Below, piece by piece: positions 1 through 64,000 of a DNA stretch of 64,000 bases. Position numbers and translations under genes: made by a program. Where the stretch lies: assembly GCA_946557105.1 (NCBI GenBank), contig CAMNSZ010000003.1:1-64000 (forward strand). Direction: 5' to 3'. The notes beneath the pieces were generated by a model. The model saw only the letters and a list, made by a program, of their open reading frames with translations, was not told the origin of the DNA and searched no databases. This stretch comes from an uncultured Lachnospiraceae bacterium. Its GTDB lineage: Bacteria; Bacillota; Clostridia; Lachnospirales; Lachnospiraceae. The stretch's first letter is position 1. The number at the start of each line of letters is the position of its first letter.

Positions 1-204
1 ACGGTTGATTTTTTCGACCTGACCGGGGGAAGTCATAACCGGGAGATTTACGGAGTATTTTATCCCTGCCGTCTCCATGGAACGGCGCAGCGCGTCAAGG
101 CTGCCGTCCGAAAAGGCTCTTGTACGGCTGGCAAGGCTCAGCTTGTGTATTACATTTACGCTTATTGCGTCGGGAAAAGTATGAGTGTGAAAATCAATTA
201 TCAT
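1..204 (-). CDS. Amidohydrolase-family metal-dependent hydrolase, N-terminal part (runs off the left edge)
   Basis: The reverse strand opens with ATG at 204 and stays open for 68 codons to the window edge, so only the N-terminus is present. The protein begins MIIDFHTHTFPDAIS; the D-x-H-x-H pattern near the N-terminus is the first metal-binding strand of TIM-barrel amidohydrolases. A GGAGG sits about five bases upstream of the start (211-215 on this strand). It is divergent from the peptide cluster that follows and probably marks the left boundary of that island. The substrate cannot be inferred from this fragment. Confidence 0.7.
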   Translation of the reverse strand, partial: MIIDFHTHTFPDAISVNVIHKLSLASRTRAFSDGSLDALRRSMETAGIKYSVNLPVMTSPGQVEKINR

Positions 205-366
205 ATGGGCCTCCGTAAACCGTTTTGCTTTTTCTTATCATAGATTAAAAGAGAAAAATTGTCAATGCGACCAGACGGTAAGAGCTTAAGGGAAAGGAAA
301 GGCGAGAACAAAAGGTAACGTAAATATGAATTTGCGGTGATTTAATCTATATATAATTTGTTGTAT

Positions 367-372
367 TATAAT
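367..372 (+). promoter_or_regulatory. Possible -10 box of the peptide-cluster promoter
   Basis: A perfect TATAAT lies 125 bases upstream of the acyl-carrier-like gene in an AT-rich intergenic stretch. No good -35 is seen at 17 bases, so the promoter may need an activator. It is the best promoter candidate before the operon starting at 498. Confidence 0.35.
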
Positions 373-398
373 GCTATAGTTTTTAAGAATTTTGTCGG

Positions 399-432
399 TT
401 TTAGATGATTTTAATTGATTTTAGATGATTTT
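399..432 (+). repeat. Two direct repeats of TTTTAGATGATTTT spaced 20 bp apart
   Basis: The 14-base word TTTTAGATGATTTT occurs at 399-412 and again at 419-432, exactly two helical turns apart, between the putative -10 box and the first gene of the peptide cluster. Spacing of this kind is typical of tandem binding sites for a dimeric regulator. No regulator gene is present in the cluster, and the sequence is low in complexity, so function is inferred. Confidence 0.4.
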
Positions 433-497
433 TGACGATAAAAAAGAAACGGTCGAGGTTTTCTAAGCTTAAAATTTTAAGGAGGGGGAATGACATT

Positions 498-776
498 GTG
501 ATAAATACTATAGAAGTACGAGATAAACTGTTTGAAATACTAAATGATATGGGTATTATATGTGATACCGAAAAAGTTGAAGAAGACGTTGATTTACGTG
601 AATATATTGAAGATTCCATTGTCTTTATCGGATTTATAGCAGAAATAGAAGCTAAATTTAATTTTGAATTAGATGACAGCGTTCTGTTGTACGATAATTT
701 ACAGTCGTTGAATGGATTTGTAAAAATGCTGGAAGGGTATATTAACGACAATGAAGCACGAGCTGCGGATCATTAA
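498..776 (+). CDS. Acyl-carrier-like protein of the peptide cluster
   Basis: A 92-residue acidic helical protein. The sequence around residues 34-50 (REYIEDSIVFIGFIAEIEA) carries the D-S pair and following hydrophobic helix of acyl carrier proteins, with S40 placed to receive phosphopantetheine. The GTG start at 498 is chosen because an AGGAGGGGG run sits nine bases before it; an in-frame ATG at 432 lacks a ribosome site and adds a basic tail unlike ACPs. It is the first gene of the cluster and directly precedes the precursor peptide. From memory, ACP-related proteins are described in clostridial peptide maturation systems (TIGR04069), but membership is untested. Likely role: carry an acyl or aminoacyl group for peptide modification. 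Confidence 0.75.
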   Translation: MINTIEVRDKLFEILNDMGIICDTEKVEEDVDLREYIEDSIVFIGFIAEIEAKFNFELDDSVLLYDNLQSLNGFVKMLEGYINDNEARAADH

Positions 777-851
777 CCTGTTTTAGGAACAAAAGCTGAT
801 GATATGATATATTTATGAATATTTAAAATCACTAGAAAGGAGGTGGGAAAA

Positions 852-959
852 ATGAAATTACAGAAAAAGAATACAGTTGCTCAGAACAGTGAGAACGTAG
901 TTCTGTATGGCGGTGAGTATGGTAATAGCTCTTGCACCAATTATACTACATACTGCTAA
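852..959 (+). CDS. RiPP precursor peptide (35 aa, Gly-Gly junction, two Cys)
   Basis: An ATG with an excellent ribosome site (AAAGGAGGTG ending seven bases before it) opens a 35-codon frame. The first 21 residues are Lys/Asn/Gln-rich and end in Leu-Tyr-Gly-Gly, a double-glycine type junction. The remaining 14 residues, EYGNSSCTNYTTYC, hold C28 and C35 (the last residue), three Tyr and three Thr. Such a composition suits a modified core peptide. It lies between an ACP-like gene and a SPASM radical SAM gene, where precursors usually sit, and is followed by a hairpin. I do not recognise a named family with certainty; a CLI_3235-type clostridial peptide is possible. The cleavage site and modified residues are inferred. 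Confidence 0.75.
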   Translation: MKLQKKNTVAQNSENVVLYGGEYGNSSCTNYTTYC

Positions 960-984
960 TCGTTATGTTTGAGTAACAAAGTTG

Positions 985-1025
985 TGTCCGAAGGTGTTAT
1001 GTGTATCGACATCTTCGGACATTTT
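985..1025 (+). terminator. Hairpin between precursor and first maturase (attenuating terminator or processing site)
   Basis: TGTCCGAAGGTGT (985-997) pairs with ACATCTTCGGACA (1009-1021) over 13 bases with a single G-U pair and an 11-base loop, followed by four T. The weak T-run suggests partial termination or 3'-end protection, giving more precursor than enzyme message. Confidence 0.6.
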
Positions 1026-1042
1026 CAGAAAAGGGCTAAATA

Positions 1043-2047
1043 ATGGTAAACAAAGATGATTTGAAATGCTATTTGAAAACAGGGAGTCTGATTTTTCCTA
1101 GGGTTGTACAGGTGGAGATTACAAACAGATGTCCGTTTAGGTGTCCGCAGTGCTATAAAAAGCAATTGTCGGTGGAAGATATGCCGATAGATAAATTAAT
1201 AAGTGTCATAGAAGAGTGTTCGGAGCAGGGAACGGAGCTTTTTATTCTTAATGGGGGAGAACCCTTAATTTATCCTCATATTATATCTATCATAAAATAT
1301 CTTACCGAGCGCAAAATTCAATTTAACTGTTTTAGCAGCGGATACGGTCTGACAGATGAAATCATTCAATATGTTAAAATGGGGTGTATGAATTTATTTA
1401 TATCTTTGAATGGTTCTACAGAAGAAGTAAATAAATTATCCAGAGAGGGTTATTCTTATGCAGTGGATGCAATAAAGCGGCTGGATGCGCAGGGAGCCCC
1501 CTTTAAAATCAATTGGGTTGCACGCCACGATAATGTATATGATTTTCCGGCAGTAGTGGAGCTCGCTTTGGAAAATCATGCAAGGGCGGTGTCTGTTATT
1601 GGGAATAAGCTAATCAATAACAGCTATGTTGACTCGCCCATGGAAGCGGAAGACTATAAATATTTAGCTGATTATATAAACACATTTCCGTTTTACGACA
1701 AAATAGGCATAACGGTAGAACAGTGCTTTCCTCAATTGTCAGCATTGCTTCCAACCTTACCTAAAACGCCGTTAAGCGGGTGTCTTGCCGGTGTTTTCAG
1801 CTGTAATGTGACTGTGGACGGACAGTATATGCCATGCACGCAGCTGCATTATAAGGAACAATTTGGCAGCGTTAAAGAATATTGGGTAAATTCAGAGATC
1901 TTAAAAGGGCTGCGAAAAATCAAGAAAGAAAATTTAAAATATTGTCAGGAGTGTCAGGAAAAATATTGTAGGATTTGTCGCGCCGTATCTAAAGAATGCC
2001 ATGATGATTTTTCCGTCGGATATGAAATGTGTCCGATTCGACAGTGA
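1043..2047 (+). CDS. Radical SAM/SPASM peptide maturase 1
   Basis: A 334-residue protein. The radical SAM cluster motif is C30-x3-C34-x2-C37 within ITNRCPFRCPQC, followed by the glycine-rich NGGEPL motif that binds S-adenosylmethionine. The C-terminal 90 residues contain a run of cysteines (from SGC through CQECQEKYCRIC to MCPI) that fits a SPASM domain binding auxiliary iron-sulfur clusters. SPASM enzymes of this layout form thioether or C-C crosslinks in peptide substrates, or modify carbohydrates. It starts 83 bases after the precursor stop and is followed by the protease gene at 55 bases. With a second SPASM enzyme in the same cluster, two separate radical steps are likely. Bond type is not predictable. 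Confidence 0.85.
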   Translation: MVNKDDLKCYLKTGSLIFPRVVQVEITNRCPFRCPQCYKKQLSVEDMPIDKLISVIEECSEQGTELFILNGGEPLIYPHIISIIKYLTERKIQFNCFSSGYGLTDEIIQYVKMGCMNLFISLNGSTEEVNKLSREGYSYAVDAIKRLDAQGAPFKINWVARHDNVYDFPAVVELALENHARAVSVIGNKLINNSYVDSPMEAEDYKYLADYINTFPFYDKIGITVEQCFPQLSALLPTLPKTPLSGCLAGVFSCNVTVDGQYMPCTQLHYKEQFGSVKEYWVNSEILKGLRKIKKENLKYCQECQEKYCRICRAVSKECHDDFSVGYEMCPIRQ

Positions 2048-2101
2048 GTCAAAATAATGAATAAGAGTAAATAAATATATGTTTCGGCATGGGGAGGAAA
2101 A

Positions 2102-3913
2102 ATGGAAGGTACACAAAGACAAAGCGTTAAGATTGCTATTTTAGATTCGGGGCTGAAAACATGTCATCCGGCTATATCGGGTAAACAATTTGAATTGGTG
2201 CGGATTTGGGAAAACGGAACAATTTCCAATGAAGAAAAGGATGGTGAAGATATTTTTGGCCATGGTACCGCTATATATAATATTTACCGCTCCAGACTGC
2301 CTGAAGCTTATATAACCTGTTATAAAATCCAAGACGGATTTGAGGAGGCCGACGAAAATTGTCTGATTGCCGCGCTGGAGAAAATATTAGAGGAGCAGGA
2401 TTATGATCTTATAAATATCAGTTTAGGCACGACATGTTTTAGCAGCAGGCTTTATGATTTGTGCGAGCAAATCAGCCGTAAGGGTTCGGTGCTTGTAGCG
2501 GCCTTTGATAATGACGGGGCGATTTCCTATCCGGCCGCCTACCCGTTTGTAATCGGTGTGGATAGCAGTGATAATTGTAATAACAGAAACCAGATAGAAT
2601 ATGTTCACAGCAATCTTGTCAATATCAGGGCGAACGGAAAGTATCAAAGACTGGCATGGGTGAATCCCGACTATATTCTGTTGGGAGGAAGCAGCTTTGC
2701 CTGTGCCCATGTAGGGGTAATAATAGCCGATTTCATACAAAAGGGAGTAGCCGGCTATGAAAATATGCTTTCTGCGCTAAGGAAGGCGGCCGTTAGGGAA
2801 ATTGGGTTTGTGAACAGAAGCGGCAGCAAAAGAAAAACATTATTCCCCATACAAAAAGCCGCAATAGTTCCCTTTAATAAGGAAATACACAGTATTGTCA
2901 GATATAGCGATTTGCTGGGGTTTGAAATTGAAGGGATTTATGATTACAAATATTCTCCTCATATCGGCGCGACGCCCGATCATTTACTGCATACGGACAG
3001 CCTGTCCTTTAATCGGAAGATTCAGAATATAGACCATATAGAATGGGATAATTTTGATACGCTGATTGTGGGACATTTAGAGCATTACGGGAAGCTGACA
3101 AATCGGGAATCGGCGCATACGGAATTGATTAACAAGGCTTTGAATCATCATAAGAAGGTTTTTTCTTTTGATGTAAACAAGGAATTTGAAGATAATGATA
3201 ATGTTTATTATCCTCTTATTGACCAAAGGCATCTTCAGGATAATTGCTTCGGAAAGCTTTATAAGTTAAATAAGCCGATTATCGGGGTATTCGGCACAAG
3301 CTCCAAGCAGGGAAAGTATACGCTGCAGCTGGCAATGAGGAGACAGCTGTTAAAAATGGGCTGGCATTTAGGACAGATTGGAACGGAGCCCACAGGGGAA
3401 TTGTTTGGTATGGATTGTTCTTTTCCCATGGGATATAACTCCAGTGTTAATTTAACGGGAGGCGAGAGCATTGTATATATAAATAATGCCTTGGCGGATT
3501 TGTGCAAGAAAGATGTGGATTTGATAATGATTGGCTCGCAGTCCAACACAGTTCCCTATAGCTATGCAAATCTGGCTTATTATCCGCTTACTCAAATTAA
3601 TTTACTTATGGCGGCGCAGCCGGATGTTGTGGTGTTGTGCGTGAATCCTTTTGATGATGATAACTATATTGAAAGGACAAAAAATACGATGGAGAGTCTG
3701 GCCGGCACAAAGGTTATAGCGTTGGTCGTTTTCCCGATGAAGCTAAGAGATAACTTTGGCAGCATATATTCGTCTAAAGTACCTCTGACCAAGGAGGAAT
3801 GCGAGGCGGTTACAGAGAGGCTGCAAAAGCGTCACGGGGTGAAAACGTTTGTGTTAAATGAAAATATAGCCGCCAAGCTGTGTGAAACTATAATAAGTTA
3901 TTTGTCGGAGTGA
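2102..3913 (+). CDS. Subtilisin-type (S8) protease fused to a P-loop domain
   Basis: 603 residues in two parts. Residues 1-250 are a compact subtilisin domain with the whole catalytic triad visible: D15 in AILDSG, H54 in FGHGTA and S198 in GGSSFACAHVG. There is no signal peptide, so it acts in the cytoplasm. Residues ~390-600 are a second domain starting with a P-loop, GTSSKQGK at 398-405, resembling the nucleotide-binding half of DUF1611-type proteins. The natural job is removal of the leader after the Gly-Gly junction, possibly with NTP-dependent control. I recall a clostridial peptide maturation family (TIGR04066) in such clusters but cannot confirm this one belongs. The fusion is unusual. 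Confidence 0.75.
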   Translation: MEGTQRQSVKIAILDSGLKTCHPAISGKQFELVRIWENGTISNEEKDGEDIFGHGTAIYNIYRSRLPEAYITCYKIQDGFEEADENCLIAALEKILEEQDYDLINISLGTTCFSSRLYDLCEQISRKGSVLVAAFDNDGAISYPAAYPFVIGVDSSDNCNNRNQIEYVHSNLVNIRANGKYQRLAWVNPDYILLGGSSFACAHVGVIIADFIQKGVAGYENMLSALRKAAVREIGFVNRSGSKRKTLFPIQKAAIVPFNKEIHSIVRYSDLLGFEIEGIYDYKYSPHIGATPDHLLHTDSLSFNRKIQNIDHIEWDNFDTLIVGHLEHYGKLTNRESAHTELINKALNHHKKVFSFDVNKEFEDNDNVYYPLIDQRHLQDNCFGKLYKLNKPIIGVFGTSSKQGKYTLQLAMRRQLLKMGWHLGQIGTEPTGELFGMDCSFPMGYNSSVNLTGGESIVYINNALADLCKKDVDLIMIGSQSNTVPYSYANLAYYPLTQINLLMAAQPDVVVLCVNPFDDDNYIERTKNTMESLAGTKVIALVVFPMKLRDNFGSIYSSKVPLTKEECEAVTERLQKRHGVKTFVLNENIAAKLCETIISYLSE

Positions 3914-3929
3914 AAATAGGGGAACGGTA

Positions 3930-4772
3930 ATGCATGATTTTGAAAAGATAGCCCAGTATAAGGAGCTATATGTGAAGCTGTTAAGAAAACACTCTGTGTA
4001 TTCTAAGAAATCCTCATGCTGGGAAAAAGATATGGGAAAATACAATCCTGTCGTTAATGCGGAATTTAAGAAATATTTTCCGGCGGAAAGATTTATGGGA
4101 ATAAAGGATGAATCGGAAAGAATGAAAAGGGCTTTGCGCTGGGTAAATGAAACCCTGATGTTTTCCAGACAAGAGGAGTGCCCATATCCCTTAAGCGCCG
4201 AAAGGATACTTGCCCATGTGAAAAAAAACAAAGTGACGGTTAATTGCCTTTCTCACGCAATGGTGTTAAACGAGTGCCTGCATCAGTTAGGAATTATCAG
4301 TCGTATGATTTTCTGTATGCCCATAGATATTACCCCTGTTGAAAACCATGTTGTGGTGCATGCCTATAGCGAGAAATATTCCAAATGGGTAATGCTGGAC
4401 CCCAGCTGGAATTGCTATTATTGCGACCAATCGGGAAAAATCTTGTCGTTGCCGGAAATACGAAGCGCTATTGTTGCGGATTTACCGTTTTCCATACAAT
4501 ATAATCACAGAATGATGGCGGGAGTGAAGGAATCCTCCTATAAACAGTATTTTGCTTGGGAGAATCTTTATTCGTATTTGAGTAAAAATCTTTTTCGATT
4601 TTTTTATATAGGAGATTTTAACGCTGAAGGAACAGTGCGGTATGAACTGCTTCCGTCTACAATTTTGGAAGAGGAATTTGAGTTGGTCGAGGAGGAAGGC
4701 GGTCATATGGATATACATAGGTTTGTGACAAATGACGAAGAGTTCTGGCAGGTTCCGGCGGCAGCTTTATAG
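3930..4772 (+). CDS. Transglutaminase-like (papain-fold) protein of the peptide cluster
   Basis: 280 residues. The Cys-His-Asp triad of the transglutaminase core is in place: C106 in VNCLSHAMVLN at the start of a helix, H144 in NHVVVHAY and D157 in WVMLDPSW, with usual spacing. In bacteria this fold includes peptidases, amidases and acyl or aminoacyl transferases. There is no signal peptide. It starts 16 bases after the protease stop, indicating translation from the same message. In this context it could trim the peptide or form an amide bond with a group carried on the ACP-like protein. The reaction is inferred from the fold only. Confidence 0.7.
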   Translation: MHDFEKIAQYKELYVKLLRKHSVYSKKSSCWEKDMGKYNPVVNAEFKKYFPAERFMGIKDESERMKRALRWVNETLMFSRQEECPYPLSAERILAHVKKNKVTVNCLSHAMVLNECLHQLGIISRMIFCMPIDITPVENHVVVHAYSEKYSKWVMLDPSWNCYYCDQSGKILSLPEIRSAIVADLPFSIQYNHRMMAGVKESSYKQYFAWENLYSYLSKNLFRFFYIGDFNAEGTVRYELLPSTILEEEFELVEEEGGHMDIHRFVTNDEEFWQVPAAAL

Positions 4773-4798
4773 TGCAGTGATAAGTAGGAGGTAAGAGA

Positions 4799-6127
4799 AT
4801 GAAGGCGTCTATGTGTAATTTTGTCCATGAAAGCGAAAATGGAGATTTGTATTTGTATAACTCTCTTCAAGGTACCAAAAGTCTGATTTTTGTCAATTCC
4901 CGTAAGGCGTCAAAAATCCGGGAAATGCTGTCGTTAGAATATTCGGAGGAAGAGGACGAGGATTATAAGCGTCTTGTAAAAAACGGATATCTCATAGAGG
5001 ATGACGCGGATGAGCAACAGGCAAGGGAATATAAATTTTTAAAGGTGGTAAGTGAGCCGCGTTTAAATATTACTATTTTGCCTACCGAGAAATGTAACTT
5101 TAAATGTGTTTATTGTTATGAAACCTTTGAAAAGCCCGGTATGTCCATCGAAACACAGGAAAGCCTTATCAGCTTTGTGAAAAAAAATATTAACAAATAC
5201 ACGGGTCTTTCGGTGCATTGGTTTGGCGGAGAACCGTTAATAGCCATGGATGTCATTGAAAATCTGTCTAAAGAGTTTATTAGTATATGTAAGAGCGTAA
5301 AAAAGACATATATGGCGGGTATGACAACCAACGGATATCTTCTTGACCCGGAGATGTTGGACAAGCTGTTAAAATATCATGTGTACAAATATCAGATAAC
5401 AATCGACGGTGTCGAAAAAACCCATGATTTCCAGAGACCCTTAATGGACGGTACGCCGACGTTTAAAAGAATCGTAGATAATCTGGTAAATATTCGTTTA
5501 CATGCCAAAAGCAAGTTATTTAACATTGCTATAAGGGCAAATCTTTCAAAAAGCATATATGAAAGCTTTGACGAGTATATAGAGGCGCTACATCATATAT
5601 GCGGACAGGATTCAAGATTTTCAATTTATATGCATCAGGTTTCCGACTGGGGAGGAGAGAGAGTCACCCGGATAAAGGAGGAGCTGATTGTTCAGGATAT
5701 GTATGTGGGAGCTCTTGAAAAGTTAAAAAAATCTCCGTTTAAATTTAATTACTATGTACATCTGGGAAAGCTGGATTCCGAATCCTGCGTTTGTTATGCG
5801 AACAAATTAAATTATTTCATTATAGGCTCGGACGGAACTCTCTATAAATGCACCGGTAATTTTGTAGAGGATTGCAATAAAATCGGAAAACTGGAAAGCA
5901 ACGGTCAGATAAGTATGGACAAAAATAAGGAAGCTTCATGGGTTTGTAATGTAAAACGCGTTATGGATAAGTGTAAAACATGTTATTTTAGCGGGAACTG
6001 TCTCTTTAGCATCTGTCCTGCCGTACAGGTCAGAAAATTAGATAGCTCGATATGCTCCTTTGAGCAGCAGTATTTAGAGCATTTTTTGGAGCTGTTTAGT
6101 AAAGATGTTTATCAGATTATTGAATAG
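4799..6127 (+). CDS. Radical SAM/SPASM peptide maturase 2
   Basis: 442 residues. The N-terminal 85 residues look like a peptide-binding extension rich in acidic residues; then the radical SAM motif C99-x3-C103-x2-C106 in TEKCNFKCVYCYETF and WFGGEPL. The C-terminal SPASM region has cysteines in SDGTLYKCTG and in CKTCYFSGNCLFSICP. The architecture matches anaerobic peptide maturases related to SCIFF and sactipeptide enzymes; I recall the name CcpM (Cys-rich peptide radical SAM maturase, TIGR04068) for clostridial clusters with an ACP-related protein, and this is the better candidate of the two radical enzymes. It overlaps neither neighbour, and has a good AGGAGG site. Confidence 0.85.
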   Translation: MKASMCNFVHESENGDLYLYNSLQGTKSLIFVNSRKASKIREMLSLEYSEEEDEDYKRLVKNGYLIEDDADEQQAREYKFLKVVSEPRLNITILPTEKCNFKCVYCYETFEKPGMSIETQESLISFVKKNINKYTGLSVHWFGGEPLIAMDVIENLSKEFISICKSVKKTYMAGMTTNGYLLDPEMLDKLLKYHVYKYQITIDGVEKTHDFQRPLMDGTPTFKRIVDNLVNIRLHAKSKLFNIAIRANLSKSIYESFDEYIEALHHICGQDSRFSIYMHQVSDWGGERVTRIKEELIVQDMYVGALEKLKKSPFKFNYYVHLGKLDSESCVCYANKLNYFIIGSDGTLYKCTGNFVEDCNKIGKLESNGQISMDKNKEASWVCNVKRVMDKCKTCYFSGNCLFSICPAVQVRKLDSSICSFEQQYLEHFLELFSKDVYQIIE

Positions 6128-6176
6128 GGTGTAAGAATTATCGACATAGAGGGTTTACAAACGGGAGATAAAGGGT

Positions 6177-7190
6177 ATGAAAAAAATATTAGAAATACAG
6201 GAACCCATTATAACCACCTTTACGCATCATGCACATTTACTGACCATTTTAGGAACAGAGCCTAACGCAAGGGGGTGGGTCTTCAGCAATTATATTCAAA
6301 TTTATATAGACAATAATTTGAGAAAAAACAGTTGGGGAGATTTCTATTTTCCAATGCCATATGAGATTAAGTCGTTAGAATTATGCAAATGGATTCTGAC
6401 ACAAAAATGTCATGAGAATTTAGTGGATAAAAGATATTCCGATATAGTTGATTATATCAAGGATGTGTTGGAGAATGATTTCTTTGTCCATATGATGATT
6501 AACCATAAATATTTAGCGAACAGCTCTATTGACAGGACTCATGATATTCTGGTTTTCGGGTATGATCAGGCAAAGCAGGAGCTGCATTGCGCGGACTTTG
6601 CCTCCAGAGCCGGTAAATATATTTTTTTTAAATGCTCCTTTGACGAGTTTCGGGAAGCGTACAGAGACGAGGATGTAAAGAAGGGTTTCACGTATTTAAA
6701 CCATTTTATATATTCTTATAAAGTAAATAAAGAATGTGATTATGGGTACAATGTGCATAACATAATATTTTGGTTGAAGCAATATGTCAATAGTGAGGCT
6801 CCCGAATATTGGGAGGGATACAATTACAGTGGAAGAGTGCTTGTTACTTGGGGAATGGATTATTATGAGGTTTTGTGCAGAAATCTTTTAACCATAGGCG
6901 ACGAGCAGATTGACTTAAAATTTTACTATTTGCTGAAGGACCATAAAAAAATGATGCTGGAAAGACTGAAATTTTTAGAAAATGACAGCTTATGTCTCAA
7001 AGAATATATAGAAGCGTATGAAGAGATATACAAGGATATATCTATTGTCGTTAATATGGCTGTTAAACATAATGTAGTGAATCCAAAGGGGATTACAGAC
7101 AGGATGATTGACAGAATAAAGAATATTAAAGCGGCGGAATATAGGGTTTTGTGTAAACTAATTGATGTGTTGGAGGGCGTGGGAGGATAA
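6177..7190 (+). CDS. BtrH-like acyltransferase candidate of the peptide cluster
   Basis: 337 residues, no signal peptide or membrane segment. The centre (THDILVFGYDQ... LHCADFASRAGKY) has the pattern of papain-like folds in which a His starts a strand and an Asp follows in the next strand, as in the N-terminal domain of BtrH. BtrH moves an acyl group from its acyl carrier protein onto ribostamycin in butirosin synthesis. An ACP-like gene in the same operon makes an ACP-dependent acyl transfer to the peptide a coherent guess. The catalytic Cys is not obvious; the N-terminal HHAHLLTILGTE may form part of the site. Family assignment is tentative. Confidence 0.45.
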   Translation: MKKILEIQEPIITTFTHHAHLLTILGTEPNARGWVFSNYIQIYIDNNLRKNSWGDFYFPMPYEIKSLELCKWILTQKCHENLVDKRYSDIVDYIKDVLENDFFVHMMINHKYLANSSIDRTHDILVFGYDQAKQELHCADFASRAGKYIFFKCSFDEFREAYRDEDVKKGFTYLNHFIYSYKVNKECDYGYNVHNIIFWLKQYVNSEAPEYWEGYNYSGRVLVTWGMDYYEVLCRNLLTIGDEQIDLKFYYLLKDHKKMMLERLKFLENDSLCLKEYIEAYEEIYKDISIVVNMAVKHNVVNPKGITDRMIDRIKNIKAAEYRVLCKLIDVLEGVGG

Positions 7191-7252
7191 AATTACCGAT
7201 TGCCATGAAAAAACAGTAAAGAACAAAACGGTTTAAAAGTGGGTAGAGGATT

Positions 7253-8194
7253 ATGGTTTATTTAGAGATACGAGAGAGAATAGGAAATCAATTATTTCAA
7301 TACGCGTTTGCAAGGAAAATGGCTATTAAATTTCGTGATGAATTAGCTATTAATTTTGACCAAGTAATAGGAAGAAATTTGGCGGATCAAGGCTGGGTCA
7401 ATAAACTGGAGGACTATGCGCTTTATCCGTATAAGGATTATCAGCTAAGTCAATATGCGCTTTATCAAAAAGCAATTATAAGATTTCTAAAGCGTAAATT
7501 GTCTAAAATGAATGATATCGATATAAACAAATATTTACTGCGTATTGAAAACATGCTGAACAGGCTTGGAATTTTTTATTTATTTGACGGATTCTATGAT
7601 TTTAAGGAGCCCTTCGGATTTGTAAAGGATAAAATTCTGATAGGATATTTTGAATCCTCTAAATATTTTTCCGACGTCGATTCTGTCATCCGGCAGGAAT
7701 TGGTACCTAAGCACAGCAGAGTGGAGGAAAACGCCAGACTATATGATTTAATGGACAATACAGAGTCTGTGTGTGTGTCAATAAGAAGAGGGGATTTCTT
7801 GAGTGAAAGAGAAATCAATAATATATACATATGCGACGAAAAATATTTTTATGATGCGATAGAAAAAATACAGCAAATGTTAAAGGACATAGTATTTTTT
7901 ATTTTTTCGGATGATATAGAATGGGTAAAAGAAAATATGCATTTTCCGGGAACGGTTTATTATGAGACGGGTAAGGATCCCACGTGGGAAAAGCTTAGGA
8001 TGATGAGTCATTGCAAACACTTTATTATATCTAACAGCACCTTCAGCTGGTGGGCGCAGCACTTATCCCCAAATTCCAACAAGATAGTGATTGCACCGGA
8101 AATTTGGCGAAAAGACGGAAGAACGGTAGATATATACGAAGACGACTGGATACGAATTAACGTGGACAGAGGGAGCGGCAATAAAGATACATAA
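7253..8194 (+). CDS. Glycosyltransferase family 11 (alpha-1,2-fucosyltransferase-like)
   Basis: 313 residues with the hallmark blocks of GT11: RIGNQLFQYAFARKMA at the N-terminus, the donor-binding VSIRRGDF near residue 178, and FIISNSTFSWWAQHLSP near residue 263. The family moves fucose from GDP-fucose, usually to galactose at O-2, in glycan and O-antigen synthesis. Here no other sugar-polymer gene is nearby; it sits 62 bases after the BtrH-like gene in the same orientation and same AT-rich composition, so it may glycosylate the peptide product or be a passenger. The normally basic start (for example R-L-K-G) is replaced by EIRER. Confidence 0.75.
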   Translation: MVYLEIRERIGNQLFQYAFARKMAIKFRDELAINFDQVIGRNLADQGWVNKLEDYALYPYKDYQLSQYALYQKAIIRFLKRKLSKMNDIDINKYLLRIENMLNRLGIFYLFDGFYDFKEPFGFVKDKILIGYFESSKYFSDVDSVIRQELVPKHSRVEENARLYDLMDNTESVCVSIRRGDFLSEREINNIYICDEKYFYDAIEKIQQMLKDIVFFIFSDDIEWVKENMHFPGTVYYETGKDPTWEKLRMMSHCKHFIISNSTFSWWAQHLSPNSNKIVIAPEIWRKDGRTVDIYEDDWIRINVDRGSGNKDT

Positions 8195-8255
8195 GGATTT
8201 AAAGGCGGCAGAGTGTATTTGTCTGTCATGAAAAATATTAAGAAGGAGATAAAAA

Positions 8256-9248
8256 ATGAATAGTAAAGTACCGTCATTATGTGGAGTATATAAGGAATAT
8301 TTTCCTATAGGAACAATAGTGAATGATGAACTGGTAAGCAAGGACAGCGAGTTAATCACGAAACATTTCAATAGTATAACGCCTGAAAATGAGTTAAAGC
8401 TAAATAAAATACATCCGGATAAGGATACTTTTATTTTTGAAGAAGCCGATAAATTGGTGGATTTCGGAAGAAGAAATAATATGCTGGTAAGAGGGCATGT
8501 TTTGGTTTGGCACGATCATTCTCCGGAATGGTTCTTTACGAATGATAAGGGAGAAAAGGTATCAAGAGAAATTGTTTTGGGCAGATTGCAGGAATATATT
8601 AATTTGGTGGTTAAGCATTTTGGAAATAATATTTATTGCTGGGATGTGGTGAATGAAGCAATAGCTGATGATAATACGTTTTACAGACCGTCAAAGTGGC
8701 TGGAAACCATCGGAGAAGAATTTATAGAGAAGGCGTTTATTTTTGCCCATGAGGCAAATCCCGATATAAAGCTTTATTACAATGATTATAATGCGGAGAT
8801 GGGGGAAAAGGGCGATAAAGTATATTCTTTAATAAAGGGGCTGCTTAGCCGTGACGTACCTGTCCATGGAGTAGGGATACAGGGACATTACGACATAGTT
8901 TTTCATAAACCCGAAGCATTAAAATCAATGATAGAGAGGTATGCGGATTTAGGAATAAAGCTGCAGATAACAGAGATGGATGTATCTGTGTTCGGTTTTG
9001 ACGACAGAAACAATACCTTGCAGCGTCCCACCACAGAGCTGTTAGAGAGGCAGGCAGAATTTTATGAAAAAGCTTTTGAAATCTTTAGGGAATACAAAAG
9101 TGTGATTGAAGGGGTAACTATATGGGGTGTCACGGACAGATACACGTGGAAGGATGATTTCCCTGTAAACGGCAGAAAGGACTGGCCATTGCTTTTTGAT
9201 GAAAGCGGGGAGCCAAAAGCGGCCTTTAATTCCATTGTTTCGTTTTAA
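8256..9248 (+). CDS. Endo-1,4-beta-xylanase, GH10, cytoplasmic
   Basis: 330 residues covering only the GH10 catalytic barrel. The acid/base is E134 in WDVVNEAI and the nucleophile E240 in ITEMDVSV; substrate-binding WHDHSPEWF and the C-terminal GVTDRYTWKDDFP are also typical. There is no signal peptide, so it would hydrolyse imported xylo-oligosaccharides. It follows the fucosyltransferase by 61 bases with an AAGGAG ribosome site and is the last gene before a new promoter. It is AT-rich like the peptide cluster. Whether it belongs to that pathway or is a neighbour is open; a second, lipoprotein GH10 lies at 33670. Confidence 0.92.
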   Translation: MNSKVPSLCGVYKEYFPIGTIVNDELVSKDSELITKHFNSITPENELKLNKIHPDKDTFIFEEADKLVDFGRRNNMLVRGHVLVWHDHSPEWFFTNDKGEKVSREIVLGRLQEYINLVVKHFGNNIYCWDVVNEAIADDNTFYRPSKWLETIGEEFIEKAFIFAHEANPDIKLYYNDYNAEMGEKGDKVYSLIKGLLSRDVPVHGVGIQGHYDIVFHKPEALKSMIERYADLGIKLQITEMDVSVFGFDDRNNTLQRPTTELLERQAEFYEKAFEIFREYKSVIEGVTIWGVTDRYTWKDDFPVNGRKDWPLLFDESGEPKAAFNSIVSF

Positions 9249-9315
9249 TGTGTTAAATGTATTAAATATTATCTGATAAATTAGTTTCCTGCTACGGCGG
9301 CAGTCTGCCGGACCA

Positions 9316-9344
9316 TTGACTTTTGACGTTGAATGTGGTATTTT
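9316..9344 (+). promoter_or_regulatory. Promoter of the acyl-CoA synthetase gene
   Basis: TTGACT (9316-9321), 17 bases, then TATTTT (9339-9344). Just downstream lies a perfect inverted repeat, GCTTTAGC (9354-9361) and GCTAAAGC (9372-9379); TTTTGACG (9321-9328) is also mirrored by CGTCAAAA (9379-9386). An operator or leader hairpin at this site would control the gene at 9427. Confidence 0.5.
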
Positions 9345-9426
9345 ATGATAAGTGCTTTAGCAAGTAAAAACGCTAAAGCGTCAAAATTTAACGTAATGAA
9401 GCGAAGCATCGGAAAAGGAGCATAAA

Positions 9427-11061
9427 ATGCCGGTTACAGATTTGTTGGAGCGTAATCATAAGCTTTACGGGGAGGAAGTCGCATTGGTGGAATTGAATCC
9501 CACCATGCAGGATACAAGGAAAAGCACATGGAAGGAATATGATTTGGTACAGGCTACCTCCAATATTCCTTATAGAAGAGAGATAACATGGAGTATATTT
9601 GACGAAAAGGCTAATCGTGTGGCCAATATGCTGTTATCCCGGGGGATTCAGAAGGGAGACAGGGTTGCGATACTGATGTTCAATTGTCTGGAATGGCTGC
9701 CTATATATTTCGGTATTTTGAAAACGGGAGCCATTGCGGTACCCTTTAATTTTAGGTTTGCCTCTGACGAGATTCAGTATTGCGCGGATTTGGCGGAGGT
9801 TCATGTGCTGTTTTTCGGACCGGAATTTATAGGGAGGCTTGAGTCTATAGAGGAGCGGTTGAGCAAGGGGCGTTTGTTGATTTATGTGGGCGACGGCTGC
9901 CCTACCTTTGCGGAGAGCTATAGGGAATTGGTGGCGGACTGTTCCAGTCAGGCGCCCTTGGTGCGTCTGGAGGATGAGGATGATGCCGCAATTTATTTTT
10001 CCTCGGGAACTACAGGCTTCCCAAAGGCTATTTTACATAATCACGAGAGTCTGATGCAGGCGGCGCAGATGGAGCAGAAGCATCATTTGACGGATAGAGA
10101 CGACGTCTTTTTATGTATTCCCCCGCTCTATCACACGGGGGCAAAATTTCATTGGATGGGAAGCCTTTGCGCGGGAAGCAAGGCGGTTCTGTTAAAGGGA
10201 ACAAGTCCGGAGATTATATTGGATACGGTTTCCAAAGAGCATTGCACCATTGTGTGGCTTTTGGTTCCCTGGGCGCAGGATATTCTGGATGCGCTGGACA
10301 GGGGAGATTTGAAGCTTGAGGACTATGAGTTAGAGCAATGGCGGCTAATGCATATCGGAGCCCAGCCGGTTCCTCCTTCCCTGATTAAGCATTGGAGGGA
10401 ATATTTTCCTCATCATTTGTACGATACCAATTATGGATTGTCCGAATCCACGGGTCCGGGCTGCGTGCATCTGGGTGTTGAGAATATTCACAAGGTGGGG
10501 GCAATCGGAGTTCCCGGCTATCGTTGGAAGTGCAAAATTGTGGACGAGGGCGGCGCAGAAGTGGAAAAAGGCGAGGTTGGCGAGCTGTGCGTGAAGGGTC
10601 CGGGCGTAATGAGCTGTTATTACAACGACCCCAAGGCTACGGCAGAGACAATAAAGGACGGCTGGCTTTATACGGGAGACATGGCAATGCAGGACGAGGA
10701 CGGCTTCTATTTTCTGGTTGACCGCAAAAAAGACGTTATCGTCAGCGGCGGAGAGAATATATATCCCGTGCAGATTGAGAATTTTTTAAGCGCCTTTGAC
10801 AAGGTAAAGGACGTGGCTGTCATCGGATTGCCGGATAAGCGTCTGGGTGAAATTACAGGAGCCATTATTTCCATAAAAGAAGGAATGACCTGTACGGAGG
10901 AGGAGATTGAGGAATTCTGTAAGGAGCTTCCCCGTTACAAACGGCCCAAGCGCATTATTTTTGCGGAGGTTCCCAGAAATGCCACGGGCAAGATTGAAAA
11001 GCCTGCGCTGCGGAAGCTTTACGGCGCGGAGCAGCTGGTGGCGCAGCAGATTGAAGGCTGA
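9427..11061 (+). CDS. AMP-forming acyl-CoA synthetase family protein
   Basis: 544 residues. The adenylate-forming signature YFSSGTTGFPKAILH (near residue 190), the YGLSESTGPG loop, the YTGDMAMQDEDGF hinge region, and the C-terminal lysine in PRNATGKIEKPALR are all visible. Such enzymes activate a carboxylic acid with ATP and pass it to CoA or a carrier protein. A ribosome site AAAAGGAG precedes the ATG. It is monocistronic: its own promoter lies upstream and a terminator follows. It may be a catabolic fatty or aromatic acid ligase; an alternative worth noting is that it feeds the ACP-like protein of the adjacent cluster. The acid is unknown. Confidence 0.85.
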   Translation: MPVTDLLERNHKLYGEEVALVELNPTMQDTRKSTWKEYDLVQATSNIPYRREITWSIFDEKANRVANMLLSRGIQKGDRVAILMFNCLEWLPIYFGILKTGAIAVPFNFRFASDEIQYCADLAEVHVLFFGPEFIGRLESIEERLSKGRLLIYVGDGCPTFAESYRELVADCSSQAPLVRLEDEDDAAIYFSSGTTGFPKAILHNHESLMQAAQMEQKHHLTDRDDVFLCIPPLYHTGAKFHWMGSLCAGSKAVLLKGTSPEIILDTVSKEHCTIVWLLVPWAQDILDALDRGDLKLEDYELEQWRLMHIGAQPVPPSLIKHWREYFPHHLYDTNYGLSESTGPGCVHLGVENIHKVGAIGVPGYRWKCKIVDEGGAEVEKGEVGELCVKGPGVMSCYYNDPKATAETIKDGWLYTGDMAMQDEDGFYFLVDRKKDVIVSGGENIYPVQIENFLSAFDKVKDVAVIGLPDKRLGEITGAIISIKEGMTCTEEEIEEFCKELPRYKRPKRIIFAEVPRNATGKIEKPALRKLYGAEQLVAQQIEG

Positions 11062-11077
11062 TTAAGATATCCCTTTG

Positions 11078-11107
11078 GGGAGTCCTGTTTTGGGCTCCCT
11101 TGTTTTT
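11078..11107 (+). terminator. Terminator after the acyl-CoA synthetase gene
   Basis: GGGAGTCC (11078-11085) pairs with GGGCTCCC (11092-11099) with one G-U pair and a six-base loop, followed by TTGTTTTT. It ends the transcript from 9427. Confidence 0.75.
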
Positions 11108-11592
11108 ATGAAATTTTTCCCGTTTTTATTTAAAGAAGGAATAGGAGCGGTTTCTCTATTATAAAATTATAAAGAAAAGCCGGGAGAAGGGAGTAAGCCT
11201 ATGAAAAAGAAAAGGGCGGCCAAAGAAGGTTAAACCTATTTAAAAAGCAGGCTCAGGTTCGGGTAGAGGTTTCGATACTGAAGTTTGAAAGTGATTGTAG
11301 TGTTGAAAGAAGCAAGGAGGCCGCCGGTGAAACGGGGCTGCCTGTTTTGACGGGAACGGTTGTGAGAGTGGAAAACAAATTATAATATCAACGGGTGGAG
11401 AAGGACGCTTAAAAGACAGATTTGGAAAAAGCTATAAATTTTTGGTATAAAATCATTTCTATGTGCAATAATATCATCATATTGTTCCGCAAATGCTTGG
11501 ATTTACGGGAAGTGAAACGGCGTTGGCGGAATGCATGTTGACTTTGGAAAGAAAATTCAGGGCGGGTGAAGGCGCGCCGATGGGAGCAATAT
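11108..11592. other. Long stretch without an intact gene; possible coding debris
   Basis: About 485 bases before uxuA. A + strand frame at 11240-11383 reads through as a plausible protein tail (containing VRVEVSILKFESDCSVE and TGLPVLTGTVVRVENKL) but has no start codon with a ribosome site, so it may be the remnant of a lost gene. A possible -10 (TATAAA, near 11445) precedes uxuA without a convincing -35. No RNA gene or repeat is evident. Confidence 0.3.
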
Positions 11593-12639
11593 ATGAAGCT
11601 ATCGTTCCGATGGTACGGGGAAGAGGATAAGGTAAGCCTTAAAAATATAGCGCAGATACCGGGTATGCATTCCATAGTTACGGCTGTGTATAACGTGAAG
11701 GCAGGCGAGGTCTGGAGCAGAGAGAGCATCGCGGGATTAAAGAGGCAGGTGGAGCAGGCAGGTCTGCATTTTGAGGTAATCGAAAGTATTCCCGTGCATG
11801 AGGATATTAAGCTGGGGAAGGAATCGCGAGACCGTTATATTGCCAATTATTGCGAAAATATCAGAAGAGTGGCGGAGGCGGGTGTCAGATGTATCTGTTA
11901 CAACTTTATGCCCGTGTTTGATTGGACGAGAACCCAGACTGACCATGTGCTTCCGGACGGCTCCACAACTCTTGCATATTATCAGGAGCAGGTGGAGAAG
12001 GTAAATCCCTTGGAGAGCGGAAATGATCTGACGCTCCCAGGATGGGATGCAAGCTACTCAAGAGAGGAGCTTAAGAATGTTGTGGAGTTGTATCAGAGTA
12101 TGACGGAGGAGAAGCTTTGGGATAATCTGAAATATTTTTTGGAGAGAATCATTCCTGCCGCTGTAGAATATAATGTAAATATGGCAATACATGAGGATGA
12201 TCCCTGCTGGAGTATTTTCGGTCTACCAAGAATTATTACGGACGAGGGGAATCTTGACCGTTTCTTAAAGCTGGTGGATGTGCCAAATAACGGTATTACT
12301 CTTTGTACAGGTTCTCTTGGCTGCTCCTGTAAAAATAATGTGGAAAGAATGGCGGCAAAGTATGCGGCAATGGGCAGAATCCATTTTGCGCATATGAGAA
12401 ATGTGGCGGTTCTGCCAAACGGCTTTGAGGAGAGAGCGCATCTGTCCTCCTGCGGCAGCCTTGATATGTATGCAATTATGAAGGCGCTTTATGACAACGG
12501 ATTTCAGGGATATATCCGTCCGGACCATGGCAGGATGATTTGGGGGGAGACCGGAAGAGCAGGCTACGGGCTGTATGACAGAGCGCTGGGCGCCACTTAT
12601 TTAAACGGGCTTTGGGAGGCAATAATGAAAAGCTCTTGA
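11593..12639 (+). CDS. uxuA: Mannonate dehydratase
   Basis: 348 residues. The start [25 protein letters not shown] is the well-known N-terminus of UxuA, which is why ATG 11593 (after GGGAGCA) is preferred to the upstream GTG at 11566. Other typical blocks are [27 protein letters not shown] and [11 protein letters not shown]. The enzyme dehydrates D-mannonate to 2-keto-3-deoxygluconate in D-glucuronate breakdown. No other glucuronate gene is adjacent, but a GH115 glucuronidase at 30.6 kb would release glucuronic acid from xylan, and the operon at 46 kb ends in the same intermediate. Confidence 0.93.
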
Positions 12640-12682
12640 CATTGGAAAATAAAGCCATTATACTGTATTTCATTGGAAATAG

Positions 12683-12754
12683 TCCTCGATAGCTCAATGG
12701 TAGAGCACGCGGCTGTTAACCGCGGGGTTGTAGGTTCGAGCCCTACTCGGGGAG
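12683..12754 (+). tRNA. tRNA-Asn (GTT)
   Basis: A complete 72-base cloverleaf: acceptor TCCTCGA/TCGGGGA with one G-U pair, D stem GCTC/GAGC, anticodon stem CGCGG/CCGCG with loop CTGTTAA giving anticodon GTT, T stem GTAGG/CCTAC with TTCGAGC loop, discriminator G at 12754. CCA is not encoded. Confidence 0.95.
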
Positions 12755-12758
12755 CGCA

Positions 12759-12784
12759 GGGGAGTCGGAGGACTCCTCTTTTTT
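12759..12784 (+). terminator. Terminator after tRNA-Asn
   Basis: GGGGAGTC (12759-12766) pairs with GACTCCTC (12771-12778) around a GGAG loop, followed by a run of six T. Confidence 0.8.
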
Positions 12785-12877
12785 ATATATGGAATTTTGT
12801 TGTAGAGCTTTTTACATAGAAATAAAGAGCGTGGGCTGCCATAAAGAGGCAGGCGGCGGAAAGGTGTGGTATGTATA

Positions 12878-14374
12878 ATGGGAATATTGTCAGAGTTAAA
12901 GCCCCAAAGGGTTTTTTACTATTTTGAAGAAATTACAAGGATTCCCCATGGTTCCGGGAATGTGGAGCAAATCAGCAATTATCTGGTAAACTTTGCCGGA
13001 GAGCACAAGTTATTTTGTGTACAGGACGCGCTAAAAAATGTAATAATCATAAAAGAGGCTTCTGCGGGCTATGAGAAGGAGCCGCCCATAATTTTACAAG
13101 GTCATATGGATATGGTTGCGGTGAAAAGGCCGGACTGTCCTATTGATATGGCGAGAGAAGGACTGAATGTCTGCGTCAGAGGCGACAAGGTTTGCGCAGA
13201 GGGCACCAGTCTCGGGGGAGACGACGGCATTGCGGTGGCATATGCCCTTGCGCTTTTGGAAGCGGACACCGTAAGGCATCCCCGGCTTGAGGTAGTGATA
13301 ACAGTAGACGAAGAGGTGGGCATGGACGGGGCGAGAGGAATTGATTTGTCCGTGCTGACCGGAAGGCGTATGATAAATCTGGATTCCGAGGACGAGGGGA
13401 TTTTCCTAACCGGCTGTGCGGGAGGGGCAAGGCAAAAATGCAGTCTTGCACTGACGCAACAAGAGCGGGAAGGAGCGGCCCTTGAGATTACAATAGGCGG
13501 TCTGCTGGGAGGTCATTCGGGAGGAGAAATTCATAAGGAAAGAGGTAATGCAATCAGTCTGTTGGGAAGGGTGCTGCGCCGTCTGACGGGAGAGCTTTCT
13601 GTAAGCCTTGCCGCTGCCTCGGGCGGATTGGCGGATAATGCCATTCCCAGAGAAAGCAGGGCCGTAGTGGTAATAGAGGATAAGGATAAGAACCGATTAA
13701 ACAGGCTTTTGAAGAGTGTGGAGACGGAGCTTGCCGAAGAGCTTTCGGGGAGAGACCCTGAGGTTTATATACAGGTAAGGGAAACTGGAAGGGGAAGCTA
13801 TCACTGCGCCACGGCGGACGATACGAAGAAGGCGGCCGATTTTTTGCTGGCGCTTCCAAACGGTGTGCAGGGGATGAGCCCGGATATCGAAGGATTGGTG
13901 GAAACCTCACTGAATTTGGGAATTCTGACATATGAGGAAGGGCTGTTGAATGTAGAAATATCCTTGCGAAGCAGTGTGGAAAGCGCAAAGCGCGCTTTGG
14001 CGGATAAGGTGGAGGCGGTAACAAGGCTGGCAGGAGCAAGGTGCGTACTGTCGGGGGAATACCCGGGCTGGAAATATCGGGAGCATTCGCCTCTGCGGGA
14101 AAAGATGAGGGCGGTATATGAGGAAATGTACGGCGTAAAGCCCCGTATAGAGGCCATTCATGCAGGTCTGGAGTGCGGTATTCTGGCAAATAAGCTGGAG
14201 GATTTGGACTGCGTTTCCATAGGACCGCAGATAAGCGATATTCATACTACTGAAGAAGCTTTAAGCATTTCTTCCACGGCGAGAGTGTGGGAATTTTTGC
14301 TTAGACTGTTAGGAACGAAGGATGAAGAGCTTAAGGATTACCCGCTTTGCACAACACAGCGGGCAGGGAGGTAA
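12878..14374 (+). CDS. pepD: Aminoacyl-histidine dipeptidase (M20 family)
   Basis: 498 residues. Metal-site motifs of M20 peptidases are visible: LQGHMDMVA, GGDDGIAVAYALALLE and the catalytic DEEVGMDGA, then the dimerisation-lid GGHSGGEIHKERGNA and the C-terminal HAGLECGIL. The length and the FYYFEEITRIPHGSGN opening are typical of PepD (cytosolic beta-Ala-His or general Xaa-His dipeptidase). ATG 12878 is preferred to GTG 12866 because the protein family begins near LSELKPQRVF. It precedes the permease gene by four bases, so the two are cotranscribed, but no functional link is known. Confidence 0.93.
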   Translation: MGILSELKPQRVFYYFEEITRIPHGSGNVEQISNYLVNFAGEHKLFCVQDALKNVIIIKEASAGYEKEPPIILQGHMDMVAVKRPDCPIDMAREGLNVCVRGDKVCAEGTSLGGDDGIAVAYALALLEADTVRHPRLEVVITVDEEVGMDGARGIDLSVLTGRRMINLDSEDEGIFLTGCAGGARQKCSLALTQQEREGAALEITIGGLLGGHSGGEIHKERGNAISLLGRVLRRLTGELSVSLAAASGGLADNAIPRESRAVVVIEDKDKNRLNRLLKSVETELAEELSGRDPEVYIQVRETGRGSYHCATADDTKKAADFLLALPNGVQGMSPDIEGLVETSLNLGILTYEEGLLNVEISLRSSVESAKRALADKVEAVTRLAGARCVLSGEYPGWKYREHSPLREKMRAVYEEMYGVKPRIEAIHAGLECGILANKLEDLDCVSIGPQISDIHTTEEALSISSTARVWEFLLRLLGTKDEELKDYPLCTTQRAGR

Positions 14375-14378
14375 AGCG

Positions 14379-15575
14379 ATGGGATTTTCAAAAGAGACAA
14401 TCAAACAAATACGTAGACTTATGATTTTCGGCGCAGTGCTGGTGCTGCTTTTAATGTATAGCGAGAAGGCATTAGAAACGGCGCTTTTCTTCTTTAGAAT
14501 AGCCCGTCCGTTTTTATACGGAGGAGCGATAGCTTTTGTACTGAATCTGCCAATGAGAGGAATAGAGGATAGGCTTTTAAAGAGCTGGAAGGGGAAGTCG
14601 GCAAAGAAGTTTAAGCGTCCGGTCAGTATGCTTTTGGCAGTTGCCGCAGTAATATTGGTAATTACGCTGGTTATTTCCATTATATTGCCGCAGATTTATG
14701 AGACGGCGGCCACTCTGGGAAAGGAAATCCCGGTTTTTTTCAGCAATATGCTTGTGGAGCTTGAGAAGCTCAGCCAAAAATATCCCGAGCTGAAGGATCC
14801 GGTTGCCGCCTTGGAGGACTTGCGGATAAATTGGGAGAGCGTTGCGGACGGTATAATCGGTTTCCTAAAAAACGGTGTCGGTAACGTGCTGACCTCCACT
14901 GTGAACGTGGCAGGCAGTATTGTGAGCGGAATTGTAAACGGAGTGATTTCCGTTATCTTTGCATTGTACATTTTAAGCCAGAAAGAAAAATTAAGGAATC
15001 AGGGAATCAGGATTTTGACGGCATATTTTCCGGTGAAGGTTAAAGACAAGATATTACAGATATGCGGGCTGCTTTATAAGAATTTCAGTAATTTTATAAC
15101 GGGGCAATGTCTGGAGGCAGTGATTTTGGGAACTATGTTTGTCATTGCCATGACAATTTTCCGTATGCCTTATGCGGTTATGGTAGGCGTGCTGATTGCT
15201 TTTACCGCACTGATACCTATAGTGGGAGCGTTTGTCGGCTGTGTTGCAGGCGCCTTCCTGATATTGACGGAGAATCCGGTACTGGCGTTTTGGTTTGTGA
15301 TTATGTTCCTGATATTACAGCAGGTTGAGGGGAATCTGATTTATCCTAAGGTGGTGGGAAGCTCCGTAGGGCTGCCTTCCATTTGGGTGCTGGCGGCGGT
15401 CAGCCTTGGAGGCAGCATGTTCGGCGTGGCGGGTATTTTGTTTTTTATTCCGTTTGCCGCAACGTTTTATGCGCTGTTTCGTGACAGCGTAAATAAGCGA
15501 AACGCCAGACAGGGAAATCCTTCCGGCGTATCAAAGCAGACTTCGGCTAAAAAGGAGGAAGGCGGAAAAAACTAG
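14379..15575 (+). CDS. AI-2E family transporter (PerM-like permease)
   Basis: 398 residues with about eight hydrophobic segments: a hairpin at residues 15-60, one near 85-110, and a cluster from 190 to 380. The C-terminal motifs (FITGQCLEAVILG, PYAVMVGVLIAFTALIPIVGAFVG, QQVEGNLIYPKVVGSSVGLPSIWVL) are those of the AI-2E/PerM family. Members export AI-2 in E. coli or act as ion/proton antiporters elsewhere; the substrate here is unknown. GGGAGG at 14366-14371 supports the ATG at 14379, directly after the pepD stop. Confidence 0.9.
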   Translation: MGFSKETIKQIRRLMIFGAVLVLLLMYSEKALETALFFFRIARPFLYGGAIAFVLNLPMRGIEDRLLKSWKGKSAKKFKRPVSMLLAVAAVILVITLVISIILPQIYETAATLGKEIPVFFSNMLVELEKLSQKYPELKDPVAALEDLRINWESVADGIIGFLKNGVGNVLTSTVNVAGSIVSGIVNGVISVIFALYILSQKEKLRNQGIRILTAYFPVKVKDKILQICGLLYKNFSNFITGQCLEAVILGTMFVIAMTIFRMPYAVMVGVLIAFTALIPIVGAFVGCVAGAFLILTENPVLAFWFVIMFLILQQVEGNLIYPKVVGSSVGLPSIWVLAAVSLGGSMFGVAGILFFIPFAATFYALFRDSVNKRNARQGNPSGVSKQTSAKKEEGGKN

Positions 15576-15637
15576 GAGAGATTCCCCAAAGCGAACAACG
15601 GCTGCATAATTGAAAACAGAATACGCAAAGGCTGGGT

Positions 15638-15732
15638 CTGCCGCATTAAAGGAAGAAAACACAGGACATGAAATTTGCCGTACTTGGTATCGGAAAGGTC
15701 TTGTATTTGAAATTTTAATGCGGCAGTTTTTT
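15638..15732 (+). terminator. Perfect 13-bp stem with 63-base loop and six-T run
   Basis: CTGCCGCATTAAA (15638-15650) is exactly complementary to TTTAATGCGGCAG (15714-15726), followed by TTTTTT. It works as a terminator for the upstream permease. The loop contains its own small hairpin (CCGTAC with GTA-T-CGG near 15678-15693), so a small structured RNA is possible. Confidence 0.6.
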
Positions 15733-15880
15733 ATATTAGGAAAAAGGAGGTATTCTCTGACGTGTCGCTTGCGTTATTCTTTCTATAGGCGATAATCGGT
15801 TTGCAGAGTCGATTTCGGAAGTATATTGTCTGGCTTTTCCAAGGGGAATTTCCGCAGGAAATTTACATACTTCACAATAC

Positions 15881-15918
15881 AAATATACCTTGACAGGCGA
15901 GGTATATTTGTATATAGT
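15881..15918 (+). promoter_or_regulatory. PadR promoter with overlapping palindromic operator
   Basis: TTGACA (15890-15895), 17 bases, TATAGT (15913-15918). Perfect inverted repeat arms AAATATACCT (15881-15890) and AGGTATATTT (15900-15909) flank the -35 box. ATATAC/GTATAT half-sites of this kind are typical of PadR-family operators, so autorepression by the next gene is expected. Confidence 0.8.
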
Positions 15919-15952
15919 GTATATATAAAGATGCTGCAAAGGAGGAGATCGC

Positions 15953-16276
15953 ATGTCAATTACATCCGATATTCTGAGGGGGCACACGGAGGCTATTATC
16001 CTTTCGCATCTTCTGGAGCAGGATAGCTATGGTTATCAGATAAACAAAGATATTATGAGAAAGACTGATAATAAATATGAGCTTAAGGAAGCGACCTTGT
16101 ATTCGGCGTTCAGAAGATTGGAGCAGGCAGGATATATTCGGACGTACTGGGGCAATGAGACGGTCGGCGCACGCCGCCGCTACTATTCAATAACCGAGGA
16201 GGGCAGGAAAGCTTATAAAAGCTATAGGCGGGATTGGGAAGAAGCAAAAGTGACAATAGACCAGCTTCTGAAATAG
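15953..16276 (+). CDS. PadR-family transcriptional regulator
   Basis: 107 residues forming a winged helix-turn-helix: GHTEAIILSHLLEQDSYGYQINKDI, the recognition region LKEATLYSAFRRLEQAGYIRTYWG, and the wing ARRRYYSITEEGRKAY. Short PadR proteins of this size are repressors released by small molecules or envelope stress. AAAGGAGGAG precedes the ATG. It heads an operon with a DUF1700 protein and a DUF4097 protein, a combination common in Firmicutes and usually assigned to the cell envelope. Confidence 0.93.
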   Translation: MSITSDILRGHTEAIILSHLLEQDSYGYQINKDIMRKTDNKYELKEATLYSAFRRLEQAGYIRTYWGNETVGARRRYYSITEEGRKAYKSYRRDWEEAKVTIDQLLK

Positions 16277-16421
16277 AGTAGAGCTGGTATAAGTCAATAA
16301 AATTCGATAGCTTGTTTTTTAACCGCAAATTTATAGCGCTCCGATATGGAGGGCGTTATTGCCGGGGCACAATGCTTTGGCGATTGTAGAGCCGCCAAGC
16401 GGCAGAAAGCGAGGAAAAAGT

Positions 16422-17105
16422 ATGAATGAGAAAATAAAAAAGCACATTGAAATGCTGTTTACCGCAGCACCCAAGACACGAAAGGCATTGGATATGAAGG
16501 AGGAGATGACGCAGAATACTATCGAGAAGTACGAGGATCTTTTAAGCGAAGGATACGCTTCCGAAGACGCCTATCAGACGGTGATTAACTCTATAGGAGA
16601 TGTGACGGAGCTGTTTGAGGACTTGGAGGAGAAGAATCCTCTTTGCCTTACGGAAACGGAGCGGAGGAAAAAGGCAATGCTGACGGCAATTGCCGTAGGT
16701 TTTTATATTTTTGCAGGCGTCGTTCTGCTGACATTCACTTTATTGGAGGATTCCTTCATATTAACGGGAGCGAGAATAGACTTTTCCCTGCTGGGGTTAG
16801 TCCTTGCAGGCGTAATATGCATCGCGCCTACGTGTATGTTGGTCTATGCGGCAAATATGTATCCGAATTACCAAAAGAAGGAGGATAATCTGGTGGAGAA
16901 TTATAAGGAATCCAAACATGCTTCTAACAGAGATAAGGCTATAAGAACATCCGTCAGCGCAATCATCTGGACGTTAACTATTGTGTTGTATTTTCTCGTG
17001 AGCTTTAAAACATCGGCATGGTATGTCACATGGGTTATTTTTCTGATCGGGGCCTGCGTTCAGGCAGTAGTGGAGCTGATCATAAGTCTGAAGACTACGG
17101 AATGA
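16422..17105 (+). CDS. DUF1700-type membrane protein (HAAS domain)
   Basis: 227 residues. The N-terminal ~85 residues are a soluble helical domain (MNEKIKKHIEMLFTAAPKT... SIGDVTELFEDLEE) like the HAAS/permease-prefix domain that partners PadR regulators. Four hydrophobic segments follow (about residues 90-115, 125-150, 185-205 and 207-225). ATG 16422 after GAGGAAAAAG is chosen; the frame extends upstream but the added part is unlike the family. Probably a membrane sensor or anchor that works with the DUF4097 protein 31 bases downstream. Confidence 0.85.
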   Translation: MNEKIKKHIEMLFTAAPKTRKALDMKEEMTQNTIEKYEDLLSEGYASEDAYQTVINSIGDVTELFEDLEEKNPLCLTETERRKKAMLTAIAVGFYIFAGVVLLTFTLLEDSFILTGARIDFSLLGLVLAGVICIAPTCMLVYAANMYPNYQKKEDNLVENYKESKHASNRDKAIRTSVSAIIWTLTIVLYFLVSFKTSAWYVTWVIFLIGACVQAVVELIISLKTTE

Positions 17106-17136
17106 CAATGGCAAATGATGCTTAGGGAGGTTTCGG

Positions 17137-18231
17137 ATGAGAACGTTTAAAAAGATATTGGTGGTTATTCTTTGTGTGCTGATTGTATTTTTGTGTGCGG
17201 GCTTGATACTGGGGATTGGCAGCCGGGAAACATTTTTATTCCGTGGCGGCAATACTTTACAAAGCTATGAGCTTGCAATGGAAAAGGAAATAGAGCCGGA
17301 AGGCATCGACGGACTGGAAATACAATTTGGGATGAATTCTAACAGTGTGTATTTCTATGAAAGCGAAGGGGAAAATATTGTTGTCCGGGAGTATTTGAAT
17401 TTTGACGCGGAGGAAAATCAGCTTTCTACATTGGAACGGAAGGATTCTCGACTGTTAATAAAGGGAAAAAGAAGGAATACCTTTGCCTTCATTTCTATCG
17501 GGAATCGGCATAACGGCTATATAGAAGTTTATATGCCGGCCGGTTTTAAGCCGGAGCTTTTTGTGGTTACGGTTAGCGGTGACGTTCGCGCCGAGGGAGA
17601 GCCCGCATGGGGAGACAGCTTTCATGTATCCACCACAAGCGGCGATATTTATTTTCCGACAGTCAGCTCCAAAGAGGTGAAGCTGAGCTCCACCAGCGGA
17701 GATATTCGTCTTGAACATGCTGCGGGAAGGAGCATCAAGGCGTCTACGACAAGCGGCGATATAAGTTTGGGGCAAACGGACGGCGGCCTGACGGTTTCTA
17801 GTACCAGCGGAGACGTGCATATTATGGGGGGCGAGGGTGAGCGCAGCGTAAGTACGGTTTCGGGAGAAATACATCTGGACGAGATAAACGGCGGCTTTGA
17901 CCTTAGTTCAACAAGCGGCGATATTGCGGTTGCGTCGGGCAAAAGCCGGGGCAGGGCGAACACCGTCAGCGGAGACGTACGTATTTTTTTCAGCGAGCTG
18001 ACGGGCAGCCTTGACATAGGAACAACCAGTGGAGAGGTGGATTTGAAGCTGCCGGCGGAGGTATCTCTTACCCTAGAGTTTTCTTCGGTCAGCGGAGAGG
18101 CGGAGACATTTTTTGACAATGCCTTGTCCTTTAATAAACGGGGAACTCATGCGGAGGGCAGCTACGGCGGCGGAGACAATGAGATTACGATATCTACGGT
18201 CAGCGGAGGGCTGCGGATTACAGAGTGGTAA
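17137..18231 (+). CDS. DUF4097-family beta-repeat protein, membrane-anchored
   Basis: 364 residues. A single N-terminal hydrophobic segment (residues 6-30) anchors or exports it. From about residue 145 it is built of ~20-residue repeats each ending in S-G-D/E (TTSGDIYF, STSGDIRL, TTSGDISL, STSGDVHI, VSGEIHL, STSGDIAV, VSGDVRI, TTSGEVDL), consistent with a right-handed beta-solenoid. The family includes LiaX-like envelope-stress sensors. Third gene of the PadR operon; AGGGAGG precedes the start. Exact ligand unknown. Confidence 0.88.
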   Translation: MRTFKKILVVILCVLIVFLCAGLILGIGSRETFLFRGGNTLQSYELAMEKEIEPEGIDGLEIQFGMNSNSVYFYESEGENIVVREYLNFDAEENQLSTLERKDSRLLIKGKRRNTFAFISIGNRHNGYIEVYMPAGFKPELFVVTVSGDVRAEGEPAWGDSFHVSTTSGDIYFPTVSSKEVKLSSTSGDIRLEHAAGRSIKASTTSGDISLGQTDGGLTVSSTSGDVHIMGGEGERSVSTVSGEIHLDEINGGFDLSSTSGDIAVASGKSRGRANTVSGDVRIFFSELTGSLDIGTTSGEVDLKLPAEVSLTLEFSSVSGEAETFFDNALSFNKRGTHAEGSYGGGDNEITISTVSGGLRITEW

Positions 18232-18257
18232 GAGCGCATGGCGGCCGCCAATGGAAT

Positions 18258-18312
18258 TGATTGTTCGATTTGTTTTTAGTGAGTAAGCTTCCGTGCACAA
18301 ATTGAACAATCA
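18258..18312. repeat. 16-bp inverted repeat downstream of the DUF4097 gene
   Basis: TGATTGTTCGATTTGT (18258-18273) and ACAAATTGAACAATCA (18297-18312) pair with one G-U. No T-run follows on the + strand, so it may be a weak terminator, an mRNA 3'-end structure or a protein site. Confidence 0.5.
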
Positions 18313-18363
18313 GCTCCGTATGGCGAAACAGATGCAAAAAATACAAAAAATATCAAAAAGGTA

Positions 18364-18392
18364 TTGCTTTTTTTGAAAAGACAGGTTATAAT
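18364..18392 (+). promoter_or_regulatory. Promoter of tRNA-Pro
   Basis: TTGCTT (18364-18369), 17 bases, TATAAT (18387-18392), ending 13 bases before the tRNA. Confidence 0.7.
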
Positions 18393-18405
18393 ACAATTCG
18401 TGTCA

Positions 18406-18480
18406 CGGGGTGTGGCTCAGTTTGGTTAGAGCGCCGTCTTAGGGAGGCGGAGGTCGCAAGTTCGAATCTTGTCACTCCGA
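18406..18480 (+). tRNA. tRNA-Pro with anticodon AGG
   Basis: A 75-base cloverleaf: acceptor CGGGGTG/CACTCCG (one G-U), D stem GCTC/GAGC, anticodon stem CCGTC/GGCGG, loop TTAGGGA giving anticodon AGG followed by G37, five-base variable loop AGGTC, T stem GCAAG/CTTGT, discriminator A. The CGGGG acceptor start, G37 and discriminator A are bacterial tRNA-Pro identity features. A34 is rare in bacterial tRNA-Pro and would be read as inosine if deaminated. CCA is not encoded. Confidence 0.9.
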
Positions 18481-18488
18481 TAGAGAAA

Positions 18489-18515
18489 AGTACCGATTTT
18501 GTCGGTGCTTTTTTT
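18489..18515 (+). terminator. Terminator after tRNA-Pro
   Basis: AGTACCGA (18489-18496) pairs with TCGGTGCT (18502-18509), five-base loop, then seven T. Confidence 0.8.
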
Positions 18516-18557
18516 GTCTGCGGACCGGAAAACAAAAAATACTTTAAAGACGAGGGA

Positions 18558-19745
18558 ATGCAAATGAATTGTTTGGCGGCAGGTAAATGCGGCGGCTGTA
18601 AATGGCTTCATATGTCCTATGAGGAGCAGCTTAAGAAAAAGGAAAAGACCCTGAGGGAGCTCTGCGGGCGCTTCGGAAAATGGGAGTCTATGATAGGGGC
18701 AAAGGAGGCTTATCATTATCGGAATAAGGTGCACGCCGTGTTTGGGGAGGACAGAAGACATAATATTATATCGGGAATTTATGAGGAAAATACCCATCAT
18801 ATTGTACCGGTGGACTCCTGTCTTTTGGAGAATGAGAAAGCGGACGCAATCATAGTTACCGTAAGAAATATGATGAAGTCCTTTAGGCTTCGCCCTTATA
18901 ATGAGGATTCGGGCTACGGACTGGTGCGTCATGTGTTGGTAAGAACCGGCTTTCACAGCGGGGAGATTATGGTAGTTCTTGTGCTGACCTCGCCTATTCT
19001 GCCCTCCAAAAATAATTTTATCAAGGCGCTTCTAAAGGAGCATCCCGAAATAACCACAATTGTATTGAATGTGAACGACAGGATTACAAGCATGGTTTTG
19101 GGGGAGAAGGAGAAGGTGCTCTATGGTAAGGGCTATATTGAAGATACCCTGTGCGGTAAGGTATTTCGTATTTCGTCCAGATCTTTTTATCAGGTTAATC
19201 CCATGCAGACCGAAAAGCTTTATGGCAAAGCGCTGGAATACGCTGCGCTTACGGGGAAGGAGACAGTGCTGGATGCATATTGCGGAACGGGAACCATAGG
19301 TATTATTGCAAGCGGCCATGCCAAAGAGGTTATGGGAGTGGAGCTTAACAGGGCGGCGGTCAGGGACGCTAAAATCAATGCAAAGAGCAATTATATAAAA
19401 AATATTACATTTTATGAGAGGGATGCGGGAGAATTTATGATGCAGCTGGCAGAGCAGAAGGCAAGGGTGGACGTGGTGCTGATGGATCCTCCGAGAGCGG
19501 GAAGCGACGAGGCGTTTTTAAGCTCCGCTGTCAAGCTGAAGCCACAAAAAATTGTCTATATATCCTGTAACCCAAAGACGCTGGCCAGAGATTTAGGGTA
19601 TTTGACAAAGAAGGGGTACCGTATGACGAGGGGGGTGGGAGTGGATATGTTCCCATGGACTTCGTCAATAGAGGCGGTGGTTTGTCTTAAGCTTATTTCT
19701 GAAGGACAGACATCGCAGCATAGGAATCATATTTGCAAGAAATGA
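18558..19745 (+). CDS. rlmD: 23S rRNA (uracil-C5)-methyltransferase, RlmD/RlmCD type
   Basis: 395 residues. Begins with the iron-sulfur cysteines (C..GKCGGCKWLHMSY) of the RlmC/RlmD/TrmA family; the usual N-terminal TRAM domain is absent. The S-adenosylmethionine site is VLDAYCGTGTIGI, the target-binding motif MDPPRAGSD, and the catalytic cysteine lies in YISCNPKTLARD. The enzyme methylates uridines in 23S rRNA (in Bacillus one enzyme covers 747 and 1939). ATG 18558 follows GAGGG; an in-frame ATG two codons later is equally usable. It stands between tRNA-Pro and an unrelated gene. Confidence 0.9.
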   Translation: MQMNCLAAGKCGGCKWLHMSYEEQLKKKEKTLRELCGRFGKWESMIGAKEAYHYRNKVHAVFGEDRRHNIISGIYEENTHHIVPVDSCLLENEKADAIIVTVRNMMKSFRLRPYNEDSGYGLVRHVLVRTGFHSGEIMVVLVLTSPILPSKNNFIKALLKEHPEITTIVLNVNDRITSMVLGEKEKVLYGKGYIEDTLCGKVFRISSRSFYQVNPMQTEKLYGKALEYAALTGKETVLDAYCGTGTIGIIASGHAKEVMGVELNRAAVRDAKINAKSNYIKNITFYERDAGEFMMQLAEQKARVDVVLMDPPRAGSDEAFLSSAVKLKPQKIVYISCNPKTLARDLGYLTKKGYRMTRGVGVDMFPWTSSIEAVVCLKLISEGQTSQHRNHICKK

Positions 19746-19876
19746 ATAACGGAATTTATGCCAAAAGTACTAATTTTTTTTAAACGAATGCCGATATATT
19801 ATTTAAAGATACGGCACGCTTTAGAGGCGTCCTATTAGAAAAGGATTTCAGGATTAGATGCAAGGAGGGCAAAGAG

Positions 19877-20542
19877 ATGAGCAGGATTGAGGGCTACGGC
19901 GTATATCAGAACAGCTATTATGATAAGAACGTACAAAGCAGACAGACAAAGGAGACAGCCAATAAGGATAAGACAGGAGCGGCAGACAAAAGCGGTCAAT
20001 CGGAACTTAGCTATAAGGCAAAAAGGCTGTTGGAGCAGTTAAAGAAGACATATGGAAACATGGATTTTATGGTGGCGGATTATGAAAACGAAGACGAGGC
20101 TGCGACCTATCTTTCCAGAGGGACCAAAGAATACAGCGTATTGATTGAGCCGGATGTGCTGGAGGAGATGGCGTCCGACAGTAAGGCGAAGGACAAGTAT
20201 CTCGGGATATTGGATGAGGCGACGGGCAAGCTGGACGATATGCAGAGCCAACTGGGAGCCAGAAAGGATGAAGTGACCCGCATGGGCATTTCTATCGGCA
20301 AGGATGGAGAGGTATCGTACTTCGCGGAGTTGGAGAAGGTGAGCGAGAAGCAGAGAGAGCGCATCGAAAAGGCAAGAGAGGATAAGAAAGAGGACAGGGC
20401 CCAGCAGGATAGGACGAAGAGGACCAGAGTACAGGCCGGTTCCGCAAGAGAGCTGTTGCAGAAAATAAAGAGCGTGGACTGGAGTGAAATCAGAGCCGAG
20501 GATACAAAAGAAAGCGGCAGCAGGTTTGATTACACTATTTAA
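19877..20542 (+). CDS. Uncharacterised coiled protein (DUF6033-like)
   Basis: 221 residues, highly charged, no signal peptide or membrane span. Residues 10-45 are a low-complexity Lys/Ser linker, 45-120 a compact region (LEQLKKTYGNMDFMVADYENEDEAATYLSRG), and 150-190 a Lys/Glu/Arg helix likely to be coiled coil. It resembles small proteins found mostly in Lachnospiraceae, from memory DUF6033; some resemble flagellar or surface-associated proteins, but no function can be assigned. GCAAGGAGGG precedes the start. A strong terminator follows, so it is probably its own unit. Confidence 0.7.
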   Translation: MSRIEGYGVYQNSYYDKNVQSRQTKETANKDKTGAADKSGQSELSYKAKRLLEQLKKTYGNMDFMVADYENEDEAATYLSRGTKEYSVLIEPDVLEEMASDSKAKDKYLGILDEATGKLDDMQSQLGARKDEVTRMGISIGKDGEVSYFAELEKVSEKQRERIEKAREDKKEDRAQQDRTKRTRVQAGSARELLQKIKSVDWSEIRAEDTKESGSRFDYTI

Positions 20543-20557
20543 GTGTTTTAGGGAAAG

Positions 20558-20595
20558 GCGTTTGCCGGAGGTTTTATCCGGCAGACGTTTTTTTT
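20558..20595 (+). terminator. Terminator after the DUF6033-like gene
   Basis: GCGTTTGCCGGA (20558-20569) pairs with TCCGGCAGACGT (20577-20588), with a GU/AC variation, then a run of eight T ending at 20595. Confidence 0.85.
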
Positions 20596-20620
20596 ATCAT
20601 ATAGGAAATTTCCTCCACCC

Positions 20621-20649
20621 TTGACATGCACCGTGAAAAAATATATCAT
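20621..20649 (+). promoter_or_regulatory. hisS promoter
   Basis: TTGACA (20621-20626), 17 bases, TATCAT (20644-20649). The leader is only about 75 bases long, too short for a T-box. Confidence 0.65.
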
Positions 20650-20731
20650 ATAGTAGATATTTTTAACTCGGTTGAATGAAAAAAATGTGCCGATGCCTGT
20701 ATTTAAGGGCGCCGGCGGCTTGGAGGATTTT

Positions 20732-21994
20732 ATGGCACTTAGCAAAAAGCCCGTGACGGGCATGAAGGATATTTTGCCGGAGGAGATGCAAATCCGGGAT
20801 TATGTAATAAGCGTTATCAAGGAGACCTACGGCAGATTCGGTTTTACCTCCATTGAAGCCCCCTGCGTGGAGAATATTGCAAATTTAAGCAATAGGCAGG
20901 GCGGAGAAAACGAAAAGCTGATATTCAAGATTTTAAAGCGGGGAGAAAAGCTGAATGTAGAGGCGGCGGAGACGGAGGAGGACGTGGTAGACAGTGGACT
21001 GCGATATGATTTGACCGTACCCCTTGTACGTTTTTATTCCAATAATGCGGCGCAGCTGCCCACGCCCTTTAAGGCATTACAGATGGGAAACGTGTGGAGG
21101 GCGGAAAGGCCCCAGAGAGGCAGATATCGTCAGTTTATGCAGTGCGATATTGATATTTTGGGCGAAGCCTCTAATCTGGCGGAAATAGAGCTGATTCTTG
21201 CCACAACCACTACCCTTGGAAAGCTGGGCTTTAAGAATTTTCAAATCCGCATCAACGAGCGCCGCATTTTGAAGGCGATGGCGGCATACAGCGGTTTCCC
21301 TGAGGAAAGCTACGACGGTGTGTTTATCACTTTGGATAAAATGGATAAGATAGGGCTTGAGGGTGTGGAAAAAGAGCTTTTGGAGGACGGCTTTGAAAAA
21401 GGCTGCGTGGACAAGTATTTAAGCTTGTTTAAAGGGCTTTCCGAGGCGAAGGATGGCGTGAGGTATCTGGCAGAGACTCTAGGGGAATTTTTGGAGCCTG
21501 AGGTGGAGCAGAGCCTGCAGGAGATTATTGCGAGCGTCCGGGCAACCAAATCTTCAGATTTTGAGATTGTGTTTGACGCAACCTTGGTGAGGGGAATGTC
21601 ATATTATACCGGAACCATTTTTGAAATTGCCATGCCCGAGTTCGGCGGAAGCTGCGGCGGTGGCGGAAGATATGATAAGATGGTAGGAAAGTTTACCGGC
21701 AGCGATGTTCCGGCGTGCGGTTTCTCCATCGGGTTTGAGAGAATTATCCTCCTGCTTATGGAGAGCGGTTTTAAAGTGCCCGTAAGGCCTAAGCAGGTGG
21801 CGTATTTGATTGAAAAGGGCGTCGGCGGAGACGAACTGTGCGGAGTGATTGCCAAGGCGCAAAAGGCGCGGCAGGATGGCACTAAGGTGCTTGTGGCGCG
21901 TATGAATAAGAACAAGAAATTCCAAAAGGAGCAGCTTATAAAGGAGGGCTATGAGGAATTTGAGGAGTTCTATAAGAACCCGTTGAAGCAGTAG
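20732..21994 (+). CDS. hisS: Histidyl-tRNA synthetase
   Basis: 420 residues. Class II motifs are visible: motif 2 (MGNVWRAERPQRGRYRQFMQCDIDILG), the histidine-specific LVRGMSYYTGTIFE, and motif 3 (ACGFSIGFERIIL). Charges tRNA-His. ATG 20732 follows GGAGG by five bases, and the protein then begins ALSKKPVTGMKDILPEE as expected. The C-terminal anticodon-binding region (VAYLIEKGVGGDELCG to the end) is only about 75 residues and looks shortened compared with the ~95 residues usual in HisRS. Expressed from its own promoter. Confidence 0.93.
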   Translation: MALSKKPVTGMKDILPEEMQIRDYVISVIKETYGRFGFTSIEAPCVENIANLSNRQGGENEKLIFKILKRGEKLNVEAAETEEDVVDSGLRYDLTVPLVRFYSNNAAQLPTPFKALQMGNVWRAERPQRGRYRQFMQCDIDILGEASNLAEIELILATTTTLGKLGFKNFQIRINERRILKAMAAYSGFPEESYDGVFITLDKMDKIGLEGVEKELLEDGFEKGCVDKYLSLFKGLSEAKDGVRYLAETLGEFLEPEVEQSLQEIIASVRATKSSDFEIVFDATLVRGMSYYTGTIFEIAMPEFGGSCGGGGRYDKMVGKFTGSDVPACGFSIGFERIILLLMESGFKVPVRPKQVAYLIEKGVGGDELCGVIAKAQKARQDGTKVLVARMNKNKKFQKEQLIKEGYEEFEEFYKNPLKQ

Positions 21995-22073
21995 GAACAT
22001 GCGAGATTACGTGAAGAACCGCTAAAGCGACGGGCGGCAGGCACAATGTTGTTTAATTTAGAGCAATCATTTA

Positions 22074-22125
22074 GGGCGTCTCATGACTCGGCAGCCGGGC
22101 GAGACGCCCGAGTCAGGGAGCGCCC
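22074..22125 (+). other. GC-rich nested hairpin upstream of the ABC pair
   Basis: GACTCGG (22085-22091) pairs with CCGAGTC (22108-22114), extended outward by GGGCG (22074-22078) with CGCCC (22121-22125). A competing hairpin GGGCG-AGA-CGCCC (22097-22109) lies inside. No T-run follows. It may be a leader structure of the exporter operon or the end of the hisS message. Confidence 0.45.
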
Positions 22126-22201
22126 GTTATTTGCGTTTATCTGAATAATGCCGGAATCTCCTGTCGGCTATGGCGGAGAATGACGAAGATGGAGCATAGC
22201 A

Positions 22202-23959
22202 ATGAAAAGATTACTTAAATATTTAAAGGATTATAAGAAGGAGTCGGTGCTGGCTCCGCTATTTAAGCTGCTGGAGGCGTTTTTTGAGCTGCTTGTGCCC
22301 TTGGTTATGGCAAGTATTATAGACAGGGGTATTGATAACAAGGATACGGGCTATATCGTCAGGATGGGACTTTGTCTGTTGGCGCTTGCAATCGTGGGTC
22401 TTTGTTCATCCATTACGGCGCAATTTTTTGCCGCGAAGGCGGCGGTGGGGTTTTCCGCAAAGCTGCGCACGGCGCTTTTCGGACATATTCAGGATTTGAA
22501 TTTTACAAATATTGATAAGGCGGGTACATCCACTATGATTACCCGTATGACCAGTGATATAAATCAGGTGCAGTCAGGTGTGAATATGGTACTTCGCTTA
22601 TTCCTGCGCTCACCCATTATCGTATTTGGCGCGATGATTATGGCTTTTACCATTGATGTACAATGCGCCCTTGTATTTGTGGTCGCCATTCCTCTGCTGG
22701 CGGCGGTGGTATTCGGGATTATGATGTGGACCATTCCCTTTTACAGAAAGGTGCAGGGAAAGCTGGACAAAGTGTTGGGCATAACCAGAGAAAATCTTAC
22801 CGGCGTACGTGTGATTCGCGCTTTTCATCAGGAAGAGCGGGAGGCGGAAGAATTTAGGGAAAATAACAAGGCGCTTGCTTCCCTGCAGCTGTTCGTCGGA
22901 AAAATCAGCGCATGTATGAATCCTGTTACTTATGTCATTGTCAATGGAGCCGTCATGGTATTGATTTATATGGGAGGAATTAAGGTCGATACGGGAAGCC
23001 TCACAAAGGGTGAGGTTATTGCCATTTTGAATTATATGTCGCAGATTCTGGTGGAGCTGGTGAAGCTTGCAAACCTTATTATTACCATTACTAAGGCGCT
23101 TGCCTGTGCAGATCGTGTTGCCGCCGTATTTGATATTCAAAACGAGGAAGCAGGAGCAGGGATTTCGTCACAGGACAGACATGCGTCTGCTGGGGAGGAA
23201 GACGCTTTTCTTAGCTTTGAGCATGTATCCCTCACCTATAAGGGGGCGGGAGAGAAGACCTTAAGCAATATGCATTTTTCGGTAAACAGAGGAGAGACTG
23301 TAGGCATTATCGGCGGTACCGGTTCGGGAAAGACCTCACTTGTGAATCTGATTCCCGGCTTTTATCCGGCAACGGAGGGAGTTATCCGGTTGGAGGGAAG
23401 GGATTTGCGGGAGTATGGGCAGGAGGAGCTTAGAAACCGCATCGGAGTAGTGCCTCAGAAGGCGGTGCTTTTTAAAGGAACCGTCAAAAGCAATTTGCTT
23501 TGGGGTAAGCCCGATGCTACCGAGGAGGAAATGTGGAGGGCGCTTACGATTGCGCAGGCAAAAGAAATCGTGGAGGGCAAGGACGGAAAGCTGGAGGCTC
23601 ATATCGCTCAAAACGGCAGGAATTTATCAGGTGGGCAGAGGCAGAGACTTACCATTGCCCGCGCCTTGGTGCGTGAGCCTGATATATTGATTTTGGACGA
23701 CAGCGCTTCGGCGCTTGATTATGCCACGGACGCAAAGCTGCGCGCCGCATTGCGCACCATTGAGGACACTACCACGACCTTTATTGTATCGCAGCGTGCT
23801 TCAACCATAAGACATGCCGATAAAATTATTGTGCTGGACGACGGGGAGATAGCGGGAATGGGCACTCATGAGGAGCTTCTTGCAGGCTGTGAGGTTTATC
23901 AGGAAATTTATTATTCGCAGTATCCTTCAGAGACAAAGACTGCGGAATCAATCAGATAG
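22202..23959 (+). CDS. ABC exporter half-transporter with degenerate ATP site
   Basis: 585 residues: six membrane segments in residues 1-310, then an ATPase domain. Walker A is GGTGSGKT (371-378) and the signature LSGGQRQRL is intact, but the Walker B end reads LDDSASALD, with Asp in place of the catalytic Glu, and the switch region reads IVSQRASTI, with Gln in place of His. These are marks of the non-catalytic partner of a heterodimeric multidrug or lipid exporter (LmrC/BmrC type). Its partner follows at 24013 after 53 bases. Confidence 0.92.
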   Translation: MKRLLKYLKDYKKESVLAPLFKLLEAFFELLVPLVMASIIDRGIDNKDTGYIVRMGLCLLALAIVGLCSSITAQFFAAKAAVGFSAKLRTALFGHIQDLNFTNIDKAGTSTMITRMTSDINQVQSGVNMVLRLFLRSPIIVFGAMIMAFTIDVQCALVFVVAIPLLAAVVFGIMMWTIPFYRKVQGKLDKVLGITRENLTGVRVIRAFHQEEREAEEFRENNKALASLQLFVGKISACMNPVTYVIVNGAVMVLIYMGGIKVDTGSLTKGEVIAILNYMSQILVELVKLANLIITITKALACADRVAAVFDIQNEEAGAGISSQDRHASAGEEDAFLSFEHVSLTYKGAGEKTLSNMHFSVNRGETVGIIGGTGSGKTSLVNLIPGFYPATEGVIRLEGRDLREYGQEELRNRIGVVPQKAVLFKGTVKSNLLWGKPDATEEEMWRALTIAQAKEIVEGKDGKLEAHIAQNGRNLSGGQRQRLTIARALVREPDILILDDSASALDYATDAKLRAALRTIEDTTTTFIVSQRASTIRHADKIIVLDDGEIAGMGTHEELLAGCEVYQEIYYSQYPSETKTAESIR

Positions 23960-24012
23960 TCCGTGTAGGATATGCAATAACAAACGGTATAGAAGAGAGG
24001 CTGATAATTGAT

Positions 24013-25755
24013 ATGAATAATATTTCAACGGCGAAAAAGGTTTTAAGCTATATAAAAAAGTATTGGTTTATGGTGGGGCTGTCCTTGGCGCTGGCGGCGC
24101 TTACCGTTGCCCTTACTTTATATATCCCCATTTTGACCGGTAGAGCCGTGGATTTGATGATTGATAAGGGAAGCGTGCATATGCCGGGCATTTTGGCAAT
24201 TCTCAAAAAGATTGCGATTTCTGTTGCAATTACGGCAGCGGCACAGTGGGTAATGAATACCTGTAATAATTATATAACCTATCATGTAGTGCGGGATATC
24301 AGGGAGGATGCTTTTCGCAGACTGGAGATTCTCCCTCTGAAATATCTGGACGCACATTCCGCCGGAGATGTGGTGAGCAGGGTTATTGCGGATGTGGATA
24401 CCTTTGCAGACGGCTTGCTGATGGGATTTACACAGCTTTTTACAGGTGTGCTTACCATAGTGGGAACGCTGGGATTTATGCTTGTTATCAATATCCCGAT
24501 TACGTTTGTGGTGGTTTGCATTACGCCGGTTTCTTTTCTTGTGGCACGTTTTATCGCGAAAAAGACGCATGTGATGTTTCAGGAGCAGTCTCAGGCCAGA
24601 GGCGAGCAGACGTCTCTTATTGAGGAGATGGTGGGCAACCAGAAAATAGTGAAGACCTTTTCCAGAGAAAGAGCGGTCAAGGAACAGTTTGAGGAAATCA
24701 ACGGACGGCTGCGGAAGTGTTCTTTGAGGGCTATCTTTTTTTCTTCCATTACCAATCCTGCCACACGTTTCGTAAACAGTCTTGTCTATGCGGGGGTGGG
24801 GATTTTCGGCGCGTTTATCGCCATGCAGGAAGGAGGAGGCTTGACTGTGGGAATGCTTTCCAGCTTTTTAGGCTACGCCAATCAGTATACCAAGCCCTTC
24901 AATGAGATATCCGGCGTGGTGACCGAGCTGCAGAATGCGTTTGTGTGCGCGGCGCGTATTTTTGAGCTGATAGAGGAAGAACCCCAGACGCCGGACGAAG
25001 ACGATGCAAAAATCCTTGAAAATCCGGAGGGCAATGTGACGCTTGAAAATGTTTATTTCAGTTATGCTCCGGAGAAAAGGCTTATTGAGAATTTTAATCT
25101 GCGGGTAAAATCGGGGCAGAGGGTTGCAATTGTAGGTCCTACAGGCTGCGGTAAGACGACGGTAATTAATCTTTTGATGCGCTTTTATGATGTAAATTCC
25201 GGAAGTATTAAGGTGGATGGAACGGATATAAGAAAAATTACCAGAGGAAGTCTGCGGACCAATTATGGCATGGTGCTTCAGGAGACATGGCTGCGCGCCG
25301 GTACTATCAGAGATAATATCCGGATGGGCAAACCTCAGGCAACGGATGAGGAGGTTATTGCGGCTGCAAAGGCTTCTCATGCCCACAGCTTTATCAAACG
25401 TCTGCCAGAAGGCTATGACACCGTGATAAACGAAGACGGAGGGAGTCTGTCACAGGGGCAGAAGCAGCTGTTGTGTATAGCCAGAGTTATGCTCTGCCTG
25501 CCGCCCATGCTTATTTTGGACGAGGCCACCTCCTCCATCGACACGCGCACGGAGCTTAAGATACAAAATGCCTTTGCAAGGATGATGGAGGGAAGGACCA
25601 GCTTTATCGTTGCCCACAGGCTTTCCACGATAAAGGAAGCAGACATTATTCTTGTGATGAAGGACGGCAACATAATTGAGCAGGGCAATCATGAGAGGCT
25701 GTTGGCGCAGGGCGGATTTTATGCGGAGCTGTATAACAGCCAGTTTGCGGGTTAG
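24013..25755 (+). CDS. ABC exporter half-transporter, catalytic partner
   Basis: 580 residues: six membrane segments then an ATPase domain with Walker A GPTGCGKTT, Walker B MLILDEATSSID with the catalytic Glu, and the H-loop IVAHRLSTI. The signature reads SLSQGQKQ instead of LSGGQ, which faces the degenerate half of the pair. With the preceding gene it forms one canonical and one degenerate ATP site, as in heterodimeric exporters of drugs, peptides or lipids. Substrate unknown. It could export the RiPP product made elsewhere in the genome but there is no direct link. Confidence 0.92.
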   Translation: MNNISTAKKVLSYIKKYWFMVGLSLALAALTVALTLYIPILTGRAVDLMIDKGSVHMPGILAILKKIAISVAITAAAQWVMNTCNNYITYHVVRDIREDAFRRLEILPLKYLDAHSAGDVVSRVIADVDTFADGLLMGFTQLFTGVLTIVGTLGFMLVINIPITFVVVCITPVSFLVARFIAKKTHVMFQEQSQARGEQTSLIEEMVGNQKIVKTFSRERAVKEQFEEINGRLRKCSLRAIFFSSITNPATRFVNSLVYAGVGIFGAFIAMQEGGGLTVGMLSSFLGYANQYTKPFNEISGVVTELQNAFVCAARIFELIEEEPQTPDEDDAKILENPEGNVTLENVYFSYAPEKRLIENFNLRVKSGQRVAIVGPTGCGKTTVINLLMRFYDVNSGSIKVDGTDIRKITRGSLRTNYGMVLQETWLRAGTIRDNIRMGKPQATDEEVIAAAKASHAHSFIKRLPEGYDTVINEDGGSLSQGQKQLLCIARVMLCLPPMLILDEATSSIDTRTELKIQNAFARMMEGRTSFIVAHRLSTIKEADIILVMKDGNIIEQGNHERLLAQGGFYAELYNSQFAG

Positions 25756-25831
25756 GATAGCAAAAAGCAGTCGGTTTATGTTAAAGCCGACATATTTGTT
25801 GAAGACATACGTTATCATAGTATTATAAAAC

Positions 25832-25875
25832 GCCTCTACGCATATAATGTAGCAAATATGCGGGAGGCATTTTTT
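25832..25875 (+). terminator. Terminator-like hairpin that contains the amidase ribosome site
   Basis: GCCTC (25832-25836) and CGCATA (25839-25844) pair with TATGCG (25857-25862) and GAGGC (25864-25868), then six T (25870-25875) directly before the amidase ATG. The 3' arm holds the GGGAGG ribosome site. It may end the ABC message, hide the ribosome site, or both. Confidence 0.65.
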
Positions 25876-26403
25876 ATGGCTTTGGTAGTTTTGGATGCCG
25901 GGCATGGCGGAGCAAATCCGGGCGCGGTTTATAACAACAGGCGGGAAAAGGATGATGTGCTTGCGCTCACGCTTGCCGTAGGCAGGATTTTGGAAGCAAA
26001 CGGTGTGGACGTATACTACACAAGAACTACAGACGTTTACGAAAGCCCTACTCAGAAGGCACAGGAGGCAAATCAGACGGGGGCGGATTATTTTGTTTCC
26101 ATTCACCGCAATTCCAGTCCTTATCCCAATCAATATACGGGCGTTGAATCTCTGGTGTATAACCGTTACGGCGCTGCGGCGCAGCTTGCCAACAATATTA
26201 ACAGTCAGCTGGAGCGGGTGGGCTTTGTCAATCAGGGGGTGAACCCACGAACCAATCTGGTAGTGTTAAATAAAACCCAGATGCCGGCGGTGCTGTTGGA
26301 GGCAGGATTTATTAACACTGACGCGGACAATCAGCTGTTTGACGAGCGCTTTAATGAGATGGCGCAGGCGATTGCAGACGGAATCCTTGAGACAGTACAG
26401 TAG
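25876..26403 (+). CDS. N-acetylmuramoyl-L-alanine amidase (Amidase_3)
   Basis: 175 residues consisting only of the catalytic domain. Zinc-site motifs are VVLDAGHGG at the N-terminus, the ADYFVSIHRN block and the catalytic glutamate in PAVLLEAGFINTDADNQ. It cleaves the bond between muramic acid and the stem peptide. There is no signal peptide or membrane anchor in this frame, unlike CwlD, so its route to the wall is unclear. ATG 25876 is chosen because GGGAGG lies nine bases before it; the upstream ATG at 25858 has none. Confidence 0.9.
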   Translation: MALVVLDAGHGGANPGAVYNNRREKDDVLALTLAVGRILEANGVDVYYTRTTDVYESPTQKAQEANQTGADYFVSIHRNSSPYPNQYTGVESLVYNRYGAAAQLANNINSQLERVGFVNQGVNPRTNLVVLNKTQMPAVLLEAGFINTDADNQLFDERFNEMAQAIADGILETVQ

Positions 26404-26435
26404 GAGTTCCGGATAAAGCGTCGTTCCGGTTTTAT

Positions 26436-26467
26436 AAAGGCTTTGCCCGTACAGGGCGGAGCCTTTT
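26436..26467 (+). terminator. Probable terminator after the amidase gene
   Basis: AAAGGCTTTGCCC pairs imperfectly with GGGCGGAGCCTTT around a GTACA loop, with four T at the end. Confidence 0.5.
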
Positions 26468-26525
26468 GCACAGGCGGCGTTTCCGAAAAAGGTGTTATCC
26501 GCATTTTTATTAAATGGGGGAAATT

Positions 26526-27521
26526 ATGGATTTTTATGATTTTTTGACTATGCTGGGCGGACTTGCACTGTTCTTGTACGGAATGAACCTGATGGGGGAG
26601 GGGCTTTCCCGCATGTCGGGTGGAAGGCTTGAACGGGTTTTGGAAAAGCTTACGAGCAATCCCTTAAAGGCGGTGGCGGTGGGAGCGGGGGTCACAGCCG
26701 TTATACAGTCGTCCTCGGCGACAACGGTAATGGTAGTGGGGCTTGTCAATTCCGGTATTATGAAGCTGGAGCAGACGGTAGGCGTTATCATGGGAGCGAA
26801 TATAGGAACAACAGTAACTTCATGGATTTTAAGTCTTGCGGGGATTGACAGCGACCATTTTTTTATCCGTATGCTGAAGCCCTCTTCTTTTTCTCCGCTC
26901 TTTGCAATTGTAGGGGTGGGGATTCTTATGTTTTCCCACAAGGACAGAATGAAAAGTGCCGCCGCTGTTTTTGTGGGCTTTTCCGTTTTAATGTTTGGGA
27001 TGGAAACAATGGGTAAGACCGTTGAGCCCTTGGCGCAGATTCCGGAATTTACAGGAATTTTAACACGTTTCTCCCATCCTGTATGGGGCATGCTTGCAGG
27101 CGCTGCATTGACTGCCGTTATACAGTCTTCCTCGGCGGCGGTGGGGATTTTGCAGGCGTTTAGCATTACCGGAGCGGTGAGCTACGGCGCGGCGATACCT
27201 CTTATCATGGGGCAGAATATAGGAACATGTGTGACGGCTATGATTTCGGGGGTGGGCGCTTCAAAAAATGCAAAATGCGCTTCCCTTATACATTTCTACT
27301 TTAATGTTGTAGGCACGATTCTGTTTATGACGGTATTTTATATTTTGAATGTATTTTATCCCTTTTCCTTTCTTGAAAAATCGGTGAGCGCAATAGGCAT
27401 TGCAATAATACATAGTCTGTTTAATATAGTTTCTACAGTTTGTCTTCTGCCCTTCTCAAAGCAATTGGTTATGCTGGCGCGTTTAACCGTGGGGAGGGAG
27501 GTCAGGCAGGAAAAGCTATAG
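26526..27521 (+). CDS. Na/Pi-cotransporter family protein, membrane domain only
   Basis: About 331 residues with eight or nine hydrophobic segments. The two inverted QSSSA repeats that define the family are present: VTAVIQSSSATTVMVVGLVNSG and LTAVIQSSSAAVGILQ, along with GANIGTTVT and GQNIGTCVTA. Members move phosphate with sodium. Most Firmicutes versions carry a cytoplasmic PhoU-like C-terminal domain of ~200 residues; here the protein stops right after the membrane part. ATG 26526 follows GGGGGAA; an ATG 12 bases upstream is less likely. Confidence 0.88.
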   Translation: MDFYDFLTMLGGLALFLYGMNLMGEGLSRMSGGRLERVLEKLTSNPLKAVAVGAGVTAVIQSSSATTVMVVGLVNSGIMKLEQTVGVIMGANIGTTVTSWILSLAGIDSDHFFIRMLKPSSFSPLFAIVGVGILMFSHKDRMKSAAAVFVGFSVLMFGMETMGKTVEPLAQIPEFTGILTRFSHPVWGMLAGAALTAVIQSSSAAVGILQAFSITGAVSYGAAIPLIMGQNIGTCVTAMISGVGASKNAKCASLIHFYFNVVGTILFMTVFYILNVFYPFSFLEKSVSAIGIAIIHSLFNIVSTVCLLPFSKQLVMLARLTVGREVRQEKL

Positions 27522-27667
27522 GGGGAGGGAATTTCATTTGGCAATAAATGAGAAGAAAACAGCATATTTTAGGAAGCAATTTTGAAGGCGGTATCTTATG
27601 ATAAAAAGGGAAAAGTTCGTAAACCGGAGAAACCGGATATTTAAACAGTACAGAAATGAGGATTAAA

Positions 27668-28837
27668 ATGAACAAGCTAAAAAAACAGGATTATCGCAAT
27701 GTGTTTGAGGAGGTCGGAAAGACCAAACAGGAAATTGACAGCAGATTAAAGGAAGTAGTGGATACTTTTTTTTATGGAGAGGACAAGGTATATTTTCCCG
27801 TGGGGGAGGATATGGCGTACATAGAGGACACGGGCAATCATGATGCGAGAACGGAGGGAATGTCCTACGGCATGATGATGTGTGTACAGCTTGACATGAA
27901 AGAGGAGTTTGACCGTCTGTGGAAATGGGCAAAGACCTATATGTGGATGCAGGAGGGGGAGAACGAAGGATATTTTGCATGGTCCTGTCAGGTGACGGGT
28001 GAGAAAAACGCATACGGTCCGGCGCCTGACGGTGAGGAATTTTTTGCGATGTCTCTGTTTTTTGCGGCGAACAGGTGGGGAAACGGTGAGGGTATATTCA
28101 ATTATACCGAGCAGGCAAAGGAGATTTTGCGGGCGTGTATCCACAAGGGGGAAAACGGAAGGCAGGGAAGCGCCATGTGGAACGGGGAGAATAAGCAGAT
28201 ACTTTTTGTTCCCGGTTCAAGTTTTACGGATCCCTCTTATCATCTGCCTCATTTCTATGAGCTGTTTGCCCGGTGGGCAGACGAGGAGGACAGGGAATTC
28301 TGGGCGGATGCCGCAAGAGTGAGCAGAGAATATCTTGCTAAGGCGTGTCACCCCGTATCGGGTATGAATGCAGAATATGCAGAATTTGACGGAAGCCCTA
28401 TGAGCAGAAAGCTGCCTTGGACAGATGACCGTCATGACTGGTTTTACAGCGACGCTTACCGCACTGCGGCAAATATTGGGTTGGATTATGAGTGGTGTAA
28501 GGAAGATGCGGGTCAGAGAATTGCGGTGGAGCGCCTGCAGTATTGTCTGGGGGTAACGCATAAGGAGAATCCCTTTAGGGTTTTTGAAGTTGATGGAACG
28601 GCTCTTGCTCAGGAGGCGCTTCATCCTGTGGCGATAGTGGCGACTACGGCACAGGCAGCGCTTGCCGTGGAAGGTCCGCTTTCCTTGAGCAGCGATAACG
28701 AGGCGAAGAAGCTTGCTGCATGGTGGGTGGAAAGATTTTGGCAGGAGCCTATGCGCACAGGCGACAGAAGGTATTACGATAATTGTCTGTATATGTTTGC
28801 ATTTCTTGCGTTAAGCGGCAATTACCGTATCTGGTAA
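27668..28837 (+). CDS. Reducing-end xylose-releasing exo-oligoxylanase (GH8)
   Basis: 389 residues with no signal peptide. DARTEGMSYGMMM (catalytic acid E63) and the WDDRHDWFYSDAYRT-like region (PWTDDRHDWFYSDAYR) are those of GH8 Rex enzymes, which release xylose from the reducing end of xylo-oligosaccharides in the cytoplasm. ATG 27668 follows GAGGATT. First gene of a xylan operon: the next starts 23 bases after its stop. Confidence 0.93.
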   Translation: MNKLKKQDYRNVFEEVGKTKQEIDSRLKEVVDTFFYGEDKVYFPVGEDMAYIEDTGNHDARTEGMSYGMMMCVQLDMKEEFDRLWKWAKTYMWMQEGENEGYFAWSCQVTGEKNAYGPAPDGEEFFAMSLFFAANRWGNGEGIFNYTEQAKEILRACIHKGENGRQGSAMWNGENKQILFVPGSSFTDPSYHLPHFYELFARWADEEDREFWADAARVSREYLAKACHPVSGMNAEYAEFDGSPMSRKLPWTDDRHDWFYSDAYRTAANIGLDYEWCKEDAGQRIAVERLQYCLGVTHKENPFRVFEVDGTALAQEALHPVAIVATTAQAALAVEGPLSLSSDNEAKKLAAWWVERFWQEPMRTGDRRYYDNCLYMFAFLALSGNYRIW

Positions 28838-28860
28838 ATACAAAAGAAGGAGATAAGACT

Positions 28861-30555
28861 ATGGCAGGACCAAAAGCACCAAAGGATCCCACGGTAAAGG
28901 GCAGCAGTTTTTATATCTGCAGACAGAAGGAGGTGGCTGGAAGCCCCCAGCCTGATGGGAGAGGAATACAATTTATTTATTTGAATGATGTGAGGCTTAT
29001 TACATTTGCGCGGATGGTGGGAAATGTTACTGATGAGGCTATGCTTGAGAAGCTGAAAACCGCAGAGGGATTTATGGATATGGTGGCGGGAATCGGCGTC
29101 ACAGTGGAAGCGCAGGAACGAGACCAGACTATTTATTATGCTTTCCAGATGTATGGGAAGACAGACCCCAATAATTCAGGAACAACCATTAAGGCGGCAT
29201 GCACGCCGGACGGAATGGAGCAGATTATCTGGCTGGATGATTATGAATGGTCCGACGACGATGCTCTTCCGGGACAGATGCGATTTGAGTTTGATAAGGC
29301 AGAAAAGCAGGCGACTGTGGATGTAAAGCTTTATCTGAGGGAGGGCTATACTGCGCCGGAGCAGGAGGAATATGGAAGTATTGATATCAATGCGCCGGAG
29401 TATCGGGCGATTTTAAAGCGCTCTCTGATGCAGACGGGCAACAATTACCGGTTAAAGAATGTAATTGACAAAGCGAAGAGAGGCGAGGATGTTACCATTG
29501 CCTTTATTGGCGGCTCTATCACTCAGGGAGCAGGTGCGATTCCCATTACGACAAAAAGCTATGCATATCAGACGTGGGAGAAATTTAAGGAGACTTTTGG
29601 CTGCGGCGACAATGTGAAGCTTATTAAGGCGGGCGTTGGGGGAACTCCTTCCGAGCTTGGAATGGTACGTTTTGAGAGAGACGTGCTCAGGGAGGGAACG
29701 GTCGTTCCTGATTTGGTAGTGGTGGAGTTTGCGGTAAACGATGAGGGAGACGAGACGAAGGGGCGCTGCTATGAGTGTCTGGTGAGAAAGATATTGTCCG
29801 TTTCCGAGAAGACCGCCGTGCTTCTTCTATTTGCAGTGTTTGCCGACGACTGGAACCTGCAGGATAGATTAGGGCCTGTGGGTGAACGCTATGAGCTTCC
29901 TATGGTAAGCATAAGAGACGGCGTGGTAGAACAGTTTTATCAGAAGTCCGGAGAGGGAAGGGTTCTGACAAAGAGCCAATTTTTCTATGATTCCTATCAT
30001 CCGGCAAATATGGGTCACACCATTATGGCGGATTGTATCATAAACCTGTTGAAGCAGGCCGATGGGGAGGAATATGACAGAGAGGCGGACTGGCGGGAGA
30101 AGGAGCCGGTGTTTGGAGCCGATTTTACCCATGTGCGTCTTTTGGATAAGCATACTAACACAGATAAAATTTTGTGGATGGAGCAGGGAAGCTTCTGTGA
30201 GACGGACAAGGAGCTTCAGGCGGTGGAGATGGACGACAACTATGCGCCCACGCCGGAATTTCCTTATAACTGGCAGCACAGGAAGGGAACGGAGCCATTC
30301 CGCATGAAGATAAAGTGCAAAGGGCTTGTTCTGGTGAGCAAGGATTCGGGAAATATAAATTCCGCAAGAGTAAAGGTATGTGTGGACGGAAAGGAAGCGC
30401 TTACGGTCGACCCGAGAGAGGTGGGCTGGACGCACTGTAACGCACAAATACTTTTCTCTGAGACAGAGAGTAAGGAGCATTTAATAGAGCTTTCTGTTGT
30501 TCAGGGAGACGAGGATAAGCTGTTTACGGTTTTGGGCTTCGGTTTTGTTGAGTAG
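28861..30555 (+). CDS. SGNH/GDSL hydrolase, probable xylan or xylo-oligosaccharide acetylesterase
   Basis: 564 residues. An N-terminal ~190-residue beta-rich domain is followed by an SGNH hydrolase domain: nucleophile S219 in AFIGGSITQGAG, the Gly of block II in KAGVGGTPSELG, the Asn of block III in VVEFAVNDEGD, and the Asp-His pair in FYDSYHPANMGH. A C-terminal beta domain ends the protein. There is no signal peptide. In a xylan operon the likely role is removing acetyl groups from imported oligosaccharides. AGAAGGAG precedes the ATG. Substrate is inferred from context. Confidence 0.82.
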   Translation: MAGPKAPKDPTVKGSSFYICRQKEVAGSPQPDGRGIQFIYLNDVRLITFARMVGNVTDEAMLEKLKTAEGFMDMVAGIGVTVEAQERDQTIYYAFQMYGKTDPNNSGTTIKAACTPDGMEQIIWLDDYEWSDDDALPGQMRFEFDKAEKQATVDVKLYLREGYTAPEQEEYGSIDINAPEYRAILKRSLMQTGNNYRLKNVIDKAKRGEDVTIAFIGGSITQGAGAIPITTKSYAYQTWEKFKETFGCGDNVKLIKAGVGGTPSELGMVRFERDVLREGTVVPDLVVVEFAVNDEGDETKGRCYECLVRKILSVSEKTAVLLLFAVFADDWNLQDRLGPVGERYELPMVSIRDGVVEQFYQKSGEGRVLTKSQFFYDSYHPANMGHTIMADCIINLLKQADGEEYDREADWREKEPVFGADFTHVRLLDKHTNTDKILWMEQGSFCETDKELQAVEMDDNYAPTPEFPYNWQHRKGTEPFRMKIKCKGLVLVSKDSGNINSARVKVCVDGKEALTVDPREVGWTHCNAQILFSETESKEHLIELSVVQGDEDKLFTVLGFGFVE

Positions 30556-30617
30556 TCAGTAAATACAGGCAGATATTAAGTGCCCGCCAAAAGCATAATA
30601 AAAGGCGGTGCGGGCAG

Positions 30618-33509
30618 ATGGGAGAAAGCAGGATGGATATAATGGTGTTGGCTGAAGATAACAGAGCTTTGCCCTTCGTAGTCGAGGAGAGCGCTTTTGA
30701 AGGAGTTAAGCGGGTTGCGGCGAAGGTAGCGAAGGATGTAGAAAAGGTAAGCGGCGCGCTGCCTGACGTTTTTGCAACAGAGGATTGTGCGGGTGGACAG
30801 CTTGTATTGTGCGCCACGTTGGGAAAGAGCGCCTTATTGGATACACTTGTATCGGAGGGAAAGGCAGATGCTTCTATGGTGTCGGGCAAGAGGGAGGTTT
30901 ATGCCCTTCAGATAGTGGAGAAGCCCTTTGCAGGTGTAGAGAAAGCGCTGGTGATACTGGGCAGCGATAAGCTTGGAACGATATACGGAATGTTTGCGCT
31001 TTCAGAATATATCGGCGTTTCCCCCATGTGCTATTGGGGGGATGCCGAGCCGATGAAAAAGAACCGGCTGGAAATAGCAAGGGATATTGAAAAGGTTTCC
31101 AAGGAGCCCAGCATAAAATACAGGGGGTTTTTTATTAATGACGAGTGGCCCTGCTTCGGTAATTGGACATTCTCCCATTTCGGCGGCTTTACGGCAGAAA
31201 TGTATGATTATGTCTTTGAATTTCTGCTGCGCATGAAGGGGAATTTTATGTGGCCGGCAATGTGGACGTCGTGCTTTCCACTGGACGGACCGGAAGGCTT
31301 GAATGAGGAGCTTGCCGATATTTATGGCATAACGATTGCCTATTCCCACCATGAGCCCTGTCTGCGCGCCAGTGAGGAATGGGATCAGGTAAGGGGGGAG
31401 GATACGCCTTACGGAAACGAATGGAATTATTATACCAACAGCGAGGGGCTGTCCAGATATTGGGCTGACGCTCTTAAGAGAAGCGGTAAGTATCAACACC
31501 TGATCACTATAGGCATGAGAGGGGAGCGCGACAGCTCGATGCTGGGTCCTGATGCAACCCTTAAGGATAATATTGATTTGTTGAAGGATATTATCACCAA
31601 GCAGCGTCAGCTGATTGGCCAATATGTGAATGAGGATGTGGACAGCGTTCCCCAGCTCCTTGCATTGTACAAGGAGGTTGAGGCGTATTTCTATGGTGAC
31701 GAGAATACCGAGGGCCTTAAGGAGTGGAAGGAGCTCGAGAATGTAATTTTCATGCTCTGCGAGGATAATTTTGGGCATATGAGGACACTTCCCACGGAGG
31801 AGATGCGGGCTCACAAGGGCGGCTTTGGTATGTATTATCATTTTGATTACCACGGCGGACCGGTTTCTTATGAATGGATGTCCTCCACTTCCTTTGCGCT
31901 TACATGGGAGCAGATGACACAGGCATATGACTATGGCATCAGGGATGTGTGGATTGTCAATGTAGGGGACTTAAAGGGTAATGAGATAGCGCTTAATTAT
32001 TTCCTGACTCTCGCTTATGATTTCGAGACATGGGGCAGCAGTGCGCCGGGCAGCTATAGAACCTATTTGGACAATTGGGTGAAGCAGACCTTTCCGGGAG
32101 CGGACGGCAGGCAGCAGAAGAGAATTGCGGAGGTTTATACGGATTTCGTGGACATGAACGCAAAAAGAAGGCCGGAGGCGCTGCATGCAGGAATTTATCA
32201 TCCCTGTCATTACGGAGAGACAGACGGAATGCTTGCGTGGGCAAAGCAGATAGAGGATAAAAACGAGGCGGTTTATCAGGCGTTGGATGATGTTACAAGG
32301 CAGGCGTATTACAGCCTTATATATTATCCGGCAAAGATCAGCATTAATCTGCTGCGCATGCATCTCTATGCGGGAAAGAACGCTCATTATGCTTCTCAGG
32401 GCAGAAAGGCGGCAAACGGATACGGCGAGCTTTTGGAGGAATGTATCCGAGAGGATAAGCGTCTGTCGGCAGAGTTTGGAGCGTTCCGCGACGGCAAGTG
32501 GAAAGGTATGGAGCTGGAGGAGCACATCGGCTTTACCAAGTGGAACGACGATGGCTGGCGCTATCCGGTGAGAATGTATGTGGAGCCTGTCACAAAGCCC
32601 AGAATGAGTGTTTCCAGAGCCGACAAGGCGGATTTGTTTGTAAAAAACTATGGTGCGCCCCTGTGTATCAGAGTGGATGACTTCCTTTCTGAAGGCGTGG
32701 AGGAAGCCGTTTTAGAAGTGTGCAATGACGGCGTGGGCAGTATCCGCTATGAGATAAAGGCTGAGGACGGAGAGATGCCAAGGTGGCTTACCGTCTCTCC
32801 CATGCAGGGGGAGACAGCCGATTTGCAGCGTGTAATTCTTAGCTGCGACAGACAATACCTGTCCATAGAGCCTCAGAAGGTGAGACTGCTTATCAGTGAC
32901 GGCGATACTACCGTCGCCGTGGAGGTACAGGGTAAAAAGCAGGATATGGCGGAGCTTCCTGCAATGACCTTTGTGGATACCAACGGTGTTATTACCATGG
33001 AAGCAAACCATTATGCGGAGAAAAAGGATGTGGAAAAGGGAGGATTTGCAGAGCTTGTCGGTTATGGCAGAAGCGGCAGCGGCATGAAGGTATTTCCTAC
33101 CACCTCCGATTTTGCCAAAGACGAGGAGAAGCCGGAGCTTACCTATTCTTTCTTACTTTCCGGCGAGGGGGATTACCGGGTGGAGGTATGGACTACCCCC
33201 ACGAATTCTTTGCAGAACAGGCGGCCTTTGCAGGTACAGCTTACCACAGGGGCAGGAGAGCGTAAAATATTACAAATTCTGGATGAGGCTTATCGCGGAG
33301 GTGAGAACAGTGACGGACAATGGTGTCAGGGAGTGTTGAATCAGATTCGCGTGACGGGAACAGAGCTTCATTTTGAAGGCGGGGTACAGAAGCTTACCGT
33401 AGGCGCTATGGAAGCCGGTTTAGTGCTTGAAAGGATTCTTATTTATCCGGAGGGAAGGAAGCTTCCGAGCTCCTATTTAGGCCCGAAGGAGAGCTTTTAT
33501 AAGAAATAG
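30618..33509 (+). CDS. Xylan alpha-1,2-glucuronidase (GH115)
   Basis: 963 residues, the usual size of GH115. Characteristic blocks include IKYRGFFINDEWPCFGNWT, RMKGNFMWPAMW, YSHHEPCLRA, and TIGMRGERDSSML, with C-terminal beta domains. The family removes (4-O-methyl)-glucuronic acid from internal and terminal xylose residues. No signal peptide is present, so it acts on imported oligosaccharides. The start may be ATG 30618 or ATG 30633; the latter has GGGAG eight bases upstream. The released glucuronic acid would enter the UxuA pathway (11593). Confidence 0.93.
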   Translation: MGESRMDIMVLAEDNRALPFVVEESAFEGVKRVAAKVAKDVEKVSGALPDVFATEDCAGGQLVLCATLGKSALLDTLVSEGKADASMVSGKREVYALQIVEKPFAGVEKALVILGSDKLGTIYGMFALSEYIGVSPMCYWGDAEPMKKNRLEIARDIEKVSKEPSIKYRGFFINDEWPCFGNWTFSHFGGFTAEMYDYVFEFLLRMKGNFMWPAMWTSCFPLDGPEGLNEELADIYGITIAYSHHEPCLRASEEWDQVRGEDTPYGNEWNYYTNSEGLSRYWADALKRSGKYQHLITIGMRGERDSSMLGPDATLKDNIDLLKDIITKQRQLIGQYVNEDVDSVPQLLALYKEVEAYFYGDENTEGLKEWKELENVIFMLCEDNFGHMRTLPTEEMRAHKGGFGMYYHFDYHGGPVSYEWMSSTSFALTWEQMTQAYDYGIRDVWIVNVGDLKGNEIALNYFLTLAYDFETWGSSAPGSYRTYLDNWVKQTFPGADGRQQKRIAEVYTDFVDMNAKRRPEALHAGIYHPCHYGETDGMLAWAKQIEDKNEAVYQALDDVTRQAYYSLIYYPAKISINLLRMHLYAGKNAHYASQGRKAANGYGELLEECIREDKRLSAEFGAFRDGKWKGMELEEHIGFTKWNDDGWRYPVRMYVEPVTKPRMSVSRADKADLFVKNYGAPLCIRVDDFLSEGVEEAVLEVCNDGVGSIRYEIKAEDGEMPRWLTVSPMQGETADLQRVILSCDRQYLSIEPQKVRLLISDGDTTVAVEVQGKKQDMAELPAMTFVDTNGVITMEANHYAEKKDVEKGGFAELVGYGRSGSGMKVFPTTSDFAKDEEKPELTYSFLLSGEGDYRVEVWTTPTNSLQNRRPLQVQLTTGAGERKILQILDEAYRGGENSDGQWCQGVLNQIRVTGTELHFEGGVQKLTVGAMEAGLVLERILIYPEGRKLPSSYLGPKESFYKK

Positions 33510-33669
33510 CTTAAGCCGGATATAAGAAGGCGGATGTTAAAGGATATGATAAGGGGGTACAAAGAGGGTTTATATCTGCGGAAGAATTTCAGTCTTGCGT
33601 CAGTACGGGCTTGGTGTCTTCAGTGGTGCGGGATTTTGGTTGACGCTGGCAGGAAAGGTATAATGTACA

Positions 33670-35025
33670 ATGAGAAGGAAAATGACAATATTGGTATTAC
33701 TGTTGTTTGCCATGGGGGTGGCGGGCTGCGGAGAGAAGGCTTCAAAGGAGCAGGTAAAGGATACGCTTGCTTTAGCGCCGGAAATGTCAGGGGAGGAGGC
33801 TGTAGCGTCCTTAGAAGGCGAGGAGGTCGAGAAGGACGCTATGGAGGAATTTGATACGGATTTTAGAATGTATGATTCAATGGAGGATTTGCTGTCACAA
33901 GAAGGAATACGGTTCGGAACGCTGATAAATTGCAAGGCGCTTGACGACGAGAATTATCTGGAGCTTGTGAAGGCGCATTTTGGCAGCCTGACGGCCGGTA
34001 ACGAAATGAAGGCATACTCGTTGCTGGATCAAAGCGCTTCCAAGGCGGCTGAGGACGGAATGCCCGTGATGAATTTTACGCAGGCGGACAGGATTCTTGA
34101 TTTTGCACAGGCAAACGGTATAGGCGTTCGGGGGCATACGCTGGTGTGGGATGCCTATATGACGGACTGGTTTTTCAGGAAAGGTTATGACAGCAAGGGC
34201 GGATATGTGGATGAGGAGACAATGAAAAAGCGTCTTGAGTCCTATATTACCCAAGTGATATGGCATTTTGAAACCAAATATCCCGGTGTGGTGTATTGTT
34301 GGGATGTAGTGAACGAGGCTGTGGGAGACAGTGAAGGGGAGTATCTTGCAGAGGACGAAAGGCATGTGCGCACCATGAGGAACGGGGCGGATAATCCCTT
34401 TTATAAGCTGGTAGGGAACGATTATGTGGAATTGTCTTTTCTCTACGCAAGAAATGCCGTGGATGGTTTAAAGGCGGAGAATCCCAATGTGGATATAAAA
34501 TTGTTTTACAATGACTATAACACGTTTTTAGATCGGAAGAGAGATGCCATCTGCGCCCTTGTGGACAGCGTCAACGCCTATGCCGTGGACGGGGAGGGCA
34601 ACCCCAGAAGACTTTGCGACGGAGTGGGTATGCAGGGGTACATAGGCGGCTACGGAAGTCAGGCAGGCTGTATGAATGACAGTGATATTGAAAAGATGCG
34701 TACCGCGATAGAGCTGTACGCATCCCATGGCGTGGAGGTTCAAGTTACGGAGATGGCAGTGCGCAATTATGAAAACAGTGATGTCTTTGTTAAAATGCAT
34801 TCAGATTATTATAAAAGGCTGTTTGAGATGTTTCTTTCTTTGAATCAGGGGGAGAATAAGCCCCTTACAGGGATTTCCGTCTGGGGGCTGTATGACAGAC
34901 CGGAATTAAAAAAGGACGATTACAGCTACAAGATGAATGGCCCTTATTGTGGTCTGTTTACGGAGGAATATAAAGTAAAACAGGCTTTTGTAAATATTTA
35001 TCAGCTTTTAAAAGCAAAAAATTAA
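33670..35025 (+). CDS. Endo-1,4-beta-xylanase, GH10, surface lipoprotein
   Basis: 451 residues. The N-terminus is a lipoprotein signal (MRRKMTILVLLLFAMGVAGC) with the lipidated cysteine at C20, then an acidic linker to residue ~75 and a GH10 barrel with acid/base E216 (WDVVNEAV) and nucleophile E361 (VQVTEMAV). It is the only enzyme of the operon with an export signal, so it would make the first cuts in xylan at the cell surface. A 160-base gap precedes it. A + strand overlapping frame at 33534-33854 was judged spurious. Confidence 0.93.
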   Translation: MRRKMTILVLLLFAMGVAGCGEKASKEQVKDTLALAPEMSGEEAVASLEGEEVEKDAMEEFDTDFRMYDSMEDLLSQEGIRFGTLINCKALDDENYLELVKAHFGSLTAGNEMKAYSLLDQSASKAAEDGMPVMNFTQADRILDFAQANGIGVRGHTLVWDAYMTDWFFRKGYDSKGGYVDEETMKKRLESYITQVIWHFETKYPGVVYCWDVVNEAVGDSEGEYLAEDERHVRTMRNGADNPFYKLVGNDYVELSFLYARNAVDGLKAENPNVDIKLFYNDYNTFLDRKRDAICALVDSVNAYAVDGEGNPRRLCDGVGMQGYIGGYGSQAGCMNDSDIEKMRTAIELYASHGVEVQVTEMAVRNYENSDVFVKMHSDYYKRLFEMFLSLNQGENKPLTGISVWGLYDRPELKKDDYSYKMNGPYCGLFTEEYKVKQAFVNIYQLLKAKN

Positions 35026-35056
35026 ATCGCTTTATGCGGGAATGAGAGGAAGAAAA

Positions 35057-36592
35057 ATGACTGTAATTGCAAAAAATCCGATTATGCCGGGATTTTATCC
35101 CGATCCATCCATCTGTGCGGTGGGAGGAGATTATTATCTTGTGAATTCTACTTTTTCCTATTTTCCGGGTCTTCCGGTGCTCCACAGCAGGGATTTGGCT
35201 CATTGGGAGCAGATAGGAAATGTTTTGGACAGGCAGTCTCAGCTGCCTCTTGTACAGAGCGGACATTCTCAGGGCTTATTTGCGCCTACCATCCGTTATT
35301 ATAACGGTACATACTATGTAATCTGTACGAATGTATCCTTCGGCGGCAACTTTGTTGTGACGGCTACAGATCCGGCAGGGCCTTGGTCCGAGCCATATTA
35401 TCTCGAGGGAGCGGATGGTATTGATCCCAGTCTTTTCTTTGACGAGGATGGAACCTGCTATTATATGGGAACCCATCCGAATCCCGAGGGCTGCAAATAT
35501 AACGGTGATTACTATATTTGGCTGCAGGAGCTGGATATTACACAGATGAAGCTTGTGGGTCCTAAGAAGGATGTCTGGAATGGCGCCATGCGTGACGTTG
35601 CGTGGCCGGAGGGGCCTCACCTTTACCGTAAAGACGGCTATTACTATATTATGCATGCGGAGGGCGGAACGGGTCCTGATCATTGTGTATCCGTATGCCG
35701 CAGTAAGGATATCTGGGGTCCTTATGAGAACTATAGAAAGAATCCTATACTTACTCACAGGCATCTCGGTAAGGATTATCCTATTCAGTATGTGGGGCAC
35801 TCCGATATCATTGAGACACCTAATGGGGAATGGTATATGGTAATGCTTGCCGTGAGACCCTTAGAGGGCTATACTACTATGGGAAGGGAAACATTTCTGG
35901 CAAAGGTAGTATGGGAGGAGGGCTGGCCTGTAGTAAATCCCGGTGTGGGAATGCTGACCGATGAGGTGGCGATTGAGCTTCCTGAATGGACGCCTGCCTC
36001 GGAACAGACAGGGCATTATGAGTTTGCCGGCATGGATAGACTGGGAGCGGAGTTCTTATTGCTCCGCAATCCGGCGGAGGATATGTATAAGCTTACGGGC
36101 AAGGCATTGGAGCTTAAGCTGCAGCCGGAAACCATCAAGGAGAAGGCAAGCCCCTCCTATGTGGCAATCAGGCAGCAGCACCATGCTTTTTGCGCAACTA
36201 CAAAGGTAAATGTAGCGGGGCTCTCAGGAAACGAATGCGCAGGTATAGTTTTAATGCAGAGTAATGAATACAATTTGCGTATAGAGGCAAATTGTGAAAT
36301 TATCAAGGTGATACTCTGTGAAAAGGGAGCGGATACTGTAATCGGAACGCTGCCCGCGGCAGAGGCTTTTGAGGAGGACGGAGAGAGCGTTGTTTTGCAG
36401 ATTGAAGTAAAGGGTCTGACAGCGAGCGTTATAGTGGGCGGAACTTTCCTTGGCTCCATATCTGTTTCCACGCTTTCCACCGAGGTGGCAGGAGGTTTTG
36501 TAGGCTGTACGGTTGGAATGTATGCATCCGCGAACGGCATGCCTGACGATAAATACGCTGGTTTTGCAAGCTTTGATTATGAGGCAAAATAG
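35057..36592 (+). CDS. Beta-xylosidase or arabinofuranosidase (GH43)
   Basis: 511 residues. The five-bladed propeller motifs are present: base D16 in GFYPDPSIC, D123 in GADGIDPSLFF and acid E185 in VAWPEGPHLY. A C-terminal beta-sandwich (from residue ~330) is typical of GH43 enzymes of the xylosidase type. No signal peptide, so cytoplasmic. It ends the xylan operon before a bidirectional terminator. ATG 35057 follows GAGGAAG; the ATG 15 bases upstream is less likely. Whether it prefers xylose or arabinose ends is undecided. Confidence 0.9.
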   Translation: MTVIAKNPIMPGFYPDPSICAVGGDYYLVNSTFSYFPGLPVLHSRDLAHWEQIGNVLDRQSQLPLVQSGHSQGLFAPTIRYYNGTYYVICTNVSFGGNFVVTATDPAGPWSEPYYLEGADGIDPSLFFDEDGTCYYMGTHPNPEGCKYNGDYYIWLQELDITQMKLVGPKKDVWNGAMRDVAWPEGPHLYRKDGYYYIMHAEGGTGPDHCVSVCRSKDIWGPYENYRKNPILTHRHLGKDYPIQYVGHSDIIETPNGEWYMVMLAVRPLEGYTTMGRETFLAKVVWEEGWPVVNPGVGMLTDEVAIELPEWTPASEQTGHYEFAGMDRLGAEFLLLRNPAEDMYKLTGKALELKLQPETIKEKASPSYVAIRQQHHAFCATTKVNVAGLSGNECAGIVLMQSNEYNLRIEANCEIIKVILCEKGADTVIGTLPAAEAFEEDGESVVLQIEVKGLTASVIVGGTFLGSISVSTLSTEVAGGFVGCTVGMYASANGMPDDKYAGFASFDYEAK

Positions 36593-36609
36593 AAAAGATA
36601 TTAAAAAAT

Positions 36610-36646
36610 AAATCCCCCGAGACTTTTCTCGGGGGATTTATTTTTT
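36610..36646. terminator. Bidirectional terminator between convergent genes
   Basis: AAATCCCCCGAGA (36610-36622) pairs perfectly with TCTCGGGGGATTT (36627-36639) around a four-base loop, with T-rich sequence on the right and A-rich on the left. It serves the xylan operon (+) and the CNNM gene (-). Confidence 0.9.
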
Positions 36647-36681
36647 ATGATACGGAAAGTTTTGCCATAGAATATAGGAAC

Positions 36682-38007
36682 CTACTCCGATCCGTTTTCC
36701 GACGCTTCACAACGTTTATCCTCTGCGGAATCCTCTTCGGACTCTTCAGCCAAAGCAGACTTCTCGGGCAGTGTCATCAATACCTTGTTTATTCGGTTTT
36801 GGTCAATGCCCTGTACCTTCAGGCGGATTCCGTTTTCCAAAGTAACCTCCTCGTTATCCTCAGGGAGTCTGTCAAGACATTCGATAATGATACCTCCGAT
36901 GGAATCGTAATCCTCGCTGTCCAGCTCTGTATTAAGGGCGTCGTTAATATCGTCCAGCTTCATGCTGCCCTCAACAAGGAAATTCCGTTCGTCCAGTTCT
37001 TTGATGTATTCGTCCTCGTCACCGTCGTATTCGTCTCTGATTTCCCCTACGATTTCCTCCAGCAAGTCCTCGAGAGTAATCATACCTACGGCGGCTCCGT
37101 ATTCATTCAGTACGAAAGTAACGCTTGTGGTTTTCTCGCGGATTTCATACATTAAATCCGCAATTTTTTTATACTCGTATGTATAATGAGCATCGCGCAG
37201 TATGTCTTTCACATGGAAATTTTCTTCATCCTCGGTGAGAATGAAATCCTTTATATTTATAAGACCGATAATATTGTCCTTGTCGTCTTCATAGACAGGA
37301 AGCCTTGTGTACATGGATTCCCGGAAAATGCCGAGAACCTTTTCGTAGGAGGCGTCTACGCTGACGGTTACCATATTGATACGGGGAATCATGATATCCT
37401 TTGCAAGGGCGTCGGAGAAATCAAAAACGTTATAAATCATTTCACGTTCTTCGGACTCTATGACGCCGTCCTCATGGCTCACGTCCACATAAGTTTTTAA
37501 TTCATTTTCTGTCATGGTGCTTGTTTTTTTATTGGGGTCTATGTGTAATAGCCTCATAACGCCGTTCGCCATTTTATCTACGATAAAGATAACAGGGGTA
37601 AGCAGTTGCATTAAGGCATAAATGATACCGGCGTAGAGCAGGGAAAGCCGCTCGGAATAAAGCATGGCCCAAGTCTTGGGGATAATTTCGCCTCCAAGCA
37701 AAACTACGACGGTTAAGATACCGGTTGCGATACCTACTGCCAGATTGATACGCAGCGCAAGCGTTGTGGCAAGTGAGGAAGCCGATAAATTGACTATATT
37801 GTTGCCGATCAGAATTGTACTGAGCATTTTGCCATAGTTGTCAAGAATTTTGTTGACCTTTGCCGCCCGTTTATTCCCTTCCTCCTCAAGCGAGCGCAGC
37901 CGCACCCGGTTGACGGTAGTTAGCGCCGTCTCGGCAGATGAGAAAAAGCCTGACAAAAATACCAGAATAATAAGAACTACAAGTTGTATGACACCAGGGG
38001 TATCCAA
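36682..38007 (-). CDS. CNNM/CorC-type membrane protein with CBS pair
   Basis: About 441 residues. The N-terminal DUF21 membrane domain has four hydrophobic segments (VIQLVVLIILVFLSGFFSSAETALTTVNR opens it), then a CBS pair (DIMIPRINMVTV, YTRLPVYEDDKDNIIGLINIKD, VLNEYGAAVGMITLEDLLEEIVGEI) and a CorC/HlyC domain. The family moves magnesium or other cations. The TTG codon at 38007 is preferred as start: it lies eight bases after AAGGAG, whereas the GTG at 38016 overlaps the ribosome site. Only complete minus-strand gene in the window. Confidence 0.9.
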   Translation of the reverse strand: MDTPGVIQLVVLIILVFLSGFFSSAETALTTVNRVRLRSLEEEGNKRAAKVNKILDNYGKMLSTILIGNNIVNLSASSLATTLALRINLAVGIATGILTVVVLLGGEIIPKTWAMLYSERLSLLYAGIIYALMQLLTPVIFIVDKMANGVMRLLHIDPNKKTSTMTENELKTYVDVSHEDGVIESEEREMIYNVFDFSDALAKDIMIPRINMVTVSVDASYEKVLGIFRESMYTRLPVYEDDKDNIIGLINIKDFILTEDEENFHVKDILRDAHYTYEYKKIADLMYEIREKTTSVTFVLNEYGAAVGMITLEDLLEEIVGEIRDEYDGDEDEYIKELDERNFLVEGSMKLDDINDALNTELDSEDYDSIGGIIIECLDRLPEDNEEVTLENGIRLKVQGIDQNRINKVLMTLPEKSALAEESEEDSAEDKRCEASENGSE

Positions 38008-38068
38008 AAAAACCACTCCTTTTAATAATATATTTTTGACTGCATGATTTTGCAGCTATATGTATTGA

Positions 38069-38098
38069 ACTATACAATATATGTGGTGGTATTGTCAA
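38069..38098 (-). promoter_or_regulatory. Promoter of the CNNM gene
   Basis: On the reverse strand TTGACA (38098-38093), 18 bases, TATAGT (38074-38069), about 60 bases before the start codon. Confidence 0.65.
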
Positions 38099-38288
38099 GT
38101 TTTCCGGCGCGGCTGCATAGTATTTTAGTAACAGTTTAGTATGCGGTAGTTTTTATTCGGTTTTGCCAGAGAGGCTTCGCCGCCTGACGTAAAGCGTATA
38201 AAAATTTTCATAGGGGGTGCGTCCGCATATTTTAACGGAAAGTTACAACTATAATGTATGGCGTAAAGCGCATCGGAACGGAGGAAAT

Positions 38289-38690
38289 ATGAACAAGGTT
38301 ATGAGTAGGGCGATGAGCCGCACAGACAATGAAAAAAAGGTATCATGGTTGTTTTTTTTGAAATGTCTTTTGTTTTCGTACATATTGACAGCAGCGCTGT
38401 TACTGCTTCTGGCGTTCCTGCTGTATAAATTTCACTTAAAGGAAGCTATTGTATCAATTGCTATTATTGTAATTTATGTAATTGCCACTTTTTTTGCGGG
38501 CTTTATGTCCGGCAAAAAAATGCAGAGCAGAAAATTTATGTGGGGATTGATTATGGGCGCGGCATATTTTTTGGTGCTTGCCGTGATCTCACTGGGGGTA
38601 GACCGCTCTCTGGAAACTCCCGGAATGAACTTTTTGACCACGCTCTTTTTGTGCGCGGGAGGGGGCATGCTGGGAGGAATGGTTAGCTGA
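38289..38690 (+). CDS. TIGR04086-type membrane protein of the SCIFF locus
   Basis: 133 residues with four hydrophobic segments (about 20-45, 53-75, 80-100 and 112-132). This size, topology and its position before SCIFF match the clostridial TIGR04086 membrane family. Function is not known; co-occurrence with SCIFF and SecDF hints at a link with protein export. GGAGG lies seven bases before ATG 38289; the longer frame from 38217 lacks a ribosome site. Confidence 0.8.
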   Translation: MNKVMSRAMSRTDNEKKVSWLFFLKCLLFSYILTAALLLLLAFLLYKFHLKEAIVSIAIIVIYVIATFFAGFMSGKKMQSRKFMWGLIMGAAYFLVLAVISLGVDRSLETPGMNFLTTLFLCAGGGMLGGMVS

Positions 38691-38804
38691 AGGCGGCCGT
38701 TCCCCGGCAGGATGCTTTGCGGCGAGCGGTATGCCTTGGAACAAGCCGTCGCGCGTATATGGGCGAAAAAAGAAAAAATAGCAGAAATATTTATAAAAAA
38801 CCCT

Positions 38805-38832
38805 TTTACAAATGATAAATTTATGGTATACT
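38805..38832 (+). promoter_or_regulatory. Promoter of the SCIFF gene
   Basis: TTTACA (38805-38810), 16 bases, TATACT (38827-38832), 53 bases before the SCIFF start. Confidence 0.6.
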
Positions 38833-38885
38833 ACAAAAAGTTTATTAGTCTTTTGACTTATAAAACATAAGGAGGCTATTTGCAA

Positions 38886-39029
38886 ATGAAGCATATTAAG
38901 ACTTTGACAACCAGAGATTTGAAGGAATCCATGAAAAAGGGCGGCTGCGGCGAGTGTCAGACTTCCTGCCAGTCTGCTTGTAAGACTTCTTGTACTGTAG
39001 GTAATCAGAGCTGCGAAAAGATTAAATAA
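38886..39029 (+). CDS. scfA: SCIFF peptide (six cysteines in forty-five residues)
   Basis: 47 residues. Leader MKHIKTLTTRDLKESMKKGG, then six cysteines (GCGECQTSCQSACKTSC and a last Cys near the C-terminus). This is the strongly conserved clostridial SCIFF family, a ranthipeptide precursor in which a radical SAM enzyme forms Cys-Thr thioether crosslinks. It is too short for usual gene calling but its start follows AAGGAGG. The biological role of the mature peptide is unknown; quorum-sensing-like effects have been proposed for this class. The maturase follows after a hairpin. Confidence 0.95.
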   Translation: MKHIKTLTTRDLKESMKKGGCGECQTSCQSACKTSCTVGNQSCEKIK

Positions 39030-39055
39030 TTATCAAAGAAAAGAGAGACTAGCGT

Positions 39056-39083
39056 AAGCAGCGATTTAGGTCGCTGCTTATTT
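39056..39083 (+). terminator. Hairpin between SCIFF and its maturase
   Basis: AAGCAGCGA (39056-39064) pairs perfectly with TCGCTGCTT (39071-39079) around TTTAGG, followed by ATTTC. The short T-run suggests partial termination, giving surplus SCIFF over maturase message. Confidence 0.65.
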
Positions 39084-39121
39084 CGTGAGTACGGGTACTT
39101 GTAGAAAGGAAAATATATTAA

Positions 39122-40513
39122 GTGATACACCAATATAAAAGCAATGGGTACAATATTGTCATGGATGTAAACAGCGGCGGCGTTCATGTGGTTGACGATA
39201 TTGTGTATGATATGATTCCGTTGGTGGAGCCGTTAGTCAATGAGGGTATCAAGGACGCCGACACTATTAAGGCGGCAGTACTGAATCTTGCCAACATCCC
39301 TTATCCGGCGGAGGAGATTATCGAAGCGGTGGACGAGGTGCTGGAGCTTGAGAAGGAAGGTCAGCTTTTTGCCCCCGACATTTATGAAAATTATGTTTTT
39401 GATTTTAAGAACAGACAGACAGTCGTAAAGGCGCTATGCCTGCACATTGCCCATGACTGTAATCTTGCCTGCAGATATTGTTTTGCAGGAGAGGGCGAAT
39501 ATCATGGCAGAAGGGCTCTTATGAGCCTTGAGGTGGGGAAAAGGGCACTGGACTTTCTGGTTGCAAATTCAGGGAACCGGGTAAATCTGGAGGTGGACTT
39601 TTTTGGCGGAGAGCCGCTTATGAATTGGGAAGTGGTAAAGGGGCTTGTAGAATACGGAAGAAGTCTGGAGAAGCCTTGCAATAAAAAATTTCGTTTCACG
39701 CTGACTACCAATGGAGTGCTTTTAAACGATGAAATTTTGGAATTTGCCAACAGGGAAATGGCAAATATTGTACTTAGCATTGACGGACGGAAGGAAATTC
39801 ATGATATGATGCGCCCCTTTAGGGGAGGACAGGGCAGCTATGATATGATTGTTCCAAAGTTCAGGCGGGTTGCCGAGAGCCGCAGTCAGACGAATTATTA
39901 TGTGCGCGGTACATTTACCCATAACAATCTTGATTTCTCCAAGGATGTACTTCATTTGGCGGATCTTGGCTTTAAGCAGATATCCGTGGAGCCGGTGGTG
40001 GCGCAGCCTACGGATTCCTATGCTATTACCGAGGAGGATTTACCAAAGCTTATGGAGGAATATGACAAGCTTGCCGAGGAGATGCTTAAGCGCAGCAGAG
40101 AAGGAAACGGGTTTAATTTTTTCCATTTTATGATAGACTTAGAGGGAGGACCCTGTGTGGCAAAGCGTTTGTCGGGCTGCGGGTCCGGAACGGAGTATCT
40201 TGCCGTGACGCCATGGGGTGATTTTTATCCGTGCCATCAGTTTGTGGGAAACGAGAAATTCCTTATGGGAAACGTATATGAGGGAATTGTCAGGGAAGAT
40301 ATTAGGGATGAGTTTAAATGCTGCAACGTATATGCAAAGGATAAATGCAGGAAATGCTTTGCCAAGTTTTATTGCAGCGGCGGCTGTGCAGCGAATTCCT
40401 ATAATTTCCACGGTAATATTAATGATGCATATGATACCGGCTGCAAACTGCAGCGTAAACGCATTGAGTGTGCGATTATGATGAAGGCGGCTATGGCGGG
40501 GGAAAAGGTATAG
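39122..40513 (+). CDS. scfB: SCIFF radical SAM maturase (thioether-forming)
   Basis: 463 residues beginning at GTG with IHQYKSNGYNIVMDVNSGGVHVVDD, the standard N-terminus of this family and its peptide-binding (RRE-like) domain. The radical SAM motif is CNLACRYC in IAHDCNLACRYCFAGEG, followed by FFGGEPLMNW. The SPASM domain includes SGCGSGTEY, FYPCHQF and CNVYAKDKCRKCFAKFYCSGGC. It binds three iron-sulfur clusters and links Cys sulfur to Thr in SCIFF. An AGAAAGGA ribosome site precedes the start. It is followed by SecDF, the usual gene order. Confidence 0.95.
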   Translation: MIHQYKSNGYNIVMDVNSGGVHVVDDIVYDMIPLVEPLVNEGIKDADTIKAAVLNLANIPYPAEEIIEAVDEVLELEKEGQLFAPDIYENYVFDFKNRQTVVKALCLHIAHDCNLACRYCFAGEGEYHGRRALMSLEVGKRALDFLVANSGNRVNLEVDFFGGEPLMNWEVVKGLVEYGRSLEKPCNKKFRFTLTTNGVLLNDEILEFANREMANIVLSIDGRKEIHDMMRPFRGGQGSYDMIVPKFRRVAESRSQTNYYVRGTFTHNNLDFSKDVLHLADLGFKQISVEPVVAQPTDSYAITEEDLPKLMEEYDKLAEEMLKRSREGNGFNFFHFMIDLEGGPCVAKRLSGCGSGTEYLAVTPWGDFYPCHQFVGNEKFLMGNVYEGIVREDIRDEFKCCNVYAKDKCRKCFAKFYCSGGCAANSYNFHGNINDAYDTGCKLQRKRIECAIMMKAAMAGEKV

Positions 40514-40547
40514 TAAAAGATTCAGATGTAGAAAGGACAAAGGGAAG

Positions 40548-42782
40548 ATGAAAAAAAGTAAAGCAATTATTGTGCTGCTTTGTGTGATTCTCTTAATAGT
40601 CGGAGTTTCCTATGTGGACTTGTACGGAACCGACGCAGAGGGAACGGGCAGTGCGGCTGACATTAAGTTGGGATTGGATCTGGCGGGAGGCGTCAGTATT
40701 ACCTATCAGGTGGTAGGAGACGAAGATCCAAGCGCTACCGACATGAAAGATACTATCGCCAAGTTGCAGAAGCGCGTGGAAAATTACAGCACTGAAGCGA
40801 TTGTGTATCAGGAGGGAACCGACAGAATCAATATCGAGATTCCCGGTGTGAAGGATGCCAATGCAATCTTACAGGAGTTAGGAAGACCCGGTTCACTGTA
40901 TTTTATTTCGGAGACGGACTCGGAGGGAAATGCCAATTATTCATATGTCCAGTCGGGCTATATATTAAATAAATCCATAGACGAGCTGTTAGAGAACGGT
41001 TCCATCAAGCTTGTAGGTACCGATGTCAAGGAGGCGCGGGCAGTCACAAGTCAGGACAAGCTGAAAAACACGGTTTATGCGGTTGATCTTGTGATGACTG
41101 ACGAGGGGCGCGACAAGTTTGCCGAGGCCACAAGAAATGCCTACGAGAAGCAGGAGACGCTTGCCATTTATTATGACGGTTCCTTTATCAGCGTTCCCAG
41201 TGTAAACGGGGTGTTTATGGACGGACAGGCACAGATTTCACCTATGGAATCCTATGAGAAGGCAGAGAATCTTGCTTCCACCATCCGCATCGGAGGGCTG
41301 AAGCTGGAGCTTGAGGAGCTGCACTCTAAGGTGGTAGGAGCACAGCTGGGTCAGGACGCCATTGACACCAGTATCAAGGCAGGCGCCATAGGCTTTGTGA
41401 TTGTGATAATTTTTATGATTGCGGTATATTTCGTCGCAGGTGTGGCGTCGGCGCTGGGATTAAGCATGTATGTGGCATTAGTGGTATTACTGTTAAACGG
41501 CTTCGGAATGACGCTGACTCTCTCCGGCGTTGCAGGTATAATCCTCTCCATAGGTATGGCGGTGGACGCCAATGTAATTATTTTTGCCCGAATCAGAGAG
41601 GAGCTTGCTACAGGGAAGACGGTAAAGAGCGCGATTAAGATTGGTTTTGACAAAGCGTTATCTGCTATTGTGGACGGCAACATTACAACCCTGATAGCGG
41701 CGGGAGTGCTGCTGTTGCTGGCGCCCGGTACGATTAAAGGCTTCGCGCAGACGCTCGCTTTGGGTATCGTTTTGTCCATGTTTACGGCGCTGGTAGTTAC
41801 AAAATTTGTACTCAATGCTTTATATGCGTTGGGAATAAGGGATGCAAAATGGTACGGTATCGGCAAGGAGCCTAAGACCATTAATTTCCTTTCAAAGAAG
41901 GGGATTTTCTTCGGTATTTCCATTGCATTGGTTGCGGCAGGCTTTATTGTAATGGGAGTAAACAAGGTCAATAAGGGTGACGCTTTGAATTATAGTCTGG
42001 AGTTTAAGGGAGGTACGGCTACTACGGTGACCTTTGCCGAGAATAAGACTCTCGACCAGATTAATGCCGAGGTAGTTCCTTTATTAGAGAAGGCAACCGG
42101 CTCGGCAGTGCAGATACAGACCGTTCAGGACAGCAACGAAGTTATTTTCAAGACTAATTCCTTAAACGTGGAACAAAGGACGGCCTTGGAAGAAATGCTT
42201 GTGGAGGAGTTTCATGTGGATAAGTCTTTAATTACCTCCGAGACCATCAGCTCCACCATCAGCGGGGAAATGAAAACGGATACGATCCTTGCGGTAGTGA
42301 TTGCAATTGCCTGTATGCTGATATACATTCGTATCAGATTCAGTGACATCCGATTCGGCGTCAGCAGTATTGTGGCTCTTCTCCATGATGTGCTGGTGGT
42401 GCTTGCCTTCTATGCGGTGGCAAGAGTATCCGTGGGAAACACCTTTATTGCCTGTATGCTGACGATTGTAGGTTATTCTATCAATGCCACGATTGTTATA
42501 TTCGACCGAGTGCGTGAAAATATGAATATTATGAGCAGAAATGATGATTTGAAGGATGTGGTAAACAGGAGTATTACCCAGACCTTGTCCAGAAGTATTT
42601 TTACTTCACTGACAACCTTTGTCATGGTAGCGGCTTTGTATATTTTGGGCGTTACCAGTATCAGGGACTTTGCATTGCCTCTGATGGTGGGTATTGTCTG
42701 CGGCGCATATTCCTCCGTATGCATCACAGGCGGTCTGTGGTATGTGCTTCGCAAGAAGTTTCCGCCCAAGGGTGCGAAATAA
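40548..42782 (+). CDS. secDF: Protein translocase SecD-SecF fusion
   Basis: 744 residues. The SecD half (1-430) has a first membrane segment, DLAGGVSITYQV, a periplasmic-side domain, and five more segments including GMAVDANVIIFARIREEL. The SecF half (from ~450) begins FFGISIALVAAGFIVMGVNKV and includes GYSINATIVIFDRVREN and RSITQTLSRSIFTSLTTF. SecDF uses the proton or sodium gradient to pull secreted chains out of the membrane. In the SecF half the position usually held by Asp (I-N-D-T) is Ala (I-N-A-T). The SecD Asp is kept. AGAAAGGA precedes the start. Confidence 0.95.
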   Translation: MKKSKAIIVLLCVILLIVGVSYVDLYGTDAEGTGSAADIKLGLDLAGGVSITYQVVGDEDPSATDMKDTIAKLQKRVENYSTEAIVYQEGTDRINIEIPGVKDANAILQELGRPGSLYFISETDSEGNANYSYVQSGYILNKSIDELLENGSIKLVGTDVKEARAVTSQDKLKNTVYAVDLVMTDEGRDKFAEATRNAYEKQETLAIYYDGSFISVPSVNGVFMDGQAQISPMESYEKAENLASTIRIGGLKLELEELHSKVVGAQLGQDAIDTSIKAGAIGFVIVIIFMIAVYFVAGVASALGLSMYVALVVLLLNGFGMTLTLSGVAGIILSIGMAVDANVIIFARIREELATGKTVKSAIKIGFDKALSAIVDGNITTLIAAGVLLLLAPGTIKGFAQTLALGIVLSMFTALVVTKFVLNALYALGIRDAKWYGIGKEPKTINFLSKKGIFFGISIALVAAGFIVMGVNKVNKGDALNYSLEFKGGTATTVTFAENKTLDQINAEVVPLLEKATGSAVQIQTVQDSNEVIFKTNSLNVEQRTALEEMLVEEFHVDKSLITSETISSTISGEMKTDTILAVVIAIACMLIYIRIRFSDIRFGVSSIVALLHDVLVVLAFYAVARVSVGNTFIACMLTIVGYSINATIVIFDRVRENMNIMSRNDDLKDVVNRSITQTLSRSIFTSLTTFVMVAALYILGVTSIRDFALPLMVGIVCGAYSSVCITGGLWYVLRKKFPPKGAK

Positions 42783-42796
42783 TCAGCTGTGATGTC

Positions 42797-42829
42797 ATCG
42801 GCATAGTCAAAAAAGACTATGCCGATTTT
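42797..42829 (+). terminator. Terminator after secDF
   Basis: ATCGGCATAGTC pairs perfectly with GACTATGCCGAT around six A, followed by TTTAATT. Confidence 0.85.
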
Positions 42830-42849
42830 AATTAAGTGGAGTAATGGTG

Positions 42850-44613
42850 ATGGAAAAATGGTTTGTGGCGGCAAAGAAAGCCGATTTTAATAAGTGGGCG
42901 GAAGAATTTCACATCAGTCCCGTTCTGGCGCGCATTTTGCGCAATCGGGATTTGACCACGAAGGACGAAATTTCTAAGTTCCTGCAGGGTTCCCTTGAAG
43001 ATTGTTATTCACCCTTGCTTTTAAAGGATATGGACAAGGCGGTGGCGCTTCTTAAGGAGGCGATTCGGCAGGACATATTTATCCGTGTTATCGGGGACTA
43101 TGATGTAGACGGCATCTGTTCCTCCTATATTTTGTTAAAGGGTCTTAAGCTTCTTGGAGCGAGGGTTGACACGGCTATCCCGCACAGGATTCATGACGGT
43201 TACGGGCTGAATGACAAGCTCATCGAGGAAGCGAAACGGGATGGCGTAGAAATGATACTGACTTGTGACAACGGAATTGCTGCTGCATCTCAAATTGCTT
43301 TGGCGAAGGAGTTGGGGATACAGGTGATTGTCACCGACCATCATGAGGTGCCGTTTTTAGAGGAGAAGGGTGTCAGGAGGGAGCTTCTTCCTCCGGCGGG
43401 CGCAGTGATCGACCCGAAGCGTGAGCAGTGCGATTATCCTTTCAAAAATATATGCGGCGGTGTGGTGGCGTTTAAGCTGATGCAGGCGCTTTCGGATAAT
43501 ACAGAGAGCCAGCCGCTTTCGGAAGCTATGGATGAGCTTTTGGAATTCGCAGCCCTTGCCACGGTATGTGATGTAATGGAGCTGAAGGATGAGAACAGAA
43601 TTTTGGTAAAGGAGGGCTTGAAGCGCTTAAGGCAGACAAAAAATCAAGGCTTGAGTGCGCTGATGGAGGTAAACGGCATAGACTGCCGGCGCCTGTCCGC
43701 CTATCATTTAGGCTTTGTGCTTGGCCCCTGCCTGAACGCCACAGGCCGTCTGGATACGGCTAAGCGTGCATTGGAGCTTTTGCAGAGCCGGACGAAGGCA
43801 GAGGCCATGAGCGCAGCCGCGCAGCTGAAGGCTTTGAATGACAGCCGAAAGAGCCTGACGCTAAAGGGAGTAGAGCAGGCGGAGGGATATATTGAAGAGC
43901 ATCATATGGAAAACGATAAGGTGCTGTTACTTTATCTGCCTGATGTACACGAGAGCCTCGCCGGAATTATTGCAGGACGTATTCGTGAAAAATATAATCA
44001 TCCTGTATTTGTGCTTACAAAATCAGAAGAGGGCGTAAAGGGCTCGGGGCGTTCCATAGAAGCCTATCATATGTATGAGGAAATGACCAAGGTAAAGGAT
44101 TATTTTACAAAATACGGAGGACATAAGCTGGCGGCAGGTCTTTCCATGCATGAGGAGGATATCGAGGCGCTGCGGACTGCGCTCAATGAGAGCAGCAGAC
44201 TGTCGGACGAGGATTTTATTCCCAAGGTACATATTGACGTGCCCATGCCTCTTGTCTATGCGGACGAGAGTCTTGTTATGGAGCTTGAGAGGCTGGAGCC
44301 CTTTGGTGTGGGCAATCCGAAGCCCTTGTTTGCCCAGAAGGAGCTTTGTTTTGTGAGTGGAACAAGGATGGGCGCCAATAAATCTTTTGCCCGGTTTACG
44401 GTGAAGACACCTGAGGGCGAGCAGAGGCAGCTGGTGTTTTTTGGTGATTTGGACAGGTTTGACAGATTTATCAGAGGTAAATTCGGAGAAGACTGCGAGG
44501 AGAGGCTCTATGAGGGGAAGGGAGAGTTTCTGATTTCGGTGGTATATCAGCTTGGTCTCAACACTTATCGGGGGAAAACGGAGGTTCAGTATATTATGCA
44601 GCATTATTGTTAG
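42850..44613 (+). CDS. recJ: Single-stranded-DNA-specific exonuclease RecJ
   Basis: 587 residues. DHH phosphoesterase motifs are visible: GDYDVDGICSSYI, CDNGIAA, IVTDHHEVP, then the DHHA1 motif KGSGRSI and GGHKLAAGLSM, and a C-terminal OB-type domain. It degrades single-stranded DNA 5' to 3' in recombination and mismatch repair. ATG 42850 lies eight bases after GGAG, better than the ATG at 42844. Sits after the SCIFF-SecDF block as in many clostridia. Confidence 0.95.
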   Translation: MEKWFVAAKKADFNKWAEEFHISPVLARILRNRDLTTKDEISKFLQGSLEDCYSPLLLKDMDKAVALLKEAIRQDIFIRVIGDYDVDGICSSYILLKGLKLLGARVDTAIPHRIHDGYGLNDKLIEEAKRDGVEMILTCDNGIAAASQIALAKELGIQVIVTDHHEVPFLEEKGVRRELLPPAGAVIDPKREQCDYPFKNICGGVVAFKLMQALSDNTESQPLSEAMDELLEFAALATVCDVMELKDENRILVKEGLKRLRQTKNQGLSALMEVNGIDCRRLSAYHLGFVLGPCLNATGRLDTAKRALELLQSRTKAEAMSAAAQLKALNDSRKSLTLKGVEQAEGYIEEHHMENDKVLLLYLPDVHESLAGIIAGRIREKYNHPVFVLTKSEEGVKGSGRSIEAYHMYEEMTKVKDYFTKYGGHKLAAGLSMHEEDIEALRTALNESSRLSDEDFIPKVHIDVPMPLVYADESLVMELERLEPFGVGNPKPLFAQKELCFVSGTRMGANKSFARFTVKTPEGEQRQLVFFGDLDRFDRFIRGKFGEDCEERLYEGKGEFLISVVYQLGLNTYRGKTEVQYIMQHYC

Positions 44614-44664
44614 ACGGCGGGAGCCAAAAACGAGTGGTAGGATAAAAAAGGAGTGCATGGGATT

Positions 44665-45567
44665 ATGATAGTGACAGTAACCCTAAATCCGGCAGTGGAC
44701 AAGACCTGCAGGGCGGACAGACTGGCAGTGGGCGAGGTTAATCGGATGCGTAAGACGCTCAGCGAGGCAGGCGGGAAGGGCGTCAATGTGGCAAAAATAC
44801 TTAGGAAATTCCACCTGCCTGTGGCAGCGACGGGCTTTCTTGGCGGTTATAGCGGAAGAATGATTGAAGAGAGCATGATGAGGCTGGGGGTGGAGTGCCG
44901 TTTTACAAGAATTCAGGGAGAAACGAGAACCAATATGAATTTTGTGGGGGATGACGGTTTAGTTACGGAGCTTTTAGAGCCGGGTCCGGTGATTTCAGAA
45001 AAGGAGTTATCCAGTTTCATAAAGGAATTTGAGTATTGCATGGAGCAATGTGAGTTAATGGTTTTTTCAGGCAGTATTCCGAAAGGAGTTCCCGAGGATA
45101 TTTACGGACAGCTTATTGCCGCATGTAAAAGAGAGGGTATAAGGACGGTGCTTGACGCCTCGGGGGAGGCGCTTAAGCTGGGGATAAAGGCGGCGCCCTA
45201 TATGATTAAGCCTAATAAAAAGGAGCTGGAATATCTTGCGGGGAAAAAGCTGGATTCCAAGGAAGCTATAATACAGGAGGCAAAAGGCTTGGCGGCACAG
45301 GGGATTAATAAGGTGGTGGTATCCATGGGAGAGCAGGGCTTGCTCTATGTGGACAGAGAACAGGTTATCTTTGAGGAGGCAAAAAGGGTCAAGGCAGTGA
45401 ACACGGTAGGCTGCGGCGATACCGCGGTTGCCGCCCTGTGTATGAGTGAATTGAACGGTGAACCGGCAGACGTTGCCATGAAAAAGGCCTCGGCGCTGGC
45501 GGCAGCTAATGCGGCAACGGCAGGGAGCGCCGAGATTGTTATGAGTACTTATCTGGATTTACTTTAA
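44665..45567 (+). CDS. PfkB-family sugar-phosphate kinase, probable 1-phosphofructokinase
   Basis: 300 residues. PfkB signatures are GGKGVNVAKIL near the N-terminus and NTVGCGDTAVAALC near the C-terminus with the catalytic Asp. The opening MIVTVTLNPAVDKTCRADRL is that of 1-phosphofructokinase/tagatose-6-phosphate kinase. It phosphorylates fructose 1-phosphate or a similar sugar phosphate. No fructose PTS gene is adjacent, so the substrate is uncertain. ATG 44665 fits the family; GTG 44653 overlaps GGAG. Confidence 0.85.
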   Translation: MIVTVTLNPAVDKTCRADRLAVGEVNRMRKTLSEAGGKGVNVAKILRKFHLPVAATGFLGGYSGRMIEESMMRLGVECRFTRIQGETRTNMNFVGDDGLVTELLEPGPVISEKELSSFIKEFEYCMEQCELMVFSGSIPKGVPEDIYGQLIAACKREGIRTVLDASGEALKLGIKAAPYMIKPNKKELEYLAGKKLDSKEAIIQEAKGLAAQGINKVVVSMGEQGLLYVDREQVIFEEAKRVKAVNTVGCGDTAVAALCMSELNGEPADVAMKKASALAAANAATAGSAEIVMSTYLDLL

Positions 45568-46016
45568 TAATTTAATAAATAACAACGGACGGTAACAAAT
45601 GCTTAAGGCTTTTTTTATATTTAAATTATAAAGTGGACACAGTTTGTACACATTTTGCGTATATTATATGACTTAGATAGTTGATGAACTCACTATCTCC
45701 CCCCCTCATAAGAAAATTGTAAAGGAGTCATGCCGCCAGGTATGGCTTCTTTGCATTAAAATCAAAACTTGCGAGAATACGACAGTAATTGTAAGAATAC
45801 GTCATGTAACTCTCTTATTTCCATTGGTTAAAAATATATAATGTATAATATAAAGACAGTGTGGGCAGGGATGTGGACTGTCTGCCGGCAAGCTGACGCA
45901 GGCAGGGATTTGTGTGGAGGCGTCACGGTTTTCCAGACGCAGGGCAAAAGCCTTGGAGTCTGTGCCTGCGATTGCGGTTATGACATGTAAAAAACGCTTA
46001 GGAATGGAGAAGAAGG
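45568..46016. other. Gene-free leader region before the sugar-acid operon
   Basis: About 450 bases. It contains a perfect inverted repeat AGATAGT (45675-45681) / ACTATCT (45692-45698), a 14-bp GU-rich hairpin near 45721-45755, and a promoter-like TATAAT near 45845 preceded by TTGGTT at a short spacing. From 45860 to 46010 the sequence is GC-rich with CAGGCA/TGCCTG complementarity, so the message probably has a structured 5' leader. No reading frame with a ribosome site is present. Confidence 0.45.
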
Positions 46017-47225
46017 ATGATTGTAAAGGGAACCTATTTTCAAAATGACAGGGAAAGGCCGCTGGCTTATGGGGATGTGGAGATTACCGACGTAAGCCGT
46101 AAGAGGCTTAGGGGAGAGCAGGAGAAGGAAGGGATTCTCTGCGAGCCCGTCATGGTGGGATTTTGCGGCACGGACAACGAGCTGATGCATATGGGTGCAG
46201 AAGGAAGGCTGTCGCCCAAATTTCCGGAGGGGAAGGAAAGGCTGATAAACGGACATGAGGGAATCGTATGGGTGCCCTCCCAGAATCGTTTTGCCATTGT
46301 TCTGATTCGCGGAGGAGACAGCTATGATCCTACCAGATACACGGAGGACGAGAGCTATTTTGAATACGGCTGCGACAAGGCGGATGGACTTTTCTGCGAC
46401 AAGCAGTATTTTCACCCTGATATGCTGCTTCCTATACCCGACGGCTATGTGGAAAACGGTAAGCTTAAGCTTTCCTTTGCAAAGAAAATGGTGTTTCCCG
46501 ACCCCTTTGCATGTATGCTGTTCCAGCTGGAGAGAATGGAGGATTTGGGCAGCGCCCATAATTTCCGCGTGGAAATGGCAAAGAATAGGTGTAGCGAGGA
46601 ACAAGCAAGAGAGCTTGCAAAGGAAAATGTGTTTGAGCGTACCGTTATTTTCGGTCTGGGAACCACGGGAATGTTTATGGGCGATTTGATTAAGAGGAAT
46701 CACAAGAATGCAAAAGTGTTGTTTGTGGCAAGAAGCGATATGGATTCCCCGAAGGTTAGGTTTGCATTAAAGCAGACGGGCGCATGGTATCTGCAAAATA
46801 ATTTTGATACCGAGAAGGAGCTGGCCGAAGCGATTGTGGAGAAGCTGGGAGGAAGGGCGTCGCTCTTTATTGGAGTGAGCGGCAGCAATGTGGAACACAG
46901 AATTGCATTTGAGCACAGAGTCTTGGGCTGTAACGGAATTTATAACAGCTTTTCATTGGGGCCTCAGGTGACCTACGACACAATGCCCTTTGGATTTGAA
47001 AATCATCTGATTTTCGGCTCAATTAATTTCCGTCAGGATCATATGGAGAAGGCCGTTAAAATTCTTGCGGAGAGCCATTATGATGAGATTGTGGAGCTGA
47101 TTGACAAGGAGGAGTTTATAAAAAATCCCATAGACGCCTACAAAAATAAAATATACAATAAGGCGGCGCCCTTAAAGACAGCCGTAATCTGGAATAAACA
47201 ATATGTGGAGAGCGAGGATAAATAA
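46017..47225 (+). CDS. Zinc-type sugar dehydrogenase (glucose/galactose dehydrogenase-like)
   Basis: 402 residues, medium-chain dehydrogenase fold. The catalytic zinc region is VGFCGTDNELMHMG with GHEGIV following, and the Rossmann motif is FGLGTTGMFMGD. The sequence is closer in layout to archaeal-type glucose dehydrogenases than to alcohol dehydrogenases, so it should oxidise a free aldose at C1 to the lactone. GGAGAAGGATG gives the start. First gene of a six-gene operon with a lactonase-type amidohydrolase, altronate enzymes and a mutarotase; an L-galactose-type substrate is inferred from that set. Confidence 0.75.
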   Translation: MIVKGTYFQNDRERPLAYGDVEITDVSRKRLRGEQEKEGILCEPVMVGFCGTDNELMHMGAEGRLSPKFPEGKERLINGHEGIVWVPSQNRFAIVLIRGGDSYDPTRYTEDESYFEYGCDKADGLFCDKQYFHPDMLLPIPDGYVENGKLKLSFAKKMVFPDPFACMLFQLERMEDLGSAHNFRVEMAKNRCSEEQARELAKENVFERTVIFGLGTTGMFMGDLIKRNHKNAKVLFVARSDMDSPKVRFALKQTGAWYLQNNFDTEKELAEAIVEKLGGRASLFIGVSGSNVEHRIAFEHRVLGCNGIYNSFSLGPQVTYDTMPFGFENHLIFGSINFRQDHMEKAVKILAESHYDEIVELIDKEEFIKNPIDAYKNKIYNKAAPLKTAVIWNKQYVESEDK

Positions 47226-47227
47226 AG

Positions 47228-48241
47228 ATGAAAGCAGTGATGATTGATAAGCCTTTTGAAATTAAAGTGACAGATATTGAAATGCCTGTGGTGAAGGAGG
47301 GGGAGGCGCTGTTAAAAATTTTGTATTGCGGTATCTGCGGAGCGGATGTGGCAAGCTATACGGGCAACCAGCCCTTTACAACCTATCCGAGAATTCCGGG
47401 TCATGAGTTCAGCGCCCAGATAGTATCCGTTCCCGAAAATGACAGGAATTTAAAGGCGGGGGATATCGTTACCGCAAACCCCTATTTCAACTGCGGTTCC
47501 TGCTATTCCTGCCAAAGAGGGTTCGTAAACTGCTGTACGGACAATCAGACTATGGGCGTGCAGAGAGACGGAAGCTTTTGTGAGTATGTGGCAATGCCTA
47601 TAGAGCGTATCTATGAGGGCAAGGGCTTGTCTGCAAAGGAGCTTGCGCTGGTGGAGCCTTTTACCATCAGCTATCACGCGCTGAACAGAGCCGCCGTAAA
47701 GCAGGGTGATAGGGTTCTTATTGTAGGAGCGGGGCCTATCGGTCTGTTTGCGCTGCTTGCGGCAAAGGCTAAGGGCGCAAAGGTGTATGTTGCGGACGTG
47801 CTTGAGGGCAGACTGGAAATGGCAAAGCAGTTCGGCGCTGCGGGCGTTATAAATTCCGGAAAATGTGATATTAAGGACGAGGCGATGAAAATTACGGCTG
47901 GCAACGGCTTTGACGTGTGCGTGGAGGCGTGTGGTCTTTCGGTGACATTTCTCGCATGTATAGATTGCGCGGCGTTTGCGGCAAATATTATTTTGATTGG
48001 AAACGGTAAAAAGGAGACGACCTTTTTACATTCCGTTTTGTTAAAGAAGGAGCTGAATGTATTTGGAAGCCGCAATTCTTATGCCAGTGATTTTAAGGCG
48101 GTGATTGATTTGATTGCAAGCGGCAGAGTGGACGTAATGAAAATGGTCAGCGCGGTTTATCCCATGGAGCATGCGGATGACGCCTTTAGGGCGCTGGCAA
48201 ATAACACGGGCAGTCTGGCAAAGGTTCTGATTGAGATGTAA
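47228..48241 (+). CDS. Zinc-binding dehydrogenase, probable L-galactonate 5-dehydrogenase type
   Basis: 337 residues, medium-chain dehydrogenase. Catalytic zinc: CGICGADV and GHEFSAQ; structural zinc cysteines: NCGSCYSCQRGFVNCC; NAD-binding GAGPIGLFALL. Close in type to RspB/LgoD-like enzymes that oxidise L-galactonate, L-gulonate or related acids to keto-uronates. Starts two bases after the previous stop, so translation is coupled. It would turn L-galactonate into tagaturonate, the substrate of the next enzyme. Substrate inferred from context. Confidence 0.8.
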   Translation: MKAVMIDKPFEIKVTDIEMPVVKEGEALLKILYCGICGADVASYTGNQPFTTYPRIPGHEFSAQIVSVPENDRNLKAGDIVTANPYFNCGSCYSCQRGFVNCCTDNQTMGVQRDGSFCEYVAMPIERIYEGKGLSAKELALVEPFTISYHALNRAAVKQGDRVLIVGAGPIGLFALLAAKAKGAKVYVADVLEGRLEMAKQFGAAGVINSGKCDIKDEAMKITAGNGFDVCVEACGLSVTFLACIDCAAFAANIILIGNGKKETTFLHSVLLKKELNVFGSRNSYASDFKAVIDLIASGRVDVMKMVSAVYPMEHADDAFRALANNTGSLAKVLIEM

Positions 48242-48256
48242 GGAGGAGGTCGGGCG

Positions 48257-49582
48257 ATGAAGGAGACGATTATACAATTTGGCGAAGGCGGTTTCTTAAG
48301 GAGCTTTGTGGATGTATTTGTACATAAAATGAATGAGCAGGGGCTGTACGACGGTAAGGTCGTGGTGGTACAGCCCATTGCCAAGGGGCTTATTCCCGTT
48401 ATCAATGAGCAGAAGGGCGTATATCATCAATATTTGCGGGGAATCGAAAAGGGAGAGGTAGTCAATCAGTGTATAAGAGTAACCTCCGTTTCCAGAGGGG
48501 TAAATCCCTACACGGACTATGAGGAGTATTTAAAGCTTGCCCACAATCCGTATATGCGTATTATTATCTCCAATACCACGGAGGCGGGAATAGAGTATTT
48601 GGGTACGGAAAGCATGGAGGATGCGCCTCCCAAATCCTTTCCCGCTAAGCTTACGGCTTTATTGTACGAGAGATTTAAGCAGGGGCTTTCCGGCTTTATT
48701 ATCCTCTCCTGCGAGCTGATTGACAACAACGGTAAAGAGCTTTTGGAATGCGTGAAGAAGTATGCGGGGCTGTGGCAGCTTCCGGAGGAATTTGTACAGT
48801 GGCTGGAAAGGGAAAACTATTTCTGTAATACCTTGGTGGACAGAATCTGTACGGGATATCCGAAGGATGAAGCGAAAGAGCTTATGGAGAAGCTTGGGAA
48901 ACAGGATGCGCTGTTAAACACTGCGGAGATTTTTCATCTGTGGGTAATAGAGGGGGATTTCGAGAAGGAATTTCCTCTGAAGGCGGCAGGCGTTAATGTG
49001 ATTTGGACAAAGGATGTGAAGCCCTACAAAAAGAGAAAGGTGCGCATATTAAACGGCGCTCATACCTCCATGGTGCTGGCGGCAAGACTGTACGGGCTTT
49101 CTACCGTAAAAGAATGTCTGGACGACGCTTTGGTAAACCGTTTCCTGCATAAGACTGTTTTTGAGGAAATTATTCCTACCCTTGGCGGCACCGACGAGGA
49201 TCTTCGGTTCGGCAAGGCGGTTTTAGAGCGTTTTGCAAATCCTTTTGTGAAGCATCAGCTGCTGAGTATTGCCTTGAATTCCGTAAGTAAGTTTAAGGCG
49301 AGGGTGCTGCCCACCATATTGGAATATTATGAGATAAATAAAAGGCTGCCTGCGTGCATGACCTTTTCAATGGCGGCGTTGATTGCCTTTTACCGCACCG
49401 ACGAGGCAAATGACAGCGAGGACATTATGGCGTTTATGAAGGAGGCTGACGTTGGAGAAATCTTGTCTAAGGAGCAATATTGGGGAAGGGATTTGACCTT
49501 TATGCAGCCCGAGGTAGAGCGTTATCTTACCGTTATGCAAAAGCGGGGGATGAGGTCGGCGTTGGAGGAGGTGCTTGGATGA
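48257..49582 (+). CDS. uxaB: Tagaturonate reductase (mannitol dehydrogenase family)
   Basis: 441 residues. N-terminal nucleotide-binding IIQFGEGGFLRSFVDVFV and downstream ISNTTEAGIEYL, CELIDNNGKEL, FCNTLVDRICTGYP, and the active-site region KKRKVRILNGAHTSMV, all typical of UxaB. It reduces D-tagaturonate to D-altronate with NADH. The end overlaps the start of the altronate dehydratase gene by four bases (ATGA), showing coupled translation. Confidence 0.93.
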   Translation: MKETIIQFGEGGFLRSFVDVFVHKMNEQGLYDGKVVVVQPIAKGLIPVINEQKGVYHQYLRGIEKGEVVNQCIRVTSVSRGVNPYTDYEEYLKLAHNPYMRIIISNTTEAGIEYLGTESMEDAPPKSFPAKLTALLYERFKQGLSGFIILSCELIDNNGKELLECVKKYAGLWQLPEEFVQWLERENYFCNTLVDRICTGYPKDEAKELMEKLGKQDALLNTAEIFHLWVIEGDFEKEFPLKAAGVNVIWTKDVKPYKKRKVRILNGAHTSMVLAARLYGLSTVKECLDDALVNRFLHKTVFEEIIPTLGGTDEDLRFGKAVLERFANPFVKHQLLSIALNSVSKFKARVLPTILEYYEINKRLPACMTFSMAALIAFYRTDEANDSEDIMAFMKEADVGEILSKEQYWGRDLTFMQPEVERYLTVMQKRGMRSALEEVLG

Positions 49583-50955
49583 GGCAGAGGCAAATACATC
49601 CTTTTGACAATGTGGCGGTGGATATTGAAACAGGTCATAAGGTGGCGCTTTGTGATATTGCCGAGGGCGAAAACATTATCAAATACGGCTATCCCATCGG
49701 ACACGCCGTCCGTGCAATAAAAAAGGGTGAGAGAGTCCATGTGGATAACATAAGGACCAATCTGAAAGAAAAGCTGACTTATATTTACCAACCGAAAAGC
49801 TTTGCGCTGCCAAAGGCGCCGGAATATACAATAGAAGCCTATGTGCGCCCGAACGGAGAAATCGGAATCCGTAACGATATTTGGATTGTCAATACGGTAG
49901 GCTGTGTAAATAAAGTGTCGGAGCGTCTTAGCCGCCTCACCGGAGCCAAATGCTTCACTCATCCGTACGGCTGCTCCCAGCTGGGGGAGGATCATGGCGT
50001 GACGGAACAGATTTTAAAGGGCTTGGTGCTTCATCCTAATGCGGGAGGCGTTTTGGTTCTGGGGCTGGGCTGTGAAAATAACAACATTGAACGTTTTAAA
50101 AAGGCGTTAGGAAAATACGATGAAAAGAGAGTAAGATTTTTAAATGCGCAAGATTGTGAGGATGAGATAGAAGAGGGAATAAGTCTGATTAGACAGCTGC
50201 AGGAATATGCCGGAACCTTCAGACGGACGAAGGTGCCTCTTTCTCATCTAAAGGTAGGCTTAAAATGCGGGGGCTCCGACGGTTTTTCGGGCATTACGGC
50301 GAATCCTTTAATAGGTCAGTTTTCCGATAAGCTGATTGCTGCGGGGGGAAGCACTGTCCTCACGGAGGTTCCCGAGATGTTCGGCGCGGAGACTATTTTA
50401 ATGGAGCGCTGTGCAGATAAGGAGGTCTTTGAAAAGACCGTGAAGCTTATCAATGACTTTAAGGATTATTTTACGGAGCACGGACAGGAGATATATGAGA
50501 ACCCTTCTCCGGGTAACAAGGAGGGAGGAATTTCCACATTGGAGGAAAAATCCCTTGGCTGTACCCAAAAAGGGGGCATGGCGACAGTGGTGGATGTGCT
50601 TACCTATGGAGACAGGATTACCAGAAAAGGTTTGAATCTGTTGAACGGACCGGGTAACGATATGGTGGCGGTAACAAATCTTGCGGCGGCGGGCTGTCAT
50701 ATGATTTTGTTTTCCACGGGAAGAGGAACCCCCTTGGGAGCGCCTGTTCCCACGGTTAAAATTTCCAGTAATTCAAAGCTTGCCGAAAGAAAGCCGGACT
50801 GGATTGATTTTGATGCGGGGAACGTACTGGAGGGCAGGGATTTGTCCGAAGAGCTGATGCAGTATATTGTTGCCGTGGCTAACGGACAGGAAACCAAAAA
50901 CGAAATAAACGGCTATAGCGAGATTGCTATTTTTAAGGATGGAGTGACTCTATGA
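49579..50955 (+). CDS. uxaA: Altronate dehydratase
   Basis: 458 residues. The N-terminal SAF domain (HPFDNVAVDIETGHKVAL... PIGHAVRAIKKGERVHVDN) and the dehydratase body (RNDIWIVNTVGCVNK, THPYGCSQLGEDH, LKCGGSDGFSGITANP, LGCTQKGG) are those of UxaA. It converts D-altronate to 2-keto-3-deoxygluconate using iron or manganese. The ATG overlaps the uxaB stop. The kinase and aldolase that follow in the pathway are not in this window. Confidence 0.95.
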   Translation: MRQRQIHPFDNVAVDIETGHKVALCDIAEGENIIKYGYPIGHAVRAIKKGERVHVDNIRTNLKEKLTYIYQPKSFALPKAPEYTIEAYVRPNGEIGIRNDIWIVNTVGCVNKVSERLSRLTGAKCFTHPYGCSQLGEDHGVTEQILKGLVLHPNAGGVLVLGLGCENNNIERFKKALGKYDEKRVRFLNAQDCEDEIEEGISLIRQLQEYAGTFRRTKVPLSHLKVGLKCGGSDGFSGITANPLIGQFSDKLIAAGGSTVLTEVPEMFGAETILMERCADKEVFEKTVKLINDFKDYFTEHGQEIYENPSPGNKEGGISTLEEKSLGCTQKGGMATVVDVLTYGDRITRKGLNLLNGPGNDMVAVTNLAAAGCHMILFSTGRGTPLGAPVPTVKISSNSKLAERKPDWIDFDAGNVLEGRDLSEELMQYIVAVANGQETKNEINGYSEIAIFKDGVTL

Positions 50956-51833
50956 GCAGAGAGATTGCAATAGATGTCCATGTGCATCTGTGGGAAAAGC
51001 AGCGGGGCATTGTGGACGGGAGACCGGTGTTTGATGTAGGCGGCGGCAGAAGCAATTTTGGCGGGGAGGTTCGCCAGATGATGCCCCCTTATATGGACGA
51101 TGGTAAAAATACGGCGGAGCGCCTGATTGCAAACATGGATTATGCAGGAGTAAGCGGCTGCGTGGTGACGCAGGAATATATCGACGGCAATCAGGACGAT
51201 TATCTGTTAAGCGCTAAGGAAAAATATGAAAAGCGCTTGAAAATCTGCTCTTTGTATGAGGAGAGACCTTATTTTCGCAGGGAAGGTTTCGATGGTATTA
51301 AAATCTGTGCGGGAAGGCTTGCGGACAGAGATTTAAAAAAGCTTTTGCCTGTATTTTCGGAAGCCCAAAGACAGGGCAAATTTATTTCCATTGATTTAGC
51401 GGACGGCGACTGTCAGGTGTCGGACATGGAATTCCTTATAAAAGAGTGTCCGGATCTAAGGGTTGCCATAGGTCATTTCGGTATGGTCACAACCTGCGGC
51501 TGGCAGAAGCAAATTGCGTTGGCAAGGAATAAAAATGTTTATATTGAAAGCGGCGGGCTGACATGGCTTTTCAGCAGCGAGGGATATCCCTTTTTGTCGG
51601 CGGTGGACGCCGTCTGTGAGGCAAGGGATATATGCGGAATGGAAAAGCTTATGTGGGGCAGCGATTATCCCAGAACCATGACGGAAATCACCTATAAGAT
51701 GAGCGTTGAATTCATTCGCCGCACCGACAAGCTTACGGCGGACGAGAAAAAAATGTTTCTTAGAGACAATGCGGCGGGCTTTTACGGTTTTGATAATGTG
51801 ACCGAAATGGAAGAGATACCAAATATGCTGTAA
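50952..51833 (+). CDS. Amidohydrolase-family protein, probable sugar lactonase
   Basis: 293 residues. TIM-barrel amidohydrolase of the COG3618-like group: H-x-H in IDVHVHLWEKQ, AIGHFGM, and the C-terminal Asp in LMWGSDYPRTMTE. This group includes L-fuconolactonase, L-rhamnonolactonase and L-galactonolactonase. Overlaps the uxaA stop by four bases. With a C1 dehydrogenase at the head of the operon, opening a 1,5-lactone to the aldonate is the natural role; not proven by sequence. Confidence 0.8.
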   Translation: MSREIAIDVHVHLWEKQRGIVDGRPVFDVGGGRSNFGGEVRQMMPPYMDDGKNTAERLIANMDYAGVSGCVVTQEYIDGNQDDYLLSAKEKYEKRLKICSLYEERPYFRREGFDGIKICAGRLADRDLKKLLPVFSEAQRQGKFISIDLADGDCQVSDMEFLIKECPDLRVAIGHFGMVTTCGWQKQIALARNKNVYIESGGLTWLFSSEGYPFLSAVDAVCEARDICGMEKLMWGSDYPRTMTEITYKMSVEFIRRTDKLTADEKKMFLRDNAAGFYGFDNVTEMEEIPNML

Positions 51834-51918
51834 CAGCCGGCAGAGGCGTTGACAGCTGTATAAAAATTCGTATTCAATCATGTTGGAAGCGCGCGTTGGA
51901 AGCGCGAGGGAGGGTATA

Positions 51919-52368
51919 AGTATGTTAAAAGGAATTTCACCCCTGTTATCTCCGGAGCTTTTGAAGGTTTTGTGCGAGATGGGGCACAGTGACACTATTG
52001 TGATTGCGGATGGCAATTTCCCGGCCCAGTCCATAGGGAAAAACGGAATTGTTTTGAGAATGGATGGTCACGGTGTGCCGGAGATTTTGGAGGCGATATT
52101 GGAGGTGTTCCCCCTTGACCAGTACGTGGAGAAGCCCGTCAGTCTGATGGACAGAGTGCCGGGGGATATGGCGGATGTCTCCATATGGAAGACCTATGAT
52201 GATATTATTTCCAAATATGAAGTGCGGGGAACACAGGTGATAGGAAAGCTGGAGCGTTTTGCCTTTTATGAGGAGGCAAAGAGAGCGTATGCGGTGGTGG
52301 CAACGGGAGAAACGAGCCAGTATGCAAACGTTATTTTACAGAAGGGCTGTGTTCTTGACAAGCGGTGA
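51919..52368 (+). CDS. RbsD/FucU-family sugar mutarotase
   Basis: 149 residues. Catalytic H22 in MGHSDTIVIADGNFP and the DRVPGDMADVSIWKTY block are typical of the FucU branch, which speeds interconversion of the anomers of L-fucose and L-galactose. ATG 51919 follows GAGGGAGGG. An 86-base gap separates it from the lactonase, with TTGACA (51849-51854) and a possible weak -10, so it may have an extra promoter; a small tandem duplication (GTTGGAAGCGCG) precedes it. Supports a fucose/galactose-type sugar as operon substrate. Confidence 0.88.
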   Translation, partial: SMLKGISPLLSPELLKVLCEMGHSDTIVIADGNFPAQSIGKNGIVLRMDGHGVPEILEAILEVFPLDQYVEKPVSLMDRVPGDMADVSIWKTYDDIISKYEVRGTQVIGKLERFAFYEEAKRAYAVVATGETSQYANVILQKGCVLDKR

Positions 52369-52430
52369 CGAAAAATATTAGCACATTTTTCATCATAATA
52401 TCGGATGTTGTAAAGGAGGAAAGTAAACAT

Positions 52431-52793
52431 ATGCAATATGAATGGATTGATGATTATCTCTTGAGCAAAAAAGGCGTTGTTAAGGATTTGCAGGAGGACT
52501 GGAACTGGATTCGGTATAAATTGTACGACAAAATGTTTGCCGCAGTATGTCTTGATAAAAATAATATTCCCTATTATATAACCCTAAAGCTGGAGCCTAT
52601 GCGGGGTGAGGCGCTAAGAAGCAGGTATGAGGATATTATACCGGGCTATTATATGAATAAGGTGCACTGGAATTCCATAGCGGCAGGCGGCAGTGTGCCG
52701 GATGATTTACTCAAGGATATGCTGGACGAGTCGTACCGGATAGTGCTTGCCGGCTTTAGCAAGAAGAAACAGAAGCAGCTGTTGGAGGAGTAA
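52431..52793 (+). CDS. MmcQ/YjbR-family small protein
   Basis: 120 residues. Pattern MQYEWIDDYLLSKKGVVKDLQEDWNWIRYKLYDKMFA... HWNSI... DDLLKDMLDESYRIVLAGFSKK is that of MmcQ/YjbR proteins, which have a CyaY-like fold and are annotated as DNA-binding without firm function. AAAGGAGGAAAG lies eight bases before ATG 52431; the longer frame from 52365 is unlikely. It follows the mutarotase by 62 bases and may be cotranscribed. Confidence 0.85.
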   Translation: MQYEWIDDYLLSKKGVVKDLQEDWNWIRYKLYDKMFAAVCLDKNNIPYYITLKLEPMRGEALRSRYEDIIPGYYMNKVHWNSIAAGGSVPDDLLKDMLDESYRIVLAGFSKKKQKQLLEE

Positions 52794-52952
52794 TATTACA
52801 TATGCCGTCACGCAGTGCGCCGTGCTGTGGCTGTTTGCTATTTCTTTGCGGCAGGTATGTCTGACGGGAAGCGGTATGCGGATAGGTCTACGCGATTCTT
52901 GAGATACCGTTTTTGAGAAAAGGAAAATCAGCGAATAGTGATAGGGCAGCTA

Positions 52953-52991
52953 TTGACAAAACAATAAATATATGCTACTTTGTAAAAGTAG
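52953..52991 (+). promoter_or_regulatory. Promoter-like site with hairpin over the -10
   Basis: TTGACA (52953-52958), 17 bases, TACTTT (52976-52981). The -10 lies within a perfect inverted repeat CTACTTT-GTA-AAAGTAG (52975-52991), a likely operator. The nearest clear gene downstream is the ABC exporter at 53440. Confidence 0.5.
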
Positions 52992-53034
52992 TAATTCAAT
53001 TCGTCCATTCGCGTGTTACTACCATAGAAATTGA

Positions 53035-53052
53035 GAATCGTGATAACGATTC
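53035..53052. promoter_or_regulatory. Palindrome GAATCGT-GATA-ACGATTC
   Basis: Perfect seven-base arms with a four-base spacer in the intergenic region between the mutarotase operon and the ABC exporter. It has some likeness to a Fur-type box (GATAA core), but the match is loose. Confidence 0.4.
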
Positions 53053-53057
53053 AAATA

Positions 53058-53153
53058 ATGTGGGATGTTGAGAAGCTTCCGCATGAATGGCAAAGCATAC
53101 CAAAAGTGTTTTTGGTTGTTTTTGCTGTTTGTGTAGGAAGTTTTTTTGTCTGA
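53058..53153 (+). CDS. Possible 31-residue membrane micropeptide or gene fragment
   Basis: ATG at 53058 opens 31 codons ending with a hydrophobic stretch (VFLVVFAVCVGSFFV) that could span a membrane. No ribosome site is visible upstream, so it may be the debris of a larger gene. It lies in a gene-poor, AT-rich stretch next to another fragment. Not recognised. Confidence 0.25.
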   Translation: MWDVEKLPHEWQSIPKVFLVVFAVCVGSFFV

Positions 53154-53166
53154 AAAGAAAAGGAGA

Positions 53167-53253
53167 ATAGCATTTTTAAACTGTCCACGCTATTGTCCGG
53201 AATGCAAATGGGAAACAGTTTTTAAAAGGCTTGATATAATTGAAGGCAGGTAA
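53167..53253 (+). pseudogene. C-terminal fragment resembling a Cys-rich KTR-domain protein
   Basis: A 28-codon open stretch without a start codon reads FLNCPRYCPECKWETVFKRL followed by a short tail and a stop. The CPxC-type knuckle followed by K-x-E-T resembles the end of small cysteine-rich KTR proteins, which often travel with conjugative elements. Only the last third remains. It suggests that a mobile element has been lost or rearranged just upstream of the ABC exporter. Confidence 0.4.
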
Positions 53254-53303
53254 CAACTTACAAATTATAGAGGAAGATATAGAATTGGAGGTGAATTTGT
53301 TTT

Positions 53304-53345
53304 ATGAAATATATCCGAGATATTTACTCAGTACGGTCGATATAA
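53304..53345 (+). CDS. Possible leader peptide MKYIRDIYSVRSI
   Basis: 13 codons preceded by GGAGGTGAAT at ideal spacing, ending inside the 5' arm of a hairpin. A short, well-initiated frame overlapping an RNA structure before an ABC transporter gene fits a regulatory leader peptide. Its first seven residues (MKYIRDI) also resemble those of the ABC gene downstream (MRYMKEI), so it could instead be the remnant 5' end of a duplicated transporter gene. Confidence 0.5.
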   Translation: MKYIRDIYSVRSI

Positions 53346-53400
53346 TTGTCAACGGATTGTGCTGAGGATAATTAACCCGTTGACAGTTACGACTGTACTG
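53329..53400 (+). promoter_or_regulatory. Nested hairpins between leader peptide and ABC exporter
   Basis: Outer stem CAGTACGGTCG (53329-53339) with CGACTGTACTG (53390-53400), one G-U pair; inner stem TGTCAACGG (53347-53355) with CCGTTGACA (53377-53385), perfect. The outer 5' arm overlaps the last codons of the leader frame, so ribosome position would decide folding. No long T-run follows. Confidence 0.6.
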
Positions 53401-53439
53401 CTTTAATGAAAATATTGAAATTAGAAAAGGAGTACGGTT

Positions 53440-55131
53440 ATGCGTTATATGAAAGAAATTTTGAAAAATAACAGGCGTTGGATAATTGTCTATCTGGTAA
53501 TAGGATTTTTTAATGCTTTTATGTTAAACTACAAGGCTGGCTGTTTTCAGAAAATTGTAGATGGATTGACGGACAGGACGATAACGGTTTATGGAATCTT
53601 GTTTTATGGCGCTGTTCTTTTTATTAACTACGGAATGAATTATTTGGATGAATATCCGGCGGCGAAGCTTGGAAATGAAATTTATTTGGCCTTTAAATTA
53701 TTGGCGCTGAAGAAAATAGGGAAAATGGATTATTCCGAATATCAAAAGTTAGGAACAGGAAAATTGGTACAGCAGATAGAAAATGGCGCAAATGCAGGAA
53801 AAGGTGTTTTATACGACTTTTGGTTTTGCGTTGTCAGAAATTTACTTCCCACAATCCTGTTTAGTTTATATTTTATTTGGAAAATAGACAGAAATATAAC
53901 TTATTTTCTTGTGGCAGGATATATCGTTGTATTTTTAGCAACTAACTTATTGCTTAAAGGCTTATATCAGGTCAAGGAAAAGATATTAACCAATGAGGAG
54001 GAATTAAATCGTTTTCTTGTGCGTGGTTTTATGGAAATGCCTGTTTTTCGTATGAATAATCAATTTCCAAGCGAGATAAAAAAGGCGTTGGGAGCCAAGA
54101 GAATTATTGTATCGTCAAAAGTAAAAATGACTATGATACATGAAGCATTTTTCACCATATTTGCATTATTAGTCGCCTGTTTGGATATTGGGATTTTAGT
54201 CTATGCTTGGAAAAACGGTAGTTTGTCTATTGGCTCGGTAGTCGCTTTGATTACGTTGATTGATAATGCGTATACTCCCATTGCAATTTTTAACGTCCTT
54301 TATGTTCAGTACAAATTGAACAAAACGGCATGGCTGCGATTTATGGTGCTGTTAGAATTGAAGGAGGATGAACAGCTTCAACAAGGTGTGATATTTCATA
54401 CGCTTATAAACGAGATTCGTGTTGAGGATTTATCATTTTCCTATGAGAACAAAGAAGTGCTTGCGTCTGTCAACCTGATAATTAAAAAGGGTGAAAAGGT
54501 AGCGTTTGTGGGAGAATCGGGTTCCGGAAAATCCACCTTGGCAAAGGTACTGATTGGATTGCTCAAGTATGAGGAGGGGAATATCCTGTTTGATGATGAA
54601 CCTCTAAAAAATATTTTGTTGGAATCGTTGTATGGAAAGATGTCTTATTTATCACAAGACACACCCGTATTTGATGGCACAATCAGAGAAAATCTGGTAT
54701 TTGACAAAGAAGCTTCAAAGGCCGATATTCATGCGTGTCTTGAAAACACACAGCTGCTGCCAATGATTGCAGCGTTGGATAGGGGAGTAGACACAAAAAT
54801 TGGTGAAAAAGGAACCTGTTTATCAGGCGGAGAAAAGCAGCGTCTGGCATTAGCCAGATTATGGTTTGATGATTCGGATATAGTTGTTTTAGATGAAGCG
54901 ACGTCAGCTTTGGATAATGTGACTGAAGGTATCGTCATGAAAAATGTTTTGGCGCAGATAAATCATGCCACAGTGATTGCCGTTGCACACCGATTGTCCT
55001 CCATCAGCGGATTTGACAGAATCATTGTATTTAGGAACGGAAAGATTGTTGGTAATGGAACCTTTGAGGAATTGCTGGAAAATAACAGTTACTTTTATGA
55101 TTTATACAGGAAAGAAAAAGAGCGCTCCTAA
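53440..55131 (+). CDS. ABC exporter (membrane and ATPase domains fused), lone
   Basis: 563 residues: six membrane segments in residues 15-300, then an ATPase domain with Walker A GESGSGKST, signature CLSGGEKQRLALAR, Walker B VVLDEATSALD and H-loop AVAHRLSSI, all intact, so it can work as a homodimer. AAAAGGAG precedes ATG. AT-rich codon use (AAA, ATA, TTA) differs from flanking operons. The class exports peptides, drugs or lipids. The leader peptide and hairpins upstream and the gene debris suggest an acquired, inducible transporter. Substrate unknown. Confidence 0.9.
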   Translation: MRYMKEILKNNRRWIIVYLVIGFFNAFMLNYKAGCFQKIVDGLTDRTITVYGILFYGAVLFINYGMNYLDEYPAAKLGNEIYLAFKLLALKKIGKMDYSEYQKLGTGKLVQQIENGANAGKGVLYDFWFCVVRNLLPTILFSLYFIWKIDRNITYFLVAGYIVVFLATNLLLKGLYQVKEKILTNEEELNRFLVRGFMEMPVFRMNNQFPSEIKKALGAKRIIVSSKVKMTMIHEAFFTIFALLVACLDIGILVYAWKNGSLSIGSVVALITLIDNAYTPIAIFNVLYVQYKLNKTAWLRFMVLLELKEDEQLQQGVIFHTLINEIRVEDLSFSYENKEVLASVNLIIKKGEKVAFVGESGSGKSTLAKVLIGLLKYEEGNILFDDEPLKNILLESLYGKMSYLSQDTPVFDGTIRENLVFDKEASKADIHACLENTQLLPMIAALDRGVDTKIGEKGTCLSGGEKQRLALARLWFDDSDIVVLDEATSALDNVTEGIVMKNVLAQINHATVIAVAHRLSSISGFDRIIVFRNGKIVGNGTFEELLENNSYFYDLYRKEKERS

Positions 55132-55252
55132 AGTGCGTTTAAAGACTTAGAGCGTTCCGGCCGGCTTCCTCTGAAAAGTATTTGTTTTATACCGTATATA
55201 ACAATTGCTGATTGATTGACGCAGACACATTTGACATGGTAGTCTTTATTTA

Positions 55253-55264
55253 ATCACCGGTGAT
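55253..55264. promoter_or_regulatory. Perfect palindrome ATCACCGGTGAT
   Basis: A 12-base perfect palindrome 118 bases before the HTH-receiver gene and 17 bases after TTGACA (55231-55236), so it occupies the place of a -10. Likely an operator, possibly for the adjacent HTH protein. Confidence 0.35.
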
Positions 55265-55381
55265 GCAAATGAATTGTAAGCGTAATATAAGTGAAAATTA
55301 ATTTTTTACTCCCAAGTTTGTATTCGCGCTGCATCTGCAAACTTGAGTCATGCAATACGCAGCGCAGAAATGAGGAAAGCT

Positions 55382-56011
55382 ATGAATATCGGAGATGTAA
55401 TAAAATTAAAGCGTCAGATGAGGAACATTACACAGGCGGAATTGGCGGAGAAGCTGAATGTTACGCCTCAGGCAGTATCAAGGTGGGAGATGGGGATTTC
55501 CTATCCCGATATTGCAATGATACCCCAGATTTCTGAGGCCCTGTGGGTAAGCGCCGACGAGCTGCTGGGCATTCCAAGGCAGCAGGGCTCATACGTCGGG
55601 GAAGTATTAAATCAAAGTCAGGCAGATAGTATTTTTGATTATGTTCCAAGCCCTGTAACGGGAAGCGGTAAGAGAATTTTGATTGTTGACGATGCAGATT
55701 TTATGAGAATGATGCTGGAGGATATATTAACGCATCAAAAACATACCGTTTTGCAGGCAAAAAACGGGCAGGAATGCTTGGATATTCTGCAGAACGAAGC
55801 AGTGGATGTATGTGTTCTGGATATTGTGATGCCGGTTATGGACGGAATAGAAACGTTGAGAAGAATAAAAGAAAAGCAGCCTGATTTAAAGGTAGTCATG
55901 CTTTCGGCGCTGTCTCAGGAAAAAACAGTAAGGATGGCTCTGCAGCTTGGAGCGGACGCCTTTGTTGTAAAGCCCTTTCAGGTGGAGTGTCTGATAGAAC
56001 GGATTGGGTAG
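55382..56011 (+). CDS. HTH (XRE) domain fused to a response-regulator receiver domain
   Basis: 209 residues. Residues 1-64 are an XRE helix-turn-helix (VIKLKRQMRNITQAELAEKLNVTPQAVSRWEMG). After a 30-residue linker, residues 97-209 are a receiver domain: acidic pair D103/D104 in ILIVDDADF, phospho-acceptor D147 in VCVLDIVMPVMDG, S175 and K197 (VVKPF). All receiver residues needed for phosphorylation are kept. The order is the reverse of ordinary response regulators, and no kinase gene is adjacent. GAGGAAAG supports ATG 55382. Confidence 0.9.
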   Translation: MNIGDVIKLKRQMRNITQAELAEKLNVTPQAVSRWEMGISYPDIAMIPQISEALWVSADELLGIPRQQGSYVGEVLNQSQADSIFDYVPSPVTGSGKRILIVDDADFMRMMLEDILTHQKHTVLQAKNGQECLDILQNEAVDVCVLDIVMPVMDGIETLRRIKEKQPDLKVVMLSALSQEKTVRMALQLGADAFVVKPFQVECLIERIG

Positions 56012-56055
56012 TTGTGACGGGGACCTGGTTGATATAGTATCAGGAAGAATAAAGG

Positions 56056-56084
56056 GAAGAGCGGATAAAGCCGCTCTTCTTTTT
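56056..56084 (+). terminator. Terminator after the HTH-receiver gene
   Basis: GAAGAGCGG (56056-56064) pairs perfectly with CCGCTCTTC (56071-56079) around ATAAAG, followed by five to six T. Confidence 0.9.
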
Positions 56085-56191
56085 GCATTTATTCCGCGTA
56101 ATTTTTTGGGGTGGTAGAAATTATAAAAATAGAGTACAATATAGAGTATATTTATGCGTGCCGAAGGAGTATGCGGAAAGGTAGTAAAAGG

Positions 56192-57655
56192 ATGAGGCTT
56201 GAGAATTTATTAGAAGGCTTGCAATATACTTGTTTACGGGGGAGCGTCGAAAGGGAAGTGACGCAGGTAGTATACGATTCCAGAAAAATAAGCGAGGGCT
56301 GTCTCTTTATCTGTATTGAGGGAGCTAATTTTGACGGACATGATTTTGCGGCTGAGGCGGCAGAAAAGGGAGCGGGCGTGCTTGTGGTTTCAAAGGAAAT
56401 ACAGGGAGTGGAGACGGAGGGGGCAACCGTCGTCAGGGTGGAGGATACCCGCTATGCCATGGCGCATATATCGGCGGCATATTTTGGGCACCCCGCAGAG
56501 AAATTAAAGATAATCGGCATCACCGGAACAAAGGGTAAGACTACGACCACATATATCGTGAAATCCATTTTGGAGAATGCAGGCTATAAGGTGGGGCTTG
56601 TGGGAACAATCGAGGTGATTATCGGCAGGACTCATATTCACGCCAATAACACCACGCCGGAGTCTTATCTATTGCAGGAATATTTTGCCCGTATGGTGGA
56701 GGAGGGGCTTGACACTGTGGTGATGGAGGTATCCTCACAGGCGCTTAAGCTTCACAGGACGCAGGGCTTTATCTTTGATTACGGTATTTTTACCAATTTA
56801 GAGCCGGACCATATCGGACCAAACGAGCATGCAAGCTTTGAGGAATATCTAGACTGCAAGAAACTTTTGTTTAAGCAGTGTAAGGTGGGGATTGTAAACG
56901 GTGACGACAGCCATGTAAAACAGGTGACGGCAGGGCATACCTGCAAGCTTGAGACCTTTGGTCTGAGCGAAGGCTGTATGCTTCGGGCGGAGGATATTAA
57001 GCTGGTGCATAAGCCTGCAGAGCTGGGGGTGAGCTTTAAAGTGAGCGGGCTTATGGATTTTGAGGTGGAGGTTCCAACACCCGGACGGTTCAGTGTGTAC
57101 AACGCCCTGACGGCGATTGCAGTCTGCCGTCATTTTAATATTCGGGAGTCCGATATCTGCAGAGCGTTCCTTGCGGTAAAGGTAAAAGGGCGCATAGAAC
57201 CGGTAAAGGTTTCAAAGGAGTATACTCTTCTTATTGACTATGCCCACAATGCCATGGCGCTTAAGAGCCTGCTTAGTACCTTAAAGGAGTATGAGCCCCA
57301 CCGCCTGATATGTGTTTTCGGCTGCGGAGGGAACCGTTCCAGACAGCGCCGCTTTGAGATGGGCGAGGTCAGCGGCAGGCTGGCGGATTTCACCATTATT
57401 ACTTCGGATAATCCAAGATTTGAGGAGCCGCAGGCAATTATTGACGACATAAAGACGGGAATCCGGAAAACGGAAGGCAGGTATGTGGAAATCTGTGACC
57501 GCAAGGAGGCGATTGCCTACGCTATTGCCCATGGAGAGCCGGGGGATATCATAGTGCTTGCGGGAAAGGGGCATGAGGACTATCAGGAAATTAAAGGCGT
57601 AAAATACCCTATGGACGAGAGGGTTCTGATACGGGAGATATTGGAGTGCCGGTAG
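56192..57655 (+). CDS. murE: UDP-MurNAc-tripeptide synthetase
   Basis: 487 residues. N-terminal Mur ligase domain (VVYDSRKISEGCLFICIEG), P-loop GITGTKGKTTT, central NNTTPES, and the C-terminal DNPR motif in TSDNPRFEEP that selects meso-diaminopimelate. It adds the third residue to the peptidoglycan stem in the cytoplasm. ATG 56192 follows GGAAAGG and fits the family; the longer frame starting 81 bases earlier does not. First gene of a housekeeping run to rlmN. Confidence 0.93.
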   Translation: MRLENLLEGLQYTCLRGSVEREVTQVVYDSRKISEGCLFICIEGANFDGHDFAAEAAEKGAGVLVVSKEIQGVETEGATVVRVEDTRYAMAHISAAYFGHPAEKLKIIGITGTKGKTTTTYIVKSILENAGYKVGLVGTIEVIIGRTHIHANNTTPESYLLQEYFARMVEEGLDTVVMEVSSQALKLHRTQGFIFDYGIFTNLEPDHIGPNEHASFEEYLDCKKLLFKQCKVGIVNGDDSHVKQVTAGHTCKLETFGLSEGCMLRAEDIKLVHKPAELGVSFKVSGLMDFEVEVPTPGRFSVYNALTAIAVCRHFNIRESDICRAFLAVKVKGRIEPVKVSKEYTLLIDYAHNAMALKSLLSTLKEYEPHRLICVFGCGGNRSRQRRFEMGEVSGRLADFTIITSDNPRFEEPQAIIDDIKTGIRKTEGRYVEICDRKEAIAYAIAHGEPGDIIVLAGKGHEDYQEIKGVKYPMDERVLIREILECR

Positions 57656-57675
57656 GATAGGAGAGACCATCGGAT

Positions 57676-60063
57676 TTGGAACATTCTTTCGGAAGAATGA
57701 AAAAGTATGAATTAAGAGATGATAGCGGGATGACGCGGCAGGAGAAGAGTGTGAAGGAACGGTACGCAGATATTATAGTGGATATTTCCCATGAAAAACT
57801 GGATAAAACCTTTCAGTACAGAGTGCCCGAAAGGTTGGCGGGCGCGCTGGAGGCAGGCATGTGCGTGCTTGTTCCCTTCGGAGGCGGCAACAAGCTGATA
57901 AAGGGTTATTGCGTCGCTGTGAGCGAGACCTGTAAATTTGACCCGGCGCGCACCAAAGATATTGCAGGAATCGCAGAGAAGGGCATTACCGTGGAGGATA
58001 AGCTGATTGCTCTGGCAGGCTGGATTAGGCGCAATTACGGCTCCACTATGATACAGGCGCTAAAGACGGTGCTGCCTGCCAAGAAATCCGTAAAAAAGCT
58101 GGAGCATAAATGTGTGGAGCGCAGCATGGGCAGGGAGGAAATCCTTTCTCTGTTGGGAGAGAGCGAGCGGAAGAAGCAGACCGCCAAAGCAAGGCTTTTG
58201 CGGGAGCTTGTAGAGCAGGAGAGTATTCCCTACGAATGGCTTACGGGCAAGTTAAATGTCTCCGGGGCAACCATAAAGAGCCTTGAGCGGGCGGGCGTCC
58301 TACATATTGTGAGCACGGACAGCTATCGCAATCCCGTAAAGCTTGAAAGCGCCGCGGGGCAGAAAAATATTTTAAGCGCGGACCAGTTGAATATTGTGGA
58401 TAGCATTTTGGAGGAATACGACGCGGGAAAGAGGGGAACCTACTTGATTCACGGTATCACCGGAAGCGGTAAGACAGAGGTTTATATGCAGCTTATCGCG
58501 GAGGTGGTAAAAAGAGGCAGGCAGGCGGTAGTGCTGATACCGGAGATTGCGCTCACCTACCAGACGCTGCTTCGTTTTTACAAGAGGTTCGGAAACCGGG
58601 TCAGTATCATGAATTCTACTTTGTCCGCCGGGGAAAAATATGACCAGTGCCAACGTGCCAGACGGGGAGAGATAGACGTGATTATCGGTCCCCGCTCGGC
58701 GCTTTTTACCCCCTTTCCCCAGATAGGGCTGATTGTTATGGACGAGGAACATGAGGGAAGCTATAAAAGCGAGGTGACTCCCAAGTATCATGCCAGAGAG
58801 ACGGCGATAGAGATGGCGAGGCTGCACGGCGCCAGTGTGGTGCTGGGCTCCGCAACCCCTTCCATGGAAGCTTACTCTCGCGCCCTTTCGGGGGAGTATA
58901 GGCTTTTTTCCCTAAAGGAGCGTCTTACGGGAGGAGAGCTTCCCAAGGTGGAAATCGTGGATTTGCGGGAAGAGTTAAAATCGGGCAACCGCTCCATTTT
59001 CAGTAGAAGGCTTCAGGAGCTTTTGGAAGACAGGCTTAAGAAAAGGCAGCAGAGTATGCTGTTTTTAAACAGGAGAGGCTATGCGGGCTTTGTCTCCTGT
59101 CGTTCCTGCGGCTATGTGGCGAAGTGCCCTCACTGCGACGTGTCCTTGTCGGAGCACAGAAGCGGGAGGCTTGTGTGCCATTACTGCGGCTACAGCGAGG
59201 GGAAATATGTGAAGTGTCCAAGCTGCGGTTCCAAATATATCGGAGGCTTTCGGGCGGGTACCCAGCAGATTGAGGAAAAGCTCCATGAGCTGTTTCCGGG
59301 AGTGCGGACGTTAAGGATGGACGCGGATACCACTAGAACGAAGGACAGCTATGAGCATATACTTTCTGCCTTTGCCAACGAGGAGGCTGACGTTTTGATT
59401 GGAACCCAGATGATTGTGAAGGGGCATGATTTTCCTAAAGTGACGCTGGTGGGTGTGCTGGCGGCTGATATGTCCCTGTGCGTGGGGGATTACCGCTGTG
59501 GAGAGAGAACCTTTCAGCTTTTGACGCAGGCGGTGGGGCGCGCCGGCAGGGGCGCTCTTTCAGGTCAGGCGGTGATACAAACCTATCAGCCGGAGCATTA
59601 TGCGGTGGTACATGCGGCAGCACAGGATTATGAGAGCTTTTATCAGGAGGAAATCCTTTACAGGGAGCTGTCGGGTTACCCGCCGGCGGCGCATATGCTG
59701 GCGGTACAGGTTTACGCAAAAGCGGAGCGCGTTGAAAGAAACGTTCCTTCGGTCGCCGGTGTGGAGACTGTCGAGACGGACAAAGGGTATCAAAACGGAA
59801 AAGAGCTTGCAAAAAGACTTGCGGACGTGGTAAAGTCTATGACGGAGCGTAACGGACGAAGCGGGGAGAAAATATCCGTGGTAGGACCGGCTCCTGCCTC
59901 AATCGGTAAAATTAATGATATTTTTAGATTTGTATTCTATGTGAAATGTCAAAATTATGGTAAACTGATACAGGTAAAGGATTTATTGGAAGAAAAATTA
60001 CAACTATGGCAGCCTAAAAAGGAGACGGTGCAATTTGATTTTAACCCGATGAATACTATTTAG
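57676..60063 (+). CDS. priA: Primosomal helicase PriA
   Basis: About 795 residues. DNA-binding domain YADIIVDISHEKLDKTFQYRVPE, Walker A GITGSGKTEVY, helicase box VMDEEHEGSYK, eight zinc cysteines (CRSCGYVAKCPHC ... CHYCGYSEGKYVKCPSC) and helicase motif VGRAGRG. It restarts stalled replication forks. The start is uncertain: TTG 57676 lies ten bases after AGGAGAG, ATG 57697 and ATG 57730 are in frame and nearer the conserved part. Lies 20 bases after murE. Confidence 0.95.
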   Translation: MEHSFGRMKKYELRDDSGMTRQEKSVKERYADIIVDISHEKLDKTFQYRVPERLAGALEAGMCVLVPFGGGNKLIKGYCVAVSETCKFDPARTKDIAGIAEKGITVEDKLIALAGWIRRNYGSTMIQALKTVLPAKKSVKKLEHKCVERSMGREEILSLLGESERKKQTAKARLLRELVEQESIPYEWLTGKLNVSGATIKSLERAGVLHIVSTDSYRNPVKLESAAGQKNILSADQLNIVDSILEEYDAGKRGTYLIHGITGSGKTEVYMQLIAEVVKRGRQAVVLIPEIALTYQTLLRFYKRFGNRVSIMNSTLSAGEKYDQCQRARRGEIDVIIGPRSALFTPFPQIGLIVMDEEHEGSYKSEVTPKYHARETAIEMARLHGASVVLGSATPSMEAYSRALSGEYRLFSLKERLTGGELPKVEIVDLREELKSGNRSIFSRRLQELLEDRLKKRQQSMLFLNRRGYAGFVSCRSCGYVAKCPHCDVSLSEHRSGRLVCHYCGYSEGKYVKCPSCGSKYIGGFRAGTQQIEEKLHELFPGVRTLRMDADTTRTKDSYEHILSAFANEEADVLIGTQMIVKGHDFPKVTLVGVLAADMSLCVGDYRCGERTFQLLTQAVGRAGRGALSGQAVIQTYQPEHYAVVHAAAQDYESFYQEEILYRELSGYPPAAHMLAVQVYAKAERVERNVPSVAGVETVETDKGYQNGKELAKRLADVVKSMTERNGRSGEKISVVGPAPASIGKINDIFRFVFYVKCQNYGKLIQVKDLLEEKLQLWQPKKETVQFDFNPMNTI

Positions 60064-60082
60064 GCTTGGAATGGAGGATAAA

Positions 60083-60556
60083 ATGGCGATTCGTAATATT
60101 CGTGAGTACGGCGATGAGGTATTAACCAAGACATGTAAGGAAGTCAAGGAAATGACGCCAAGAGTGAAAGAGCTGATAGAGGACATGCTGGAGACTATGT
60201 ATGAGGCAAACGGAGTGGGTCTTGCGGCTCCTCAGGTGGGCATACTAAAGAGAATCGTAGTGATTGACGTGACGGGGGAGGATCCTTATGTTTTGATAAA
60301 TCCCCGTATAGTGGAATCCAGCGGGGAACAGACAGGTTCGGAAGCCTGTCTTAGCGTTCCGGGTAAATCCGGCACGGTGACAAGACCCAATTATGTAAAG
60401 GCGGTGGCGTTAGACGCCAACATGAAGCCCTATGAGCTGGAGGGTACAGAGCTTTTGGCGCGTGCCATCTGCCATGAACTGGATCATTTGGACGGACGCC
60501 TATATGTGGATAAGGTGGAAGGAGAGCTGCAGATTGTCACGGACAACGAGGCCTAA
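60083..60556 (+). CDS. def: Peptide deformylase
   Basis: 157 residues. Motif 1 GVGLAAPQVG (44-53), motif 2 EACLS (87-91) with the metal cysteine, motif 3 HELDH (131-135). Removes the formyl group from new proteins. ATG 60083 follows GGAGG by five bases; the ATG 12 bases upstream overlaps no ribosome site. Adjacent to fmt, its functional partner. Confidence 0.96.
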   Translation: MAIRNIREYGDEVLTKTCKEVKEMTPRVKELIEDMLETMYEANGVGLAAPQVGILKRIVVIDVTGEDPYVLINPRIVESSGEQTGSEACLSVPGKSGTVTRPNYVKAVALDANMKPYELEGTELLARAICHELDHLDGRLYVDKVEGELQIVTDNEA

Positions 60557-60591
60557 AGTAAAGCGTTTTGGGAAAGGAAAGATTACCGGCT

Positions 60592-61536
60592 ATGAAAATT
60601 GTTTTTATGGGAACACCTGATTTCGCGGTGGCAGCATTGAAGGCATTGATAGAATCAGGTCACGAAATCACCGCAGTGGTGACGCAGCCTGATAAGCCAA
60701 AGGGTCGAAGTAAGGAGCCGCAGCCTTCTCCCGTAAAGGAGTGCGCGCTTGCGCATGGGATTACGGTGTTACAGCCCAGACGGATTAAAACGCCGGAGGC
60801 GGTTTCGCAGCTTCGGCAATACGAGGCGGATGTGTATGTGGTTGCAGCCTTCGGCCAGCTTTTGTCTCAGGAGATTTTGGATATTCCAAGATTTGGCTGT
60901 CTGAATATCCATGCTTCGCTGCTGCCAAAATATAGGGGGGCGTCGCCCATCCAGCATGCGATTATTGACGGGGAAGAAAAGAGCGGCGTTACCATTATGC
61001 AGATGGACGCGGGCTTAGATACGGGAGATATGCTCTATAAGAAGGAAGCGGAGATTACGGCGGAGGATACCTTTGAAACCTTGCATGACAAGCTGATGGA
61101 GCTTGGGGGAAAAGCCATTGTGGAAGCGCTTGCGCTTCTGGAGGCCGGAGAAATAATCCCGATGAAGCAGTGTGACGAGGAAAGCTGTTATGCCTCTCTG
61201 ATTGACAAGAGTATGGGGCGGCTTGATTTTGGGAAAAGCGCCGTCTCATTGGACAGATTGATTCGAGGTATGAATCCTTGGCCCAGCGCTTATACTTTTT
61301 ATAAGGGGAAGCAGCTAAAAATCTGGAGAGCCGTGCCTGTGAAAACGGCGGAGCAGATAGCTTCCCTTGAAGCGGACTGCGGCGTTGTGTGCGCGGTGGA
61401 AAAGGATTATTTTGACGTGGCGGCGGGAGAAGGCATTTTGAGGATTTTTGAATTACAGCTGGAGGGAAAAAAGCGTATGAGTACCCATGATTTTCTGCTG
61501 GGTGTGAAGGTACAGCCGGGGAACAGACTGGGGTAA
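60592..61536 (+). CDS. fmt: Methionyl-tRNA formyltransferase
   Basis: 314 residues. Begins MKIVFMGTPDFAVAALKAL; the formyl-donor site is LNIHASLLPKYRGASPIQHAI, with MDAGLDTGDML following, and a C-terminal OB domain. It formylates initiator Met-tRNA using 10-formyltetrahydrofolate. ATG 60592 gives the conserved start; the frame open from 60568 is longer but lacks support. Confidence 0.96.
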   Translation: MKIVFMGTPDFAVAALKALIESGHEITAVVTQPDKPKGRSKEPQPSPVKECALAHGITVLQPRRIKTPEAVSQLRQYEADVYVVAAFGQLLSQEILDIPRFGCLNIHASLLPKYRGASPIQHAIIDGEEKSGVTIMQMDAGLDTGDMLYKKEAEITAEDTFETLHDKLMELGGKAIVEALALLEAGEIIPMKQCDEESCYASLIDKSMGRLDFGKSAVSLDRLIRGMNPWPSAYTFYKGKQLKIWRAVPVKTAEQIASLEADCGVVCAVEKDYFDVAAGEGILRIFELQLEGKKRMSTHDFLLGVKVQPGNRLG

Positions 61537-61552
61537 GAAGGGAGAATAAATT

Positions 61553-62263
61553 ATGTTTTATGGCTGGGGACTAATGTGGGATCCCACATATTATTTGGTG
61601 TTGATTGGTATGGTGCTGTGTCTGGGCGCGAGCGCGCTGGTGAACAGTACTATGAGTAAATACAGCAGGATTCGCAACGTCGGCGGTCTTACGGGAGCGG
61701 AGGCTGCAAGGAGGATACTGAATAACGAGGGATTATACAATGTACAGATAGAATGCTTACAAAATCACAGGGGGGATCATTATGACCCGCGTACCAATAC
61801 AGTGCGTCTTTCTTATGAAAATTACAACGGCGCGTCGGTGACGGCGGTGGGAGTGGCGGCTCACGAGTGCGGTCATGCCATTCAGCATTCCAAGGGCTAT
61901 GCTCCCTTGTCCATCCGTTCCGCTCTTGTGCCGGTAGTCAATATCGGAAGCTATCTGGGTCTGCCTATCATTATTTTGGGCGTGCTTTTAAGCTGGAACC
62001 AGACATTGATTCAAATCGGAATATGGGCGTTTGCCTTGTCCGTGCTTTTTCAGCTGATTACTCTGCCGGTAGAATTTAACGCTTCAAGAAGGGCGGTGCA
62101 GAAGGTGGAGCAGTACGGGCTTTTGACGGCTCAGGAAAATACGGGCTGCAAGAAGGTACTTTCGGCGGCGGCGCTTACCTATGTGGCGGCCGCTGCCTCC
62201 TCTATTTTACAGCTTTTAAGGCTGATACTGCTGTTCGGAGGCGGAAACAGAAGAGATGACTAA
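61553..62263 (+). CDS. Zinc membrane metallopeptidase, YugP type
   Basis: 236 residues. One membrane segment at 13-32, the zinc motif HECGH (104-108) in a predicted helix, and three further hydrophobic segments (119-147, 150-172, 205-230). This is the YugP family, common in the def-fmt-rsmB cluster of Firmicutes; substrate unknown. Its end overlaps the start of rsmB by eight bases. Confidence 0.9.
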   Translation: MFYGWGLMWDPTYYLVLIGMVLCLGASALVNSTMSKYSRIRNVGGLTGAEAARRILNNEGLYNVQIECLQNHRGDHYDPRTNTVRLSYENYNGASVTAVGVAAHECGHAIQHSKGYAPLSIRSALVPVVNIGSYLGLPIIILGVLLSWNQTLIQIGIWAFALSVLFQLITLPVEFNASRRAVQKVEQYGLLTAQENTGCKKVLSAAALTYVAAAASSILQLLRLILLFGGGNRRDD

Positions 62264-63677
62264 CGAAAATACCAGAGAGATTGTGTTGGATACACTCCTG
62301 ACCTTAGAGCGCAGGAGGGAGTATTCCAACAAGCTGATGAAAGCGGTGTTGGATAAATACGACTATTTGTCCGTTCAGGAAAAGTCCTTTATCAAACGCT
62401 TGACGGAGGGAACAATCGAAAGACAGATTGAGCTTGATTACTATCTGGATTGTTTTTCCACGGTTCCCGTAAGGAAGATGAAGCCGCTTATCAGGAGCCT
62501 TTTGCGAATGAGTGCGTATCAAATTCTTTATATGGACAAGGTTCCGGACAGCGCGGTCTGTAACGAGGCATGTAAGCTGGCGGGCAGGAGGAAATTTCAT
62601 AATTTGAAGGGTTTTGTAAATGCGGTTTTGCGAAAGCTTTCCGGACAGAAAGAGTCTCTTTCCCTGCCGGATGAGGAGAGGGAACCGGCGTTATTTTTGT
62701 CCGTAAAATATTCTATGCCAAGATGGCTGGCAGAGAGGTGGCTTTGTGAATACGGAAGCCGTATCACGGTAACACTTTTAGAGGGATTATTGGAGATTCA
62801 CCCGGTCTCTCTTCGCTTTTCCACCAGACTTTCGGCGCAGGAGATAGAAAGCTGTCTTCAGGTCATTGCCGGACAGGGAGGGGAGGAGGAGCCGGAGGCA
62901 AAAATAAGTCAAAGCCCTTATCTTCCCTATGTTTATTCCATAGAGAACGCAGACGGGATAGAGAGCCTTGCAGGCTTTGGGGAAGGATTGTTTACGGTAC
63001 AGGACGTAAGCTCCGCGCTTGCCGTGGAGGCGGCGGGAGTCCGCGAAGGGGATTTTGTGCTGGATGCCTGCGCAGCGCCCGGAGGAAAAAGCATTCTGGC
63101 GGCAGAACGTGCATTACAGGTATTGTCCAGAGACGTCTCCCAGTCAAAATGCACGGTTATCGAAGAAAATATAAGGCGTATGAAGGCGGAAAACATAACG
63201 GTTCAGGTCTTTGACGCCACAAAGCAGGACGCAGCGCTGATTAAGCAGGCTGACGTGCTGCTTTTGGATGTTCCATGCTCGGGGCTTGGGGTTATAGGTA
63301 AAAAGAGGGATATCAAGTATCGTGTCACCGAGGATAGCTTAAAGACCATCACCACATTGCAGAAGCAGATTATAGAAAATAGTTGGCAGTATGTGAAAAA
63401 GGGAGGTATCTTGCTTTACAGTACCTGTACTATAAACAGAGCGGAGAATCAGGACATGGTCAGATGGATTGAGGACAACTTTCCTTTTCGGGCGGAGCCA
63501 TCGGATGATTTTTTGCCGGAACGTTTGCTGCAAGAGAGGCAGAGGGTGAAGGAGCTTCTGGCAAAAGAGGGCAGGTATGCGGGTTCGGACAGGCTTGAAG
63601 AGGCGTGCGTTCAGCTTCTTCCCGGTTTTATGGAAGCGGACGGCTTCTTTTTTGCAAGGCTTCGGAGGATAGATTGA
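62256..63677 (+). CDS. rsmB: 16S rRNA (cytosine-967 C5)-methyltransferase
   Basis: 473 residues. N-terminal NusB-like domain (YSNKLMKAVLDKY... SFIKRLTEGTIERQIELDYYL), then S-adenosylmethionine site DACAAPGGKS, and the two catalytic cysteines in LLLDVPCSGLGVIGKKRDIKY and LLYSTCTINRAENQ. Methylates C967 of 16S rRNA. Start overlaps the yugP end, showing coupled translation. Confidence 0.94.
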   Translation: MTNENTREIVLDTLLTLERRREYSNKLMKAVLDKYDYLSVQEKSFIKRLTEGTIERQIELDYYLDCFSTVPVRKMKPLIRSLLRMSAYQILYMDKVPDSAVCNEACKLAGRRKFHNLKGFVNAVLRKLSGQKESLSLPDEEREPALFLSVKYSMPRWLAERWLCEYGSRITVTLLEGLLEIHPVSLRFSTRLSAQEIESCLQVIAGQGGEEEPEAKISQSPYLPYVYSIENADGIESLAGFGEGLFTVQDVSSALAVEAAGVREGDFVLDACAAPGGKSILAAERALQVLSRDVSQSKCTVIEENIRRMKAENITVQVFDATKQDAALIKQADVLLLDVPCSGLGVIGKKRDIKYRVTEDSLKTITTLQKQIIENSWQYVKKGGILLYSTCTINRAENQDMVRWIEDNFPFRAEPSDDFLPERLLQERQRVKELLAKEGRYAGSDRLEEACVQLLPGFMEADGFFFARLRRID

Positions 63678-63726
63678 AAATAAGCGCCAAAATGTGAAAG
63701 ACAGCGGGCGCTTTGAGGAAATTCTT

Positions 63727-64000
63727 ATGGATAAAGAGTTAAAGGACATAAAGTCCCTGACGCTGGATCAGCTAATGCTGGAGCTTGCAATACAGGGAGA
63801 AAAGCCCTTTCGGGCAAAACAAATGTATGAATGGATGCATGTTAAGCTGGCGGAGGATTTTGACAATATGACAAACCTTTCAAAGGCATTTAGAGACAGA
63901 TGCAGGGAAAGATACATTTATACTTCGCTTAAGCTGCTTGAGCTGCAGACCTCAAAGCTTGACGGCACAAAAAAATTTTTGTTTGAGCTTGCCGACGGTA
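63727..64000 (+). CDS. rlmN: 23S rRNA/tRNA adenine-C2 methyltransferase RlmN, N-terminal part (runs off the right edge)
   Basis: 91 codons from ATG 63727 to the window end. Residues SLTLDQLMLELAIQGEKPFRAKQMYEWMHVKLAEDFDNMTNL (positions 10-50) match the N-terminal helical domain of RlmN; the radical SAM part lies outside. GAGGAA precedes the start. Position after rsmB is the usual one. Confidence 0.9.
   Translation, partial: MDKELKDIKSLTLDQLMLELAIQGEKPFRAKQMYEWMHVKLAEDFDNMTNLSKAFRDRCRERYIYTSLKLLELQTSKLDGTKKFLFELADG

What the first reader, a model, noticed from the sequence alone, without database searches (positions are those of the whole stretch)
432..9248. Uncharacterised RiPP-type gene cluster with two SPASM enzymes, carrier protein and protease
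One AT-rich operon-like run encodes an ACP-like protein (S40 present), a 35-residue Gly-Gly peptide with two Cys, two different radical SAM/SPASM enzymes, a subtilisin-P-loop fusion, a transglutaminase-fold protein, a BtrH-like protein and a GT11 glycosyltransferase. Radical SAM plus small Cys peptide is established RiPP logic; the added carrier protein, acyltransferase-like and glycosyltransferase genes suggest a hybrid product. I recall related clostridial systems (TIGR04065-04069, CcpM) with no known product. The product structure is inference.
Basis: partly seen in the sequence, partly recalled or inferred. Interest (0 to 1): 0.88.

Follow-up and report, generated by a model that had tools for sequence, protein, structure and literature searches.

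The report
Ribosomal peptide cluster with acyl carrier
This is a small gene cluster of a widespread, uncharacterised family in which bacteria appear to make a short peptide on the ribosome, cross-link it, trim it, and probably attach a group carried on an acyl carrier protein, a combination that could yield a new kind of antibiotic-like peptide.

Summary
In detail: window 498-9248 is an AT-rich run (gene GC 0.32-0.42; next genes 0.48-0.51) with an intact carrier protein, a 35-residue peptide gene, two radical SAM/SPASM enzymes, a subtilase-P-loop fusion, a transglutaminase-fold protein, a BtrH-like protein, GT11 and GH10. The peptide is real: a profile from 42 relatives, window left out, ranks it first of 783 ORFs (E 6e-7). 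Its Gly-Gly is not a leader cut site but part of a family motif, LYxxE. I mapped 77 loci with the fusion protease; the usual order is SPASM, carrier, peptide, protease, exporters, BtrH-like. It is a sister of the CLI_3235/CcpM system, not a member: all four model cut-offs are missed, and that system's carrier-like protein lacks the carrier serine in 9 of 10 sequences; here 54 of 54 have it. Outside these clusters, BtrH-like genes have a carrier gene within 7 kb in 10 of 20 loci, against 1 of 19 control regions. One Paenibacillus cluster adds ketosynthases and an adenylation protein. Best reading: a cross-linked ribosomal peptide that is also acylated or aminoacylated from the carrier. Cargo, acceptor and product are inferred. 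New variant of a known kind.

The parts
498..776 (+). Acyl carrier protein with the phosphopantetheine Ser (S40, DSI motif); GTG start, RBS GGAGGGGG at 481-488
   Evidence: PF00550 28.1 bits, cut-off 20.8; Ser in 54 of 54 carrier-labelled proteins of the 77 loci; one ACPS-type phosphopantetheinyl transferase found in the genome
852..959 (+). Precursor peptide, 35 aa: basic leader, motif VVLYGGE, C-terminal Cys-containing core
   Evidence: held-out profile of 42 relatives, E 6.2e-7, first of 783 ORFs
984..1022 (+). RNA hairpin just after the precursor gene, possible attenuator that would leave more precursor mRNA than enzyme mRNA
   Evidence: 15-bp stem, -21.6 kcal/mol, z -4.8, 0 of 200 shuffles as good; the terminator scan did not list it, and its total was at chance (5 found, 5.8 expected)
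1043..2047 (+). rS1: PqqE/NirJ-like radical SAM/SPASM enzyme; radical SAM match starts at residue 24, so no room for an N-terminal recognition domain
   Evidence: PF04055 60.9 bits; best NCBIfam TIGR04055 83 bits, cut-off 500; rS1 in the operon run of 13 of 77 loci
2102..3913 (+). Subtilase (res. ~1-230; Asp15/His54/Ser198) fused to a TIGR04066/DUF1611 P-loop domain (res. ~250-603; GTSSKQGK)
   Evidence: PF00082 53.6 bits, PF07755 43.6 bits; Asp15, His54, Ser198 and Lys405 invariant in 63 of 63; QhpE and TIGR04066 models match 63 of 63 at E<=0.01
3930..4772 (+). Transglutaminase-fold protein with Cys92-His126-Asp143; possible amide-forming enzyme
   Evidence: PF01841 29.2 bits, cut-off 23; Cys, His, Asp kept in 9, 10 and 10 of 10 family members
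4799..6127 (+). rS2: main peptide-modifying radical SAM/SPASM enzyme
   Evidence: best NCBIfam TIGR04463 180.4 bits (cut-off 525), Clo7bot 157.5 (600), PapB 118 (340); nearest solved relative 5wgg (CteB, name recalled) E 3.1e-31
6177..7190 (+). BtrH-like protein, probable carrier-dependent acyltransferase; His122 kept in at least 90% of the family, Cys of the usual BtrH/C39 site apparently absent
   Evidence: family alignment A2; carrier gene within 7 kb of 10 of 20 relatives outside the clusters against 1 of 19 controls
7253..8194 (+). GT11 glycosyltransferase (accessory; only in the window among 77 loci)
   Evidence: PF01531 141.6 bits; no other tblastn hit at E<=1e-4 in the 77 loci
8256..9248 (+). 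GH10 enzyme (accessory; GH10 genes in the run of 3 of 77 loci)
   Evidence: PF00331 321 bits; L118 43% identical, L065 26%; AT-rich like the cluster

Best explanation
A ribosomal peptide (RiPP) pathway of a family sister to CLI_3235/CcpM. Step 1 (co-occurrence and domains shown, chemistry inferred): rS2 reads the basic MKxLxK leader and joins Cys of the core to another residue by a radical thioether, perhaps to the Glu of the LYxxE motif as QhpD and PapB do with Cys-Asp/Glu; rS1 makes a second change. Step 2 (carrier and partner shown, transfer inferred): the carrier is phosphopantetheinylated and holds an acyl or aminoacyl group, which the BtrH-like protein, or the transglutaminase-fold protein, moves to the peptide; the window peptide has no Lys after residue 6, so the new N-terminus or a hydroxyl is the likely acceptor. 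Step 3 (active site shown, cut inferred): the subtilase cuts off the leader inside the cell, as QhpE does, near VVLY; the fused P-loop domain has an intact site but unknown work. Step 4 (inferred): GT11 adds a sugar; the product leaves through an ABC exporter encoded elsewhere and most likely acts on neighbouring Gram-positive bacteria.
For: Conserved neighbourhood and held-out precursor profile; [YF]xxE in 32 of 67 position-selected small ORFs against 7.8 on average and at most 18 in 500 shuffles; subtilase triad 63 of 63, carrier Ser 54 of 54. Carrier link of the BtrH-like family outside these clusters: 10 of 20 loci against 1 of 19 control regions, the carrier being the next gene in 9 of the 10, all 10 carriers with the Ser, carrier, BtrH-like and phosphopantetheinyl transferase genes in a row in L177 and L185. 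Clusters with their own phosphopantetheinyl transferase (L070, L075) and with two ketosynthases, two short-chain reductases and an adenylation protein (L070). BtrH-like and transglutaminase-fold genes in 0 of the 11 loci L040-L050 (ten with split genes, one divergent fusion); the carrier-like protein TIGR04069 lacks the Ser in 9 of 10. QhpD/QhpE/QhpF logic: PMC7876137, passages. PapB Cys-Xn-Asp, n=0-6: PMC9413430, abstract.
Against: No synthase or adenylation gene was recognised in the window cluster, so the cargo is unknown; the nearest ligase (9427-11061) has chromosomal GC (0.495). The Cys expected in BtrH/C39 folds appears to be missing in most of the family, the window included. Glu-to-Cys spacing varies from 0 to 18 residues, which fits a recognition motif as well as a cross-link site, and Glu comes before Cys, not after as in PapB. 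No ABC gene lies in the window run, although 64 of the 77 loci have one. In 8 of 41 well-flanked loci no SPASM gene was found, in 9 no carrier, and L065 has none of the other labelled genes. 35 of the 67 position-selected ORFs lack [YF]xxE, some being chance ORFs. Of the 20 BtrH-like loci outside the clusters 10 have no carrier within reach.
Confidence: 0.55

Rival explanations
1. A plain cross-linked RiPP: the carrier is a scaffold or leader-presenting protein that holds no cargo, and the BtrH-like and transglutaminase-fold proteins are extra proteases or dead relatives. This is what the carrier-like protein of the CcpM system may be.
For: The sister system has a carrier fold without the Ser in 9 of 10 sequences and still gives an active product, SacP23 (PMC10731318, passages; the Ser state of that strain's own protein was not checked). 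The window cluster has no recognised loading enzyme. The BtrH-like protein lacks the usual Cys.
Against: Ser kept in 54 of 54 carriers; phosphopantetheinyl transferases inside two clusters and beside two BtrH-like genes elsewhere; ketosynthases and an adenylation protein in L070.
Confidence: 0.25
2. Cut-and-cap by the fusion protein: the subtilase makes a new N-terminus and the fused DUF1611-type domain itself caps it, from the carrier or from a small molecule, with ATP or CoA at its P-loop.
For: C-terminal domain matches DUF1611 in 30 of 30 and the model named N-acetyltransferase DgcN in 5 of 63; formyltransferase-fold genes stand just upstream of the fusion in L064 and L065; SacP23 could not be sequenced from its N-terminus (PMC10731318).
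Against: The same domain serves the CcpM system, where the carrier-like protein mostly has no Ser, so it cannot in general be the carrier-dependent step; that DgcN acetylates rests on the model's name and recall (the passages of PMC12363236 do not state it); SacP23's blocked end has other possible causes.
Confidence: 0.15
3. A carbohydrate-related or cofactor pathway in which the small ORF is a bystander, since GT11 and GH10 are in the run and the genome has xylan-type genes.
For: GT11 and GH10 domains; GH10 in the run of 3 of 77 loci; a GH10 gene with a lipoprotein-like start and other glycosidase-like genes at 30.6-36.6 kb (by eye).
Against: 42 motif-bearing peptides in 33 other loci and first rank in the window by a held-out profile; no GT11 hit in the other 76 loci.
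Confidence: 0.05

Closest known systems
CLI_3235 bacteriocin system (TIGR04065 precursor, CcpM TIGR04068, TIGR04066, TIGR04069, subtilase, ABC); product SacP23
   Same: Homologous parts: M(K/R)KLxK-type leader, SPASM enzyme, subtilase, TIGR04066 domain, carrier-fold protein, ABC exporter (PMC10731318 passages; PMC4573289 one passage)
   Different: Subtilase and TIGR04066 are one protein here and separate genes in 10 of the 11 loci L040-L050; carrier Ser present here, lost in 9 of 10 there; BtrH-like and transglutaminase-fold genes here, in 0 of those 11; motif LYxxE here, TIEAFGC or TVEAYADC and the like there; all four model cut-offs missed
Quinohemoprotein amine dehydrogenase maturation QhpD-QhpE-QhpF
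   Same: Radical SAM thioether enzyme, cytoplasmic QhpE subtilase that removes a leader, ABC exporter (PMC7876137 passages); QhpE model matches 63 of 63 fusions
   Different: Substrate there is an enzyme subunit, not a short peptide; no carrier or BtrH-like protein is named in the passages read; window scores 118 bits against a QhpE cut-off of 165
PapB-type ranthipeptide enzymes
   Same: rS2 matches the PapB model at 118 bits; PapB joins Cys to Asp or Glu (PMC9413430 abstract)
   Different: Below the cut-off of 340; Glu precedes Cys in these precursors
Butirosin BtrH with carrier BtrI (recalled), and AdmF of andrimid (recalled; title of Fortin 2007 seen in a reference list)
   Same: BtrH-like or transglutaminase-fold protein paired with a carrier protein
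   Different: Window protein has no BtrH_N match of its own and apparently lacks the usual Cys; the acceptor here would be a ribosomal peptide; AdmF was not compared by sequence

Membership tests
RiPP | small precursor gene conserved beside modifying enzyme and protease | tested here: met
   held-out profile E 6.2e-7; rSAM in 33 of 41, carrier in 32 of 41 well-flanked loci
RiPP | modified mature peptide detected | not testable with these tools
   needs expression and mass spectrometry
CLI_3235/CcpM system | precursor over TIGR04065 cut-off (26 bits) | tested here: not met
   window peptide no match at E<=10; of 10 family peptides tested, best 12.4 bits
CLI_3235/CcpM system | radical SAM over TIGR04068 cut-off (500 bits) | tested here: not met
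   rS2 92.3, rS1 40.8 bits
CLI_3235/CcpM system | TIGR04066 protein over cut-off (200 bits) | tested here: not met
   84.2 bits over residues 252-603; clear homology
CLI_3235/CcpM system | carrier-related protein TIGR04069 | tested here: not met
   no match at E<=1; window place not among the matches in its own genome
Clo7bot (TIGR04334) / TIGR04463 maturases | over model cut-off (600 / 525 bits) | tested here: not met
   157.5 and 180.4 bits
Ranthipeptide | Cys joined to a non-alpha carbon | not testable with these tools
   only sequence resemblance of rS2 to PapB (118 of 340 bits)
Functional acyl carrier protein | PF00550 over cut-off and phosphopantetheine Ser | tested here: met
   28.1 bits, cut-off 20.8; Ser40 in the sequence; one ACPS-family enzyme found in the genome. 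Loading itself not tested
BtrH family | PF14399 BtrH_N match | tested here: inconclusive
   window none; 14 of 40 family members at E<=0.1; hhalign E 8.5e-5 (60%) and 6.9e-4 (27%) to two true BtrH_N proteins
QhpE protease | over NF049966 cut-off (165 bits) | tested here: not met
   118 bits

The most novel reading that the evidence does not exclude
A widespread, undescribed class of ribosomal lipopeptides or aminoacyl-peptides: radical-SAM cross-linked short peptides that receive an acyl or aminoacyl group from a dedicated acyl carrier protein through a new family of BtrH-like transferases, which also forms its own carrier/transferase/phosphopantetheinyl-transferase module outside RiPP clusters.
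Probability: 0.4. Interest if true: 0.85.

Novelty: new variant of a known kind. Interest (0 to 1): 0.68.

Why it matters
If right, it joins two biosynthetic worlds, ribosomal peptides cross-linked by radical SAM enzymes and carrier-protein acyl chemistry, in one compact cluster found in Lachnospiraceae and other Clostridia, Paenibacillus and Treponema, with protease relatives (mostly without the full gene set) in several other phyla. It gives a handle on the carrier-like protein of the CLI_3235 systems, which looks like a degenerate form of the live carrier here. It also proposes a function, carrier-dependent acyl transfer, for a protein family that mostly escapes the present Pfam models, and it can be tested with a handful of proteins.

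Tried and rejected
Gly-Gly leader reading: rejected, the residues fall in the variable part of LYxxE. Direct member of CLI_3235/CcpM, Clo7bot or TIGR04463: rejected by cut-offs. SacP23's blocked N-terminus as support for carrier capping: dropped, because carrier-like proteins of that system mostly lack the Ser; I also gave up fitting its mass 3404 to a cut site, since its exact sequence was not in hand. GH10 and GT11 as core genes: not supported; 3 of 77 and 1 of 77 loci, though GH10 lies between carrier and BtrH-like genes in L118. Acyl-CoA ligase 9427-11061 as the loading enzyme: unlikely by GC. The first genome-contig scan with the single protein found nothing; the alignment scan gave 74 loci. 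Profile searches of solved structures gave no relative for the BtrH-like family. Promoter-like sites in 200-9600: 45 against 32.5 expected; terminator-like sites at chance. Paper searches for DUF1611 and BtrH with RiPP terms gave nothing on point in the rows listed (10 of 981; 42: 15 of 85); a search for RiPP, radical SAM, acyl carrier and lipopeptide terms gave 4 papers, reviews, mining or prediction (listing only). PMC9062424 and PMC7343975 only name CcpM and CLI_3235 in the passages seen. That this cluster type is undescribed rests (25 of 46 listed), in an open-access library.

Rows dropped before counts: of 94 fetched loci L031-L124, seven (L031-L036, L039) were dropped as copies of named loci and eleven (L040-L050) were set apart, leaving 76 plus the window = 77. 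L040-L050 are ten loci with separate subtilase and TIGR04066-type genes and one divergent fusion (L050); I call the ten CcpM-type from gene content, TIGR04069 being over its cut-off in two of those genomes tested, G276 and G007, not from a TIGR04068 test of each. A3 uses the window and 62 of the 66 listed fusion proteins; A2 the window and 39 of 44 listed BtrH-like proteins; A5 uses 30 of 63. The 42 training peptides were chosen with a motif pattern. The 20 test loci are the best-scoring places outside fusion loci, without G000:C3:76850 (already in L170) and with one skipped (G127:C8:153573); several are the same module in different genera, so they are not 20 independent events, and 5 of the 20 are shorter than 15 kb. 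The 19 control stretches were picked by hand by coordinates, mostly but not wholly from the same genomes. Of the 12 sequences, two true carriers (L164, L167) were left out of the count of 10; 5 of the 10 are over the TIGR04069 cut-off, and some are near-copies (L159/L160, L162/L168).
Full report
What is there. Window 498-9248 holds nine genes on the + strand: carrier protein, 35-residue peptide, radical SAM/SPASM enzyme rS1, subtilase-P-loop fusion, transglutaminase-fold protein, radical SAM/SPASM enzyme rS2, BtrH-like protein, GT11 and GH10. Gene GC is 0.315-0.418 up to 9248 and 0.477-0.509 in the next three genes, so the AT-rich run includes GT11 and GH10 and ends before the acyl-CoA ligase at 9427. 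A strong hairpin (984-1022, -21.6 kcal/mol, z -4.8) follows the peptide gene, as expected where a precursor must be made in excess of its enzymes (inference; the terminator scan did not list it). The only other genome of the same genus among the 299 searched has no match to the fusion protease.

The family. That search of 299 genomes of the window's family found close full-length matches to the fusion at ten places in eight genomes, two of them in the window's own genome, and weaker or partial matches in others (65 genomes in all). A profile scan of named genomes gave 74 loci: Lachnospiraceae and other Clostridia, Paenibacillus, Tumebacillus, Treponema, and more distant relatives in Latescibacterota, Gemmatimonadota, KSB1 and Bacteroidetes, most of which show few of the partner genes. 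From contig lengths, L031/L055 is Anaeromicropila populeti and L035/L089 [Clostridium] polysaccharolyticum, so the window's family is Lachnospiraceae (inference). I called genes in 77 loci. In the contiguous same-strand run around the fusion gene ABC transporters occur in 64 of 77, carriers in 41, rS2 in 36, BtrH-like in 36, rS1 in 13 and the transglutaminase-fold gene in 10; many contigs are cut short. Of the 41 loci with at least 6 kb on both sides (window added by hand), 33 have a SPASM gene, 32 a carrier, 34 a BtrH-like gene, 7 a transglutaminase-fold gene and 38 an ABC gene; eight have no SPASM gene. A common order is rS2, carrier, peptide, fusion protease, two ABC genes, BtrH-like, with variants; the window's own order differs, rS2 standing after the protease.

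The peptide. Family peptides read M-K-K-x-L-x-K..., then a hydrophobic-x-L-Y-x-x-E motif, then Cys. The 42 training peptides (33 loci) were picked with a motif pattern, so the set leans towards it; the window was not in it. Their profile ranks the window peptide first of 783 ORFs of 20-150 aa, E 6.2e-7, the next at 0.24. A set chosen by position, basic start and Cys, not by the motif, has 67 ORFs in 44 loci, the window's included and some chance ORFs among them; [YF]xxE is in 32 of them, against a mean of 7.8 and a maximum of 18 in 500 shuffles, and 30 of 67 end in Cys. The window's Gly-Gly is the variable part of LYxxE. The leader resembles that of the CLI_3235 peptides (TIGR04065) found in 19 of 394 genomes of the Paenibacillus family searched, for example MRKLVKR...TIEAFGCGC.

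The enzymes. The subtilase triad and the P-loop lysine are invariant in 63 of 63 fusions. All 63 match the QhpE and TIGR04066 models and 5 match DgcN; 30 of 30 C-terminal parts match DUF1611, with solved relative 2g0t at E 6e-11. rS2 has CxxxCxxC and seven more Cys present in all sequences of the alignment; its nearest solved relative is 5wgg (E 3.1e-31). In three Paenibacillus loci a PqqD-like protein stands beside rS1 (two of three over the Pfam cut-off). The transglutaminase-fold protein keeps Cys, His and Asp in 9, 10 and 10 of 10 family members. The carrier Ser is in 54 of 54.

Is the carrier alive? Three lines say yes. First, L070 (Paenibacillus polysaccharolyticus) has two ketosynthases, two short-chain reductases, a phosphopantetheinyl transferase, an adenylation protein with a weak carrier domain at its end (PF00550 18.1 bits, cut-off 20.8) and a BtrH_N protein over the Pfam cut-off in the same run; L075 has a phosphopantetheinyl transferase. 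Second, the BtrH-like family, searched on its own, occurs in 33 of 299 family genomes; in the 20 places taken outside fusion loci a carrier gene lies within about 7 kb in 10, as the next gene in 9 of these, against 1 of 19 control regions. All ten carriers keep the Ser, and in L177 and L185, the two checked, the third gene is a phosphopantetheinyl transferase. Several of these modules are related to each other, so the ten are not independent. Two more carrier-plus-BtrH-like regions without the protease lie in the window's own genome (L169, L170). Third, the contrast with the CcpM type: 0 of the 11 loci L040-L050 (ten with split genes, one divergent fusion) have a BtrH-like or transglutaminase-fold gene, and the carrier-related protein TIGR04069 lacks the Ser in 9 of 10 sequences, 4 of the 5 over the cut-off. 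Against: 10 of the 20 BtrH-like loci have no carrier nearby, and no loading enzyme was recognised in the window.

How it most likely works. Cross-link by rS2 (and rS1), transfer of a carrier-bound group by the BtrH-like or transglutaminase-fold protein, leader removal by the subtilase in the cytoplasm, sugar by GT11, export by an ABC protein from elsewhere. The closest worked-out logic is QhpD-QhpE-QhpF, where the radical SAM enzyme makes Cys-to-Asp/Glu thioethers, a subtilase removes the leader in the cytoplasm and an ABC protein exports (PMC7876137, passages). PapB tolerates 0-6 residues between Cys and Asp (PMC9413430, abstract), so a variable Glu-Cys distance does not exclude a Cys-Glu bond, but Glu stands before Cys here and the spacing reaches 18. 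Other genes in relatives fit a family that decorates peptide ends: formyltransferase-fold genes beside the protease in L064 and L065, PF02441 flavoproteins (the fold of EpiD, recalled) in L063 and L086, whose peptides end in Cys, a carbamoyltransferase and a GT2 gene in L056, a dehydroquinate-synthase-like gene in L065. An AgrB gene (L058) and a LytTR regulator (L090) near clusters would suit a secreted, density-controlled product.

Known relatives. SacP23 from Paenibacillus polymyxa #23 (CcpM type) was expressed in B. subtilis, inhibited several Gram-positive bacteria, gave m/z 3404 and resisted N-terminal sequencing (PMC10731318, passages and outline). A five-gene cluster of that type without an evident peptide was described in Roseburia intestinalis (PMC4573289, one passage). 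The window fails all four cut-offs that define this system. Butirosin BtrH/BtrI and andrimid AdmF are recalled precedents for carrier-dependent amide formation by these folds; for AdmF I saw only the title of the 2007 paper in a reference list and a figure legend naming a transglutaminase-like gene (PMC13151354).

Limits. No structure could be predicted. The cargo, the acceptor, the cross-link and the biological activity are inferences. Gene calls were made by script. The literature library is open access only.

Noticed in passing
L177 6734-8795 and L185 6732-8738 (carrier next to BtrH-like also in L175, L176, L179, L184, L186, L188): A small gene group of carrier protein, BtrH-like protein and, in the two checked (L177, L185), a phosphopantetheinyl transferase, in different genera of the window's family, with none of the cluster's protease or SPASM genes nearby; function unknown to me.
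   Followed up: partly
L169 (G000 contig C4) and L170 (G000 contig C3, 76-95 kb): Two more carrier-plus-BtrH-like regions in the window's own genome without the fusion protease; L169 with an SDR-like gene (by eye) and two ABC genes, L170 with three carriers, a BtrH_N protein over the Pfam cut-off and a radical SAM gene with a weak B12-binding match.
   Followed up: partly
L037 (G000 contig C9, 86-105 kb): A second fusion-protease cluster in the same genome, with ABC genes, an adenylation protein next to a second carrier, and the short ORF MKKLHKKVKIMNTVFFYKGDACC.
   Followed up: partly
L118 15680-16711, L065 12750-14000, window 8256-9248: GH10 genes inside the runs of these peptide clusters; in L118 the gene sits between carrier and BtrH-like genes. 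Role unexplained.
   Followed up: partly
L063 11836-12450 and L086 11839-12405: PF02441 flavoprotein next to the protease where the precursors end in Cys, which suggests oxidative decarboxylation of the C-terminal Cys (inference).
   Followed up: partly
L093, L094, L121: Fusion protease with carrier, BtrH-like and ABC genes but no SPASM gene found, so the carrier part may be more basic than the cross-linking part.
   Followed up: no
window 39122-40513: A radical SAM/SPASM enzyme directly before a secD/secF-like gene, which looks by eye like the ordinary SCIFF locus.
   Followed up: no
window 30618-36592: Glycoside-hydrolase-like genes that look by eye like xylan utilisation, including a GH10 protein with a lipoprotein-like start; ordinary.
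   Followed up: no
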